Origin: Spongilla lacustris
Lineage: Eukaryota; Porifera; Demospongiae; Spongillida; Spongillidae
NCBI GenBank assembly: GCA_949361645.1
Contig: OX442417.1
Coordinates: 9,578,815 to 9,642,814, forward strand
DNA: 64,000 nucleotides
Direction: 5' to 3'
The notes beneath the pieces were generated by a model that was not told where the DNA came from, searched no databases, and was given only the letters and a program-made list of their open reading frames with translations. Below are positions 1 to 64,000 of this stretch, piece after piece. Within the stretch, counting starts at the first letter, position 1; the number at the start of each line of letters is the position of its first letter. The position numbers and the translations under genes were made by a program.

Positions 1-185
1 TTTGCCAGTAATGTTTTTAATTATGGCTGCCCGTACGGCCGTTGCTTAGTAGTCACTGTTCTCGAAGAATCTCGCGGTTAGCCTCCTTAAAAAGATACTA
101 CCTATGATAGAAGAGTGTTTTATGATGTTTGTTATGATATATGGTGTACTAGCTTGAAACCAATCGGCAGCTAACAAGACCCAAT

Positions 186-240
186 GGGCTATTCCATTAT
201 TTAATTATACACCCCTACAGATGACAATAAATGGTGTCCA

Positions 241-274
<34 letters not shown>

Positions 275-1624
275 ATAGGGAATATGTCCCGGGGGGTGGT
301 CATTTAGAGGCTGTCCCGGGGTGTCAGAAGGCATAATAGAAGCTTGTCCAGGGGGAGTGGAGCAACATACAAGCTTGTCTAGGGGGGTGGTGCAAAATAG
401 AAGCTTGTCCAGGGGGCATTTACAAGTCCAGAGGCGGATACAGGGGGGGGGTCCAGGGTGTCCGGACACCCCCCTTGGAACCGTTGATGAATATAATTAG
501 CTCACATCGCGCACATATAAATACGTAATAATACTGATTTCGTCACTCCATACACTAGTATGCAATCAAACCGAAACGTGCGTATTCACCAAATAGAACT
601 TTGCCTTGAATTGGAATAACTGTAGTACCGCTCCGCCCCCACCAACATCGTGTTAATTTGAACGAGCGTATTGTCGTAATCTCGAGCGCTGCTGCGCACC
701 GTTCATCAAAATCTTGTTAGAGCAACATTTCGTGAAAGAAATGTTGAAACAGGTACGCGCTAGTGTTAATGGTTACGACGATACGCTCGCTTAAACACGA
801 GCCATTTTTTTTGGTGTGGGCGGAGGGGGGTAATGATAATAATATTGTAGCTTTACAATGACGTAACATTTTGCGAAAGAGTTCACTTCAAGCAGACTGG
901 TGTAAACGCACATAATTTGATTATGTGTAGACAGTGTAGTTATACCAAGGTTATGCGTAGTAGATACAAGGTTTGTGTCGACAGTAGCCCATTGGTATTT
1001 ATACTTTTTAATGGGTAATACTTAGTCAAATTAAGGCCTATTGCATTAGGCTATACATCATATATCAGGGCCGTTTTTTAAAGTAAGTCGGCAGACTTGA
1101 TTTCAGTACTTATACAATGTATACATACATATATAAGTTGCCTAACTTAGCCCATGATTCGCTAAATACATGTACATTGTTTAATACATTAAAAGTGCAG
1201 CATCTGCCATTGACCCCCGGCTCAGCGGGCCTGTTTTAAAACGATTTCGAGATCGCGGTCCAGCTTCTGGGGCTCCGCCCCAGACCCCAGTATACATGAT
1301 GCACATGGGGGGACGGTATTAACGTATTTAAGTAATCCGCCATTGGTGTGGCACTTTTCGATACAAAAAACTCCTCGTGTTTTTAATACATTACTCGCCA
1401 AATTTTTCTGGGGCGGAGCCCCAGACCCCATTACTTTTATAGCGCCATCTCCCACCCCGCCCTTCATCAATATTCATATCGGACACCCCCCTCTCCGCAT
1501 TCCTCCGTCCGCCCCTGAAGTCTGTCCCAATAATATAAGTTTGTCCAGGGGTGCTTTTCTATATTGTCCCGGGGGGATAGGTTTGCCATCTGTAGGGGTG
1601 TACAGTTAAATAATGGAATAGCCC
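186..1624. mobile_element. Short-TIR non-autonomous element (GGGCTATTCC ends)
   Basis: The two ends are inverted copies of each other: GGGCTATTCCATTATTTAA at the left, and its reverse complement ending at 1624. The similarity continues through a shared segment containing TACACCCCTACAGATG. The flanks give a possible 3-bp target duplication, AAT (183-185 and 1625-1627). The inside is a degenerate minisatellite built on a TTGTCCAGGGGG motif and includes a run of about 33 G at 241-273. No transposase is present, so this is a MITE-like passenger. A second member of the family lies at 7.54-8.39 kb. Another element (429-1517) is nested inside. Confidence 0.65.
429..1517. mobile_element. Nested TIR element with 5-bp target duplication
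   Basis: The ends CAGAGGCGGAT (left) and its inverted partner, reading CAGGGGCGGAC from the right, are flanked by a perfect AAGTC repeat (424-428 and 1518-1522). Both ends also carry a GGGTGTCC motif close to the terminus. Removing the element restores a normal spacing of the surrounding TTGTCC minisatellite, which supports a real insertion. Internally there is a smaller inverted pair, CTGGGGCGGAGCCCCAG-like, at about 1265-1290 and 1405-1430. No coding capacity was found. The 5-bp duplication does not assign it to a superfamily. Confidence 0.6.
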
Positions 1625-2701
1625 AATTTAGGTGGAGTGAAGCGGGGAGGGATTCGAAGCCGTATATTGCGTATACTACGAAACAGTCGATGAAAACACC
1701 ATAGTTCTATCCCTTGTTGTTACATCTAAGGTCCAGACTTTTTAAAAGCCTTCGCTCACCCATGTTTTAGTACAAAAGGCAGGTACTAATTCGAAGCCGC
1801 TGGTGTTCGTTCCCGCTTTCCTTTCAATTAAAAACCAACGCTCGGGTCATAGCTCTATGCTACTAGAGCATATTGGTACTCGGAGCGTGTAACCGTGCGA
1901 CACATACTGGTTTTCTATATGTGTGCATATATATATGCACTTGGCGGTTAACCCGAATTAATTTTTAGTATATATATATGCACTGGCGTCTGGCGGTCAA
2001 AGAGTTAAATAAATATACACTAAAATCTCACATTTAGTGGTTGTAATAACTTAGGTAAGTTGGAATTATTAACATCAAACAAATGCAGCATGTGAATTAA
2101 TATCAAATGGGGATCTTTAATGTTAAGCTTCTCTATTTAATAATGTATTGTTTGTGGTTAATTTATTAAACATCCTGTACATGTACATGGTGTACAATTT
2201 GCATAACGTACAAACACACAACATCAATAACAAACCACAGCCTCTTCAGTGGGCAGGAGGTCATGATCTTTATTAATGATTCAATACTTCCATCTCCTAC
2301 ATTGGTGTTATACAGACTGGAGGGGTTCAGACAAGTGTGTGGAGACATAAAAGTTCTAATTGGCATGACATCATTTGGCCCATACATGTACTAGTACACA
2401 TTCAGTAAAATACATACTAAAGGCTTGTGAAAAACATGTACATCTGTAAGCGTATAGATAAATGCAGTTGTACAGTTACATTTGGACGATGATGTTTATC
2501 CTACACCAGACCTCTAGCCCTTAACATGCCTGCTGGTCACCCTTTGCTGGTTATTAAAGCAACATCTTTATGGTCTGCTCATGGTACACCAGTGTGCATG
2601 GCTTGGTAAGGAACATTTGAGCACACAAGTCAATATGACTACCTACATTTCAAGTATACATTACCGAGATGACCAAAGGCAACACTCACAATGATACTTA
2701 C
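1625..2701. other. Non-coding interval, nothing recognised
   Basis: No open frame, exon or repeat could be supported. It contains short TATATATGCAC repeats near 1925-1985 and ACATGTACATG motifs. Confidence 0.5.
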
Positions 2702-2785
2702 TACAGTTCTTGCAGATTGGACATATGAGGGGCTGCTTTTGAAAGTCCTTCAATGCCTGAATCTCCAATATTATTACTACCAAAG
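2702..2785 (-). CDS. LRR-encoding exon (84 bp, phase 2), NLR-type
   Basis: On the minus strand a TCTCCCTACAG acceptor precedes an 84-bp open segment, followed by the donor GTAAGT. Read in phase 2 it gives FGSNNIGDSGIEGLSK then AAPHMSNLQEL, a 28-residue ribonuclease-inhibitor-type leucine-rich repeat (pattern LxxLxFxxNNIGDxGI). It is the most divergent intact member of a family with relatives at 20.2, 30.5 and 35.0 kb: it has E-G-L where the others have A-S-F at exon positions 12-14. LRRs of this type form the C-terminal sensing half of NLR receptors. Whether this exon is still spliced to the receptor body at 38-46 kb, 32 kb upstream on the same strand, or belongs to another, possibly dead, paralogue cannot be decided here. 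Confidence 0.75.
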
Positions 2786-3822
2786 CTGTAGGGAGAAGCA
2801 GCAGATGTTAGCTACAGATGATAATACATAATAATGTCAACCCCATGTCATGCATTATAGCACTTTGTGTCATATGTGGCAAGATCAGGGACATGCTTAG
2901 GAGTACGCGGTGGACCATACCATCTTACTTGCCATGTGGCAAAGCCCAAGGTTGTGCTGGTTTAGCAATAATTGATAATTCATTTTTAAACAGGATATTA
3001 CTGGTTGTTTTAAAATGAACAATCTTAACTGACCGGTTATTTTTTAATATAATCACCCGAAACTTTAATCCCCAGGTAGCTTGCCCTTGTGGTAACCTGA
3101 CTCTCAGTGTACACAGGAATTACCACAAGTGCCCAGCACATGATCAGTTCATGCCTGTTTAATTAGACAGAATTATTTCACCACAAACACTTGATAAAGC
3201 TATTAAAACATGAGTGAGTTCTTATTGAATGCCAAATTTCTTGATAAGAGTACCAAATATAGTAACAGTGCATCCATGTCCAAAGAAAAGGTCACAATAT
3301 ATCTCCACAACAGCAGCCCTCTAAGGGGTGACCTTATGTATTTAGTACATGTAATACCTCATGACCCTTCTACCCATGAAACAAGTTTGAGGGACCTTGG
3401 GTCAGACATGCAGAGATTTGTAGAATTGGATATGAATAAATCACACTAAACCAATCTGATAATCTATGTTTCATTTATGTCCAAGGAATGGGTGTTATAG
3501 AGTAGTCTATCACACACATATGTACAAGGACAACTATTGCAAGCCCCCCTGGAGGTAAAGACCATTGTTGGCCAAACCCAAGACTAGTAAAGAGCCTATT
3601 ACAGTAGATATGTTTGTGACGGGTCTGCAGGGCCAGATCCATCCCTGATGGAAGTCAGGTTGTTGGCAATGTGTTTGTTAGCATTTGCTGGATTTCTAAG
3701 GTCTGATCAGCTTATTAAGCTTAATGCATGTTTATACAAGAAGCCTGATAAAGCCTTTAAAAACAAGAGTGAGTTTTTATTTATTTGCAAGAGTACGTAG
3801 TTAAAATTAATTTGTCCAAAGA
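2786..3822. other. Intron-like spacer related to the LRR blocks
   Basis: This lies upstream (minus sense) of the LRR exon. It shares short stretches, such as AGTAGTCTATCACACACAT near 3502, with spacers at 24.86 and 25.14 kb. It is therefore a diverged copy of the LRR-block intron. No gene was recognised; a 79-codon open frame at 3210-3449 has no recognisable features. Confidence 0.45.
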
Positions 3823-4175
3823 TATGTTGAGTGGAGGGGAAGGTATGTTTAGTGGAGGGGAGGGTATGTTGAGTGGAGGGGAGGGTATGTTGAGTGGAGG
3901 GGAGGGTATGTTGAGTGGAGGGGAGGGTATGTTGAGTGGAGGGGAGGGTATGTTGAGTGGAGGGGAGGGTATGTTGAGTGGAGGGGAGGGTATGTTGAGT
4001 GGAGGGGAGGGTATGTTGAGTGTATGTTGAGTGGAGGGGAGGGTATGTTGAGTGGAGGGGAGGGTATGTTGAGTGGAGGGGAGGGTATGTTGAGTGGAGG
4101 GGAGGGTACGTGTATGTTGAGTGGAGGGAAGGGTATGTTGAGTGGAGGGGAGGGTATGTTGAGTGGAGGGGAGAG
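3823..4175. repeat. 21-bp minisatellite, array 1
   Basis: About 16 copies of the unit TATGTTGAGTGGAGGGGAGGG. Near 4107 there is a variant unit containing TACGTGTATG and GGAAGGG. The same variant occurs in the array at 9.54-10.27 kb, which indicates that the two arrays are parts of one older array. Because the unit is 7 codons long, open frames appear on both strands; these are artefacts. Confidence 0.9.
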
Positions 4176-4177
4176 TA

Positions 4178-6532
4178 CAGTGTTCCACACTTAAAGCTTC
4201 CAAAACTAGATTGTTTGCTTTTTCAATTATAACTTTTTAACCATATAAGATGTTATCATGGGAATTGGATTTTCACATTCAGCCACCATTTCTACACAAA
4301 AAATGATCAATTCAATTACAATTACTAAGTAAAAAGAAAGATTAGTGAGACAGGAAGTATAAACGCTTTAAAACACTTTTTTGTAGTACAACTCCCGTGC
4401 AGAATGTAGTTAAGGGCTCAAAATTTTCTTGTGGATACTCCTTGGGGCTACCTATATATGTGGCACATTCGTTGGCTGAAGTCCATTTGGTTGTGAAGAT
4501 CTGTTCAGATTTATGCTTTTTTGGGGGGTGTTTTGCAGAATGTAACAGTTTGGACGAATTAGTTTGACTTAAGGGTTGAAAATTCTATTTTATGAGTGAA
4601 AGGGGTCTGGGGTATCCATATAATTTTTATGACAGTTTGGTATTGCCCTTAAAAAAGTATCGAAAGGCTAAAAGGTTGGAAAATTGAAGCCATTTTTTGT
4701 TCCGTTTTTAGGATTTCTCTGGATATCATAGTAAAACTCTAGCTCTGTTGTGTGATTTTGGGTTTGTACTTATGCCATTAAGTGCACTAAATGTAGAAAT
4801 GCTAAAAAAACTCAAAAATCATGAAATAGACTAAGAATTTTCTATGATATACGGAGAAATCCTAAAAACGGAACAAAAATGGCTTCAATTTTCCAACTTT
4901 TTCGCGTTTCAATACTTTTTTAAGGGCGATACCAAGCTGTCAAAAAAATATTAAAAATTATATGGATACCCCAGGCCCCTTTCATTCATAAAATAGAATT
5001 TTTAACCCTTAATGGTGCTAGTTCCGTACGGGGTATACCCCGTATATACGGGGTATACCCCGTGGAATTGTAAACGTCCAGGACATTGCAAATATTCAAC
5101 AACTGTTACAATAATGTAAAGGGATGGTTGAATAGTAAGGGTACACTATACCATAGTATAAATACTTTCCTACAATATGCGATGCTGCAAAAAGTTGAGC
5201 CAACTTTATCGGTAAAAAATTATACTCATCTGTTTAGCGGTTTTGTAATACTATAACATCTACACTCCATTCAGGCTCGTGTTTCAACGTGCGCATCTCT
5301 GTAACCGTGATTTCCATGACCGCGTCCACGTACGTTTTAGGAAAGAATAGGGTGTTCCAATACGACTTTGAAAACTGTACGTAGCAGCGTATACGGTTAC
5401 AGAAATGCGCTTGTTTATACAACTTTAAAGCCTTTTCATTTTGGTGGAGCAGAGTACAGTAGTATCGCTCGTATAATTCTATGCATTTATGACACACATG
5501 ACACTTTTTTTTCGTTTACTAAACGTTTACTTTTGTTTAGTCATAATAAGTCACTTACATGAAGCGCGACTCGTTTTTTTTGAACAAGAAACGATTCTAC
5601 CTATACATAACGTGCCAACTTATGCACATTGCACCAGAAAGTAACGGCCGGTCAGTTTAAATAAGTTCAATATAGCGAAGCACAGGTGCCGTCATTTTGT
5701 TGTTGATCGAAAATAGTACTGGATGCATGGTGGCTACAATAACTGTCAAAACCACAAAACGACTGAATATAGTTAATACACTAACAGCAAGCGGAGTACC
5801 TAAGGGTTTTTAATTTACCATCGCTGCTGGGTATAACTATTAATAATATTTTTATCACCATAAAAAAGTGTAATGTATGTGTGTTACACCAATATATAAA
5901 TCTTTGCTCTAACTTGATTTGGCAGGGTGTGGTTAACGTAGAAATGGTAACCATACAAAGATCTTTAAAAACACGTATGTTTACGGCAGTTCAGTATTTT
6001 AATGCAAAAGAATTAAAAGCTGAAATTATGCATAAAAGTACATAACCCTAAGCCTCACATTCGCTAAAAGTTAGGGTAAAATCAGAAGTATGGTTTGTAT
6101 GTTTCATGCCACTTGTTGTATACCCCGTAATTTCGGGGTATACCCCGGAACGGAAGAGATTAAGTCAAACTAATTAAACACCCCCCAAAAAAGCATAAAT
6201 CTGAACAGATCTTCACAACCAAATTGACTTCAGCCAACGAATGTGCCACATATATAGGTAGCCCCAAGGAGTATCCAGGAAAAAAAAATTTCAGCCCTTA
6301 ACTACATTCTGCACTGGAGTTGTACTGCAAAAAGGTGTTTTAAAGCGTTTATACTTCCTGTCTCACCAATCTTTCTTTTTACTTAGTAATTGTAATTGAA
6401 TTGATCATTCTTGTGTAGAAATGGTGGCTGAATGTGAAAATCTAATTTCCATGATCACATCTTAAATGGTTAAAAAGTTATAATTGAAAAAGCAAAAAAT
6501 TCAGTTCTGGATGCTTTAAGTGTGGAACACTG
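4178..6532. mobile_element. TA-target (Tc1/mariner-type) foldback element
   Basis: The ends are inverted repeats starting CAGTGTTCCACACTTAAAGC, bounded by TA on both sides (4176-4177 and 6533-6534). The arms are alike for roughly 390 bp (4178-4570 versus 6160-6532). A TA target and CAGTG ends fit the Tc1/mariner superfamily. No transposase frame was seen. The left arm is interrupted by a second palindromic insertion (4573-5008). The centre (about 5013-6160) carries GGGGTATACCCCG palindromes at both ends, so the element is composite. It sits exactly at the end of minisatellite array 1. Confidence 0.7.
4573..5008. mobile_element. Palindromic TTAA-target insertion
   Basis: A 436-bp imperfect palindrome starts GGGTTGAAAATTCTATTTTA and ends with its reverse complement. 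It is flanked by TTAA on both sides (4569-4572 and 5009-5012). TTAA duplications are typical of piggyBac-type elements, so it is best described as a piggyBac-like MITE nested in the 4178-6532 element. No coding sequence. Confidence 0.65.
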
Positions 6533-7543
6533 TACAGTGCCGTCCACCCACAAGTTCACACTCGCGCGCGCTCGACTCGCACTCGACACGCGCTCGACTC
6601 GCGCGCGACTCGATCGAGTGCAATAATGTCTCGCGCGCCTTAACTCAAAGCAAAACAGCTGGAACAAAAACTTATACTATTAATAGAACTAACGTAATCA
6701 TCTGTAGGTATGCTGCAAATAGTTATTTGAGTGACGCTCGCAACAGCACGCGTATCGAGGGCTAATTGCACTCGCTAATTGACTCGCGCGCGACTCGCGC
6801 ACGGCTGTCTGCTCTCATTGAACGCGTGGAAATTAGGCCCTACGCCCAGAAATTTTGAAATGGTTTTGAAGCCCCATAGCAACGGACTTGACAACCGATG
6901 TCCTTAGGAATGTGCTGTGTAAAACGTACAAGAAATGTAGTAAGCAGTTTAACGCTGCACCACAAGTTACAAGCACCATTGACCCTTTTATATAGCAGAA
7001 ATCAAATTGCCTTATCTTATGAACCGTTGGCTTTTGCGCTCGAAAGCAAAGGTACTCCTTGCGGGGAACGGTGACCTTGTGGATTCAATAAACGATACTG
7101 ACGCTCGGACACAAGAACTGAGCAAAAACCAACTATTGTGATAAAGTAAGTAGAATGTCCTATTTGTTTTTAGTAAAAGCTAGTGCTAACGAATTTTCTG
7201 AAATGGTTTTAAAGCCTCTTGAAATCGGCCCTTTTCATCGTAATGTAGGCCTACGTACGGATATGTATGCATCGGTATGTATTAATCTAACAGAATTGCT
7301 ACTAATTAAAATTGGTTTCAGAACGTATTGTCACATGGCATAGATAGCCCAATGGAGCTTTACATATCTGTGGTACTGAGTAGCATGCATATACACACAT
7401 TAATGATGAGCTTTTGACTCCTTGTTGGAGGAGGGAATGGCAGCAACCAATTGTGGCTCTTATCTCTAAAAAAAAAAAAAAACAGAATTAATGGTCTTTA
7501 ACAATGCATTGCAGTTGCTTCACTTTGAATAAATCGACTCATA

Positions 7544-8391
<848 letters not shown>

Positions 8392-9540
8392 ATTGTGTGG
8401 AGGTGGTCTTCTAGTGTATGCATTTTGAAGGGCAGTTTTCCCCATGCACCTGTTGCTGCTACCCACTTGCATTGGTGCATACCAGTGCATTGCATTGGAG
8501 CTCAGGGGGCTGTGTCAGAAGGCAGGAAGAAAGCTGACTGACACTTCAGCTGGTTGAAAATAGTCTGGCTTGTAAGAGGTGGACAATGATCATGAGAGAA
8601 GAATGGAGATGGGGCAATCTTTCAAAGTGCTATGAACCTGTTGGGTGTGACTCGGACCTTTGGTTGGCAGCCTCTGCCAACAGTTGACCTCCTCATATGT
8701 CCTAGCTCGAAGTGCGCACACACCTGCATAGTGATTTTGTGTATTATGAAGTCATAGCAGTTATTTATTTTGAAAAAGTGCATTTACCTTGCATGCATTC
8801 TTCATTGGTATGTATATTTGCCACTGAAATGGCATTATACAACACCTGTGATGTATCTCCTTTGTCAAAGGACGGTTCTTTGCATAGAATGCTTACAGTT
8901 GAGGCAGTGAGGCCAAAGGCAATAAGCAAATTATCTGCAATGTTTTGCAATCATAGCTGCATGGCAATTTGCTTCTATTTGCGCATTTTAGCCGCTGCCC
9001 ACACACTCTGCAGTGCTCGGGCTCATAGTGCATGTGGTGTATATAACACGTACATACATATATAACGAGAATCGTATCATGAAATACGATCGCGTTGTTT
9101 GGGACGACAGAAAATTCGTTAGTACTTAAAAACTGAGAATTCTAACAGCCACATCTCTCTTACTCATCGGTGTTGTAAGCTTACCTTCTGGATTAGTGCA
9201 CGAAGTCCACTGTACTGAATTTAGTACCCACCCCTCCAAAATGATTGCCGCGTGGAGTTCTGTAAACACCTTGCGCATACCATTGCCGTATGACATGGAG
9301 TGTGTATGTAAAGTCTTGAAAACATAAAAATGAGTGTGGTGTTCGAATCCTTTTTCATATTTGATTTGCTGGTTTTACTGAGGTTTTACGAGCTTCGAAA
9401 CACGGGTACACAGTAATGAGGTGTTTCTTTTCAATTATGGACATACATACCGTACGTTCTAATTGTAAAACCTAGTTTCCAGCCGCATACAGCCGTGCGC
9501 GCTCGACTCGCATACGCGCGCGCGCGAGTGTGAACTTGTG

Positions 9541-10272
9541 GGTGGAGGGGAGGGTATGTTGAGTGGAGGGGAGGGTATGTTGAGTGGAGGGGAGGGTATG
9601 TTGAGTGGAGGGGAGGGTATGTTGAGTGGAGGGGAGGGTATGTTGAGTGGAGGGGAGGGTATGTTGAGTGGAGGGGAGGGTATGTTGAGTGGAGGGGGGT
9701 ATGTTGAGTGGAGGGGAGGGTATGTTGAGTGGAGGGGAGGGTACGTGTATGATGAGTGGAGGGAAGGGTATGTTGAGTGGAGGGGAGGGTATGTTGAGTG
9801 GAGGGGAGGGTATGTTGAGTAGAGGGGAGGGTATGTTGAGTGGAGGGGAGGGTACGTGTATGTTGAGTGGAGGGAAGGGTATGTTGAGTGGAGGGGAGGG
9901 TATGTTGAGTGGAGGGGAGGGTATGTTGAGTGGAGGGGAGGGTATGTTGAGTGGAGAGGAGGGTATGTTGAGTGGAGGGGAGGGTATGTTGAGTGGAGGG
10001 GAGAGTATGTTGAGTGGAGGGGAGGGTATGTTGAGTGGAGGGGAGGGTATGTTGAGTGGAGGGGAGGGTATGTTGAGTGGAGGGGAGGGTATGTTGAGTG
10101 GAGGGGAGGGTATGTTGAGTGGAGGGGAGGGTATGTTGAGTGGAGGGGAGGGTATGTTGAGTGGAGGGGAGGGTATGTTGAGTGGAGGGGAGGGTATGTT
10201 GGTGGAGGGTATGTTGAGTGGAGGGGAGGGTAGGTTGAGTGGAGTGGAGGGTATGTTGAGTGGAGGAGAGGG
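9541..10272. repeat. 21-bp minisatellite, array 2
   Basis: About 34 copies of the same TATGTTGAGTGGAGGGGAGGG unit as array 1. The TACGTGTATG variant occurs twice (about 9742 and 9853). The sequence following the array (TATCAGTGGGACCCCTTAAT, then a (CA)n tract) recurs after array 3 at 23.2 kb, so the array belongs to a duplicated block. Frames of up to 303 codons over the array are artefacts. Confidence 0.9.
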
Positions 10273-10431
10273 GTATTTGTACTATATCAGTGGGACCCCT
10301 TAATGACATAACTGCCCCAAGTCTGATTAGTGACAACATCAAACACTACACAAACCTAAAAGTAAAACAGTTGGATGTTACAAGAACTTGAATATGCATG
10401 TTGTCTATCCTTGCACAAAACACACTTACAT

Positions 10432-10469
<38 letters not shown>

Positions 10470-12064
10470 CCAGACACACACCAGGGTTCCTACATTTTCA
10501 TGAAATATTTTTTCCAAAACTTTTCATACATATTAAAGCACATTTCAAAACCAGGTTGAGTACATCGTTTATAAATATATGATACCATAAGTGTGATTTG
10601 ACATATATAAGCAATATTAAGCTAGGCACTGCTAAGCACTTTTCATCTGTTGTGTCTTAAGACTATAAAGAGCTGCTTCTGTCTTCTGAAGCGTGCCGTA
10701 TATGTAGTGGATTTTACTTGGCTGCTAACTACTGAAATAATCTTTCCTTTAATATATATTTTGTTTTTCCTTCCCTTCATATTCGTCTGATGAATCAAAA
10801 AGTTCAGTTCTAATGGATTCAGCCCTCTTATTGAGTCCTCTTTCATCTAAGGCTGCCTTTTGTTTTCAACTTTTCCCCCCTCTTCCTTGTTTCTCTCCTC
10901 ATCCAAATACATGTATGCATAGTATTTCTGCTTACCACTTGACACAGAAAGCAATAATTCTTTTGTTATGCATAAAAAGTCTCTGCACTCCTTACACAAG
11001 TGATTGGTTATTGCTCTATGTGCTATAACTGTGTGTGTGTCCATATTATCAGAAATTGTTTGTTTATGGAAAATCCTCGCTCTACTGATGCCTGCCCATG
11101 TGAAAATAATAGCAAATTTTCTTTGACACCCACAGGCCTAGCTGTTCCAGGAACAAATAAAGCAAAATATGAATTTGACCTTAAACTGTCTTATACATCA
11201 CATTTACTATCTTTCAACTAGATTAAAAAAAAAAAAACACAATTGCTTAGTTGGTTATGCACTGATCATTCATGAATTCTAATTCGTAGCTGCGAATCCA
11301 TGGCTTCATAAAACAGCAAACTATAATTCTTTACTATTTTTACTTTTGCTATATTAAGTGATTTAAAATATGGGGTAATGCCAAATGTTGTTAGGTAAGC
11401 ACATTAACATTTAGATGCAATTGCACTGTCTGGAAGAAAGCTCCTACACCTTCACAGCTTTTAAAAGACTGGTGCTTTTGGATACACTTAATTGCCCGTA
11501 ATTATTCAGCAGACAACTCCATATTTCCAGAAGCAAATGTTCTATGCTTAATGATCCTGTAAGAATCATACTCCTATATGAAGCAGTACAATAGATGGAG
11601 AGTGAAATTGGAATCCTGTATCACTGTCAATAAAATAGTGATCAATTTTGGGTCCCGTTCTACCCCTTTAGCATGGCTAAGGAGAGCAGCTTTGCCCATT
11701 GTTTGGATCACGAAGGATTTATGGCCCACCAAACATATGGCCCTGTGATTATCAGCAGCACATATTGCCACCCAGTCCTTCAATCCATTGTCAGTGGTCC
11801 ATTAACATTCATTATTGAAAGTGCAAACATGTGGCATGTTTGCACTGTAAGTGAACGTGAGGAAGGCATCAATATTTTCAAGCTGATTGACAAAATAGAC
11901 ATTGGAAACTATAACTATATGTCTTTTGGAGAACAAAAATAAAGTTAAGACTAGTGTGTTGTGTGTGGGGATGAGAAATAATTCAGTCACGTGGATAAAT
12001 AGAATTTGTTACGCAGGAGTCATGTGCTTTTCAACAAGTCAGTACTTGCGAGTAAATAAAGCCT
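10273..12064. other. Non-coding interval with short (CA)n tract
   Basis: The first ~190 bp are homologous to 23,200-23,330 and to 24,600-24,740 (minisatellite-adjacent block DNA). A (CA)n tract occupies 10,435-10,464. The remaining 1.6 kb has no supported gene; its open frames are under 90 codons and lack recognisable domains. Confidence 0.5.
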
Positions 12065-12285
12065 GCCTGGTTCACAATATGACCCAAGTGCCCGCGATGC
12101 GACGCGATCGTGATGGGTTGATGCAGGAATAGAAATATTATTTTCTATTCCTGCGAAAGCGACGTCACAGCGATAAACCACACCTAAGCCACGCCCGATA
12201 CTAGTTGGTTATTCAGAAATGATTGCCTAAGATTCATCACGTAGCATCACGGGCACTGACACTTGCATCAAATTGTGAACCAGGC
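12065..12285. mobile_element. 221-bp MITE, GCCTGGTTCACAAT ends
   Basis: The termini are GCCTGGTTCACAAT and its reverse complement ATTGTGAACCAGGC. Subterminal inverted similarity also exists (GTGCCCGCGATGC against GCATCACGGGCAC), and a perfect central hairpin, AGGAATAGAAA...TTTCTATTCCT, sits at about 12,125-12,153. The target duplication is not clear. No coding capacity. Confidence 0.65.
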
Positions 12286-13143
12286 TTTAGATGGCACAGC
12301 GTGTGGGTACTTGCGTGTTTTACGCCCGTGTTAAACTCTTTGCGTGTGCGAGAGACCACTGCATGGGACTCGTAATAACTTGTATGCATGCGTATCACAT
12401 ATACCCCTGTCTACTGCCATTACATATGCACACATAGAATGTTACTTTACAGTGCTGACAACAAATTAAGCACTTCCAAATTGACTAATTATTAAGAAGT
12501 GCAAGCACATACTAACAACACTTTATAAAAATCCAAAACTTTTCCAAAACCTTTTGTCACAGTACAATATTTCATAACTTTTCCAGGCCCTTGAAAAGGC
12601 TAAATGAAATAACAATTGCAGGATTCCGAAACCCGTAGGAACCCACTACACAACAAAGCCCCCTGTTTGTTTTTTGTTTGTGGCAATGTGATTATAGTGC
12701 AGTGTGTAAGTATATGTGTGTGTGCATATCAGAAAGAAAAGCTTTATTGGAACCTAGGTTCTACCGTAGGTTCCACACAGGATTTGTGCAATATCATGAA
12801 ATTATGACCTGCATATAAGGCCACTTCAATAAAATGGTTGAATATCTTCCTCAAGAGTGATGTGGGTGGGGCAGGTTATTAAAATTTTCAGACTTACTAA
12901 CCAACCAATTCATTAAAATAGACTTTTTAAAATTTTAACTAAATACACATGCACTGTAATTAATGGATAGTTGAAAAATTCAATTGCAATATGACTAATT
13001 TACGTCTGTAGTAGTCATTTTCCATACTTGTGTACTCGAGGTAAGTCTTTACAAAAGAAATACAATCTAAACAATACACACAGCCATTTATATTGCCAGT
13101 GAAGGTAACAAATGACATATTTGAAAACGCATGTACACAACTG
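12286..13143. other. Non-coding interval, nothing recognised
   Basis: No exon, repeat family or transposon end could be supported in this stretch. Confidence 0.5.
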
Positions 13144-13596
13144 TTCTTATCCGTGTCCCATACGAGCTCATTAAAATGTGGTTAATGTTCTAATCCCTAT
13201 TTTGTGAAGATGATAACATACCAATATATTTTTTAGCTGTTCTATATTCAGTTGGGCACTACAAAACGTCAATGCGCACTATTGAGGGATGTTTTTTATT
13301 AGCCCACTAAAGTCGCACATCTCACGGTTTCTTTGTTTTTGTTTTGGCATTCCTGAAACACTTGAACGGCAAGCCGTTTTTCTCGAGAAAATGCCTGAGA
13401 AAAGGGTGTGAAATGCACCTTGTTGTAAAGATAGATCATTGCACGTTTTAAAAATGCCTAGCTTATGTGCAGACTTATTTTCTGAAGCGAGAACAAAACC
13501 CTTTACCCTGGACTAGCGAATCATGAATAAAGCGGTATCACGTGCGCTCATGCTGCAATAGAAGCGAATGGAAATTTCTTCATGTCAAGTGCAATA

Positions 13597-16476
13597 CAGT
13601 GCCGGCTCGCTAGAGTGGAAAGTAACACCTCGCTACAGTGGAAAATAAGGATCATTCATAGTTTTCTCTGTACCCCATAATTGCATTAGCGGGTAACTGC
13701 AGTGGCACCACTGCGTAAACTATCACCTGTTGATTGTGGTTGATAGAAGTGCCATGAAATTGCTTTATAACAAAAAAAACATTTTAAACTCGCGTCAACA
13801 TACATGACGCAATCGTTCGTTTCTGCCCTGCCTACCTGTACTTCCTAGCCGCTACGTGTACGCAGTACCTGCACGCTCACTTCCTAGTCAGCTTACCTTG
13901 CATGCTATGTTACCTTAGGATGGACACATGCAACAGGAAACTTTCATCCTCAAATTTTACCTCGCATGCTGACCTTCCATGCACACTTGTTCTCTTGGTT
14001 ATGCACCTTGCTTGAGCATCTAACCATGTAACACCTCAGGCTGAGAGGACCGGAGAAGGTATACATCAATAAGGACGTACTTGGCATATCAGCCTTGCTC
14101 TATGCAACTGAGGTTCAGAAAATTGTCAATCATCTAAATTTCGTGCATTAAGGGAAGGGAGGAATGCATGCAGTTATCCTAATCCCACCATACCATGATA
14201 ACTCATCTTATAGTTGTGGCAATGAGCACACCATTTTCTGCTGTGTGAGGATGACGCACACGACATAAGAAAAAAGGTACAGTGTGTGGAGTGTTGGAAA
14301 TGGTCATCTGGTGTGTATGGTACCATACAATTTGTAGCTGCAGCATTACATGTCAAAAAAAGATATAATAAACTGCTTTATATTTAGGACAGCTTTGCCA
14401 ACCATTCATATGGAGAACACAGATCAATTGCGTTCTGGTCACTGGCTCATTGAGGCAGATGGACATTGCAGACAAATGTCTGTGGAGTACGATCAGGTCA
14501 GGCTGGCTGCCACGGGGATCTAAGCTACATGTAATGCTGCTTCTTCGTATGTGTAGGAACCATACACACTACAAGCCCATCAACTAATCTAAAAATAGTA
14601 CAAAGTACATGTATACATACGTTTAGCCATTGTACGCATGCATGACACGATCATAAGTCACGAGGGCTGTTGCTTACTTACCCCCATACTGGCTGTAACC
14701 ATGTATTAGTATCTCATCTCACCGCGTGTTACAGTACGCAAAGCCACGAACACGTTGCTGTGCATCAGTGTTTAAATCTTCACCTGAACGAAATGTAATC
14801 GGCATAACCACAGTCGTGCGCTGTGCCTCGATGTCGACGTCTGTCCAAGGTCATGTTGACGATCGAAACGCTAGGCCTATGGCGACCACGTGCACTACAG
14901 TGTGAAAATAATCATTCACCTACCTCACCGTTTCACACATGATTCCAAAGTGAGTCTACTATAGGCAGTGTGATGTGGATGACTATCTGTGTACTTTCTG
15001 CCGCTATAAAAGTGCTCATTCATTAGAAATCGTGATTGCGCGTGTCCCGATTCTAATGAATGAGCACTTTTAATTTGCGGCAGAAAGTGCACAGGCAGCC
15101 ATCCACATCACAGTAGACTCACTTTGGAATCATGTGTGAAACGGTGAGGTAGAAGAATGATTTTTTTCACACTGTAGTGCACGTGGTCGCCATAGGCCTA
15201 GCGTTTCGATCGTCAACATGACCTTGGACAGACGTCGACATCGAGGCACAGCGCACGACTGTGGTTATGCCGATTACATTTCGTTCAGGTGAAGATTTAA
15301 ACACTGATGCACAGCAACGTGTTCGTGGCTTTGCGTACTGTAACACGCGGTGAGATGAGATACTAATACATGGTTACAGCCAGTATGGGGGTAAGTAAGC
15401 AACAGCCCTCGTGACTTATGATCGTGTCATGCATGCGTACAATGGCTAAACGTACATGTATACATGTACTTTGTACTATTTTTAGATTAGTTGATGGGCT
15501 TGTAGTGTGTATGGTTCCTACACATACGAAGAAGCAGCATTACATGTAGCTTAGATCCCCGTGGCAGCCAGCCTGACCTGATCGTACTCCACAGACATTT
15601 GTCCGCAATGTCCATCTGCCTCAATGAGCCAGTGACCAGAACGCAATTGATCTGTGTTCTCCATATGAATGGTTGGCAAAGCTGTCCTAAATATAAAGCA
15701 GTTTATTATATCTTTTTTTGACATGTAATGCTGCAGCTACAAATTGTATGGTACCATACACACCAGATGACCATTTCCAACACTCCACACACTGTACCTT
15801 TTTTCTTATGTCGTGTGCGTCATCCTCACACAGCAGAAAATGGTGTGCTCATTGCCACAACTATAAGATGAGTTATCATGGTATGGTGGGATTAGGATAA
15901 CTGCATGCATTCCTCCCTTCCCTTAATGCACGAAATTTAGATGATTGACAATTTTCTGAACCTCAGTTGCATAGAGCAAGGCTGATATGCCAAGTACGTC
16001 CTTATTGATGTATACCTTCTCCGGTCCTCTCAGCCTGAGGTGTTACATGGTTAGATGCTCAAGCAAGGTGCATAACCAAGAGAACAAGTGTGCATGGAAG
16101 GTCAGCATGCGAGGTAAAATTTGAGGATGAAAGTTTCCTGTTGCATGTGTCCATCCTAAGGTAACATAGCATGCAAGGTAAGCTGACTAGGAAGTGAGCG
16201 TGCAGGTACTGCGTACACGTAGCGGCTAGGAAGTACAGGTAGGCAGGGCAGAAACGAACGATTGCGTCATGTATGTTGACGCGAGTTAAAAATGTTTTTT
16301 TGTTATAAAGCAATTTCGTGGCACTTCTATCAACCGCAATCAACAGGTGATAGTTTACGCAGTGGTGCCACTGCAGTTACCCGCTAATGCAATTATGGGG
16401 TACAGAGAAAACTATGAATGATCCTTATTTTCCACTGTAGCGAGGTGTTACTTTCCACTCTAGCGAGCCGGCACTG
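13597..16476. mobile_element. 2.9-kb palindromic TA-target foldback element
   Basis: The ends are CAGTGCCGGCTCGCTAGAGT and its reverse complement, flanked by TA (13,595-13,596 and 16,477-16,478). The two arms, each about 1.43 kb, are near-perfect inverted copies meeting around 15,033-15,047. Each arm holds one copy of the same 60-codon frame (14,174-14,356 minus and 15,718-15,900 plus); this is a by-product of the symmetry and has no known domain. Within each end the motif AGAGTGGAAAGTAAC is followed by a related ACAGTGGAAAATAAG, resembling the repeated binding sites of Tc1-type ends. The paralogous site at 31,953 is empty (TA only), which proves insertion and dates it after the segmental duplication. 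Confidence 0.85.
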
Positions 16477-16944
16477 TACAGTGAGTATGGTATACCGGGC
16501 CTTTTATGCAGACATCAAAAAAAGTCTCGAGGCAATCTAGAGACAATCTACAGCTGTGCTAGTGGAACTACTGCTTCCCGCTAATTTCTACAAAACGAAG
16601 GCTTGAAAAGGAGGTTGGGAGGATAAAAAGTGTTAATGGGAGGAGGAAGGTGCTAATCCTTTCATCCCAGGGCACTATAATATACAGTTCAGCATAGTAA
16701 GCCCCACCCCTCTAGCGATAATGGTTCCCCTTGCTACCACGCCGACCTCAGTTTTCACCCTCTTCATGTTGGGGAGTCAGGTACCTGCTAAAGTGTTTGG
16801 CGAGCTCTACAGGTTTATTTCCTTTTTCCTGCAATGAGACATGGCTATAGCCTACCTACACAATACAAGTGAGTGGAGCAAGTCATGTGACTAGAGCTCG
16901 TGATGGTGTATTGTCCTTGTGTTTTGGCCTACATTCACACCCTC

Positions 16945-17157
16945 TTGTTACCTCTCCCCTCGCCTTCCTCACTCTCCCTCCACCTTCCCTTCCTCACTCT
17001 CCCTTCCCTTCTTTCCTTCCTCCCTCTCCTTCCCTCTCCTCTCTCTCAGCCTCCCTCCCCCTCCCTCCCTTCCTCTCTCCATTCCTCCCCTCCCTCTCTC
17101 CCTTCCTCCCCTCCCTCCTCCCTTTCTCCTTCCCTCTCCCCTCCCTCCATCCCTTGT
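16945..17157. repeat. Polypyrimidine (CT-rich) tract, copy 1
   Basis: About 210 bp almost purely C and T (CCCTCCCT-type), matched by 32,445-32,668 in the paired duplication but with different internal lengths. Serine/proline/leucine-rich frames over it are artefacts. Confidence 0.9.
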
Positions 17158-17791
17158 TCACTTATTTTCTTGCTCAATTTGATTTGCGTAAGTCTATGTG
17201 TTGTGTTTATTTTACTTGTACATGGTCTTTAAGCTGTAGAGGTTTCTGCATGCCTCATGGGAACTCCGTGTTACATGTGTGGGATGTGTAAAGGCATGAT
17301 TGTACATGTGTTGTTTTCATGGTAATGATGCTGTCATATACAATGTAGTGGTATCAAAGGTCAAACTATGTGGCCATTCTCCATGCAGCACACTACTGAC
17401 ACAACTCAGCACACCTCATCACATTTTCCATCAGCCAGGTGGTGAACCAACCTATATGAACATGGTCCCCTCTAGATACTAACAGCCTGACTATCATGTG
17501 AGCAGCTTCATTGTCATGGCTACAACTTGTAATGACTCTTCTCTTGTACAGATTGGCTCCACCCACTTGCACCTCTACCCCTGTCACTAAGCTGCACTCA
17601 GTATACCATTTGTTCTTTGCCTCAGAAACAATTCATCCCATGCAGGCACTGTCTACGTACTTCAGTTTACTGCCACAGGGCCGGATACAATTAAAGCTCC
17701 AATGTTATTGTCCAGCTGTTTAATTGAGAGATCACAGTAATCCATCACCCCCTTTTTGAAGTGTGCATGATCGACCATCTACATACAATGA

Positions 17792-18420
17792 TACATGTAT
17801 TGCAATCGGACCGCAGCCATGCTTGTAGTATACATAAATTGGTCATATTCAGCGCCTTGGTACGACTCACAGAAATTAAGTCTGCTAACAAAAACAACCA
17901 AATTGCGTACAACCAGCACTTCTATATACGTTTATATAAGTTTTTGTTTTTGTAACTCATGTCAGGCAAATTAACGAAAAAAAGCTTTTTGAAACCAACC
18001 ACTCTAAATGAAGTGCTATTAGTCACAGGCCCGTATCATGGCGTATGTTAGCATTAAAAAGATAAATTTTATATCATTGTAGTCCTCGAAGGGTGTGTAA
18101 CACAGATATTCACCTCTATTGCGCTTACTTTGAACGGATTACAAAAGGTAAGCCAAATTCCAATGCCATGCGATAATGAGGGTCTAGTTACTTGTTACGT
18201 ACGAAATTATGGGGATGAGACCTAATGTCCATTTTTTCAATGCAATGAAACACCCGTGTATCAAGCCATTGCCACTGGCTCCATACACTGTAATTCGCTG
18301 AATCATAAAGAAATACATGTATACATATGCCACCCAAACATGACATCATTGGGTGGCAAAACTGGGTGCATATATTGGTCGGCATACACCAACATTTAAG
18401 CCCACTTTATTAGAGCATTT
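17792..18420. other. Single-copy insert between duplicated parts
   Basis: This stretch is present only in copy 1. In copy 3 the flanking sequences are joined directly (33,309/33,310). The last ~45 bp (TTAAGCCCACTTTATTAGAG) match copy 2 at 25.93 kb, so copy 3 probably suffered a deletion. No gene was recognised. Confidence 0.5.
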
Positions 18421-19227
18421 AGCAAAAATTTAACTGTTCGTGATAAATTTATAAACTATTTTCCTTGATTGTGAAACACCCTGTGTATATGCTCCACAGT
18501 GTACAGTATGTTGTATGTAAAGGAGGGCTTGGAACAACTGGCTGTAAAATGTATGAGCTATGATTGTAGTATGTATATCATTCAGAGGGGATTGTACATA
18601 CATGTACATGTACAGCTAATCTAGTAGTCAGTTACACAATGAAGAAATCCAATGACTGATCCATTGCAAAAAAGTGTAATGTTGCAGGTTTCACAAAGTT
18701 TTCCTAACAGTGTCAAAAATTAATAAAGTGTTTGCAATTCTACAAACTTTATTAACCTACAAGTATGTTACCATTTGGAAGACTTTGGGCTACTGTAGTA
18801 TGGCACTTTTGTTACCATGGTGATGTAGGTGGAGTTAACAGCACTACACATCAGTGACATTCTGACAAGCCTACAACCTACATGTACACTTAATAATTGG
18901 GACAGATGTCAGCTACAGATGATAATGGTTAGAATACAAATGTACATGCATACATTATACTATGACTATACCAAACCACACCTTCTTTGCACAAGGATAC
19001 ATGTGTATAGTCATAAATATCTACAGGTACTGGAATATCACACCATGCTTGTAACATGATAAGTCATGTATGACAAAGGTCTGCACATGTACATACAGAA
19101 GGGAGGGGCATTCCCAACACAACAAATGTACATATGACCTCCTATGTACAGGCAGGTGTGCATGTATTAGGAAGGTGTACATGTAGGTAGGTCACTCTCC
19201 TTGTACAGAGAGGATGATTATTAATGT

Positions 19228-19645
19228 GGTCTCCAGTAAAACAGATCAGTACAGGGAGGGGGACCTTCCATTGTTGTGGCTAGGACAGGGACAGAGACCT
19301 GTCCAGTGAGCATGTTGGAAAGGTATTTCACAATGGGTGGCTTATCTCATACATCACAGGGGTGGGTGTTTAGGGGAATATCTAAGACCAAGACAGACCA
19401 GAAACTGCTAAAAGATGGGGAGGCTGAGCTATTCTTGAGCACGTGAGATTTTGGGACCCATCACAGTTTGGGATGCACAGTCTTAGGGCAGGTGGTGCCA
19501 CAGCTGCTGCCAATGCAGGTGTACACAAGTACCTGACTGGTTGTTTAAGGGGCATAGCCGCTGGAGGTTAGAGACAGCTAAGGATGCATATGTTAAGGAT
19601 GCAGTTGAAAAGCATCTGGAGGTGTCCAAACACCTGGGTCTGTAA
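19228..19645 (+). pseudogene. Tyrosine recombinase C-terminal fragment, copy 1
   Basis: Translating the plus strand in pieces gives hallmarks of a tyrosine recombinase catalytic domain: a GISKTKT strand-like segment, the HxxR box in MHSLRAGGATAAANAG, then after a one-base frameshift KGHSRWRLETAKDAYVKD, with the H-x-x-W box and the candidate nucleophilic Tyr, and a natural C terminus ending VSKHLGL followed by a stop (19,643-19,645). Such enzymes cut and rejoin DNA through a 3'-phosphotyrosine link and are carried by DIRS/Ngaro and Crypton elements. Stops and frameshifts show that this copy is dead. It lies in the intron-like spacer of an LRR block, opposite to the receptor gene. Copies at 29.48 and 34.11 kb share it, so it was present before the block multiplied. 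Confidence 0.7.
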
Positions 19646-20229
19646 GTACTCATGGCTTTCTATGTGACTCCATGTTGGGAGTTTACATGGCTTTTCCCAT
19701 AACATGTGCCTGTAAAATATTGATTGAGCCCCCTGCTCAGCCTTGTGTGTTGTGTTGTTTGTGGTACTGTGATAAGTGATGCCATGGATACATGTATGTG
19801 ATTATGGTAGCAGTTAGGGTACATGTATAAGTCTAATTGTAGTGTGTTATGCTTGGTGTTGGTCCATGTACATGTGTACAGTCTATCATGTGCATATTAT
19901 TCAGTTGGTGTGCACAGGCCAGGCTGCACCAATGGTCATCTACTATTCTCAGGGATCCTGTGTTAAAGCAACTCTGTGTGTGCATGTGTGTACATGTGGG
20001 TAGTGAGGTCAGTTGTAATAATGCTGGTGTGCAAACCAATGTAGCAGTGTACCTACATGTGTACATGGTTACAGCCCCTCTCCTTTGTACCATGACCACA
20101 CCCTCCCACCAGCCCACCATGTACCCCACCTCCATGCTTATAACTGGTGGTGCAGAAGGCACAGATGGTGCAGAATTAACACCCATATATCCCACAATTA
20201 CCAAAAAGAACACTAACAATGATACTTAC

Positions 20230-20313
20230 CTCAGGCGTTGGAGATTGGACATATGAGGGGCTGCTTTGGAAAACGATGCAATGCCTGAATCTCCAATATT
20301 ATTAAAACCAAAG
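20230..20313 (-). CDS. LRR-encoding exon (84 bp, phase 2), NLR-type
   Basis: Minus-strand exon between a TCTCCATACAG acceptor and a GTAAGTATC donor. In phase 2 it encodes FGFNNIGDSGIASFSK then AAPHMSNLQRL plus a split codon, one 28-residue ribonuclease-inhibitor-type LRR. Codons 4-25 are identical base for base to the exons at 30.5 and 35.0 kb. Codons 2, 3, 26 and the split codon differ. Because all these exons begin and end in phase 2, any number can be spliced in tandem without breaking the frame. It could be a distal exon of the receptor at 34.97-46.55 kb or part of a duplicated partial copy. Transcription is unproven. Confidence 0.8.
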
Positions 20314-20552
20314 CTGTATGGAGAAGCAAAACAATGCAGCAGATCTCAGCTACAGATGATAATTCTATTGTAATGGTTAGAATACATGTGTACAGACCAT
20401 ACCAAAGACCACACCTTCCATGTACATGGACATACTAAACAACATCTACACCTACAAGCATATCACATTATGCTTGTAACAGGATAGGTCATGTATGGCA
20501 AAGGTCTGTTAATGGTATTCCAAACACAACCTATATACATAAACCCCTCCCC

Positions 20553-20742
20553 TTCACATGCAAGACAACTATTGCCCCCTCCCCCTCACACCCAGGACAA
20601 CTATTGCCCCTCCCCCTCACACCCAGGACCACTATTGGCCCCTCCCTCTCAAACCCAGGACAACTATTGCCCCTCCGCCTCACACCCAGGACAACTATTG
20701 CCCCTCCCCCTCACACCCAGGACCACTATTGGCCCCTCCACT
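20553..20742. repeat. 31-bp minisatellite, copy 1
   Basis: About six copies of a CCTCCCCCTCACACCCAGGA + CAACTATTGCC unit. The same unit occurs at 24.88-24.98 and 30.80-31.02 kb in the related blocks. Confidence 0.9.
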
Positions 20743-20811
20743 CTCAGGCACAGGAAGAACAGATGTTTTTACCCCCGTAACTTTAATGAAAAACAGAACC
20801 TGGGAACGAGG

Positions 20812-20849
<38 letters not shown>

Positions 20850-20935
20850 ACACACATCACACACACACACACACACACACAACACACACACACACACACA
20901 CACTCTCACATACACACATACACACACATATCATA
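20812..20935. repeat. (CA)n microsatellite
   Basis: CA-dominated tract with TACACA and CTCACA interruptions, at a conserved place in the LRR block just after CTTTAATGAAAAACAGAACC. Confidence 0.95.
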
Positions 20936-21270
20936 TACAGCACATCTCCTAACCCTTAGAGGTCATGTAGTGTTTATTGCTACATGTACATCTACTAGCT
21001 CAAGGATGCACATACATGTACATGTACAGCGTGTTTCACAGTCAAGGAAAATTATTTATTAACATTTAAACAACACACTCCTCCTTGCACAACACTTACA
21101 CCTGCAGGAATCATCAAACAAACCCCAGGCTGGGAATATGATATTTTTTCCTGTAAAAGACACAAACAGAAACCTCCATGCAGAAAGATATGTATATGAG
21201 AAACCCGAGATAAAGAATAGAGCATAACCATGCACAACACTTACACCATGATGCAGGCAAAGCTGAATGA

Positions 21271-21273
21271 CAT

Positions 21274-21318
<45 letters not shown>

Positions 21319-21335
21319 CGCACACACACACACAC
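21271..21335. repeat. (CA)n microsatellite
   Basis: CA tract adjoining the left arm of the 21.34-22.09 kb foldback. Confidence 0.95.
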
Positions 21336-21344
21336 CACCCTCAT

Positions 21345-22088
21345 CCCCAAGCCCTGCCTTTTTTAAAGCTACTGTGGGGGTGTGAAAAACAGGGCCTGTT
21401 ATACACTGCCAGGGTACTAGTGTGCATGCACTAGTCATTACCTGAAAACCTGTATACTTTTGTAATTTTTATTTGTAAAACTTTCCTTACGCAATCTCAT
21501 TCTCAGCGTGAACTCTTCCTCGTCCCAGACTGTCATACATGTAGAGTTTCATATGTCAACTTAGTACCCTTGCTCCTTGGACCAAGTTCTTACCTCTACG
21601 ATTGGTGCGTGTAGGCTGGCAACCTCACACCTACTTGCCATTTCTAGCCGAAGGTACAATGCTGACAACCTACTTGTACTCTCGTGGTGTGCAGACATTG
21701 ACAAAGGCCTTTTCCATCGATACCAGACTCCTTCTCGTCACCAAAGTTTGTGTAGGGTACATGTAGTTCCAATGTGTGCACACCATGAGGGTACAAGTAG
21801 GTTGTCAGCATTGTACCTTTGGCTAAAAATGGCAAGTAGGTGTGAGGTTGCCAGCCTACACGTACCAATCGTAGAGGCAACGTACAAAACTCTTCTAGTA
21901 CGACAGTTTGGGACAAGGAAGAGTTTACGCTGAAAACAAGATGGTGTACGGAAAGTTTTACAAAAAAAAAGTATACGTTTACCAGGTTTTCAGGTAATGG
22001 CTAGCACATGCGCACTAGGACCATGGCAGTGTATACCAGGCCCTGTTTTTACCCCTGTAACTTTAATAAAAATAGGGTATGGAGATGA
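21345..22088. repeat. ~740-bp foldback (inverted repeat)
   Basis: The left arm (21,345-about 21,690) and right arm (about 21,780-22,088) are inverted copies, with landmarks CAGGGCCTGTTATACACTGC / its partner at about 22,027 and GGTACAATGCTGACAACCTA / its partner at about 21,795. The outer end (TTACCCCTGTAACTTTAAT) is the segment that precedes the (CA)n tract in each LRR block, so the arms are built from block DNA. The central 90 bp is unpaired. Open frames in it mirror each other and are not credible genes. Confidence 0.7.
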
Positions 22089-22553
22089 GGTTAGCACACC
22101 CACACCCCCCCCACACACACAAATTTATAATCATATACAGCACATGCATCTCCTAACCCTTAGAGGTCATGGAGTGTTTGTTGCTACATGTACATCTACT
22201 AGCTCAAGGATGCACATACATGTACAGAGTGTTTCACATGTACATGTAGCTCAAGGATCAAGGGTGATGTGGATTATAGATTTGATCTTCTTACACTTTT
22301 TGTAATTTCCCTAATGAACATGATACACTTAAGATGGTGCTAGAGAAACAGTTCTAACTACTAACAAGAAATAAATATAAATGTAATTTCCCTAATGTAC
22401 AACATGTTGTACATACATGTACATGTAGATGATAGATACGTATGCAGTGATGTACATGTACTTAGTATAGTACATGTAGGTGATGATGTAAGTGCACATA
22501 ACAAAGATTCATATATATCCTTCATTAACACGAATGATGAATGGACAGGAGGG
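22089..22553. other. Block-derived spacer
   Basis: Contains the CTCCTAACCCTTAGAGGTCAT segment found after the (CA)n tract in the LRR blocks and many ACATGTACATG motifs. No gene. Confidence 0.55.
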
Positions 22554-23199
22554 TATGTTGAGTGGAGGGAGGGTATATTGAGTGGAGGGAGGGTATGTTG
22601 AGTGGAGGGGAGGGTATGTTGAGTGGACGGAGGGTATGTTGAGTGGAGGGAGGGTATGTTGAGTGGAGGGAGGGTATGTTGAGTGGAGGGAGGGTATGCT
22701 GAGTGGAGGGTAGGGTATGTTGAGTGGAGGGTAGGGTATGTTGAGTGGAGGGAGGGTATGTTGAGTGGAGGGAGGGTATGTTGAGTGGAGGGAGGGTATG
22801 TTGAGTGGAGGGAGGGTATGTTGAGTGGAGGGAGGGTATGTTGAGTGGAGGGAGGGTATGTTGAGTGGAGGGAGGGTATGTTGAGTGGAGGGAGGGTATG
22901 TTGAGTGGGAGGGAGGGTATGTTGAGTGGAGGGAGGGTATGTTGAGTGGAGGGGAGGGTATGTTGAGTGGAGGGGAGGGTATGTTGAGTGGAGGGGAGGG
23001 TATGTTGAGTGGAGGGAGGGTATGTTGAGTGGAGGGGGAGGGAAAGGTATGTTGAGTGGAGGGGGGGTGGTATGTTGAGTGGAGGGGAGGGTATGTTCAG
23101 TGGAGGGGAGGGTATGTTGAGTGGAGGGGAGGGTATGTTGAGTGGAGGGGGAGGGTATGTTGAGTGGAGGGGGACGGTATGTTGAGTGGAGGGAAGGGG
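22554..23199. repeat. 20/21-bp minisatellite, array 3
   Basis: About 31 units of TATGTTGAGTGGAGGGAGGG (20 bp), with 21-bp forms towards the right end. The 20-bp unit is a one-G deletion of the unit in arrays 1 and 2, and the downstream flank is shared with array 2. Frames of up to 247 codons are artefacts. Confidence 0.9.
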
Positions 23200-23307
23200 T
23201 ACTTGCACAATATCAGTGGGACCCCTTAATGACATAACAGTCCCAAGTCTGATTAGAGGCATCATCAAACACTACACAAACCTAAAAGTAAAACACACAC
23301 ACACACA

Positions 23308-23342
<35 letters not shown>

Positions 23343-24016
23343 CCACAATGACTTGGGCCACACACTGGTGAATGTCTGATGACACACATAGGTAGCCATG
23401 TCTTTGACACACTACAGTACAATAGAGCTGCACAGCCAACACACAAAAGGTTATTCCATAACACAGCATAATGGAGTGGACTACATGTATGTATGCTGCA
23501 CCAATGGTCATGTGATCTGGGAAGGAGGGTAGGTACCATGGGAGGCATGTGGCAGTCCTGAGCCGTGTTATGCATACATGTAGCCTCCCACCTCCATCAT
23601 TTCTACATTCAACGTACAGGCAGGTGTGCATCTATTGGAATGTTGATGGGTATATGGTGTTAGAGAATGTTGAGAAAGAAGGTACATGTAGATAAAGAAG
23701 GTAGGTATAAGAAGTGCAACCTTTGGTGTGTTAAAAGGTTCATGTACCAGGGAATAGGGAAGACATCAAATAGACAAATAGACATGTCCATAGGCAAACA
23801 TTGGTAGACACTATGTAGGTGATGTCATGACATGTACCCTGCACAATGACCTCATATGTTTGACATATTACCACAGTACATAGACCACAATCACATGTTG
23901 TATATTTGTCATCTAACCACACACTATGTCCCCTAGCAACCATTTGCATAACTTAATAACTACCATTCATATCCCATAAGTACCACTTCCCAGATCACAC
24001 TCACAGTGATACTTAC
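23200..24016. other. Block-derived spacer with (CA)n tract
   Basis: Array flank homologous to 10.27-10.38 kb, then a (CA)n tract at 23,294-23,339, then sequence containing GTACAGGCAGGTGTGCATCT, which is shared with the LRR blocks (19.15, 26.54 and 34.03 kb). It is a diverged partial block. No gene was recognised. Confidence 0.5.
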
Positions 24017-24041
24017 AACAGTTCTTGTAGATTGGACATAT
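24017..24041 (-). pseudogene. Truncated LRR exon
   Basis: Only the 3' third of the LRR exon remains on the minus strand: codons for MSNLQEL plus the split TT, followed by the conserved GTAAGTATCACTGT donor context. Directly upstream, at 24,042, the sequence changes to unrelated DNA containing GATAACGCGCTAAAG, so the front half and acceptor are lost. It marks a broken LRR block. Confidence 0.7.
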
Positions 24042-25369
24042 CTTTAGCGCGTTATCCTGACTGTAGTGGACAAATTAAGTACGCTTTATGTTGAAGAGCA
24101 ATCCTCTAGGCTATCTTGCCTGAAAAGGCATTGGTACCACATCTAAACCATGATCTTCCTCCAAGGCAAAATTCACAACCCAGAAAGCTGTTACAGTACA
24201 TACCAGAAGGAATGAATTTCCTAATGAGCCAACCATCATCAGTGCCATAGTGAGAGTTTTCTCCTTACTGAACAACATGTTCAATGACCAGCAAGCTAAC
24301 TCCTTACAGGATTATGTTGAAGCTGCAGTAATGCTTAGATATAATCATTTTCTGCATAACATAACTTTAGGTCTGAGGTATTGATATCTGTAATATGCTA
24401 CAAAATATGCAATGCTAAAACAAAGGGGATTGATTTACGTGAACCTCAATATGCATGTACATGTAAGTTGAAAAAAGTATCCGAATTCTGTTCCGAATGA
24501 TAACCATAGACAAACCGCCATGGATATTCGAATGCCAGGGTTAAAAAAAGCCTTTACCGCTGAAGCCTATCTCCACTCAACATTACCCAAGGTAACTGTA
24601 CCATATCTGGGGGACCCCCACAATGACCTAACCCTCTCAAGTGAAAATTAGCGAAAACAGAAAAATAAAACAGTATTGGATGTTACAATCCTTGAATATG
24701 CATGCTGTCTGATCTTGCACATGCATGCACACACCACACACACACATACACACACACATATGCAAAGACCCACCGTGACTAGGGCCCCACACTGGTTAAT
24801 GTCTGATCATGCACATGGGTAGCCATCACACCAAAGGTTATCACATAACACAGCATAATAGAGTAGTCTATCACACATACCTCCCTCTCACACCCAAAAC
24901 AACTATTGCCCCTCCCCCTCACACCCAGGACAATTATTGCCCCTCCCCTTCACACCCAGGACAATTATTGACTCTCCCCCTCTCAGGAGATATTGTACCA
25001 ACCAACCCCAGCCCTTCTGCATTCACAGGTCCTCCTTCATTGCGAGACCAGATTGGCAAAAGGCATCAATTGTATTCACAACATTTAGGTCATAACTGAT
25101 ATTGATAGACACCTGGGACTGGACCTTCAAACATGTCATAATAGAGTAGTGTATCACACACATATGTACAGGGGAACTATCCCTCCTCCCCCTTGAATGT
25201 AGCATAATACACATGTACATGTGTACATGTACAGGGTGTTTCAGAGCCAATGAAATTAACCAAAAGCAGTTGATTAACTAGTAAGTGTTGTTAAAAGTTC
25301 TAACAGCTAAGGAACAGATGTTTTTACCCCCGTAACTTTAATGAAAAACAGAACCTGGCAACGAGGCTA

Positions 25370-25400
<31 letters not shown>

Positions 25401-25959
25401 CCACACACACATAGTTATAATCATATACACCACATCTCCTAACCCTTAGAGGTCATGGAGTGTTTGTTGCTACATGTACATCTACTAGCTCAAGGATGCA
25501 CATACATGTACAGAGTGTTTCACAGTCAAGGAAAATTGTTTATAAATTAACCACAAGCAGTTAATTAACTGGTAATTGTTGTTAAAAGTTCTAAAAGACA
25601 TGCTGGTGAAATAAACTTAATATAATCTTGAATGGTAATTAATGTTTCAAAACTCCTATTCATCTCAATAGTTAATAAATGCAGGATGGGTGGTTAGTTA
25701 AATAAAAAATTGATTTTTTTGTTTCACAATGAACTTGATTAGAAGGCATTGTTTCTTGATTTGGTGGTTTGCATTTATTAATAATTTCAGTCAAGTTGAT
25801 ATTATTAATATTGGAGCTTTTGGAAGCCTCTAAAATAGTATGCTTCTACTGATTAGGTGTCATCAAGAATTATTAATTCATTTTCGTTAATTGTAAACTC
25901 ATTGATTTTGGTTAATTAGTATTTAGTTATTTAAGCCCACGTTATTAGAGCATTTATCA
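24042..25959. other. Broken block and spacer
   Basis: 24,042-24,580 is unrecognised DNA at the truncation point. It is followed by fragments of block DNA: a copy of the array-3 flank at 24.60-24.74 kb, the 31-bp minisatellite at 24,881-24,981 (about three units), (CA)n at 25,371-25,410, and the TTAGAGGTCATGGAGTGTTT segment at 25,447. The rest is AT-rich with no exon. Confidence 0.5.
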
Positions 25960-26999
25960 ACAATTTAACTGTTCGTGCTTATTTATAAACAATTTTCCTT
26001 GATTGTGAAACACCCTGTGTATATGCTCCAGTGTTGTATGTAAAGGAAGGCTTGGAACAACTGGCTGTAAAATGTATGAGCTATGATTGTAGTATGTATA
26101 TCATTCAGAGGGGATTGTATGTACATGTACATGTACAGCTAATCTAGTGGTCAGTTACACAATGAAGAAATCCAATGACTGATCGATTGCAAAAAAGTGT
26201 AATGATGCAGGTTTCACTAACAGTGTCAAAAGTGTTTGGAATTCTACAAACTTTATTAACCTACAAGTATGTTACCATTTGGAAGACTTTGGGCTACTGT
26301 ATGGCACTTTTGCTACCGTGGTGATGTAGAATACAAATGTACATGCATACATTATACTATGACTATACGAAACCACACCTTCTTTGCACATGGATACATG
26401 TGTATAGTCATAAATATCTATAGATACTGGAATATCACACCATGCTTGTAACATGATAAGTCATGTATGACAAAAGTCTGTACATGTACATACAGAAGGG
26501 AGGGGCATTCCCAACACAACAAATGTACATATAACCTCCTATGTACAGGCAGGTGTGCATCTATTAGGAAGGTGTATATGTAGAGTGCAGAAAGGCATAA
26601 ACTTCCAAAAGAACTTCTCCTAATGACATAGAAATGGAAAAAAATATGCATAGCAACCATATATGAGTTGATCATTATTTTATAATGAGCACTGTGAAAA
26701 ATAAAGTATTTATTTTTTATCATGCTAGGCAATTGTAACTAAGTAATAACCAATTATAAACTGAATCTTAGCTCTATAAATTGTATTAAATAATTTTATT
26801 CATATCAATGCTGCGTCCCACAAGTGTTCAGTTTGTGTTCACAAAAACTCTTCGACAAAGGAGTCGCTTTTTTATATTAGGAACAAAACTTATGGGACAT
26901 AGCGCTGAGCTATTAAACTATGCACATTTGAACATTTTCTACTTGCGTGTGAGCTCCAGGAATATGCCAAACCAATCTAAGCGACAGAGTAAGTAACGC

Positions 27000-28455
27000 G
27001 AAGTGCTTGAGGCTAAACGAGCCAAGCTGAGTTCTGATGATGCTGAAACATTGGAAGATGATGCAATAAATGAGCATGTTCATAAATGGGTTTCTACCTT
27101 GCATAGAGATGACGAAAATGTCTTTTACGCTTCTCCTGCATGTAATCCTTGTTTCCAAACTCAATTTGGAGTAAGTTAAAGCATCAGAGCTCATTGGGTC
27201 CATGGTTGGTGTTAGTGAACAGTTAGAGGGTGGGAGAGCTACTTTTTATCTAATGGTAATACTTTTCCAGGCTCGCAGCAAGGAAAGTACCATAGAGCTG
27301 GGGTGCTGTGGAAGGATGAAGAGTTAAACCATAATGCCAGAGCTTATGTGACAGAAAATGCAAATCCTAAAGGAAGACCTAACATGAGTGCACTCTCTTT
27401 TTGTGCATGGGTGAACGATGACCTTCTATCAAAAAAATACCCTTTCCCCTGGATTCCCTCGACGAATAAGCATTCCAACTGCTCAGAAGTGGCTGCATGA
27501 ATTGGGATTTGAAGTACTCAATACACAAGGGAAGTCCATGTAGATAGACGGTCATGAAAGGGAAGATGTAGTGGAGTATCGGAAGGTTTTGTTGGCAGAA
27601 TGGCAGAAATTGGATTTCTGAACAAAGGCAACGCTCCCACTCCAGAAGCAGCAAAATACATCACATATTCCAGTCACACAGAGCAACAAAAGAACACTGT
27701 CATATTCCATGATGAATCTATATTCACAGTGAATAATGACCAGAAGACTCCATGGGGAACTAAAGACATGTTGGTGATTAACCCAAGAAAAAGGGATCAG
27801 GAATTGTGGTCTCAGACTTTGTAGATGAGCATAATGGATATCTTTGTTTTGTAGATTGTGATGGAAGAAAACATGAAGCACGGGTTCTGATGGAGTATGC
27901 ATGGAGCTAACAATGAAGGCTACTGGACAAATGATAAGATCTTCAACAGATGGAAAAGGCTGCTAAAATTGCTGATTTAAAGTATCCTAAGAGTGAGGGG
28001 TACAAAATCACATGGATATTTTACAATAGCAGCTGTCACAATGCATATTCTCATGATGCACTAGTTGCCATGCACATGAATGCCAAATGTGGAGGAAAGC
28101 AACCTTGCATTAGGGATACCATGTGGAAAGGAAAGGTACAGAAGCTTGTTAATAATCAAGGAATTCCTAAAGGGCTTATTCAAGTTCTGAAGGAAAGGGG
28201 GAAGTATAGGGACACAATGAAGCTGGCTGAGATGAGAGAGGAAATTACCACTCATCAGGACTTCAAAAACGAAAAGACGAGGGTTCAACACTTTCTGCAT
28301 CAACATGGCCACACATGCATACTGCTACCAAAATTTCATTGAGGGCTTAACCCTATAGAGAGATGCTGGGGGCAGGCAAAGCGGTATACAAGAGCTCACA
28401 CCAACTACACTCTTCCTTGGTTGCATCTAATTATACCGCAAGCCCCGGACTAAGT
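27000..28455 (+). pseudogene. DDE transposase, Tc1/mariner-like (DDE_3 type)
   Basis: Reading the three plus frames in pieces gives a recognisable order. A VTENANPKGRPNMSALSFC segment (27,350) is followed by IDGHEREDVVEYRK (about 27,543), the first catalytic Asp in FHDESIFTVNNDQ (about 27,708), the second block WIFYNSSCHNAYSHDAL (about 28,012), PKGLIQVLKERGKY, and finally NPIERCWGQAKRYTRAH, which holds the catalytic Glu (about 28,350). In the second block a Tyr stands where this family normally has Asp (F-D-N/Q-S-S), so even a repaired reading frame would lack a catalytic residue. Several stops and frameshifts are present. The enzyme would have cut and pasted the surrounding element at TA sites. 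Confidence 0.8.
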
Positions 28456-28572
28456 CAATCCTCAACTTATCCAAAAATACTTCAGAGAAGCTTAGAAGGT
28501 CACTGTCCTGGCAAAGAACTAGAAAAAATAACTTAAATCAACAAGTCACACAGAAGAGTTGGAACACACCAA

Positions 28573-29234
28573 CAGAGCTGTGACGAATGGGACTCACAAC
28601 TAATTCAGCTAGAAAAGAATTGCAACAAAATCCGCTAATTCAGCTAACCAAACTTGAAAACCGCTACTTTTCCGCTGGTTCCGCTACCTTCCTCCTCCAA
28701 CAGTCATTGTCAACATCCCAAAAAATTAATAAGTTAAATTTCGTGTCTTGCGAATGTAACTCAATAATAATTAGTACTCCGCACGAATCGAATCAGTGTT
28801 TCTAAATTGCTGCATGCAAGTTCAAATATGCAGCGATCGAACTTGACACAAGATTGGAGTTCGAATTGGGATTCGAGACGGGCTGCCTGAAATAGCTTGT
28901 TCGAGTTCGAATTCGTCGAATCTAATCGAATTAAATTTGACCCCTACTCAATATATCGCTAAAAATTGGAGTGTTGGACCAATTTCATGCACTTGATCAT
29001 ATAATTGGCGGGCATTTTTAAAAATACAAAAATTTCTAATCAACAATAACAAATATTGATTGGTCCCAATTTGGTCGTTGTAATTGAAGTTGAATTGGAT
29101 TTGTGAATTAGCGGAAGTAGCGATTTTCAGAGCATGCCGCTAGTGGGCAATCATTGGCAGCTATTTTCGCTAACAAAAATTTCCTGCTCACGTCCGCTAG
29201 ATTCGCTAGTAGACGCCGCCATGTCGCAGCTCTG
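28573..29234. mobile_element. hAT-type non-autonomous element, 662 bp
   Basis: The ends are CAGAGCTGTGACG and, reversed, CAGAGCTGCGACATG. A perfect 8-bp target duplication, CACACCAA, flanks it (28,565-28,572 and 29,235-29,242). Eight-base duplications and CAG-type ends are hallmarks of the hAT superfamily. Subterminal inverted matches (CGCTAATTCAGC-like and GAATTAGCGGAAGTAGCG) occur inside. There is no transposase. It is nested in the Tc1/mariner-like transposon. Confidence 0.8.
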
Positions 29235-29481
29235 CACACCAATGATTTTATTCATGTGCATTTTCTTTAATAAATACTGCTTTGAAAAAACTCTGTAACT
29301 TGATTGTACCATGACTTTACTGTATGGAATTTCATAGTTTGTTTTTTTATCATACTGCATTTAGAACTTGAAGCGTTTTCTACAGACATACATTTTCCTG
29401 CTTTTTTGAAGTTTATACCTTTCTGCACTCTAGGTAGCTCACTCTCCTTGTACAGAGAGGATAATTATTAATGTGGCCTCC

Positions 29482-29889
29482 AGTAAAACAGATCAGTACA
29501 GAGAGAGACCTTCCATTGTTGTGGCTATGACAGGGACAGAGACCTGTCCAGTGAGCATGATGGAAAGGTATTTCACAATAGGTGGCTTATCTCATACATC
29601 ACAGGGGAGGGTGTTTATGGGAATATCTAAGACCAAGATAGACCAGAAACTGCTAAAAGATGGGGGAGCTGAGCTATTCTAGAGCACGTGAGATTTTGGG
29701 ACCCATCACAGTTTGGGATGCACAGACTTAGGGCAGGTGGTGCCACAGCTGCTGCCAATGCAGGTGTACATAAGTACCTGACTGGTTGTTTAAGGGGCAT
29801 GGCCGCTGGAGGTTAGAGACAGCTAAGGATGTATATGTTAAGGATTTGGTTGAAAAGCATCTGGAGGTGTCCAAACACCTGGCCTGTAA
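29482..29889 (+). pseudogene. Tyrosine recombinase C-terminal fragment, copy 2
   Basis: This is the same remnant as at 19.2 kb. It contains RYFTIGGLSHTSQGRVF, then GISKTKIDQKLLKDG, the HSLRAGG-type segment with a one-base change (ACAGACTTAGGGCAGG), and KGHGRWRLETAKD with the HGRW box. The final Gly-Leu-stop is disrupted by a single-base loss (HLACK). At position 29,837 a TTG replaces the GCA seen in the other copies. It is clearly inactive. Confidence 0.7.
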
Positions 29890-30477
29890 GTACTCATGGC
29901 TTTCTATGTGACTCCATGTTGGGAGCCCACATGGCTTTTCCCATAACATGTGCCTGTAAAATATTGACTGAGCCCCCTGCTCAGCTTTGTGTCTTGTGTT
30001 GTTTGTGGTACTGTGATATGTGATGCCATGGATACATGTATGTGATTATGGTAGCAGTTAGGGTACATGTGTAAGTCTGACTGTAGTGAGTGTGTTATGC
30101 TTGGTGTTGGTCCATGTACATGTGTACAGTCTATCATGTGCATATTATTCAGTTGGTGTGCACAGGCCAGGCTGCAATAATGGTCATCTACTATTCTCAG
30201 GGATCCTGTGTTAAAGCAACTCTGTGTGTGCATGTGTGTACATGTGTGTAGTGAGGTCAGTTGTAATAATGCCGGTGTGCAAACCAACATAGCAGTGTAC
30301 CTACATGTGTACAAGGTAACAGCCCCTCTCCTTTGTACCATGACCACGCCCTCCCACCAGCCCACCATGTACCCCACCTCCATGCTTATAACTGGTGGTG
30401 CAGAAGGCACAGATGGTGCAGAATTAACACCCATATATCCCACAATTACCAAAAAGAACACTAACAATGATACTTAC

Positions 30478-30561
30478 CCCAGGGCTTGGAGATTGGACAT
30501 ATGAGGGGCTGCTTTGGAAAACGATGCAATGCCTGAATCTCCAATATTATTATCACTAAAG
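30478..30561 (-). CDS. LRR-encoding exon (84 bp, phase 2), NLR-type
   Basis: Minus-strand exon with a TTCCTACAG acceptor and GTAAGTATC donor. Phase-2 translation gives FSDNNIGDSGIASFSK then AAPHMSNLQAL plus a split codon starting GG. Codons 4-25 are base-for-base identical to the exons at 20.2 and 35.0 kb. Only exposed beta-strand positions (codon 2, codon 3, codon 26 and the split codon) change. The 28-residue length and symmetric phase match the other LRR exons of the locus. It sits about 4.4 kb (minus sense) after the 34.97-kb exon, so it could be spliced onto the same receptor. Confidence 0.8.
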
Positions 30562-30802
30562 CTGTAGGAAGAAACAAAACATGCAACAGATGTCAGCTAC
30601 AGATGATAATTCTATTGTAATGGTTAGAATACATGTGTACAGACCATACCAAAGACCACACCTTCTATGCACATGGATATACTAAACAACATCTACACAT
30701 ACAAGCATATCACATCATGCTTGTAACAGGATAGGTCATGTATGGCAAAGGTCTGTTGATGGTATTCCAAACACAATCTATATACATAAACCCCTCCCCT
30801 TC

Positions 30803-31018
30803 ACATGCAAGACAACTATTGCCCCTCCCCCTCACACCCAGGACAACTATTGCCCCTCCCCCTCACACCCGGGACAACTATTGCCCCTCCCCCTCACACC
30901 CGGGACAACTATCGCCCCTCCCCCTAACACCCAGGACAACTATTGCCCCTCCCCCTCACACCCAGGACAACTATTGCCCCACCCCCTCACACCCAGGACC
31001 ACTATTGCCCCTCCCACT
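30803..31018. repeat. 31-bp minisatellite, copy 2
   Basis: About seven units of the same CCTCCCCCTCACACCCAGGA + CAACTATTGCC repeat as at 20.55 kb, one unit longer. Confidence 0.9.
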
Positions 31019-31125
31019 CTCAGGAGATATTGTACCAACCAACCCCAGCCCTTCTGCAGGCACAGGAAGAACAGATGTTTTTACCCCCGTAACTTTAATG
31101 AAAAACAGAACCTGGGAATGAGGCT

Positions 31126-31273
31126 GCACACACACACACATACACACACATACACACACACACACATACACACACACACATACACACACACATACACACA
31201 CACACATACACACACACACATACACACACACATCACACAACACACACACTCACATACACACACACACACACAT
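31126..31273. repeat. (CA)n microsatellite
   Basis: CA tract with a regular TACACACACA sub-pattern, at the conserved block position after CTTTAATGAAAAACAGAACC. Confidence 0.95.
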
Positions 31274-31492
31274 AGTTATAATCATATACACCACATCTCC
31301 TAACCCTTAGAGGTCATGGAGTGTTTGCTGCTACATGTACATCTACTAGCTCAAGGATGCACATACATGTACATTGATTTTGGCTAATTAGTATTTAGTT
31401 ACATCAGCCACCAGCACTATATCCACGGCTGTTTCGAGATGGACATTAGGTTGTTAATTAGAAAACATATGTACATGTATATTACAGTACAG

Positions 31493-33309
31493 TTCTTATC
31501 CGTGTCCCATAGGAGCTCATTAAAATGTGGTTAATGTTCTAATCCCTATTTTGTGAAGATGCGTTTACCATAACATACCAGTATATTTTTTAGCTGTTCT
31601 ATATTCAGTTGGGCACTACAAAACGTCAATGCGCACTATTGAGGGATGTTTTTTTATTAGCCCACTAAAGTCGCACATCTCACGGTTTCTTTGTTTTTGT
31701 TTTGGCATTCCTGAAGCACTCGAACGGCAAGCCGTTTTCCTCGAGAAAATGCCTGAGAAAAGGGTGTAAAATGCACCTTATTGTAAAGATAGAGCATTGC
31801 CTGTTTTAAACATGCCTAGCTTATGTGCAGACTTATTTTCTGAAGCGAGAACAAAACCCTTTACCCTGGACTAGCGAATCATGAATAAAGCGGTATCACG
31901 TGCGCTCATGCTGCAATAGAAGCGAATGGAAATTTCTTCATGTCAAGTGCAATACAGTGAGTATGGTATACTGGGCCTTTTATGCAGACAAAAAAATAGT
32001 CTCGAGGCAATCTAGAGACAATCTACAGCTGTGCTAGTGGAACTACTGCTTCCCGCTAATTTCTACAAACGAAGGCTTGAAAAGGAGGTTGGGAGGATAA
32101 AAGTGTTAATGGGAGGAGGAAGGTGCTAATCCTTTCATCCCAGGGCACTATAATATACAGTTCAGCATAGTAAGCCCCACCCCTCTAGCGATAATGGTTC
32201 CCCTTGCTACCACGCCCACCTCAGTTTTCACCCTCTTCATGTTGGGGAGTCAGGCATACCTGCTAATGTGTTTGGCGAGCTCTACAGGTTTATTTCCTTT
32301 TTCCTGCAATGAGACATGGCTATAGCCTATCTACACAATACAAGTGAGTGGAGCAAGTCATGTGACTAGAGCTCGTGATGGTGTATTGTTGAGAGTGTAT
32401 ATCCCACAAGCCACATGTCCTTGTGTTTTGGCCTACATCCACACCCTCTTGTTCCCTCTCCCCTTGCCTTCCTCACTCTCCCTTCCCTTCTTTCCTTCCT
32501 CCCTCTCCTTCCCTCTAGCTCCTCCTCCCTTCCTCTCTCTCAGCCTCCCTCCCCATCCCTCCCTTCTGCCCTCCCTTCCTCCCTCCATTCCTCCCCTCCC
32601 TTCCTCCCTCCTCCTCCCTCCCTCCTCCTCCCTCTCTCCTTCCCTCTCCCCTCCCTCCATCCCTTGTTCACTTATTTTCTTGCTCAATTTGATTATTTCG
32701 TTTGCGTAAGTCTATGTGTTGTGTTTATTTTACTCGTACATGGTCTTTAAGCTGTAGAGGTTTCTGCATGCCTCATGGGGACTCTGTGTTACATGTGTGG
32801 GATGTGTAGAGGCATGGTTGTACATGTGTTGTTTTCATGGTAATGATGCTGTCATATACAATGTAGTGGTATCAAAGGTCAAACTATGTGACCACTCTCC
32901 ATGTAGCACACTACTGACACAACTCAGCACACCTCATCACATTTTCCATCAGCCAGGTGGTGAACCAACCTATATGAACATGGTCCCCTCTAGATACTAA
33001 CAGCCTGACTATCATGTGAGCAGCTTCATTGTCATGGCTACAACTTGTAATGACTCTTCTCTTGTACAGATTGGCTCCACCCACTTGCACCTCTACCCCT
33101 GCCACTAAGCTGCACTCAGTATACCATTTGTTCTTTGCCTCAGAAACAATTCATCCCATGCAGGCACTGTCTACGTACTTCAGTTTACTGCCACAGGGCC
33201 GGATACAATTAAAGCTCCAATGTTGTTGTCCAGCTGTTTACTTGAGAGATCACAGTAATCCATCACCCCTATTTGAAGTGTGCATAATCAACCATCTACA
33301 TACAATGAT
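31493..33309. repeat. Segmental duplication A, copy 2 (empty-site copy)
   Basis: Pairs with 13,144-17,791. At 31,953-31,954 the single TA is the uninterrupted version of the site occupied by the palindromic element in copy 1. A CT-rich tract lies at 32,445-32,668. Differences are scattered single bases and short indels. No gene was recognised. Confidence 0.85.
32445..32668. repeat. Polypyrimidine (CT-rich) tract, copy 2
   Basis: Nearly pure C/T for about 220 bp, homologous to 16,945-17,157 but with altered repeat counts. Confidence 0.9.
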
Positions 33310-34112
33310 GAAAGCAAAAATTACTGTTCGTGCTAAATTTATAAACAATTTTCCTTGATTGTGAAACACCCTGTGTATATGCTCCAGTGTACAGTATGTT
33401 GTATGTAAAGGAAGGCTTGGTACAACTGGCTGTAAAATGTATGAGCTATGATTGTAGTATGTATATCATTCAGAAGGGATTGTACATACATGTACATGTA
33501 CAGCTAATCTAGTGGTCAGTTACACAATGAAGAAATCCAATGACTGATCGATTGCAAAAAAGTGTAATGTTGCAGGTTTCAAAAAGTTTTCCTAACAGTG
33601 TCAAAAGTTAATAACCGCAATTCTACAAACTTTATTAACCTACAAGTATGTTACCATTTGGAAGACTTGGGGCTACTGTAGTATGGCACTTTTTGTTACC
33701 ATGGTGATGTAGGTGGAGTTAACAGCACTACACATCAGTGACATTCTGACAAGCCTACAACCTACACGTGCACTTAATAATTGGGACAGATGTCAGCTAC
33801 AGATGATAATGGTTAGAATACAAATGTACATGCATACATTATACTATGACTATACCAAACCACACCTTCTTTGCACATGGATACATGTGTATAGTCATAA
33901 ATATCTACAGGTACTGGAATATCACACCACGCTTGTAACATGATAAGTCATGTATGACAAAGGTCTGTACATGTACATACAGAAGGGAGGGGCATTCCCA
34001 ACACAACATATGTACATATGGCCTCCTATGTACAGGCAGGTGTGCATCTATTAGGAAGGTGTACATGTAGGTAGGTCACTCTTTTTACAGAGAGGATGAC
34101 TATTAATGTGGT

Positions 34113-34383
34113 CTCCAGTAAAACAGATCAGTACAGGGAGGGGGACCTTCCATTGTTGTGGCTAGGACAGGGACAGAGACCTGTCCAGTGAGCATGTTGG
34201 AAAGGTATTTCACAATGGGTGGCTTATCTCATACATCACAGGGGAGGGTGTTTAGGGTGTACACAAGTACCTTACTGGTTGTTTAAGTGGCATGGCCGCT
34301 GGAGGTTAGAGACAGCTAAGGATGCATATGTTAAGGATTCAGTTGAAAAGCATCTGGAGGTGTCCAAACACCTGGGTCTGTAA
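34113..34383 (+). pseudogene. Tyrosine recombinase fragment, copy 3 (internally deleted)
   Basis: Same remnant as at 19.2 and 29.5 kb but lacking about 145 bp: the sequence jumps from GGGAGGGTGTTTAGG to TGTACACAAGTACC, removing the segment with the HSLR box. The later part, with HGRWRLETAKDAYVKD and the terminal VSKHLGL-stop (34,381-34,383), is kept. Confidence 0.65.
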
Positions 34384-34969
34384 GTACTCATGGCTTTCTA
34401 TGTGACTCCATGTTGGGAGTCCACATGGCTTTTCCCATAACATGTGCCTGTAAAATATTGATTGAGCCCCCTGTTCAGCCCTGTGTGTTGTGTTGTTTGT
34501 GGTACTGTGATATGTGATGCCATGGATACATGTATGTGATTATGGTAGCAGTTAGGGTACATGTATAAGTCTGATTGTAGTGTGTGTTATGCTTGGTGTT
34601 GGTCCATGTACATGTGTACAGTGTATGGTGTGCATATTATTCAGTTGGTGTGCACAGGCCAGGCTACACCAATGGTCATCTACTATTCTCAGGGATCCTG
34701 TGTTAAAACAACTCTGTGTGTGCATGTGTGTACATGTGGGTAGTGAGGTCAGTTGTAATGATGCTGGCGTGCAAATCAACCTAGCAGCCTACCTACATGT
34801 GTATAAGGTAACAGCCCCTCTCCTTTGTACCATGACCACACCCTCCCACCAGCCCACCATGTACCCCACCTCCATGCTTATAACTGGTGGTACAGAAGGC
34901 ACAGATGGTGCAGAATTAACACACATATATCCCACAATTACCAAAAAGAACACTAACAGTGATACTTAC

Positions 34970-35053
34970 CTCAGGGTTTGGAGATTGGACATATGAGGGG
35001 CTGCTTTGGAAAACGATGCAATGCCTGAATCTCCAATATTATTATAACTAAAG
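34970..35053 (-). CDS. LRR-encoding exon (84 bp, phase 2) of the NLR gene
   Basis: Minus-strand exon between a TCCCTACAG acceptor and GTAAGTATC donor. It encodes FSYNNIGDSGIASFSK then AAPHMSNLQTL plus a split AG, a 28-residue ribonuclease-inhibitor-type LRR. The previous LRR exon (35,452-35,541) ends in phase 2 with AA, so joining completes an Asn codon and the frame continues. It is the closest member of the amplified LRR exon family to the NACHT exon and very probably part of the same transcript. In such receptors the LRRs form the curved ligand-sensing or autoinhibitory domain. Confidence 0.82.
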
Positions 35054-35451
35054 CTGTAGGGAGAAGCAAAACAATGCAGCAGATGTCAGCTACAGAAGAT
35101 AATTCTATTGTAATGGTTAGAATACATGTGTACAGTCCATACCAAAGACCACACCTTCTATGTACATGGATATACCAAACAACATCTACACATACAAGTG
35201 TATCACATCATGCTTGTAACAGGTAAGGTCATGTATGGCAAAAGTCTGTTGATGGTATTCCAAACACAACCACCCCCACCCTGATACAACATTGAATACT
35301 AGGAGCAGTTGTAGCATAATGCCGGGTAATCACAATCCCTAGGAAAACCCACCAAACACATCAGGGACATAAAGGAACTTGAACTGTGTGTGTTGTGTAG
35401 TGTACCCCACCTCCATGCTTATAACCAGCTGGCAATACACATGGTACCTAC

Positions 35452-35541
35452 TTTAGAGTCTTCAAGTGTCCACATTCCTTCAGGATGTCCTCAATGAGAG
35501 ACCAATCCTCACAACCTCTCTCCTTGAAGCATCCAGACAAA
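35452..35541 (-). CDS. LRR-encoding exon (90 bp, phase 2) of the NLR gene
   Basis: A minus-strand segment bounded by a CAATATACAG acceptor and a GTAGGT donor. In phase 2 it reads LSGCFKERGCEDWSLIED then ILKECGHLKTLK, an LRR with the LxLSGCxxxxxxxxxLxxxLxxxxxLxxL spacing and a two-residue longer loop than its neighbours. Its single leading T completes a Phe codon with the TT left by the 38-kb LRR exon, giving LEKLF-LSGC, which fits the LRR consensus. Unlike the 84-bp family downstream it has no close copy in this window, so it may be an ancestral part of the receptor body. Confidence 0.75.
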
Positions 35542-38065
35542 CTGTATATTGCATGTGTGTGCAGAACAAGTGGGCCATTCTATTTAGGTAACACCACAAC
35601 ATAAGACCATATATAGGTGCCTACTGCATTTCATCAAAGTTGATCACCTACATGTATGTATGAAATCATAAGTTTAACCATAGGCCATAGGTAAAGTCTT
35701 GGTTCTTGTGTGGAATAACCCTTTTAACTTTAGTACCCCCCTGTATTTCACAGGATGCTATGCAATGAAATTGAACCAAGAAGTGCTTAGCACTTGCTGC
35801 AAACAGTACTCATATCGTATCTCAACGATAGCATTCAAAGAGCTGGATTTCATGGCGCAAGCAGATTATTTTATACCCTTAGTGTGGCCGTTCATTCTGC
35901 AATCCACCGGGCCCAAAGACACCATCTCCTTCCTGACAGCAAGAACAATTGGTATTCCCTCGTTGTGTAAGGGATATAAATCTTGTAAATAGAGGGTCAG
36001 GTCCAGAAGGATTAGTGTGGTGTTGACCTAGGAAAGAGGTATCTTTGCGTGTCCGTTCACTGCCGAACAGTTTTTTTAACGTAAATGTAATTTGTCGAGC
36101 CGTCTATAGCAGGCCGTACCTTTAGTAATCCAGTAGTGACATCATTATTTCATCCCAGCTGCGGGCCAACTAGAGAAAAACCTGCCACGATCATTTTAGA
36201 TCAGATGACAATTGTCACAAGTCGTCACCACCACCTGCTCGCACGCAATTTCTACGGATTTTCCCGCATACTACGTGGTACTTAGTTGGGCGTAGCCTTA
36301 TACCTTCTCACGACATATAAATTCCCGCTTCACGACACTATTATTTTGTCAATGTGTGTGTATTTGTGGAGTTATATTAGTAACCTCGTAGTGACAAAAA
36401 AAAACCGTTTCACGATCGTTTTAGATCAGAAGTCAATATTCCACCTGCTCGCACGCGAGTACTATACGGATTTAAACCGATTTTAATGATACAAGTATTA
36501 TAATCATAACCTTACACTCAGTCACAGCCTTGTTTTGACAGCCCGACCTTCAGAAGGTTGGGCTACACCGGCTCAACTAAATTTCGTCCGTTGTGTATGC
36601 CCACGATGGCTGTTAAATTTCCGCTTGGGACAATCGCCGATAGTTGTGGCAACAAATCGACCCACCATCATTCGCTACGATCCAGGATTTGAGTCGCGCT
36701 GGTAAATTAATCATTTCAATGCACACAGTTATTTAACTGTTACCTTACATGTAATTGCCGAGCCCCGCCCCCGCCTACTAAATACCTAGGGACGCAGAGC
36801 CACAGAGAAAGACTTTTCTAGGAAACATGACCATACATAATAAAAGACATCTACTTATACAATCCACTCAAGTTATGAGCATAATATTATGCAGCCTTCA
36901 TGTAACTTCAAGAATTCTAAATTATTAAGTTCTGGCCATGGCTGTTATAATAAATGGCTGTATTGCATGTATTTTGAATATCTCAAACACTATCAACATT
37001 TAAATCACAGCTTACACAAATTTGCTATCTGATGCATGTACATGTACATCACCATGTCAGTGAATATTTGGTGTAAACCTGGCTACTACTTTGATGGAGT
37101 TCTTTTATGTCCAACTGGACGGGTATTTGCATTCTGGTGCTTTAGTTATACCCATCTTGCATTACATACATGCTGCTATGGTCCATTGAGATCTACATGT
37201 ATGTCACATCATACACCTCAAATTATGGTGTAGTGAATTTTTAAATTAAAGCAATCCATTTGACAAGAGCATTCCTTACATGGGCTAACATCACCCCACA
37301 GAACTCTACTTCACCATGCAGCTAACAATGCCAGCTACTACATGCATGCATGTACATTGTAGGCATTCAATATAAACTATTCACACCAGCAAGTGTTTGC
37401 GCTGTCTGATTTGTTTTTCCAACCATCTTAGCTTTATAAGAAACTTTTTTAAGCACATGGAGAGGAGGGAAGGGAGGAGTTTTTACAGACTGGAAACTTA
37501 TACAATCTTGGTACATGTACCTGCATATCAGCTGCATTAGCCAAATGTATACTGGCAGATTGATTTCATCATCTTCCAGGGATTTACCACCAAGTACGCA
37601 ATAGGGGGGTGGGCAAAAAATAGTCTTCCCTCATATCATTAATGCAGTTTTATTCTTAGGGTAGGTTTATGAAATTTAAGGCTTACCAAATTACATTCCT
37701 ATGGATGAAATAATTTTTTTAAAGAGATTATGCTGTTAGCTCAAACAAGGACACCCTCAAGGGATGCTTCATTTGGTATATTCTAGAGTCATACAGATTA
37801 GTTTCTGTAGATCTGTGCATTGCTGCAAATGTGTACTTATAAAACTGTAATACAATAAATATTTGACGATTTAAGGTTTATTCACAACAAATACAGAGTA
37901 TTTTAAACAAATAGTGACTTATTTCATTGGAGGTGAAATTTTTTTCTTTCAGACTTGTACATAAGTCAAAATTGTCATTCTGATTTATAAATCTTATATG
38001 TTGTTATCAAGCACATTGCAATATTCTTGAAGTGGTATAATAACATGTGCAAACATAGTACTTAC
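35542..38065. other. Intron of the NLR gene
   Basis: This lies between two LRR exons. It holds an imperfect direct repeat about 225 bp apart around 36,185 and 36,410 (ATTTTAGATCAGA ... CACCTGCTCGCACGC in each copy). A 97-codon plus frame at 35,699-35,992 has no recognisable domain. No further LRR exon was found by eye. Confidence 0.6.
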
Positions 38066-38149
38066 AACAGCTTTTCTAAGAAGGGAAGCTTCATAATGAA
38101 TCTTTTCAAAGCCTTCAGCTTATCAGCATCATGTAGATCATCTGTAATG
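38066..38149 (-). CDS. First LRR-encoding exon (84 bp, phase 2) of the NLR gene
   Basis: Minus-strand exon using the acceptor ATGTGTATCAG and the donor GTAAGTAC. It reads ITDDLHDADKLKALKRF then IMKLPFLEKL, a 28-residue leucine-rich-repeat-like segment. The leading C completes a Cys codon with the TG left at the end of the NACHT exon. The alternative acceptor 8 bp downstream (TTACAG) would create TGA at the junction, so the upstream AG is chosen. The length of 84 bp and phase 2 at both ends match the other LRR exons. It links the NACHT module to the LRR array. Confidence 0.75.
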
Positions 38150-38201
38150 CTGATACACATAAATATCATTAAAATATTATGGTACACTTTAGAGAACTTA
38201 C

Positions 38202-39807
38202 CATAATCTTGTAACTTTATTCAATGTAACAGACGTGGGTTTTTGCGTGATAATATCCAGTCCCTCAGTAGCTAGTTGACACTCCAATGTGATACAGGTT
38301 ACAATGTCACTTGCAATGGCCAGACAATGTCCTATTGCACAATAATCAGTCAAAGTTAATGTCTCATTTCTAATTGCTAGCTCCCCTTCAGCTTTACTGA
38401 ACAGTTCTTTGCACCTATGCCTGTTTTGAGACTCAAATATGCAATGTAATGCATTGAGGTTAACCTTCTTTTCAAATGAATACTGTCCCAGTAGTGCATT
38501 GTCCAATACTGCCTCCCATTGTTCAACATTTTCAAGCTTTGTCAAGCCACAATAGAACTTTAAGACCACACCCATATGAGGGCTTACTGAGTGCTCCTTA
38601 ACAGCTGCAAGCTGCTCCTCAGAACAAAGTGTACTCATGTAGTAGGCAGCCAAGAACTCCTGGTTGGTCAGGTGGGGAAAACTGTATGAAGGTTCTGAAG
38701 ACCTGATACCTTCCTTTTTGTCCACTATCATTAGTCCTAATGTATCCACTTCAGTGGAAATAGCAGTGTCCCCCACCATATCGTATTGTGACACATCAGT
38801 CCCTGAAGCAACAGTCCTATTGTAGGCCAACTTGCATACCTTTTTAAATACAGCAGCTTCAGGCTCAGGCACCCACCATAATTCAACTATTTCTTGATCA
38901 ATTCCTTTCTTGTCATAATATCGTCGCAGAGTCATGATGGTAAACTGAGTGTATACTTCAGTTTCAGTTTTGGGCAGTGGTGTGGAGGCTTTACGATTGT
39001 CATATAGAAAGATAACCATGACAAGATGAAGTGGAAGGTAGCACATATGTCTTATGCTTTGGTGCTCTTTGAGGTATGCTTTCACCTCTCCTGCTTTGGT
39101 GATGTCATCTGAATAGCTTCTATCTATGTACTCCATGACATGCTGCTCCAGGAATCCAAGCACTTCAGCTCTGATTGTGACACTCTTCCTGAGGTCAATA
39201 GAAGCATTGGGCCTGGAGGTTATGAAGATCAGTGATCTTTGAAGTTTTTCTCCTCTGAGAAATTGTTCAAACCAGGAGCTTCCTGATGTTGTGAATGAGG
39301 CAGAGTACTCATCTAACTCATCAAATATGAAGCAGATATCTTTGCCAAAGCTAATGTTTATATCACTTGCCAATCTTTGCATATCAAAAGAGTCTAAAAT
39401 GGTGTTGAGGTCTTGAATTGGTGTTGAATAAAATTTACGAAGAGAAACAAAGAAAAGATATTTCACTGTGCCTAGAATCTTTCCTTCACTCCAATCTCTG
39501 CTCAGCTTCTTCACTAATGTGGTCTTTCCACATCCTGGCCTTCCTTCTAGTAGTATTCTGGTACCAGGTTTAACATTTTGTATTTCTCCAAACAATGTAT
39601 CATAGTCCACTGCTTCTTTTGTTTCAATGATGTCATCTGCAGATCCTCGAATAGTTTCCAAATAAAATTTGTGTTTCTGAGGATGTTGTTCTGTTGTATC
39701 TTTAATTAGTGCTAGATTGATGAAAGTGAACTTTGGAACAGGAGGCCAGTCTGGTGCCACTGGATTTTGCCTTGAGTACATATCTTTTAAAGCCTCTTGA
39801 CAATCAT
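38202..39807 (-). CDS. NACHT-domain exon of an NLR-type innate immune receptor
   Basis: A single 1,606-bp exon encodes about 535 residues of a NACHT-type STAND ATPase. Counting from the Met upstream of the acceptor (39,832), Walker A is GRPGCGKTT at 97-105, Walker B is ICFIFDELDEY at 166-176, and a sensor-like TSRP lies at 205-208. The conserved Pro/Leu motif YLPLHL is at 265-270, PKTETEVYTQF at 287-297, and the winged-helix motif FPHLTNQEFLAAYY at 385-398. The first eight codons of that frame are intron; the acceptor TCTCTTCAG places the true exon start at 39,807 in phase 1. The exon ends at 38,202 (GTAAGT donor, phase 2). NACHT proteins bind ATP/dATP and oligomerise to signal in innate immunity. 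All key nucleotide-binding residues are present, so this exon looks intact and functional. Confidence 0.93.
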
Positions 39808-42119
39808 CTGAAGAGATGGAAAAAGTGTACATGAGTGCAATGAAATGTATTATGTAAGCAAATTCTTGTGCTCTGTAGCTGATGTGGTATTATTAATTCA
39901 AAAAGTGAACTTTGGATCAGGGCAGCCCGATGTGATTATTTTGTGTGTAGTGATTCTTTAAAGCATTTTGACGTTTATCTATAATATTTGTGTACACATA
40001 CATTGATGCAAATGCTTTGGAAATAACCCTATTCATAAGTTGGCATATCACGTTGTACATGTTTGCCAATAAAAGCACATATTGCTTCTTTTGTGACTAG
40101 TGAATAACTGGATGGTGGATTAAAGATCAAATTTTACGAAAATGGTTTCAATTCGAATAACTTTCATTCAGCTAGCAAACTTGAAATAATTCATTTCCAT
40201 ATGTTATAATACATATATGTGTATTGGCTGTGACACAGTACATGCTAGCCCCTGACAACGATTAACGTGAAGAACGAATGGTGCTGAGTGCATGGCTCAA
40301 TTTGTTTTAGAGCAACTCGGAGTGTTGTGGCCCACTGGTGATGGCCACACATCAGTGGAGTAAGTAAAAGGCATACAGAGTAGCATTGTATATACAATTG
40401 AAGGGAACACGTGTGACTATGAAAACATCAATCCATGATATAAGGGAAAATATAGCTTGCATATGAACCCAAGGAAGCTGGTTATGTGTAGTTAAGTACT
40501 GTATTTTATACATGGAAGCCTAACTTTTGCCAAAATCAGAGTCACCAATTCATTTTCCGAGGCTCAAAGTTGCATTAAACGTAGCAGTACATTTGACATG
40601 GTGGATGAGATAGAAGTTCTCCATATACAAGAATCTTCCTTGAATAATGTTTTGTAATGCCTATTATAACATTTTTATTCATTGATACACAATGATATAC
40701 CCACCTCACCCACCCCCAGTACATTATCAAGCACTAAGTATTGTACAATATTGGATCTTTCATGATACTTTATGGTTATCTTACGCATATAGCTATAATA
40801 TTTACCTAATCATATTTATTACAAATCTCCTACATATGAAATACTAATGTATTACCTAACATGTACATGAACCTAATGATATGAATATCAGCTTGCAGTA
40901 TTTACTTCTATTCCAACCTTATTCTAATCTTGAAGGTAAAAATTAGTATATTGGATCTAATTTATAATACATGTATATTGCCCAATGAAATGTGCAGTCA
41001 TTTTGACACAAAAGATTTCTGATTATATAAATTGTGTCAGCTTCCTCTCCTGATGGTAGTGCTTGGTTGTAACACCAACTGTGGGGTTCCCTTAGCTGCA
41101 ATTCACCTTAAAATACAAATATGGTGACCTTGGTTATGGTCCAACCTCTAAGCAGGAGAATGTGCACGACTTTATTAAAATGAGAAGGGTTAAATTTGAA
41201 CAACAGCTGTAAGGAGGAAGAAAATGCTAAAGGCTCTATGCTTGTTAGCCTGAACAGATGCAAATGAGGTAGACCTTTATGGTTATTGGTGTGTACATAC
41301 ATGATCAAGTCTATCAGTATATTGTTGTAAAGGATGTGGAGAGTATGTTGCTGTACCCAAGCAGTATCAAGATCCATCTGTATCTTTCACATGCAATAAT
41401 TGTAAATGGTATTTCAGAAGACTTGGTTATCAATGTTGATGAAACAGGTGTCCACTATCTTATGGAATTATGTTCAAAGTAGGTAAAACATCTTGGACAT
41501 TGATCTTAAAGTGTTTGCAATGATTCCAACTTCCATCGTGTAAGGCCAGTACTTCCAATGCATTTGAACACCTGATGGACAATCTTCAACTCAGGCACTT
41601 TGTTCACTTGTAGCCTGACGATTAGAACACAATGTTGGTTGCTGTGTGTTTCTCCAGGCCACTCTGCTCTTCCAAATGCTGTCTGTGGTGTTTCTCCTGG
41701 GCAGTCTACCCTTCCAAATGTTAGTCACAGCAAGTGCCATTATTTTTGTCCATACTAAAAGGATTTCATTTCTTTAGTTAAATGCTTAGTTCAATACAAA
41801 CACAACTCATGTTTCCTTATTCAACCACACAAATCAAAACTCATTTTTACCTTCATTTTAACTGCGATTTATTTTGAATGATCATTTGAATTGGAACATT
41901 CCAAAATATGTCCCACTTCAAAACTGTGCATCCTCACAGTACCAAGATTTAAATTACCTTTAAAATAAAATTGGTGTTTTAGGAGTAAAAATGTAAAGGA
42001 ATGACATAAATTATGCATTGATTAGTGATAAATCAGTATCACATAAATGTACCTACACTATTTATCAAATCTAACTTCCTGAACTTCCTAAATGTGACAA
42101 TCATCCTGCAGAAGCTACC

Positions 42120-42425
42120 ACACATGTGTAACTGCCACTTGGAGATCAAATGCTGCCGCTAGACCAGACAGTTTGCCCTTCCTGCTGAATAGCTCACACT
42201 TGGCCAGTGCAGGGCCCAACTCCTCAATCAGGTGCAAGGCATGCAGCACAGCTGGGTGGCCTGCCAGCCAAGGCTCCATCGTCCAGGTACCAGGCTTGAA
42301 GGAGGATTTCAGCACCTTCTGCATCTGCACCCAGGCTGGATACCAACTTCTGGAGGACTAATGCAAACAGTAAGGGGCCTAAGGGGACACTTTGCTGCTC
42401 TCATGCAGGACTCAGAGCTGATCCA
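42120..42425 (-). pseudogene. Reverse transcriptase fragment (palm, motif C)
   Basis: On the minus strand, pieces in shifted frames read VPLGPLLFALVLQKLV (the QGxPLGPLLFAL block), then WYLDDGALAG with the YxDD catalytic motif, then ALHLIEELGPALAKCELFSRKG, which is typical of metazoan retroelement reverse transcriptases. Frameshifts and a deletion before AKCELF show it is dead. The upstream motif-A part lies 0.5 kb away on the other strand. Confidence 0.7.
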
Positions 42426-42849
42426 ACCATGATGATACCATACAATAGATGGGTCCCATAGCACCAAGACACCCAAGATGGCAGCTCATGGAAAAACATA
42501 GCACACTAATCATGGACTGCTTGTCTGGAGATAATATTGAATGTGTTGATCGTTTCCACTTTAAGCACAACATCTTTTATCCATCCAGACCACAGTCAGG
42601 GGTGGATCCAGGATTATTGGAAGAGGTCTAATAACTATTCACAAGTGGGGGAGGGTATGCCTCTTTACTTTTACTTTTTACTTTTCTTGCTTTTGCATTT
42701 ATTATAACCTTTGACAAAACTATTGATAACTACAAATGGCATCACTATCATGATAAGCAAGAAGTATGATATTCAGATTGATTAATAAAAGCCTGCATGT
42801 ATAGCCTCACACTGCTCAGCAATTAAATTAGTGACACAAAGCCATTGTG

Positions 42850-43160
42850 ATGGCATGCTGGTCTAAAAGAACACATGTTTTTCATTTTACATGTGTGGCC
42901 TGTCCTGCAGTGGTGGCCCATGCTCTCAGGGGATGCATTAAGATGCACTGGATGCATGATGATTTTGTTGTGCTTAAGGTGGACATGAGGAATCCCTTTA
43001 GTATTGTCTACAGGCAAGCAGTCCTTGCCACTGCACAACAGGCCACACACAGCGGCAGGGGTTGGAAGAACTCAGCTGCCTTGTCCTTAACTAAGGCACA
43101 CATGCGCTTCCTTGTCAGCCTCCTCATTGTCTCCCCACGGCAATGGGCCAGATGTCAGGT
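42850..43160 (+). pseudogene. Reverse transcriptase fragment (motif A)
   Basis: The plus strand reads DDFVVLKVDMRNPFSIVYRQAVL, matching the LKxDMRNAFNxVxRQ block that carries the first catalytic Asp of many retroelement reverse transcriptases. Its orientation is opposite to the motif-C fragment at 42.1-42.4 kb, so the element was rearranged or two elements inserted. Confidence 0.6.
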
Positions 43161-45041
43161 AATCTGCCCTCCTTGATGACTTTGTTTAGTGCTTTACTTT
43201 GGGTTGGGTTTGCATACCACTGGTCATACAAAACACCAATAGTGCTTGGGGAAAGGAAGCCACAGACTCTTTTTCTACGCTTGCCTCCAGACTAGTTATA
43301 ACATATGGTAAAATGAAGGCAGCACACACAATGTAGCTATATGTATACATGTATCTGACTTGTACAGCAGGCTCAACCTTCACTTGGTGAGGGCCAATGC
43401 CACAGCAATACTACTGTATTAAGGTGGATCGTATCTTACAGCTGGAGTTTTCAGTAGATTAGTTGGGTTTTGAATGCATTGTAACAGTAATTAATATGCA
43501 TTTTACCTGTACGCATGTCTGTCCACATAAAATTATAATCATAATAATACACATGTACATGTAGAAACGTTTTTGTAATACTGATGTGTATCATTTTAGA
43601 TCAAGTGGTTCCTTTGCCATTATAACTTTTGTGCCACATTGACTGCACATTTCATGAATTGCTCATGTTAGTGCTCCATCACTGTGATGTTCTTATTTTG
43701 CAGTAATCTACATGTACTTTGTTTTAATGAGCAGTATCAATATATGAAAGACAATGCACCCAAGAAAATGTTGCACTTATACATGTAAGTGGTAGCAATT
43801 ATGTCACAGAGCACTAGATGACATAAGATACATTGTGCGATCTGTTATCAATACCTTTCAAAAATGGCACTGTCACTGAATTAATATAATATGCCATTTT
43901 GTGCAATGTATAATTTTTATGGTGATATATGGCTTTGCCCAATGTGCTCTACTTTGGCCATTAGCATTTGCGGCAGTTGCAGACATTGCAATATATTACT
44001 GAGAGACGTTAGAAAATTGTGTTCTACAATATAATACCTTGTATGCATGTATACGGAATCATCCATGAAAAAGAGGTATGATGTTTGCACTTTAAACATG
44101 TAGACAGGAGGTGTCTGCATATTTTACAAGCTTGAACAGAATTTACAATGCTGCAATGAAAAGCCTATTTTTTATGACAAAAAAGTAAGTACTATCAACA
44201 TTATGATGGTGCTGCAATAATCACATGCAGTTGATCAGGCTTGCAAAATGACTTCCAGAATGTTGATAGCCCCAAGCCCTCCCGAATAATTCTAAATAAT
44301 CCACATGACGTTGGGACATTCTAATGTACCCATACCATCCAAATACATAGTGTTCAACAATTAAGCTTCGAACTTTGAAATTTTTGCTTTAGCAATTACA
44401 CCTCTATAAATGTAAGCTGAGATTATTTATAGATCGATGATATAAATGAATTTTCGTATGCAACTCATGAAGTATGTTTTTGTGGATATACCTACATATG
44501 TACTATATTAGTTCAGATTTATTCATTCTGCAGAACCAACGTGTACTTGATTACTCTTCGATGTTAGAGTTATTAATTTCATTTAATGTGGTATCCAAAC
44601 TTAATTATTATAAATTATTATTGGATATCAAGAAGAAAATTGAAGCCATCATTTTCTTAGTATACATGTATCATAGTATAATCATGTATTTAGTTTTTTT
44701 AACGATCTAGTTTGTTGATCCAGGTAGTTCTACAATTAGCATCCTTAATGGCATATGTAAAAACCCAAAAATCATAAAACCTAGCTGACATCTTACTATG
44801 ATGAAATCCTTATTTTTAACCATTTGATACTTTATTGTGGATGATACAAGGCAGAGTAAAAAAATATTATCTGTAAAAGGGTTCCTTCATTGTGTACGCT
44901 ACAGATACATTGTGTACCATGCAACATACTGGTAAGTTGGTTCCTTTAAATGTATATTTTCAATTATTTAGAATAAGTTATCAAATCAATGAAATATGAA
45001 TTATTACATGTACAAACCAGTACCTAAATAATATCACAAAC

Positions 45042-45098
45042 CTGGAATAGGTATCAGGTTAGCAGCAGAAGAGTTACTTGATGTGATTTGAGGTGAAT
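45042..45098 (-). CDS. Linker exon of the NLR gene (57 bp, phase 1)
   Basis: A short minus-strand segment between a TTCAATTAG acceptor and a GTTTGT donor reads SPQITSSNSSAANLIPIP in phase 1, with exactly 19 codons. Both boundaries are phase 1, matching the end of the DEATH exon and the start of the NACHT exon, so it can be included or skipped without a frame change. Ser/Pro-rich flexible linkers between the death-fold and NACHT modules are common. The donor is non-ideal, so alternative inclusion is plausible. It is supported only by splice-site and phase logic. Confidence 0.55.
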
Positions 45099-45646
45099 CT
45101 AATTGAAATAGAAAAATCTGCTGTTAATAATTCTGGAAACATAAAGGCGTGCTCTAATGGATTTAGCTGGCTGTAAATTAATATTGGCACTCACGATTAA
45201 ACTCCGAATGAGGGAGATTACAACACTCCCAAAATCCTTATTCCACACCCTCCTCTTCACTAATTAATTATATTTCATCTCCCTTTTAATCCCCCTTACA
45301 AAATTCATGTATTCTCATCTGATATCTTCCTATCACATTACTAATCTTATACTGGAAGGGTCTACTGCCAAAATGTCATGCATGTGACTATGACTGCATA
45401 CATGATGAAGCAGTTTAGTAATGGGGCTGTACTTACTCAGTACTAGTACACAATAGTAGAGATACAACCATTTTGTATGGCTTTTCTAGTTAAGCAGCTT
45501 GGGATCAAAATCAGTGGGGCAGATCTATGCTTTAATATGGGGGGAAGGGTGATAGGGTAATGTCTAGGGAGGGGTTTATGATAAATGGGTAGGAGCTGAG
45601 TGTCAATGTAATCAAAAGTTTAGATACCATTAGCAGTCCAGCTTAC

Positions 45647-45922
45647 GTTGGTACATTGGACAATAGGTAGTTCTTATTTCTTCTGCCAGTACTGATTTGC
45701 CAGTTGACTTGAGGGCATCAATGAGCTTCTTCCAGGAGCATGATACATATGACTGCAACCAGAACTGTACTAGAGCATATCTGCACTCTGCCACCTGCCC
45801 TCGGTTATTAACATCAATCTCATCTATCTTTGGAGCACTGATATCCAATTGCACTCCTAGTGACTTCCATTCCACCACATCTTTTAAAGCATTCACCACA
45901 TTTTTAAGTGTGAATGTTGGAT
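45647..45922 (-). CDS. DEATH-domain exon of the NLR gene
   Basis: A 276-bp minus-strand exon (acceptor TTTTCTGTAG, donor GTAAGC, phase 1 at both ends) encoding 92 residues. The segment WKSLGVQLDI, then EIDVNNRGQVAECRYALVQFW, then SWKKLIDALKSTGKSVLAEEI has the pattern of a DEATH domain: the helix-1 Trp-Lys-x-Leu-Gly, a central Leu-Val-x-Phe-Trp helix and the C-terminal Trp-x-x-Leu-Ile-Ala/Asp-Ala-Leu motif. DEATH domains recruit partner death-fold adaptors. Placed N-terminal to NACHT and LRR, it gives the classic NLR signalling layout. The phase-1 start is completed by the single G left by the 2A-leader exon, making Asp. Confidence 0.85.
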
Positions 45923-46059
45923 CTACAGAAAAAGATATGAAACTAACAGATAAACTACTACTTACTGTACATGTACATGTATACCTTCGGTACGGTAAGT
46001 TTTAACACCAATCACACCAATCATTACAGATCAAATAGCTGTGGTATAGGTCATCTTAC

Positions 46060-46552
46060 CTTCACCTAGAGGTCCGGGGTTCACCTCTACATCTCCGGAT
46101 AATAAAATTAGTAGCTGCCGTAGCCACACCATGGATATTATCAAAGTCAGTGCATTTACAACCTTTCCAGCTGCTCCGCTCATGTGACCAGCACAGTGAT
46201 GTGGTTTATACGTTTGCTGCGATGGGAGGCAAACACTGATCAAATATATCAGTTGGCAAAATCTAAGTACATGTACTAGAACACACACCTCATTTGGCCC
46301 GTGTGGTTTACCAACCAGTTCAACACTGACGTCCAACCACTTTTCATCGTTCTCAACGCACAAAGATATTCTGACGATTACGTATTTGAGTTTCTCGAGG
46401 TAAGAACCTCTATCGGATACCTTGCAGACATCATTTCTTCTCCACTTTCGCATCACGTTGGCTGGACTATGCTTCTTGTCACCACAGCTAACGTTTCTAC
46501 GGCTAACAAACGTCCTGATCCTTGCCCTGTAGGTAGCTAGGTCGACTCCCAT
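46060..46552 (-). CDS. Leader exon of the NLR gene, ending in a 2A-like peptide
   Basis: Minus-strand frame ending at a strong donor (GAAG/GTAAG) in phase 1. Near its end is LLILLSGDVEVNPGP, a match to the 2A consensus D-V/I-E-x-N-P-G-P, in which the ribosome skips the Gly-Pro bond (Gly 46,073-46,075; Pro 46,070-46,072). Three starts are possible: Met at 46,132 gives a 20-residue hydrophobic leader (MVWLRQLLILLSG...), Met at 46,183 a 37-residue one, and Met at 46,552 a 160-residue product beginning MGVDLATYRAR. N-terminal 2A leaders that double as signal sequences are known in sea urchin NLRs, which favours the short forms. An intron within 46,183-46,290 is also possible. If skipping fails, the hydrophobic leader would send the receptor to the secretory route; if it works, the receptor stays cytosolic. 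Confidence 0.75.
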
Positions 46553-47625
46553 CTCGTCAACAACCTCCGCCGCCCCCTGAAAATGTTAGCACCTAATAAA
46601 GCGTACGTACCAGTAACCGCCTGAGTATATTCAAGCGTGGCTCTGGGCTATTGTTGGTCATTACATGGTAGGAGGCAATAAAATTGAAAATGCATCACAC
46701 TTTAGCTCCCCATGCTCCGCATGTCTCCACGGCTAAGGGCGTGCAACGCCACCCTAGTTCAGAGCACTTATTAGCAGTGCTTTCGTTGCTGTACCTGCTA
46801 AAATTTCCGCTTACCAAAATAATTTCTCATTGGACCATTGCTAGTGACCGCAAAGATTATTGTGTTACTTTCTCAGTGTTGTCTCTACCAGAGCAATCGA
46901 CCTTGAACTGTAGCTATCTGGATTTGTGGGTCAGTTCCTCCTCAGGAAAGCAGCGGACCTTTGGGTCTGCACTGCACACACATGTAGCTACCTGTATGCC
47001 TGCTACATGACTAGGATCACACACCCTTTGGACTATGCCTGTCCCAGCTAAGGTTAGTGGGTCAGGAGAGCAATGGACCTCTAACGAAGGTCACAGCGCC
47101 TCCCATACCATATAAGGTAGTCAGTCTCCAGACGTAATAAAATATGCCCTCGGACCAAATACTATCCATATATGTAAGTCTCCAGACGTAAGCCTATTAT
47201 GGATGTAATGTCATGTATTTATAGATTATAGCACAGTGCCACAATACAAAGTCCTAACTGTAACGTTACAATATTACATAACTTCCCATCCATGTACAAA
47301 TGTATACAATTCTCTATACACATGTTTGCTTATTCCATTTTGATACATGGAGGCATAGCAAACATATCACGCACACATGTGCCTCAATGAGACTCAAAAT
47401 GTATATAAGGATTGGAGATCAATGTTCAGCCATATGATTGTTCACAGGAGTTACGATGCCCATCCCTATAAGTTCCATAGTCCTCTTGGTGCTCCTGATG
47501 TCCTGGGCCACCACAGGCCTCCTCCTGTTGAGGGACCACTGGGAGTGAGCGTCTTGGGACAGTTCTTCTCGTTCAGACAGAGTGGACCACTAGGTGCAAG
47601 ACTGGATACCACCCCTATCCTACAC
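46553..47625. other. 5' flank of the NLR gene
   Basis: Presumed promoter-containing region for the minus-strand receptor. No TATA box or regulatory site could be assigned. Open frames of 108 codons or fewer lack known domains. The last part merges into the satellite array. Confidence 0.4.
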
Positions 47626-48494
47626 AGGTGTACAATGTGCAGCATAACATATGTGGTACACAGGTGTACAATATGCAGCATAACATATGTGGTACACAGG
47701 TGTACAATGTGCAGCATAACATACATGTATGTGGTACACAGGTGTACAATGTGCAGCATAACATATGTGGTACACAGGTGTACAATGTGCAGCATAACAT
47801 ATGTGGTACACAGGTGTACAATGTGCAGCATAACATATGTGGTACACAGGTGTACAATGTGCGGCATAACATTTGTGGTACACAGGTGTACAATGTGCAG
47901 CTTAACATATGTGGTACACAGGTGTACAATGTGCGGCATAACAAGTGGTACACAGGTGTACAATGTGCAGCATAACATATATATGTGGTACACAGGTGTA
48001 CAATGTGCGGCATAACATATGTGGTACACAGGTGTACAATGTGCAGCATAACATATGTGGTACACAGGTGTACAATGTGCGGCATAACATATGTGGTACA
48101 CAGGTGTACAATGTGCAGCATAACATATGTGGTACACAGGTGTACAATGTGCAGCATAACATATGTGGTACACAGGTGTACAATGTGCGGCATAACATTT
48201 GTGGTACACAGGTGTACAATGTGCAGCTTAACATATGTGGTACACAGGTGTACAATGTGCGGCATAACAAGTGGTACACAGGTGTACAATGTGCAGCATA
48301 ACATATATATGTGGTACACAGGTGTACAATGTGCGGCATAACATATGTGGTACACAGGTGTACAATGTGCAGCATAACATATGTGGTACACAGGTGTACA
48401 ATGTGCGGCATAACATATGTGGTACACAGGTGTACAATGTGCAGCATAACATATGTGGTACACAGGTGTACAATGTGCAGCATAACATATGTGG
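47626..48494. repeat. 36-bp satellite with 9-unit higher-order repeat
   Basis: About 24 units of a 36-bp repeat (TGTGGTACACAGGTGTACAA + TGTGCAGCATAACATA). Diagnostic variants repeat together: TTAACATATG and the shortened CATAACAAGTGG occur at 47,902/47,937 and again 324 bp later at 48,226/48,261, exactly nine units. So a nine-unit block has been duplicated. Since 36 is divisible by three, very long frames (up to 294 codons) exist on both strands. They are artefacts. Confidence 0.95.
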
Positions 48495-48742
48495 GTCATT
48501 CCATGGGAATTTTTACCACCCTGAAAACTTCACTCTGTCAAATTTTCATATAATGTTCTCCCCTAAGATATGAGTGAAACTGCTATACATTTGCATACCC
48601 TACCACGTCTCGTTTAATTAATATGCCCTCCTGAATAATTAATTTTTATCATGAGTATAGTTTGAACCTTGACTTGTATAGGTTTCGGCTGTTTGCACAT
48701 AACAAAGGCTATTATGTAGTTGCACTCATAAAGAGTAAAAAT

Positions 48743-50905
48743 TTATCTAATTAGCATACAGGGGTTAATGGGGTAATGAATTTTTAACAATGCAACCCTT
48801 TTCTTTCTTGAGGAAGCACTGCTTGAAGATGGTTTGACTTCCACTATAGTGCCACTAACTGGAAAAACAGTGTGTAACTTATGTTTACTGTGAACTGTTC
48901 TGCTCAATTTCAGCCTTTCTTCCAGAAGCTTTGCTTCTTCCTCATGTTCCCTCAAAATTACAAAACCAAAATGCATACCTCTTATGGTACTGACTGCGAA
49001 TTGGTACAGCTGTAGTGCTGTCAATATCTGGTCCTGGTAGATATGCTGCAGACTGGCTCTTGTGGCAAGCCTCTTTAAGGTTCCACCAGCACCATCCCCT
49101 GCTGACTTCCCATGTGATGTCGCGAAGAAGTGCCACTCAGCATGCACCCCAAAGTCATGGAAATGGTAGCACAGATTGGTGAAGTTTTTACAGTTCTTGT
49201 ACTGTGCTGCACATCCATCAGAGAAAAAAAGATCCTTTGTGGTTTTTTACCACCACTCTCCTGGGCCAGAAAATCCACAAGCTTTCTCTGGAATAGGTGG
49301 ACAGCTATGGTATCATACTGAGTGCTCTCGGATATGATGACGTAGCACGTACTTTTCAGCTCTCCTTTATCTCGGTAGTAGCAGACGAAAGGGTGTACAG
49401 TGGCTGAGGTGTTATTCCAATGGAATGACTGAACTTCGTCCTGAACTACAAAGCTAAAGTTTTCCGAGAAGTCAGCAATGACTACAAATTCCCCTTCCTT
49501 TAAGCCCTCTTTCTTCTGCTGCAAAAAAGTGGACTGCATTTTGGCTGTGAAGTCATGCACAAGGAGTTTCTTCAGCATACCAACAAAGCACCGACTCCAC
49601 AAACTCATCCACAGGAAGGGCCTTCGTTTCTAATGTGGCACGATCCATTGTTGTCCACTGCTTAAACTTTACTGCATCCACAGCATGCTCATCAAAAGCC
49701 GCTTTCAGTGATACACGAAGTGGTTCTGTGCCAGGACATTGACTGCAATTGCCAAAATAACACTAAATGTTTGGCGGGTTGCACTGTAGTGCTGCAAAGC
49801 AGTGTCGGTAGTGCTTCAATCCACCATCAGTCAATGACTCCAGCTTGCCACCAGCCATCATCAACTTGACATTCTGACGAAGTGTGCAGACACATACTGA
49901 ATGTGTGCCAGCAGCTCCAGCCAGGATACACTGCTCGGTCGCAACTGAGCAAACTTAGAGAAGCCTATCTTCATTTCTGGATGTCGTCCTTTAAACTCAC
50001 TGTAAGCTTCCCTAAGGTTGCTCAGTCAGAAGTAACCTCTTCTGCTCATGCACCTTTCCCCCATCAGATGCTACCACAGAAACGCAGTCTTTTTTTCCAG
50101 GCATGATCCTGCTTATATCATCTGCCAGGTAGAAGTTCTTAACTTCTACTTCTGTTTGTGCAGAAAGTATCTTGACTGTTTTGGGCTTGGGATTGGACAG
50201 AACACCTTTATCGGCTACCAGCTGTTTAGCCCGTCTTGCCAAGTACCTGGATGTGCCAAACACTTTAGCAATCTGATGCAGTGACCAGCTCTTGGGCAGA
50301 ACAGTTAGAACGCTCAAATTTTCGCTCCTTGTCGTTGCAGAATCATACTTTTCCTTTATCTGGTGCACCATCTCAAGTCCATCTTCCTGGTATGTGGGGT
50401 CTGAACCGTCTCCGTCATCTACTCTCCTCTTCTTTACCCCACCAGCATCTCCGTCACTTTGAGCCTTACGCTTGGGCATTGCAGATGATGGACCTGCAGA
50501 GTTAGATTCTTCTTCAGAAGTGCAATCGCCTGTTTTTTCACTTTCAGGTTAATACGCGCTAGATTCATCATCCCCTACACTGTCTTTAATGTTATCAGTG
50601 CAGTACCCAGAAGGAGGCGTTGGTGTACGTGTACCATCGTTTTGCTGCAATAAAGGAGGCTGCTGGTGCTTGGTCTTCAATTCCTTGCGGCAATCAGGGC
50701 AAAGATAATTGGAACGGGTAAGGCCAAGTGACGGATGCTCAGCTATCAGTGCAAACGAGACAAGCCTCAGACCCCGTTTTCGAGAACCTGGATGACAGTT
50801 CAGCGGGTCGCAGCAGCGCTTCGGTGGAGGAAACGACATGATCGACGTGGATCGCATGCAGCGCTGTGTTCTTTCAAACCATTTATATATTCTTGTAGCC
50901 TGCAT
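48743..50905 (-). pseudogene. Transposase-like gene (DDE-type candidate), broken
   Basis: Minus-strand pieces form one protein. The N-terminal part has Cys pairs (RCCDPLNC and LCPDCRKEL), a Ser/Asp/Glu-rich region, and a basic KKRR segment. Next come DDISRIMPGKKDCVSV with KVHEQKRLLL, then VIADFSENFSFVVQDEVQSFHWNN (first candidate Asp). A second candidate, FFSDGCAAQYKN, is reached only by a one-base shift in a poly-T run near 49,225. Last is AEWHFFATSHGKSAGDGAGGTLKRLA (candidate Glu). The D-D-E order suggests a transposase, but I cannot name the family. An in-frame TAA at 50,549-50,551 and shifts near 50,010-49,610 show it is inactive. The 5' half is present again, inverted, at 51.03-51.53 kb. 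Confidence 0.65.
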
Positions 50906-50925
50906 TTATGCAACACAGCGCCGTA

Positions 50926-50985
50926 AGGGGGGGGGGGGGGGGGGGGGCTTGTTCAGGGGAGGGGGGGGGGGGGGGGGGTTAAATG
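50926..50985. repeat. Poly-G runs at the centre of an inverted duplication
   Basis: Two G runs (about 20 and 18 bases) flank GCTTGTTCAGGGGA. The sequences just outside, GCGCCGTAAGGGGG and CCCCCTTACGGCGC, are inverted copies, and the inverted similarity continues for about 500 bp on each side. Confidence 0.8.
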
Positions 50986-51033
50986 TTTACGTCATAATCC
51001 AAAAATAGTTTGAACAAGCCCCCCTTACGGCGC

Positions 51034-51530
51034 TGTGTTGCGTAAATGCAGGCTACAAGAATATATAAATGGTTTGAAAGAACACAGCGCTGCATGCAGT
51101 CCACGTCGATCATCTAGTTTCCTCCACCGCAGCGCTACTGCGACCTGCTGAACTGTCACCCAGGTTCTCGAAAACGGAGGCTAGTCTCGTTTGCACTGAT
51201 AGCTGAGCATCCGTCACTTGGCCTTACCCGATCCAATTATCTTTGCCCTGATTGCCGCAAGAAATTGAAGACCAAGCACCAGTAGCCTCCTTTATTGCAG
51301 CAAAACGATGGTACGCGTACACCAACGCCTCCTTCTGGGTACTTCGCTGATAACATTAAAGACAGTGTAGGGGATGATGAATCTAGTGCGTATTCACCTG
51401 AAAGTGAAAAAACAAGCGATTGCACTTCTGAAGAAGAATCTAACTCTGCAGCTAGGTCCATCATCTGCAATGCCCAAGCGTAAGGCTCAGAGTGACGGAG
51501 ATGCTGGTGGGGTAAAGAAGAGGAGAGTAA
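51034..51530 (+). pseudogene. Inverted copy of the transposase-like gene's 5' half
   Basis: A plus-strand mirror of 50,420-50,905. It encodes the same NGWFERTQRCM-region (here KWFERTQRCMQS), LCPDCRKKL, a TPPSGYFADNIKDSVGDDESS segment and the basic KKRR motif. It carries its own stops (TAG at about 51,114 and at 51,283), whereas the stop that breaks the minus copy after DDESSAY is absent here (SPESEK follows). So the two copies decayed independently after the inversion-duplication. Similarity ends at about 51,528. Confidence 0.75.
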
Positions 51531-51778
51531 CTACAACTTTTTCACTGGATCAGTGTATATATGGGTGCGAGTGTATGTGCAATATAACAGGTTTCATAAC
51601 GCATTAGCCAGTCCGTTCATCTTTGTGCACTACGTGCTACATGCGTCGTGACCAGGCGGAGTCGTATAAATAACTTATCGCTTTGTGGTTTTTGCACACA
51701 TGCACATTTATCGATTGATCTTGCATACATGTGTTTACCTTGCTGTTCGATATGTAATGTATTTTTTTTTCCATGCAG

Positions 51779-52047
51779 AGGAAGGTGTAGATGGGGAAAC
51801 ACTTCTACTGCTGGCTAGATGTGGGACGGTTGAACAATATAAGGCATGTGGCCTCAAGACTGTGACAGTCTGTGAGGCAGCAGATGCAGCTGAAGAGGTT
51901 GCTTTGTACTGAAGAACGATCAGGGGGCAGCAGTTCTCAAGAGTCTTCAGATAGTGAAACCATCAGCTCCAAAGGTTTGGACAGAAAGCTAACCTTAACA
52001 GAACTCAACAGCCTTCCTCCGGAGGACAGAAGGATTTACCTAATGAC
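51779..52047 (+). CDS. Exon with SAM-like segment (gene of unknown function)
   Basis: A plus-strand segment after a CTGTTCG...TTTTTTTTCCATGCAG acceptor and before a GTAAGA donor. The first part, EGVDGETLLLLARCGTVEQ then YKACGLKTV, resembles the end of a SAM-type helical domain (DGExLLxL...GLKT). A one-base shift near 51,870 is needed to continue as QMQLKRLLCTEERSGGSSS then LTLTELNSLPPEDRRIYLMT. Without that shift translation stops at 51,910. The gene is therefore either damaged or the base count is wrong here. The end is phase 2 and joins in frame with the next exon. Function unknown. Confidence 0.5.
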
Positions 52048-52109
52048 GTAAGAACTTACTTACCATGCATTATTGTATAGTAAAGTGACATGCTATTATG
52101 TCTTGGCAG

Positions 52110-52332
52110 GAGGCATAAAATTAGCAAGTCTGTCAAAGAGGTGTGGCATGGGAACAACTTGCCCAAGTTTAGGAACAATGAAGACGAACTGAAAAAAGTG
52201 AACAAGCTAGTCTCTTCTCCTTTCCCCACTTGCTCTAGCAAATATTTTGGACCACATGCCATTCGACAGCATGTGCTTCATAGTGTGCAAGAACGGCGAA
52301 GGATGGTCAAGAATGGTCACAACTATGCAATG
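52110..52332 (+). CDS. Exon of the same unknown gene (basic segment)
   Basis: Bounded by a GTCTTGGCAG acceptor and a weak GTAAAA donor. In phase with the upstream exon it encodes RHKISKSVKEVWHGNNLPKF, NNEDELKKVNKLVSS, then TCSSKYFGPHAIRQHVLHS and a basic ERRRMVKNGHNY tail. It ends in phase 0, matching the next candidate exon at 52,864. No domain was recognised; the composition is that of a real, soluble, positively charged protein. Confidence 0.5.
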
Positions 52333-52863
52333 GTAAAAAACCATATTTGTGTACATGTAGTATATAGTTAGTATTTCATTTGTGCATGCATGTAGACTTG
52401 CAAATTTATTTAATCAGTACAGAGCCTAATACTTAGACCATGCTGATATTTTACAGTATAAGGATGATTGCTTCCACATGCATGATGGTAATGTACTATC
52501 CTGCTAGCGAGTCACAGGTCCATTTATTGTGGTTCTTTGAAAAGAGAGCTGTATTATCGTGAGGGACAGGTGACTTTGCTCAGCATACAGAATATCTACC
52601 AGACCTTTGCATGTGTAACCAAGAACTCAACAATAATTGCACGGCATATAGAATCACATGTGGTTGCTTGGTGACAAGTATTTTTGGAGTTGTTCGCTGT
52701 GTGTGTTGCTACTCATTGGTGAATAGGTCTGGTGATTATAATATTTTGCATACTATTCTAGTTGCAAGTTGAAAAAATTCAGACTGTGAATTACAATGTT
52801 GGCAATACAGCATATTTTATACTGAAGTTGTCAATCTGTATTAACACTATATGTAACTCTCAG

Positions 52864-53322
52864 ATTCGATCTACAGGTACTGGATCTGACTTAGTTGATG
52901 TATCATTGATGGAACCAACAGCAACGGATTCAATGGCAGCTCCTGTAATGACAGCTCCAGATCCAGTATTGGCAGCTCCTGTGATGTCAGTTCCTGTAAT
53001 GACAGCTCCAAATCCAATATTGGCAGCTCCTGTGATGTCAGTTCCTGTAATGACAGCTCCAGATCCAGTGTTTGCAGCTCCAGTGATGACAGCTCCTGTA
53101 ATGACAGCTCCAGATCCAGTATTGTCAGGTCCTGTAATGTCAGTTCCTGTAATGACAGCTCCAGATCCAGTATTGGCAGTTCCTGTGGTGTCAGTTCCTG
53201 CAATGACAGCTCCAAATCCACTATTGGCAGCTCCTGTAATGACAGCTTCTGTGGCGATAAATCGGGTTGTACCAATGGTTAAGTGTAACATATGGAGAAA
53301 TGTGCGGTCACGGGAATTAGCG
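52864..53322 (+). CDS. Exon encoding Pro/Ala/Met/Val repeat (unknown gene)
   Basis: After an AACTCTCAG acceptor, this phase-0 segment encodes IRSTGTGSDLVDVSL, then six copies of a 17-residue PVMTAPDPVLAAPVMSV-type repeat (52,942-53,250, 51-bp unit), then NRVVPMVKCNIWRNVRSRELA and a GTATGT donor. The 51-bp unit is a multiple of three, so an open frame alone is weak evidence; frames on the other strand are also open. Support comes from phase agreement with the upstream exon and from non-repeat coding-like ends. It could instead be an intronic minisatellite. Confidence 0.4.
52942..53250. repeat. 51-bp minisatellite
   Basis: Six units starting CCTGTAATGACAGCTCCAGA, spaced exactly 51 bp (52,942, 52,993, 53,044 and so on), with a few substitutions and AAATCC/AGATCC variants. 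Confidence 0.9.
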
Positions 53323-55780
53323 GTATGTACAACTAACCGCATATGGGCAGTATAGGAGATTGTATGGAAAACTCAAGAAAATCCAATGTTCTGGTTCAAT
53401 CTTATGCATTTGAAGATTTGCCCGACTAGTTCCATAAGATATAGGACATGGTACGAATTGTCATGATTTATTCAAAATTTGTAGCCCCTTCCTGTCGGTT
53501 CCCTTGATTTTTCTGCTTTTGACTTGATGACATTGAAATTGATACCTAATTACCATATTCCAGTTCACATATCTGCTGTATTTAATGTGGTAAGGGATTT
53601 GCCCAACGTGTCCCCAAATCTTCAATCTATGGACATAATTATCGAGTATTTTTCAGATTTTTGCTATGATAATTCCCGGTTCCTCTGAATTTTCTATTCA
53701 TGCACTAAGATCTGCGTACATTTGCACTGATCATCATCACGTGCGCATCTCAAATGAGGAACTAATCTCGTACCCAGACAGAAAATAATTCTGACATCAT
53801 ACGTGCATAACTTTAATGTCTGCCAGGAAGAACCACGCCCAAATGTCCTCGTGCCCAATAAATATTCCGCTATCTTTGTGGGCGTTATATCGATCGACTA
53901 TGAAAGGCACAAACCTAATTGCAGCTCGATCGCGAGTTTTGACTCTGAGATTCATCGAGTGTTTATTAGGCATTGCTGATACCTCTTGATCTTCGGGTAC
54001 TGATGCCGATGGTTGGATCCGCCACTAACTTAGGTTGGAAGGTACGTGGCGCATCAGCTCTAGTCTCGTTCCCAGACCCTACCGTTGAGAAACAAGCTAG
54101 GCAAATATGGAATGCACCAGAGATCTATGTTATCTCTGGAGGCATCAGTTAGATTACAGGTACGCTTGGAATTTGCCCCGTACGGGCTATGCCGGGATTA
54201 GTAGGGGCATTTGGCCGACGTGCAGACGGTTGGGTAGGGGCGGTTTGATGTTACGGCCACGCCTATATGTATATTGTACATCGATAGTTAAAATCCCGAC
54301 CACAGCATACCGCGTAATAAATTGTTCGATATGACGCGACCAGCGGCGTAGGAAGGAGTTTAAAAGTGTGTGTGTGTGGGGGGGGGGGGGGGGGGGGCAA
54401 CATTTTAATGTTCATCATGGGGGCGGGTGAGGATACCCGGCCCTCCCGCCCAGCCAGCTAGGGGAGTGAAATTGCCTAAATCGTAAGCATAAGCACTCCA
54501 CCCTCAATTATATCCCCTTATTTACTTTAATGCAAAACACATTGCACACACATGCAACAATTTTCTGCAATCAAGTTTGTTAAGGTCATGTTCAATTACA
54601 GGGGTGTACATATAACGTTCAACTCTTAAACCTATGCCAATATGAGGAGGTACTAGCTATACGAAGAGCTAATTTGCTGGATTTACTTGGTGTGAGCGGA
54701 AATGGCTAAAAGGGACTGAAAAAAACAGTTGGAGGCAGTTGATAATAATTCTTGGAGTTGAAATGTCTTGCACATCAAATTTATTCTTCACAAAAGGTTG
54801 ACTAGCTTCTTTTGCTATTGGTTAGATTTAACCCCTCCACAACTGTACATGTACCTCTATACTGAACATATGTACTTGGCATTTGCTGTCATGTATGAAT
54901 TTAATATACAGGACTCCACGAAAGAATTTTCATCACTGGATTGAAACTAATTAACTGCTCGATTTATTGCAGTAGTTAGGCTCCAATTAATTTAAGTGGT
55001 TATGTAATTGTATCAAAACCCTCATAAATCAAAATATTCAAAGCCCTCTATTATCAACGTTATTTAAGAATATGGTTAGAGATAATTAATTTTAATACCT
55101 AAGGTTAGATTTGAATATGTGGTGGAACAGCACTGATTTCAAGTTACTGAGTTCAATACATATGTAAAATAATAATTTGCTTTTAAGTTATAGCGGTTAA
55201 AGCTATTATGGGATGACTAATTTTAATAACCATCACTAATTACTCCATTATTAAATGAACTAAAAACATCTTTTATAAGTTAATTACTTCACTAACAGCT
55301 GCAAGTACAGACCTTTGTGCTAACCATGGGTGGGTTTTGCAAAAGGCATCATTTAGCTCATCTAACAAAGTGCTATTCCTTAGTACCCTGCCAGTGACAT
55401 ATTTCTTACAAAAGAAAGACTTGACAATGGATTAGAATGGAAGAGACGTAAATATCAATACAAAACCAAATCAGATGGAACAAAGAAGATGAAATTGCAT
55501 CCTTGATAGTTACAGGCAACATGATGAACCCCTTCGATGTATCATGGTCACATTATACATGTCATCTGTAATCACATACATTGTGTATATGTAACAATGA
55601 GTAAAGAAGCACATATTACATGTACATTGTGGGTGCAAGGATCAAGCATTTCAATTAAAGATGATGGTGTAGGGACTGATACAGAAAAAAAAAAGAGCTA
55701 ATGAGCAATGTGTGATAATGCATAAGGTTGTCATTTCTAACAGTGTACAAATACAGTCATTTTGCAGCAGTTAGGAAGAA
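53323..55780. other. Non-coding interval
   Basis: No supported exon. It contains transposon-end-like motifs (GGATCCGCCACTAAC near 54,017 and CAGCGGCGTAGGAAGGAG near 54,342) and a (GT)n/poly-G tract at 54,368-54,398. From 54.5 to 55.8 kb it is AT-rich with no recognised feature. Confidence 0.5.
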
Positions 55781-56132
55781 CTAGGGGTGTGGCATCAGAA
55801 TTTGGAAGTGTTTGAGGGGTGACTCCTTCATGGTAATGGCATCCTGTTCAGCTGATCCTGGCAAGAGTACATTTAATTTCAGTAATGGATCCAGGATTTC
55901 CAGTTTGTGGGGGTACAATTGACACATGCGGTTCTGCTGGGGTATAGGGGAGCAGCTGTAAGCTCTTTCAACCCATATTTCAACAAGTCGAAGAGTGTAT
56001 GGAAGCTTTTCCATTATATATGTATCAATGCTTGTGCCTACAGTACATGTACAGCCCATTACATCATGACTAAGAGGTTTAGCTCTTCCCATTGATGTGA
56101 GATAAGATAACCACATGCAGTCATTGCCACTG

Positions 56133-56177
<45 letters not shown>

Positions 56178-56642
56178 CACACATGCATACACACACAAGC
56201 CCCTCACTCATAAGTAGAATCCAACATACATGTACATGTAGCTGCAAGACTAACCCTTAGGCACACGTGCACGCACACACACACATACTCACACAAATAT
56301 ACACACACAAACACGCCAGACGGTACAAGCCCCTCCCTCACAAGTAGTAGTAGTCCTTAGAAGTATAACCTACATGCACATGTACATGTATCTGCCATAG
56401 GTTCACTCCACTGTAGTGTCTACATATAGTAGTGTCCACTCAAACATGTACATGTACACGTAGCTGGTTTACTGCATACTGTAGCTTGGTTTACTGCATA
56501 ATTGGGACACTGAGATGTAGCGGGATCCTCTTTAGTCAGACTTAGCTCAACAGGTTGGTGGGATGTTGTGTGCAGTTTCCAAATGGAGTACGTTTGGCTG
56601 TAGTCCATAACTAACTCTCCGCAAACCACAGTATACTGCTTC
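55781..56642. other. Uncertain interval with (CA)n tract
   Basis: A minus frame (55,781-56,090) is open for about 100 codons and ends KESPLKHFQILMPHP, but it has no recognised domain. A (CA)n tract lies at 56,133-56,200 and a second short one near 56,275-56,310. The minus frame at 56,420-56,634 could be the continuation of the disrupted gene at 57-58 kb. Confidence 0.35.
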
Positions 56643-56961
56643 CACTGGCGGAGCCAGGATTTTATTGTAGGGGGGGCCAACTTAAGGCCAATTCAACCAG
56701 TCGGGGGGGGGGGGGGGGGGGGGGGGGGTTCGGTCCGATTCAACCAGTAGTAGGGGGAGGAGGGGGGGGGGGGTGCTGTCCGCTGTCGGCCAATTCAACC
56801 AGTGGGGGGTGTGGTCCGCTGTTGACTGATTTAACACCAGTGGGAGGTGGGGATGGGGGCCAGGGGGGGCCAACTGCAGACATCACTGTACAAGCTTAAA
56901 TCACAGGGGGGGGCCAAGCCCTCTCCAGCCCCCCCCCCCCCCCCCCCTAGCTCCGCCACTG
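56643..56961. mobile_element. hAT-type MITE, 319 bp
   Basis: The ends CACTGGCGGAGCCAGG and, reversed, CAGTGGCGGAGCTAGG differ by two bases. A perfect 8-bp target duplication, ACTGCTTC, flanks it (56,635-56,642 and 56,962-56,969). The interior is G-rich with several poly-G/C runs and three tandem AATTCAACCAGT-containing units. There is no transposase. It interrupts the minus-strand open frame that ends GKIDELRDKVEAV. Confidence 0.85.
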
Positions 56962-57460
56962 ACTGCTTCGACTTTATCCCGGAGCTCGTCGATTTTGCCT
57001 GGCGTGAAGATAGCACGTCCATAGGCTTTCCTCTGGCACACCATCCCCAACAGCATCACGTGATCAGGCATATCAACCTGTTCATACAGTTCATCTAGTT
57101 CCTTTTCAAGTCTTAATCTTGCACACTTCAATATGTTACAAGTTCAGAGTTCGCTTCAGTTTGTGTAATGAAATCCTGTACGGACACTGTCTCTCCGGGC
57201 ATGATGTAAATAACATAGGCCTTTTCGAGCAGCGAAAGCCACTTACGACCAACCGCAGAGCGATAGCTACTTGCCAGTGCCATGTATTGTGCACGCAAGC
57301 TAGCGTCCGCTAACTCGCAGGCAATCTTCGCGGACGGCCAAGCAGTGGTCAAGTATGGCCTCGTTAAGCGCTTTAATAAGTTGGCGTCCCGCAGTCCGAT
57401 CGCAGTAACATAGCTTGTTTGGTATTTTTTGCCCACATAATGCATCATCTGTTGAACGTC
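56962..57460 (-). pseudogene. 3' part of the chromodomain gene model (broken)
   Basis: The minus frame from about 57,460 encodes YVTAIGLRDANLLKRL, then AWPSAKIACELADASLRAQYM, then RKWLSLLEKAYVIYIMPGE, and stops at 57,128. A second frame, offset by one base, continues at once as ARLRLEKELDELYEQVDMP, then KAYGRAIFTPGKIDELRDKVEAV, and is cut by the MITE at 56,961. Both parts look like genuine helical coding sequence, so a frameshift near 57,130 plus the MITE insertion probably inactivated the gene. An unrecognised very short intron at that point is a less likely alternative. No known family was identified for this part. Confidence 0.45.
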
Positions 57461-57655
57461 ACATGTGGCCTTCTAGCTGCAAAGCACCATCTTCCACACT
57501 CGCCATGTATACAAAGTATGCTCTATTTTTTATTAATGAAATGAAATTTAAGTTCAGTATCCGCAATTCATATGCGTTTTTTTACAACATACATGTACAC
57601 ACGTTCAAAGAAAAATCGTCTTTTAGAGCCTTTGGTTTCAGTTCCTCCTCTGCAC

Positions 57656-57970
57656 CTTGCCCAGCTAATGCTGCTCTTCATTCGGACGGGAAAATCCACA
57701 GCACATCCGTCACCATTCCGGTCCTTGTGTAAGTACCACTCCTCCAAAAACACCTTGGGATCGAAGTCCTCCAATGAATATTCTTTGTAGCCTCGTCCGA
57801 CGTCTACACCTTTACCGTCAAACAGAAACTTAAAAACATCAGTAGGCATGTCAATAGTTAGCGCGTTTTTGCGGATGGTTCCAGCCACCAACGAGCGCTG
57901 AACGTGATGAGTAAAGAGACTCGCACAGTCTAACACAAGTCGTTTTGTAGGCTTTGGGTGTTTGAAGTTC
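57656..57970 (-). CDS. Third exon of the chromodomain gene
   Basis: An ATTTAG acceptor starts the exon in phase 2, completing an Arg codon with the previous exon. It encodes NFKHPKPTKRLVLDCASLF, then HHVQRSLVAGTIRKNALTID, FKFLFDGKGVDVGRGYKEYS, and DFDPKVFLEEWYLHKDRNGD. The proposed 3' boundary (GCAAG/GTGCAG) is weak; the frame stays open to 57,571. The sequence reads as real protein but matches no domain known to me. Its place just after a chromodomain suggests a chromatin-associated or transposon-derived protein. Confidence 0.5.
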
Positions 57971-58031
57971 CTAAATGCCGCGGCTAGCATGCGTCACATG
58001 CAAAGGTTCGCAGTGAAATAGTAAGGCCTAC

Positions 58032-58126
58032 CGTAGAAGAGAAGGTGTTACGTCCTTGTGCTGCACCCAGCACGCTTCCTCTTTCGGGTAGTCAATCCAC
58101 AACACGAGATACTCCAGTCTACCGGC
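58032..58126 (-). CDS. Chromodomain exon 2
   Basis: Minus exon with a TTGGTATAG acceptor and GTAGGC donor. It encodes AGRLEYLVLWIDYPKEEACW then VQHKDVTPSLL. With exon 1 (PAERIVASRKK) this gives the chromodomain pattern xxExIxxxRxxxGxxEYLVxWxxYPxEExxWxxxxxL. Chromodomains bind methylated histone tails and also occur in retroelement integrases. Aromatic-cage positions are partly conserved: Trp (LVLW) and Tyr (DYP) are present, while the N-terminal aromatic is the Tyr of FYPAE. Phases are 0 in and 2 out. Confidence 0.7.
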
Positions 58127-58171
58127 CTATACCAAGCAAATAATGGCGTGCAAACTAAGCCACATACATAC

Positions 58172-58219
58172 CTTTTTTCTCGAGGCGACAATTCTTTCTG
58201 CGGGATAGAATGCGTCCAT
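58172..58219 (-). CDS. Chromodomain exon 1 with start codon
   Basis: ATG at 58,219 begins MDAFYPAERIVASRKK, ending at a GTATGT donor in phase 0. It supplies the first beta strand of the chromodomain. This is the only in-frame Met close to the domain, and the upstream sequence (58,220-58,260) looks like 5' UTR. Confidence 0.65.
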
Positions 58220-59100
58220 GGTCAGTAAAATCGTCGGCACATGCACGGCAACGGCCCCGCCCCATTATTTTGTTTTGCAAAAATATCTCTTCCGCAAATG
58301 AACTATATATAGCCGCAATGCCGAGGTCAGCTGTATCTATATTACGGTTGTACTGACTTTAATTTGCCAAGCTTTCAGGAACTGCCCATTCACACATACA
58401 TGTATCACTGTTCGAAAGGATCCGCGGTTTGAACACTGTTATGTTGCACGAATTCTAGCTCAGCCAATATATATATATATAATTATAATTATATTATATA
58501 TATATAATATGGGACAGTTTCCGAGAAAATGATACTTCGCATATATAAATATAAAGTTATAAAAATGCCTCGCGTTTGAATCGCTATAACTCCCGAACGA
58601 TAAACGATATTAACTTCCTATTTTCAACACTTCATACTACACCATTGCTCTATAGTAAAATACATTTTGGGGCCTTGCACTTGCTCCGTGCCAGTATTGC
58701 AACGTTCGATACCCCACCGGGTTCTAACCCACCATAACTTTAGGTAGGAGTAATCAATTCGCTTCAAATTCGGTTTGTAGGTAGAGAGGTCATATACCTA
58801 TCGATTTGTTCTGTTCGTTAATTTTTATGTCATCCGTTACGGAGATACAGCGGCGCAAAGTTGGTACACGTTTCCCGCTCGAATCGCGCCGTTGTACGTG
58901 CGTGAACTGCTTCCATACCAAATTACATGAATATGCAACTACTTCCTGTGGGCTGAGACTTGGATAACTTATAGCCACACCTATGTATACTGCGCTAGCT
59001 AGCTAGCTGGGTAAGTATTTAATCTATCGCCCCTGTCACAGTTGATATTCGTTATTATCTGTGTAGATAAACGATATGCATAGCGACGTCCACTGAAGAC
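58220..59100. other. Intergenic region
   Basis: Probable 5' flank of the minus-strand chromodomain gene. It contains an AT-only palindromic stretch (58,467-58,508) made of TATATATA and ATAATTATAAT. No gene was recognised. Confidence 0.45.
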
Positions 59101-59290
59101 AAGCTCGTAAGAGGTTCAATCGGCGGACGAGTTCGAGCCGGTACGGTTACGACGAGATATTCAAGATACTTTCGATGAGGATGGGGAGATCGAGAACGGT
59201 AGTGACGGCGGTCATACCACTGACGATGGTGGTTGTAGGAAGTAAACAGCCGCTAAATCACCACCGGCCCCGCCCCCCACATATGGGCCA
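59101..59290 (+). other. Possible decayed exon, acidic peptide
   Basis: One plus frame reads DEFEPVRLRRDIQDTFDEDG followed by EIENGSDGGHTTDDGG before a stop at about 59,242, then resumes as Pro/Gln-rich text (PPAPPPTYGPLQVQTAALQN). It looks like the start of a protein whose Pro/Gln-rich part was the seed of the following long repeat. Evidence is weak. Confidence 0.3.
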
Positions 59291-59299
59291 TTGCAAGTC

Positions 59300-62200
59300 C
59301 AGACAGCAGCCCTGCAAAACCAACAGATGCAATGCAGAGCCACCAACCCGCACTACCTATGGAACCACCCGCCCATATCAGACCCTACACAGGAGCTACC
59401 AACTAACCAATGGGGTCAGCCTCCACAGTACAAGTAGAGATACTTATACTAACCCTCTCCCTGCAAATGGAGTTGGCAGCCCTCACAATTTCAGGGCAGC
59501 CATGAACTACATGTACATGTACCAAGGGAAGTCACACATGCCCCCTCCCAACACTACCAGTGGAACTACATGTATTAGCCCTCACTGCAAATGGCCTTAC
59601 ATGTACATGTAAGCAGAACCCCATTGGTCCAGCCCCCTCCCCTCCCCACCCCCACTATTGATTATTCTCTGCAAGTTCAAGGGACCATTGGCGCCATCCC
59701 CACACAGCAAAACCACCAGTCCCCATCACTACAGCCTTGCAAACTTTCAAAATAATACCTCCCCACCAGCTCTCTTACGGATGTGGTTACCAGACCCTGC
59801 ACTGCCAGTAGGGGAGCCCTCACATGCAGGGGTCAATAGATGCCAGTGGAGATGCCGCCCTCACTCTATAAGTAGTCCCCATAAAGTACTGTACATACAC
59901 CCGCCCCTCTCCAAACAGTGAAACCATAAGCCTACACTGCAAGTGCTCCACACACTGAGACCAGCCATCTGGGGTCAGCTCCCTCACTGCAAGTGGACAG
60001 TATCATTGGACCATTAATGCTAGTGAACTTAATAGCCACACGATACAAGTGAACTAACATTTAATACCTCCCGCACACTGCAAGTACTGGAGCCACCATC
60101 TCTCTTACAGATGGGGTTACCAGACCCTGCACTGCCAGCAGGGGTGCCCACACAAGCTGGGGTCAATACAATGTACATGTAGGTATGATGCCAATGGAGA
60201 TGCCAGCCATCACACTACAAGCGATTAAGCAGTCCCCAAATTTCAGGGGAAGCCATGAACTACATATGCACTGAACGTACACCCGCCCTTTCACTGCAAG
60301 TGCCCCACAAACTGGGACCAGCCCCCCACGGCCCTCCTGCCCACTACTAGTCCTTCACTGCAAGTAGAGTCAACGGCTCAGGGACAAATGGGGTCAGCTC
60401 CCTCACTGCAAACAGACGGTAACATTGTAACTATTAATGCAAGTGAACTTAAAAGCCCACACTGCATTCCAGTTAGCACCATTGGAGCCATATTCCAGAT
60501 GGAGTTATCAGACTGCCAGCAGGAAAGCCACCAGCTGCTAAACTCCCCGGGGTCATTGAGGGGTCCCACAATAATGCATACTGGTGGATGGAGTCACACT
60601 GCAAGTGGAAATGGCACCCCGCACAATTTTAGGGAGCCACGAACTGGAGCCACACATGCCCCCACTATCTATGGAACCATTTCACCCTCACTTAGCAGCC
60701 CCCACACACTACAAGTACAGTCCATACCAGTGACCATTCACTGCAAGTTCAAGGGGCCAATGGTCACACATCAAAACCACCATCCCCCCATTGATCACTG
60801 CAAGTGAACTCAACAGCCGCACGATGCAAGTGAATTTCCATTAAATGTAAATGCCTCCACACTCCACACTGCAAGTAGTGGAGCCACCAGCTCTGTTACA
60901 GATGGGGTTACCAGACCCTGCATTCGATCAATGCCAGCAGGGGTGCCCACACAAGCTGGGGTCAGTAGGTATATGATGCCAGTGGAGATGCCAACCCTCA
61001 CACTACAACCCATGAACTACATGTACTGTACGTACACCTGCCCATCTCAAAACACTACCAATGGAACCATTGGGCCTCCTGCCCTGCACTACCTGCATGT
61101 CCTTCACTGCACGTTGAGTCAACATACGGCCCAGGGACCAATGGCGTCAGCTCCCTCACTGCAAGCGGACAGTATCATTGGAATCATTAATGCAAGTGAA
61201 CTTAATGGCCCCACACTGCAGGTCCGGTTAGCACCAGCGGTTCTTGGTCTGTCAGCAAAGGAGCCACCAGCTGCTAAACACCCCAGGGTCATTGGGGCCC
61301 CCAGAATAATCATGCTGGTGGAAACTCACAACAGTGGAATTGGAATTGGTAACCCCCACAATATTAGGGGAACCATGAACTGGAGCCCCCCGCTATCCAT
61401 GGAACCATTAGCCCTCACTTAGCAGGAGTACCTCCCACTACATGTACCTATCCTTCACTGCATGTTTCATCAGTCAAGATTACCAGCCATATCACTACAA
61501 GTGCACCATACCCGTGAACATTTACCACAGGTTCAAGGGGCCAATGGGACCACTGGAGCCATTCTCACACATTAGAACCACCATCCCCCATAACTGCAAG
61601 TGAACTTAACAGCCGCACAAGACAAGTGAACTTACATTTAATGCCTACACACTGCTAATAGTAGAGCCACCAGCTCTCTCACAGATGGGGTTACCAGACC
61701 TGCACTGCCCACATAAGCTGGGGTCAATATGTATATGCCAGTGGAGATGCCAGCCATCGCACTACAAGTAGTCCCCAAATTTCAGGGAAAGCCATGAACT
61801 ACATGCACTGAACATACACCCGCCCCTCTCCAAACACTACCATTTGAACCATTAGTCCTCACTGCAACTACCCTACACACTGGGACCCGCCCCCACAGCC
61901 CTCCTGCCCCTTCACTGCATGTTGAGTTATTGGCCCAGGGGTCAGCTCCCTCACTACAAGCGGACAGACGCATTATTGCAAGTGAACTTAATAGCCCCAT
62001 ACAACAAGTCCAGTTAGCACCTGTCCAACGAGGGAGCCACCAGCTGCTAAAACCCTCTGCAGGGTCGTTGGGGGCCCCCCACAATAATGCATGCTGGTGG
62101 AGACTCCAGCTCTCACACGGCAATAGGAATTCGGCACCCCACACAATATTAGGGGAGCCATCAACTGGAGTCACACATGCCCATGGAACCATTAGCTCTC

Positions 62201-62450
62201 ACTTAGCAGTCCCCACATACGGGGCTAGCCCCCACGGCCCTATCTCTCACTACCTATCCTTTACTGCAAGTTGTATCCGAGATCCAGGAGTGAACGTGCA
62301 ATGCCATCCCTCACTCACTAGCCCTCTCACTGCAAACACACAATACCAGTGGAACCAGACTCACCCAGCACCCACCCCCAACAGCCCTCTTACGTATGGA
62401 GTAATCAGACTGCCAGCAGGGGAGCCACCAGCTGCCATATTACCAGTCCT
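59300..62450. repeat. ~785-bp long-unit tandem repeat, degenerate
   Basis: The marker GATGGGGTTACCAGACCCTG recurs at about 60,114, 60,901 and 61,684 (spacings 787 and 783), with a further partial copy at 59,778. Other markers repeat in the same order: CAGGGGTGCCCACACAAGCT, TCAGCTCCCTCACTGCAA, GAGCCACCAGCTGCTAAA and CACAATAATGCATGCTGGTG. Within the unit a short CACTGCAAGTG motif is itself scattered many times, suggesting growth from a much shorter repeat. Frames of up to 283 codons are present but not conserved between units, so I do not call a gene. Confidence 0.8.
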
Positions 62451-64000
62451 CACAAAACTAGACCCCATCATGAGGAGTGGAACCACACATGCAATGGAGC
62501 CATTAGCTCTCACTGCATGGGGACTTACATGGTGTAGGCCCCAAACACTGGGGCCAGCCACAATGGCCCCCTATCCACTTAACCCCACACAGTACAACCA
62601 CCAGCTCCTCACTGCAAATGAAACCACCAGATCCACTACCTGTGAAACCATTAACTCCCTACCTGTGAAACTGGTCATTAACCCCCACACTACAAGAGAA
62701 CTTACACTGTCAGGAGAACCATCAACTACTAGTGGAGCTACCAGCCCGCATTGGACAAATGGGAACACCATGCACCACTGAAGCAGCCTCCGTTTGTAGA
62801 GTGTACATGTGTACGTTTTGAACACATTTTGTGTTGTAGATCTGAACTAAATGTTTGTGCATGTACCGAGGCATGTACAGAGTTATTTTATCTGGGGTGG
62901 AAGTGAAGCCCATGCTGTTAGTGGTGAATATAGTTACCAGCCCTATCGGTACTGATTGCGGGTGGTCTGCACCCGTGGTTGGTTTATATAGACAAGCAGA
63001 AGGCTTTTTGAAAAGAAAAAAGCCTACTGGGAACTGTGTAGTGTTGAGATACATGTACAAGTTGCAAAACTTGTAAGTGCCACTTAGAATGTCACATAAA
63101 TTGCATGCGCAGTCACAGCTATAATTTGGCACGGTGAAGACATTGGAATTCATGACCACCAACTTCACTTGTGCGGTCATGAATTCTGATGTCTTCACCG
63201 TGACACACATCCAAAATGGCACTTACATGTTTTGCTAAGTGTACCTCAACAATGTAAAGCACTACATGTAGTTCCCAGCTGTAGGGGGTTTTATTCTTAT
63301 TTTTTATCTTCCAAAAAGCTCTCTGCTTGTGTATATAAACCAACCACGGGTGCAGACCACCCGCAATCAGTACCGATAGGGCTGGTAAATATATTCACCA
63401 CTAACAGCATGGGCTTCACTTCCACCCCAGATAAAATAACTCTGTACATGCCTCTGTACATGCACAAACATTTAGTTCAGATCTACAACACAAAATGTGT
63501 TCAAAACGTATACATGTACACTCTACAAACGGAGGCTGCTTCAGTGGTGCATGGTGTTCCCATTTGTCCAATGCGGGCTGGTAGCTCCACTAGTAGTTGA
63601 TGGTTCTCCTGACAGTGTAAGTCCTCTTGTAGTGTGGGGGTTAATGACTGGTCAGTTTCACAGGTAGGGAGTTAAAGGTTTCACAGGTAGTGGGTCTGGT
63701 GGTTCCATTTGCATTGAGGAGCTGGTGGTTGTACTGTGTGAGGTTAAGCGGATAGGGGGCCATTGTGGCTGGCCCCAGTGTTTGGGGCCTGCACCATGTA
63801 AGTTAGTCCACATGCAGTGAGAGCTAATGGCTCCATTGCATGTGTGGTTCCACTCCTCATGATGGGGTCTAGTTTTGTGAGGACCGGTAATGTGGCAGCT
63901 GGTGGCTCTACTAGTAGCAGTGTGTAGGCATTAAATGTAAGTTCACTTGTCTTGTGCGGCTGTTAAGTTCACTTGCAGTTATGGGGGATGGTGGTTCTAA
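62430..64000. repeat. Inverted duplication running off the window end
   Basis: 62,430-63,155 and 63,172-63,905 are inverted copies meeting at a short spacer near 63,163 (GAATTCATGACC / GGTCATGAATTC). Both arms hold mirrored frames with the segment TTGADHPQSVPIGLV. At 63,905 the right arm switches, at the shared motif GAGCCACCAGCT, to sequence that is the inverse of 61,565-61,672. The arm therefore joins a different copy of the 785-bp repeat. It continues past base 64,000. Confidence 0.85.

What the first reader, a model, noticed from the sequence alone, without database searches (positions are those of the whole stretch)
20230..35053. LRR exons identical in the scaffold but different only at exposed beta-strand codons
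Exons 20,230-20,313, 30,478-30,561 and 34,970-35,053 are identical over codons 4-25 (66 nt). All differences fall in codon 2 (GGT/AGT/AGT), codon 3 (TTT/GAT/TAT), codon 26 (CGC/GCC/ACC) and the split last codon (AG/GG/AG). All the changes alter amino acids where assignable, and there are no silent ones. In the LxxLxFxxNNIG pattern these are the solvent-exposed concave-face positions. The introns around them show scattered changes, so the scaffold is conserved while the recognition surface varies. This suggests strong diversifying selection, or targeted gene conversion, on a sensing surface.
Basis: partly seen in the sequence, partly recalled or inferred. Interest (0 to 1): 0.9.

Follow-up and report, generated by a model that had tools for sequence, protein, structure and literature searches.

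The report
Sponge NLRs with hypervariable repeat exons
In what is likely a sponge genome, genes of the NOD-like receptor type (likely immune sensors) carry near-identical repeat exons that differ almost only at four amino-acid positions predicted to lie on the receptor's inner binding face, so selection has likely kept the frame fixed while diversifying what each receptor would recognise.

Summary
The three exons differ only at codons 2, 3, 26 and the split codon 28. They are LRR exons of a predicted 2A-leader/Death/NACHT/LRR gene at window 2,166-46,552 (minus strand), which has a fourth LRR exon at 2,702-2,785.

The pattern held out of sample. In another NLR cluster (44 exons used of 46 found) the same four codons are the most variable of 28: nucleotide diversity is 0.455 in those 11 nt and 0.013 in the other 73. 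Silent change is nearly absent there (3 of 498 same-residue pairs). Four exons with identical introns over 234-237 aligned nt differ pairwise at 2-6 of the 11 nt. Genes with NACHT silent difference 0.64 share repeat scaffolds at 0.019. In that cluster, then, scaffolds are homogenised between genes while the predicted concave codons are diversified.

Brown-algal ROCO LRR exons show the same four positions and intron phase, and fungal NLR repeats the same principle. My searches listed no such report for animal NLRs, but lists were capped and subscription journals are missing. Ligand recognition is inferred. New variant of a known kind.

The parts
34970..35053 (-). LRR exon 1 of the window gene (84 nt, phase 2); variable codons 2, 3, 26 and split 28 = AGT, TAT, ACC, AG
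30478..30561 (-). LRR exon 2; variable codons AGT, GAT, GCC, GG
20230..20313 (-). LRR exon 3; variable codons GGT, TTT, CGC, AG
2702..2785 (-).
2166..2316 (-). predicted terminal exon with a last LRR-like segment (LYNTNVGDGSIESL...) and stop codon; similar exons end the sister genes
38202..39807 (-). NACHT exon (Pfam PF05729, E 1.5e-20); predicted to end in phase 2 and to join LRR exon 1 in register
45647..45922 (-). predicted Death-domain exon (Pfam PF00531, E 5.3e-6); boundaries from splice signals only
46060..46552 (-). predicted leader exon, MGVDLATYRARIR... to ...GDVEVNPGPLGE; 2A-like motif at 46071-46096
35054..35213 (-). intron flank upstream of LRR exon 1, part of the duplicated unit shared with exons 2 and 3 (about 95% identical)

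Best explanation
These are single-repeat LRR exons of tandem NACHT-LRR genes in which the repeat scaffold is nearly constant while four codons, predicted to lie on the concave face, differ almost only by amino-acid replacements and are likely under diversifying selection for what the receptor would bind. Shown: LRR units with their introns are duplicated inside the window gene; in the 17-18 Mb cluster the scaffold is shared between genes with far-diverged NACHT exons; there the variable codons are largely decoupled from the flanking introns; and codon 2-3 blocks recur in units with different introns more often than in shuffles. Inferred: short gene-conversion tracts homogenise the scaffold and pass codon blocks between exons, and selection keeps exons of one gene different. 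The exons are 84 nt and flanked by phase-2 introns, so units can be gained, lost or exchanged without breaking the repeat register, and each strand combines codons 26 and 28 of one exon with codons 2 and 3 of the next. Not tested: expression, ligands, variation between individuals.
For: Exact trio and intron yardstick. Same four codons top of 28 in 44 exons of another cluster; diversity 0.455 against 0.013. Codon 3 is NNT in 44 of 44; 3 of 498 same-residue pairs use different codons. Variable-site difference 0.36 in 18 pairs with intron difference under 0.005 and 0.48 in 503 pairs over 0.2. 16 gene pairs: NACHT silent difference 0.642, scaffold silent difference 0.0186, variable sites 0.451. 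Codons 2 and 3 associated (z 6.0), codons across the 66-nt scaffold z 0.1-2.2. Codon 2-3 block recurs in units with introns over 10% different in 28 of 44 exons, shuffles 18.4 sd 3.0. No identical variable-codon set in 79 pairs within 30 kb; 4 in 867 other pairs. NACHT exons keep pN below pS (ratio of means 0.25 and 0.38). Same positions vary in repeats of related proteins, most clearly P0124.
Against: No conversion tract was mapped directly; the largest of 500 shuffles also reached 28. Variable codons keep a weak association with introns (Mantel r 0.18, P 0.001; codon 3 with upstream intron type z 3.9). Nei-Gojobori pS at the variable codons is not near zero (0.22, 0.30, 0.12 in the three clusters), partly because multi-step paths are averaged over few sites. 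The 14.5 Mb cluster has replacement differences in the scaffold too (pN 0.080, pS 0.059) and codon 28 nearly fixed. Window cluster: no sign of homogenisation between genes. Only one assembly, no RNA, no population data. Gene membership of 33 exons is by position.
Confidence: 0.78

Rival explanations
1. Duplication plus point mutation under diversifying selection, without gene conversion: units were copied recently with their introns and each copy then gained its own replacements.
For: It suffices for the window trio: introns about 5% apart, 7 changes in 11 nt, 0 in 73. In the window cluster scaffold and NACHT silent divergence agree.
Against: In the 17-18 Mb cluster scaffolds are about 35 times less diverged at silent sites than the NACHT exons of the same genes, intron diversity falls sharply towards the exon, and identical codon 2-3 blocks sit in units with different introns.
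Confidence: 0.15
2. A targeted mutator (hypermutation or template-driven) writes diversity into these codons.
For: Variable-site difference is near its ceiling even between exons with identical introns.
Against: Base 3 of codon 3 is invariant in 44 of 44 exons next to two nearly saturated bases, and silent variants at codons 2, 3 and 26 are nearly absent (3 of 498); a blind mutator would leave silent changes too.
Confidence: 0.04
3. Relaxed constraint: exposed positions tolerate change and drift at the neutral rate while the scaffold is under purifying selection.
For: The positions are exposed in this kind of repeat (recalled; predicted strand).
Against: Variable sites changed far more than the introns beside them: 7 against 0.78 expected in the window trio, 0.36 against 0.003 in the closest 18 pairs.
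Confidence: 0.02

Closest known systems
LRR exons of brown-algal ROCO GTPases (PMC11378527, passages seen; the earlier Zambounis 2012 paper was not held)
   Same: One LRR per exon, exons in phase 2, exon shuffling, and four positively selected sites (14, 16, 18, 19: spacing +2, +2, +1) placed on the concave face. The spacing equals that of codons 26, 28, 2, 3 here.
   Different: 72-bp exons of a 23-24 residue repeat in ROCO proteins of algae; here 84-nt exons of a 28-residue repeat in NACHT proteins of an animal. Alternative splicing is reported there and untested here.
Fungal NLRs with high internal conservation (het-d/het-e WD40, also ANK and TPR; PMC12222747 and PMC4986451, passages seen)
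   Same: NLR-type receptor; repeats kept alike by concerted evolution; diversifying selection at a few positions of each repeat.
   Different: WD, ANK or TPR repeats; the 2014 survey found no LRR in fungal NLRs. Here LRRs, one per exon.
Tetrahymena 90-bp phase-2 LRR exon arrays (PMC6564038, passages seen)
   Same: Fixed-length phase-2 LRR exons in tandem, ectopic recombination between exons.
   Different: Not NLRs; the text has 0 occurrences of 'positive selection' and 'concave'.
Zebrafish NLR-B30.2 family (PMC4852459, passages seen)
   Same: Large animal NLR family shaped by gene conversion and positive selection.
   Different: There the B30.2 domain is the diversified part and the LRRs are called not particularly variable; here the LRRs are.
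NLR repertoire of the sponge Dysidea avara (PMC12909245, passages seen)
   Same: Many NACHT+LRR genes in a sponge, including Death-NACHT-LRR genes.
   Different: The text has 0 occurrences of 'selection', 'exon' and 'tandem', so repeat exons were not analysed in that way.

Membership tests
NLR (NACHT-LRR) receptors | NACHT domain | tested here: met
   PF05729, E 1.5e-20, above its cut-off
NLR (NACHT-LRR) receptors | C-terminal leucine-rich repeats | tested here: met
   three joined window repeats match PF13516, E 1.9e-12; joined to the NACHT exon in frame by predicted splicing only
NLR (NACHT-LRR) receptors | N-terminal effector domain | tested here: met
   PF00531 Death, E 5.3e-6; same gene inferred from order and from E. 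muelleri Death-NACHT proteins
NLR (NACHT-LRR) receptors | immune or danger sensing | not testable with these tools
   no expression or functional data
LRR exon-shuffling receptors (brown-algal ROCO kind, as a mode of evolution) | one LRR per exon of fixed length, phase-2 introns | tested here: met
   84 nt, phase 2 in 10 of 11 window-cluster exons (D1 is 90 nt) and in 44 of 46 exons of the 17-18 Mb class
LRR exon-shuffling receptors (brown-algal ROCO kind, as a mode of evolution) | four diversified sites with spacing +2, +2, +1 on the strand face | tested here: met
   codons 26, 28, 2, 3 are the four most variable of 28; concave side predicted, not measured
LRR exon-shuffling receptors (brown-algal ROCO kind, as a mode of evolution) | ROC-COR GTPase domains | tested here: not met
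   the exon carries NACHT, no ROC or COR match in the Pfam scan, so it is not a ROCO gene
LRR exon-shuffling receptors (brown-algal ROCO kind, as a mode of evolution) | alternative splicing of repeat exons | not testable with these tools
   no RNA data
NLRs with high internal conservation (fungal kind, as a mode of evolution) | repeats kept alike by concerted evolution | tested here: met
   17-18 Mb cluster: scaffold pS 0.0186 where NACHT pS is 0.642; not shown between genes of the window cluster
NLRs with high internal conservation (fungal kind, as a mode of evolution) | polymorphism between individuals | not tested
   one assembly only
Lamprey-type variable lymphocyte receptors | somatic assembly of LRR cassettes | not testable with these tools
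   one assembly, no tissue or clone data; the window gene already has an unbroken predicted exon order

The most novel reading that the evidence does not exclude
Sponges run a modular recognition code in their NLRs: a fixed 84-nt LRR exon serves as frame, and exon-confined gene conversion swaps two-codon cassettes (2-3 and 26-28) among dozens of exons in several genes, so that individuals, or even somatic cells, hold different concave surfaces. It would be an animal counterpart of brown-algal LRR shuffling and of fungal NLR repeats, reached independently with the same four positions and intron phase.
Probability: 0.3. Interest if true: 0.88.

Novelty: new variant of a known kind. Interest (0 to 1): 0.72.

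Why it matters
How animals without antibodies could achieve specific recognition is an open question. In the zebrafish NLR-B30.2 family the LRRs were judged not to be the variable part. Here an animal, likely a sponge, appears to use the LRRs as the diversified surface, with the variation confined to four codons per exon. That makes specificity directly testable: the candidate contact residues are named, can be read per individual from long reads, and natural arrays that differ only there can be compared in binding assays. The match in positions and intron phase with brown-algal ROCO exons points to a convergent solution.

Tried and rejected
Relaxed constraint and an untargeted mutation hotspot: rejected. 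The window trio alone: 'no silent change' is weak by itself, because about 17 silent sites and 3.6-5.3% intron difference predict under one silent change per pair; hence the move to the 44-exon cluster. A tree-based codon model was not run because the exons seem to exchange parts; counts and shuffles were used. The first NACHT comparison included non-coding 5' extensions of the open frames; it was repeated on 260 trimmed residues.

Rows dropped before counts: exon D1 (C3:9480895, really 90 nt). Of the 58 exons, 46 belong to the 17-18 Mb class (44 on contig C1, 2 at C3:10.01 Mb) and 12 to the 14.5 Mb class. L061 (no in-frame donor) and L075 (scaffold altered, frame not found) were not used, leaving 44; L077 was not used, leaving 11. 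One search uses the 33 of 44 exons that lie near one of the eight sampled NACHT exons. C15 copies were seen, not analysed. The fourth cluster (20 exons) was read by eye only. The LRR_6 search scored 150 of 300 candidates and served only to find that cluster. Counts from whole-genome searches are lower bounds, as the tool states. One search looked at 13 proteins picked by me from the 120 listed (131 found).
Full report
What was checked. The three exons are as described. They read on the minus strand between AG and GTAAGT, flanked by phase-2 introns. The 7 minimal changes all lie in codons 2, 3, 26 and the split codon 28. The next LRR exon begins with C each time, so the split codon reads AGC, GGC, AGC and every difference is a replacement. 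The intron flanks of the three copies need 46 changes in 645 aligned nt. At that rate the 11 variable nt should carry 0.78 changes and carry 7 (P 1.8e-5); the other 73 nt should carry 5.2 and carry 0 (P 0.0055).

What it is. The genome is a eukaryote of 248.6 Mb in 51 contigs; the window is C3:9,578,815-9,642,814. The predicted window gene has a leader exon ending near GDVEVNPGP (46,060-46,552), a Death exon (45,647-45,922), a NACHT exon (38,202-39,807), four LRR exons (34,970; 30,478; 20,230; 2,702) and a terminal exon (2,166-2,316). The boundaries come from splice signals and homology, not RNA. Three sister NACHT genes lie beside it with 2, 3 and 2 such LRR exons, 11 in all. The closest hit of the NACHT exon that bears an organism name is a Death-NACHT protein of the freshwater sponge Ephydatia muelleri, 57% identical (P0013; twelve unnamed hits score higher). 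The organism is therefore likely a sponge. At least 80 NACHT matches were found genome-wide.

Where the variable codons sit. In LxxLxLxxN numbering they are positions 3 (codon 26), 5 (split codon), 7 and 8 (codons 2 and 3 of the next exon). In the AlphaFold model of P0124, a related NACHT-LRR protein from an unnamed source (mean pLDDT 80; best PDB matches NLRP3 and NOD2), the strand covers positions 3-5 in 10 of 10 motif-matched repeats. Positions 3 and 5 flank core residue 4 and should face the concave side; 7 and 8 follow directly. That these positions face the ligand side is recalled knowledge of ribonuclease-inhibitor-like LRRs (best PDB sequence match of the window repeats: a ribonuclease inhibitor). 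It was not measured, since no coordinates were at hand. P0124's own ten repeats vary most at 3, 5, 8 and 7. Of 13 hand-picked related proteins, 7 have at least three of the four positions among their six most variable; position 10 is often added, and P0231 and P0233 vary throughout.

Out-of-sample test. A whole-genome protein search found 58 exons of a second kind: 46 at C1:17.38-18.55 Mb and C3:10.01 Mb, 12 at C1:14.50-14.74 Mb. Of the 46, 44 were usable. Codons 3, 2, 26 and 28 are the four most variable of 28, with 10, 10, 9 and 6 states; the next codon is far behind (entropy 0.42 against 2.08 or more). Diversity is 0.455 in the 11 nt and 0.013 in the 73 nt. Codon 3 is NNT in 44 of 44 exons. 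Of 498 pairs sharing a residue at codon 2, 3 or 26, 3 use different codons. The 14.5 Mb class (11 of 12 used) fits only in part: codons 2 and 3 vary, codon 26 moderately, codon 28 is AA in 10 of 11, and the scaffold has replacements too. A fourth cluster (20 exons fetched, read by eye) has two repeats per exon in most reads and differs mainly at positions 5, 7 and 8.

Decoupling from the flanks. Variable-site difference hardly follows intron distance: 0.36 in 18 pairs under 0.005, 0.48 in 503 pairs over 0.2. Four exons from four gene clusters have identical introns over 234-237 aligned nt, at most one scaffold difference, and 2-6 variable-site differences; one further pair with identical introns is identical at the variable codons as well. 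A weak association with introns remains (Mantel r 0.18, P 0.001).

Homogenised scaffold. The eight sampled NACHT exons of the cluster fall into two groups. For the 16 gene pairs with silent difference above 0.4 the means are NACHT 0.642, scaffold 0.0186, variable sites 0.451. One gene (L117) has a somewhat more distant scaffold (0.056-0.069). Intron diversity rises from 0.015 and 0.009 in the 20 nt beside the exon to 0.28-0.50 upstream and 0.30-0.38 downstream at 80-119 nt, so the shared unit is the exon with a short flank. In the window cluster the scaffold pS (0.150) is about that of NACHT (0.131); there I claim only duplication within the gene plus selection.

Exchange of blocks. Codons 2 and 3 are strongly associated (z 6.0); pairs across the 66-nt scaffold give z 1.7, 1.1, 0.1 and 2.2; codons 26 and 28 give 2.4; upstream and downstream intron types give 8.4. 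In 28 of 44 exons the codon 2-3 block recurs in a unit with introns over 10% different (500 shuffles: mean 18.4, sd 3.0, largest 28). Forty of 44 four-codon sets are distinct. None of 79 exon pairs within 30 kb shares a set, 4 of 867 other pairs do. This fits short conversion tracts plus selection for difference; no tract was mapped.

Constraint elsewhere. NACHT exons keep replacement below silent difference (ratio of means 0.38 for eight genes of the 17-18 Mb cluster, 0.25 for the four window-cluster genes), so the genes look functional and the excess of replacements is confined to the repeats. In the window cluster (10 exons) pN/pS is 0.551/0.124 at the four codons and 0.078/0.150 elsewhere.

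Literature. Brown-algal ROCO genes: one LRR per 72-bp phase-2 exon, exon shuffling, four positively selected concave sites with the same spacing (PMC11378527, passages). Fungal NLRs: repeats kept alike by concerted evolution with diversifying selection at a few positions (PMC12222747, PMC4986451, passages). Tetrahymena: 90-bp phase-2 LRR exons (PMC6564038, passages). Zebrafish NLR-B30.2: LRRs not particularly variable (PMC4852459, passages). Sponge Dysidea: NLR expansion, no occurrence of 'selection' or 'exon' (PMC12909245). Ten searches listed no report of this pattern in animal NLRs, judged by titles and abstract starts in capped lists of an open-access library. Subscription papers, such as the Amphimedon NLR paper cited in these texts, were not seen, so priority cannot be claimed firmly.

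Verdict. Shown: the pattern, its replication in a second cluster and in part in a third, its decoupling from introns, and the shared scaffold of the 17-18 Mb cluster. Inferred: diversifying selection as cause, conversion as route, ligand recognition as purpose.

Noticed in passing
window 46,071-46,096 (-) and genome-wide: A 2A-like recoding motif (GDVEVNPGP) ends the predicted leader exon. The DNA pattern has 48 exact matches in the genome and 0 of its reversed control. One lies 5-12 kb upstream of each of the 4 NACHT exons of the window cluster and 7-27 kb upstream of each of the 8 sampled NACHT exons at C1:17.4-18.6 Mb. E. muelleri NLR proteins share it. Known for sea-urchin NLRs (PMC4981915, passages; 'sponge' 0 hits).
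   Followed up: partly
L118-L137 (C1:7.3-9.1 Mb): A further NLR cluster whose exons mostly read LTSLxLxxCGL...NTTLTSLDLSxNKFDDQSIASLGK, again differing mainly at strand-face positions.
   Followed up: partly
P0124 (relative, source not named): NACHT protein with ten LRRs in one open frame whose repeats vary most at positions 3, 5, 8 and 7, so the pattern is not limited to one-repeat exons.
   Followed up: partly
C3:9,480,895 (exon D1): A sister-gene LRR exon seems to be 90 nt, with two extra codons at the strand-loop region, so repeat length is not fully fixed.
   Followed up: no
window 48,743-49,629 and 50,012-50,548 (-): Open frames of 167-184 residues of unknown kind; the two scanned had no Pfam match above cut-off.
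   Followed up: no
window 9,538-10,279; 22,534-23,198; 47,621-48,494: Long minisatellites; the first two share one unit and lie inside introns of the NLR gene.
   Followed up: no
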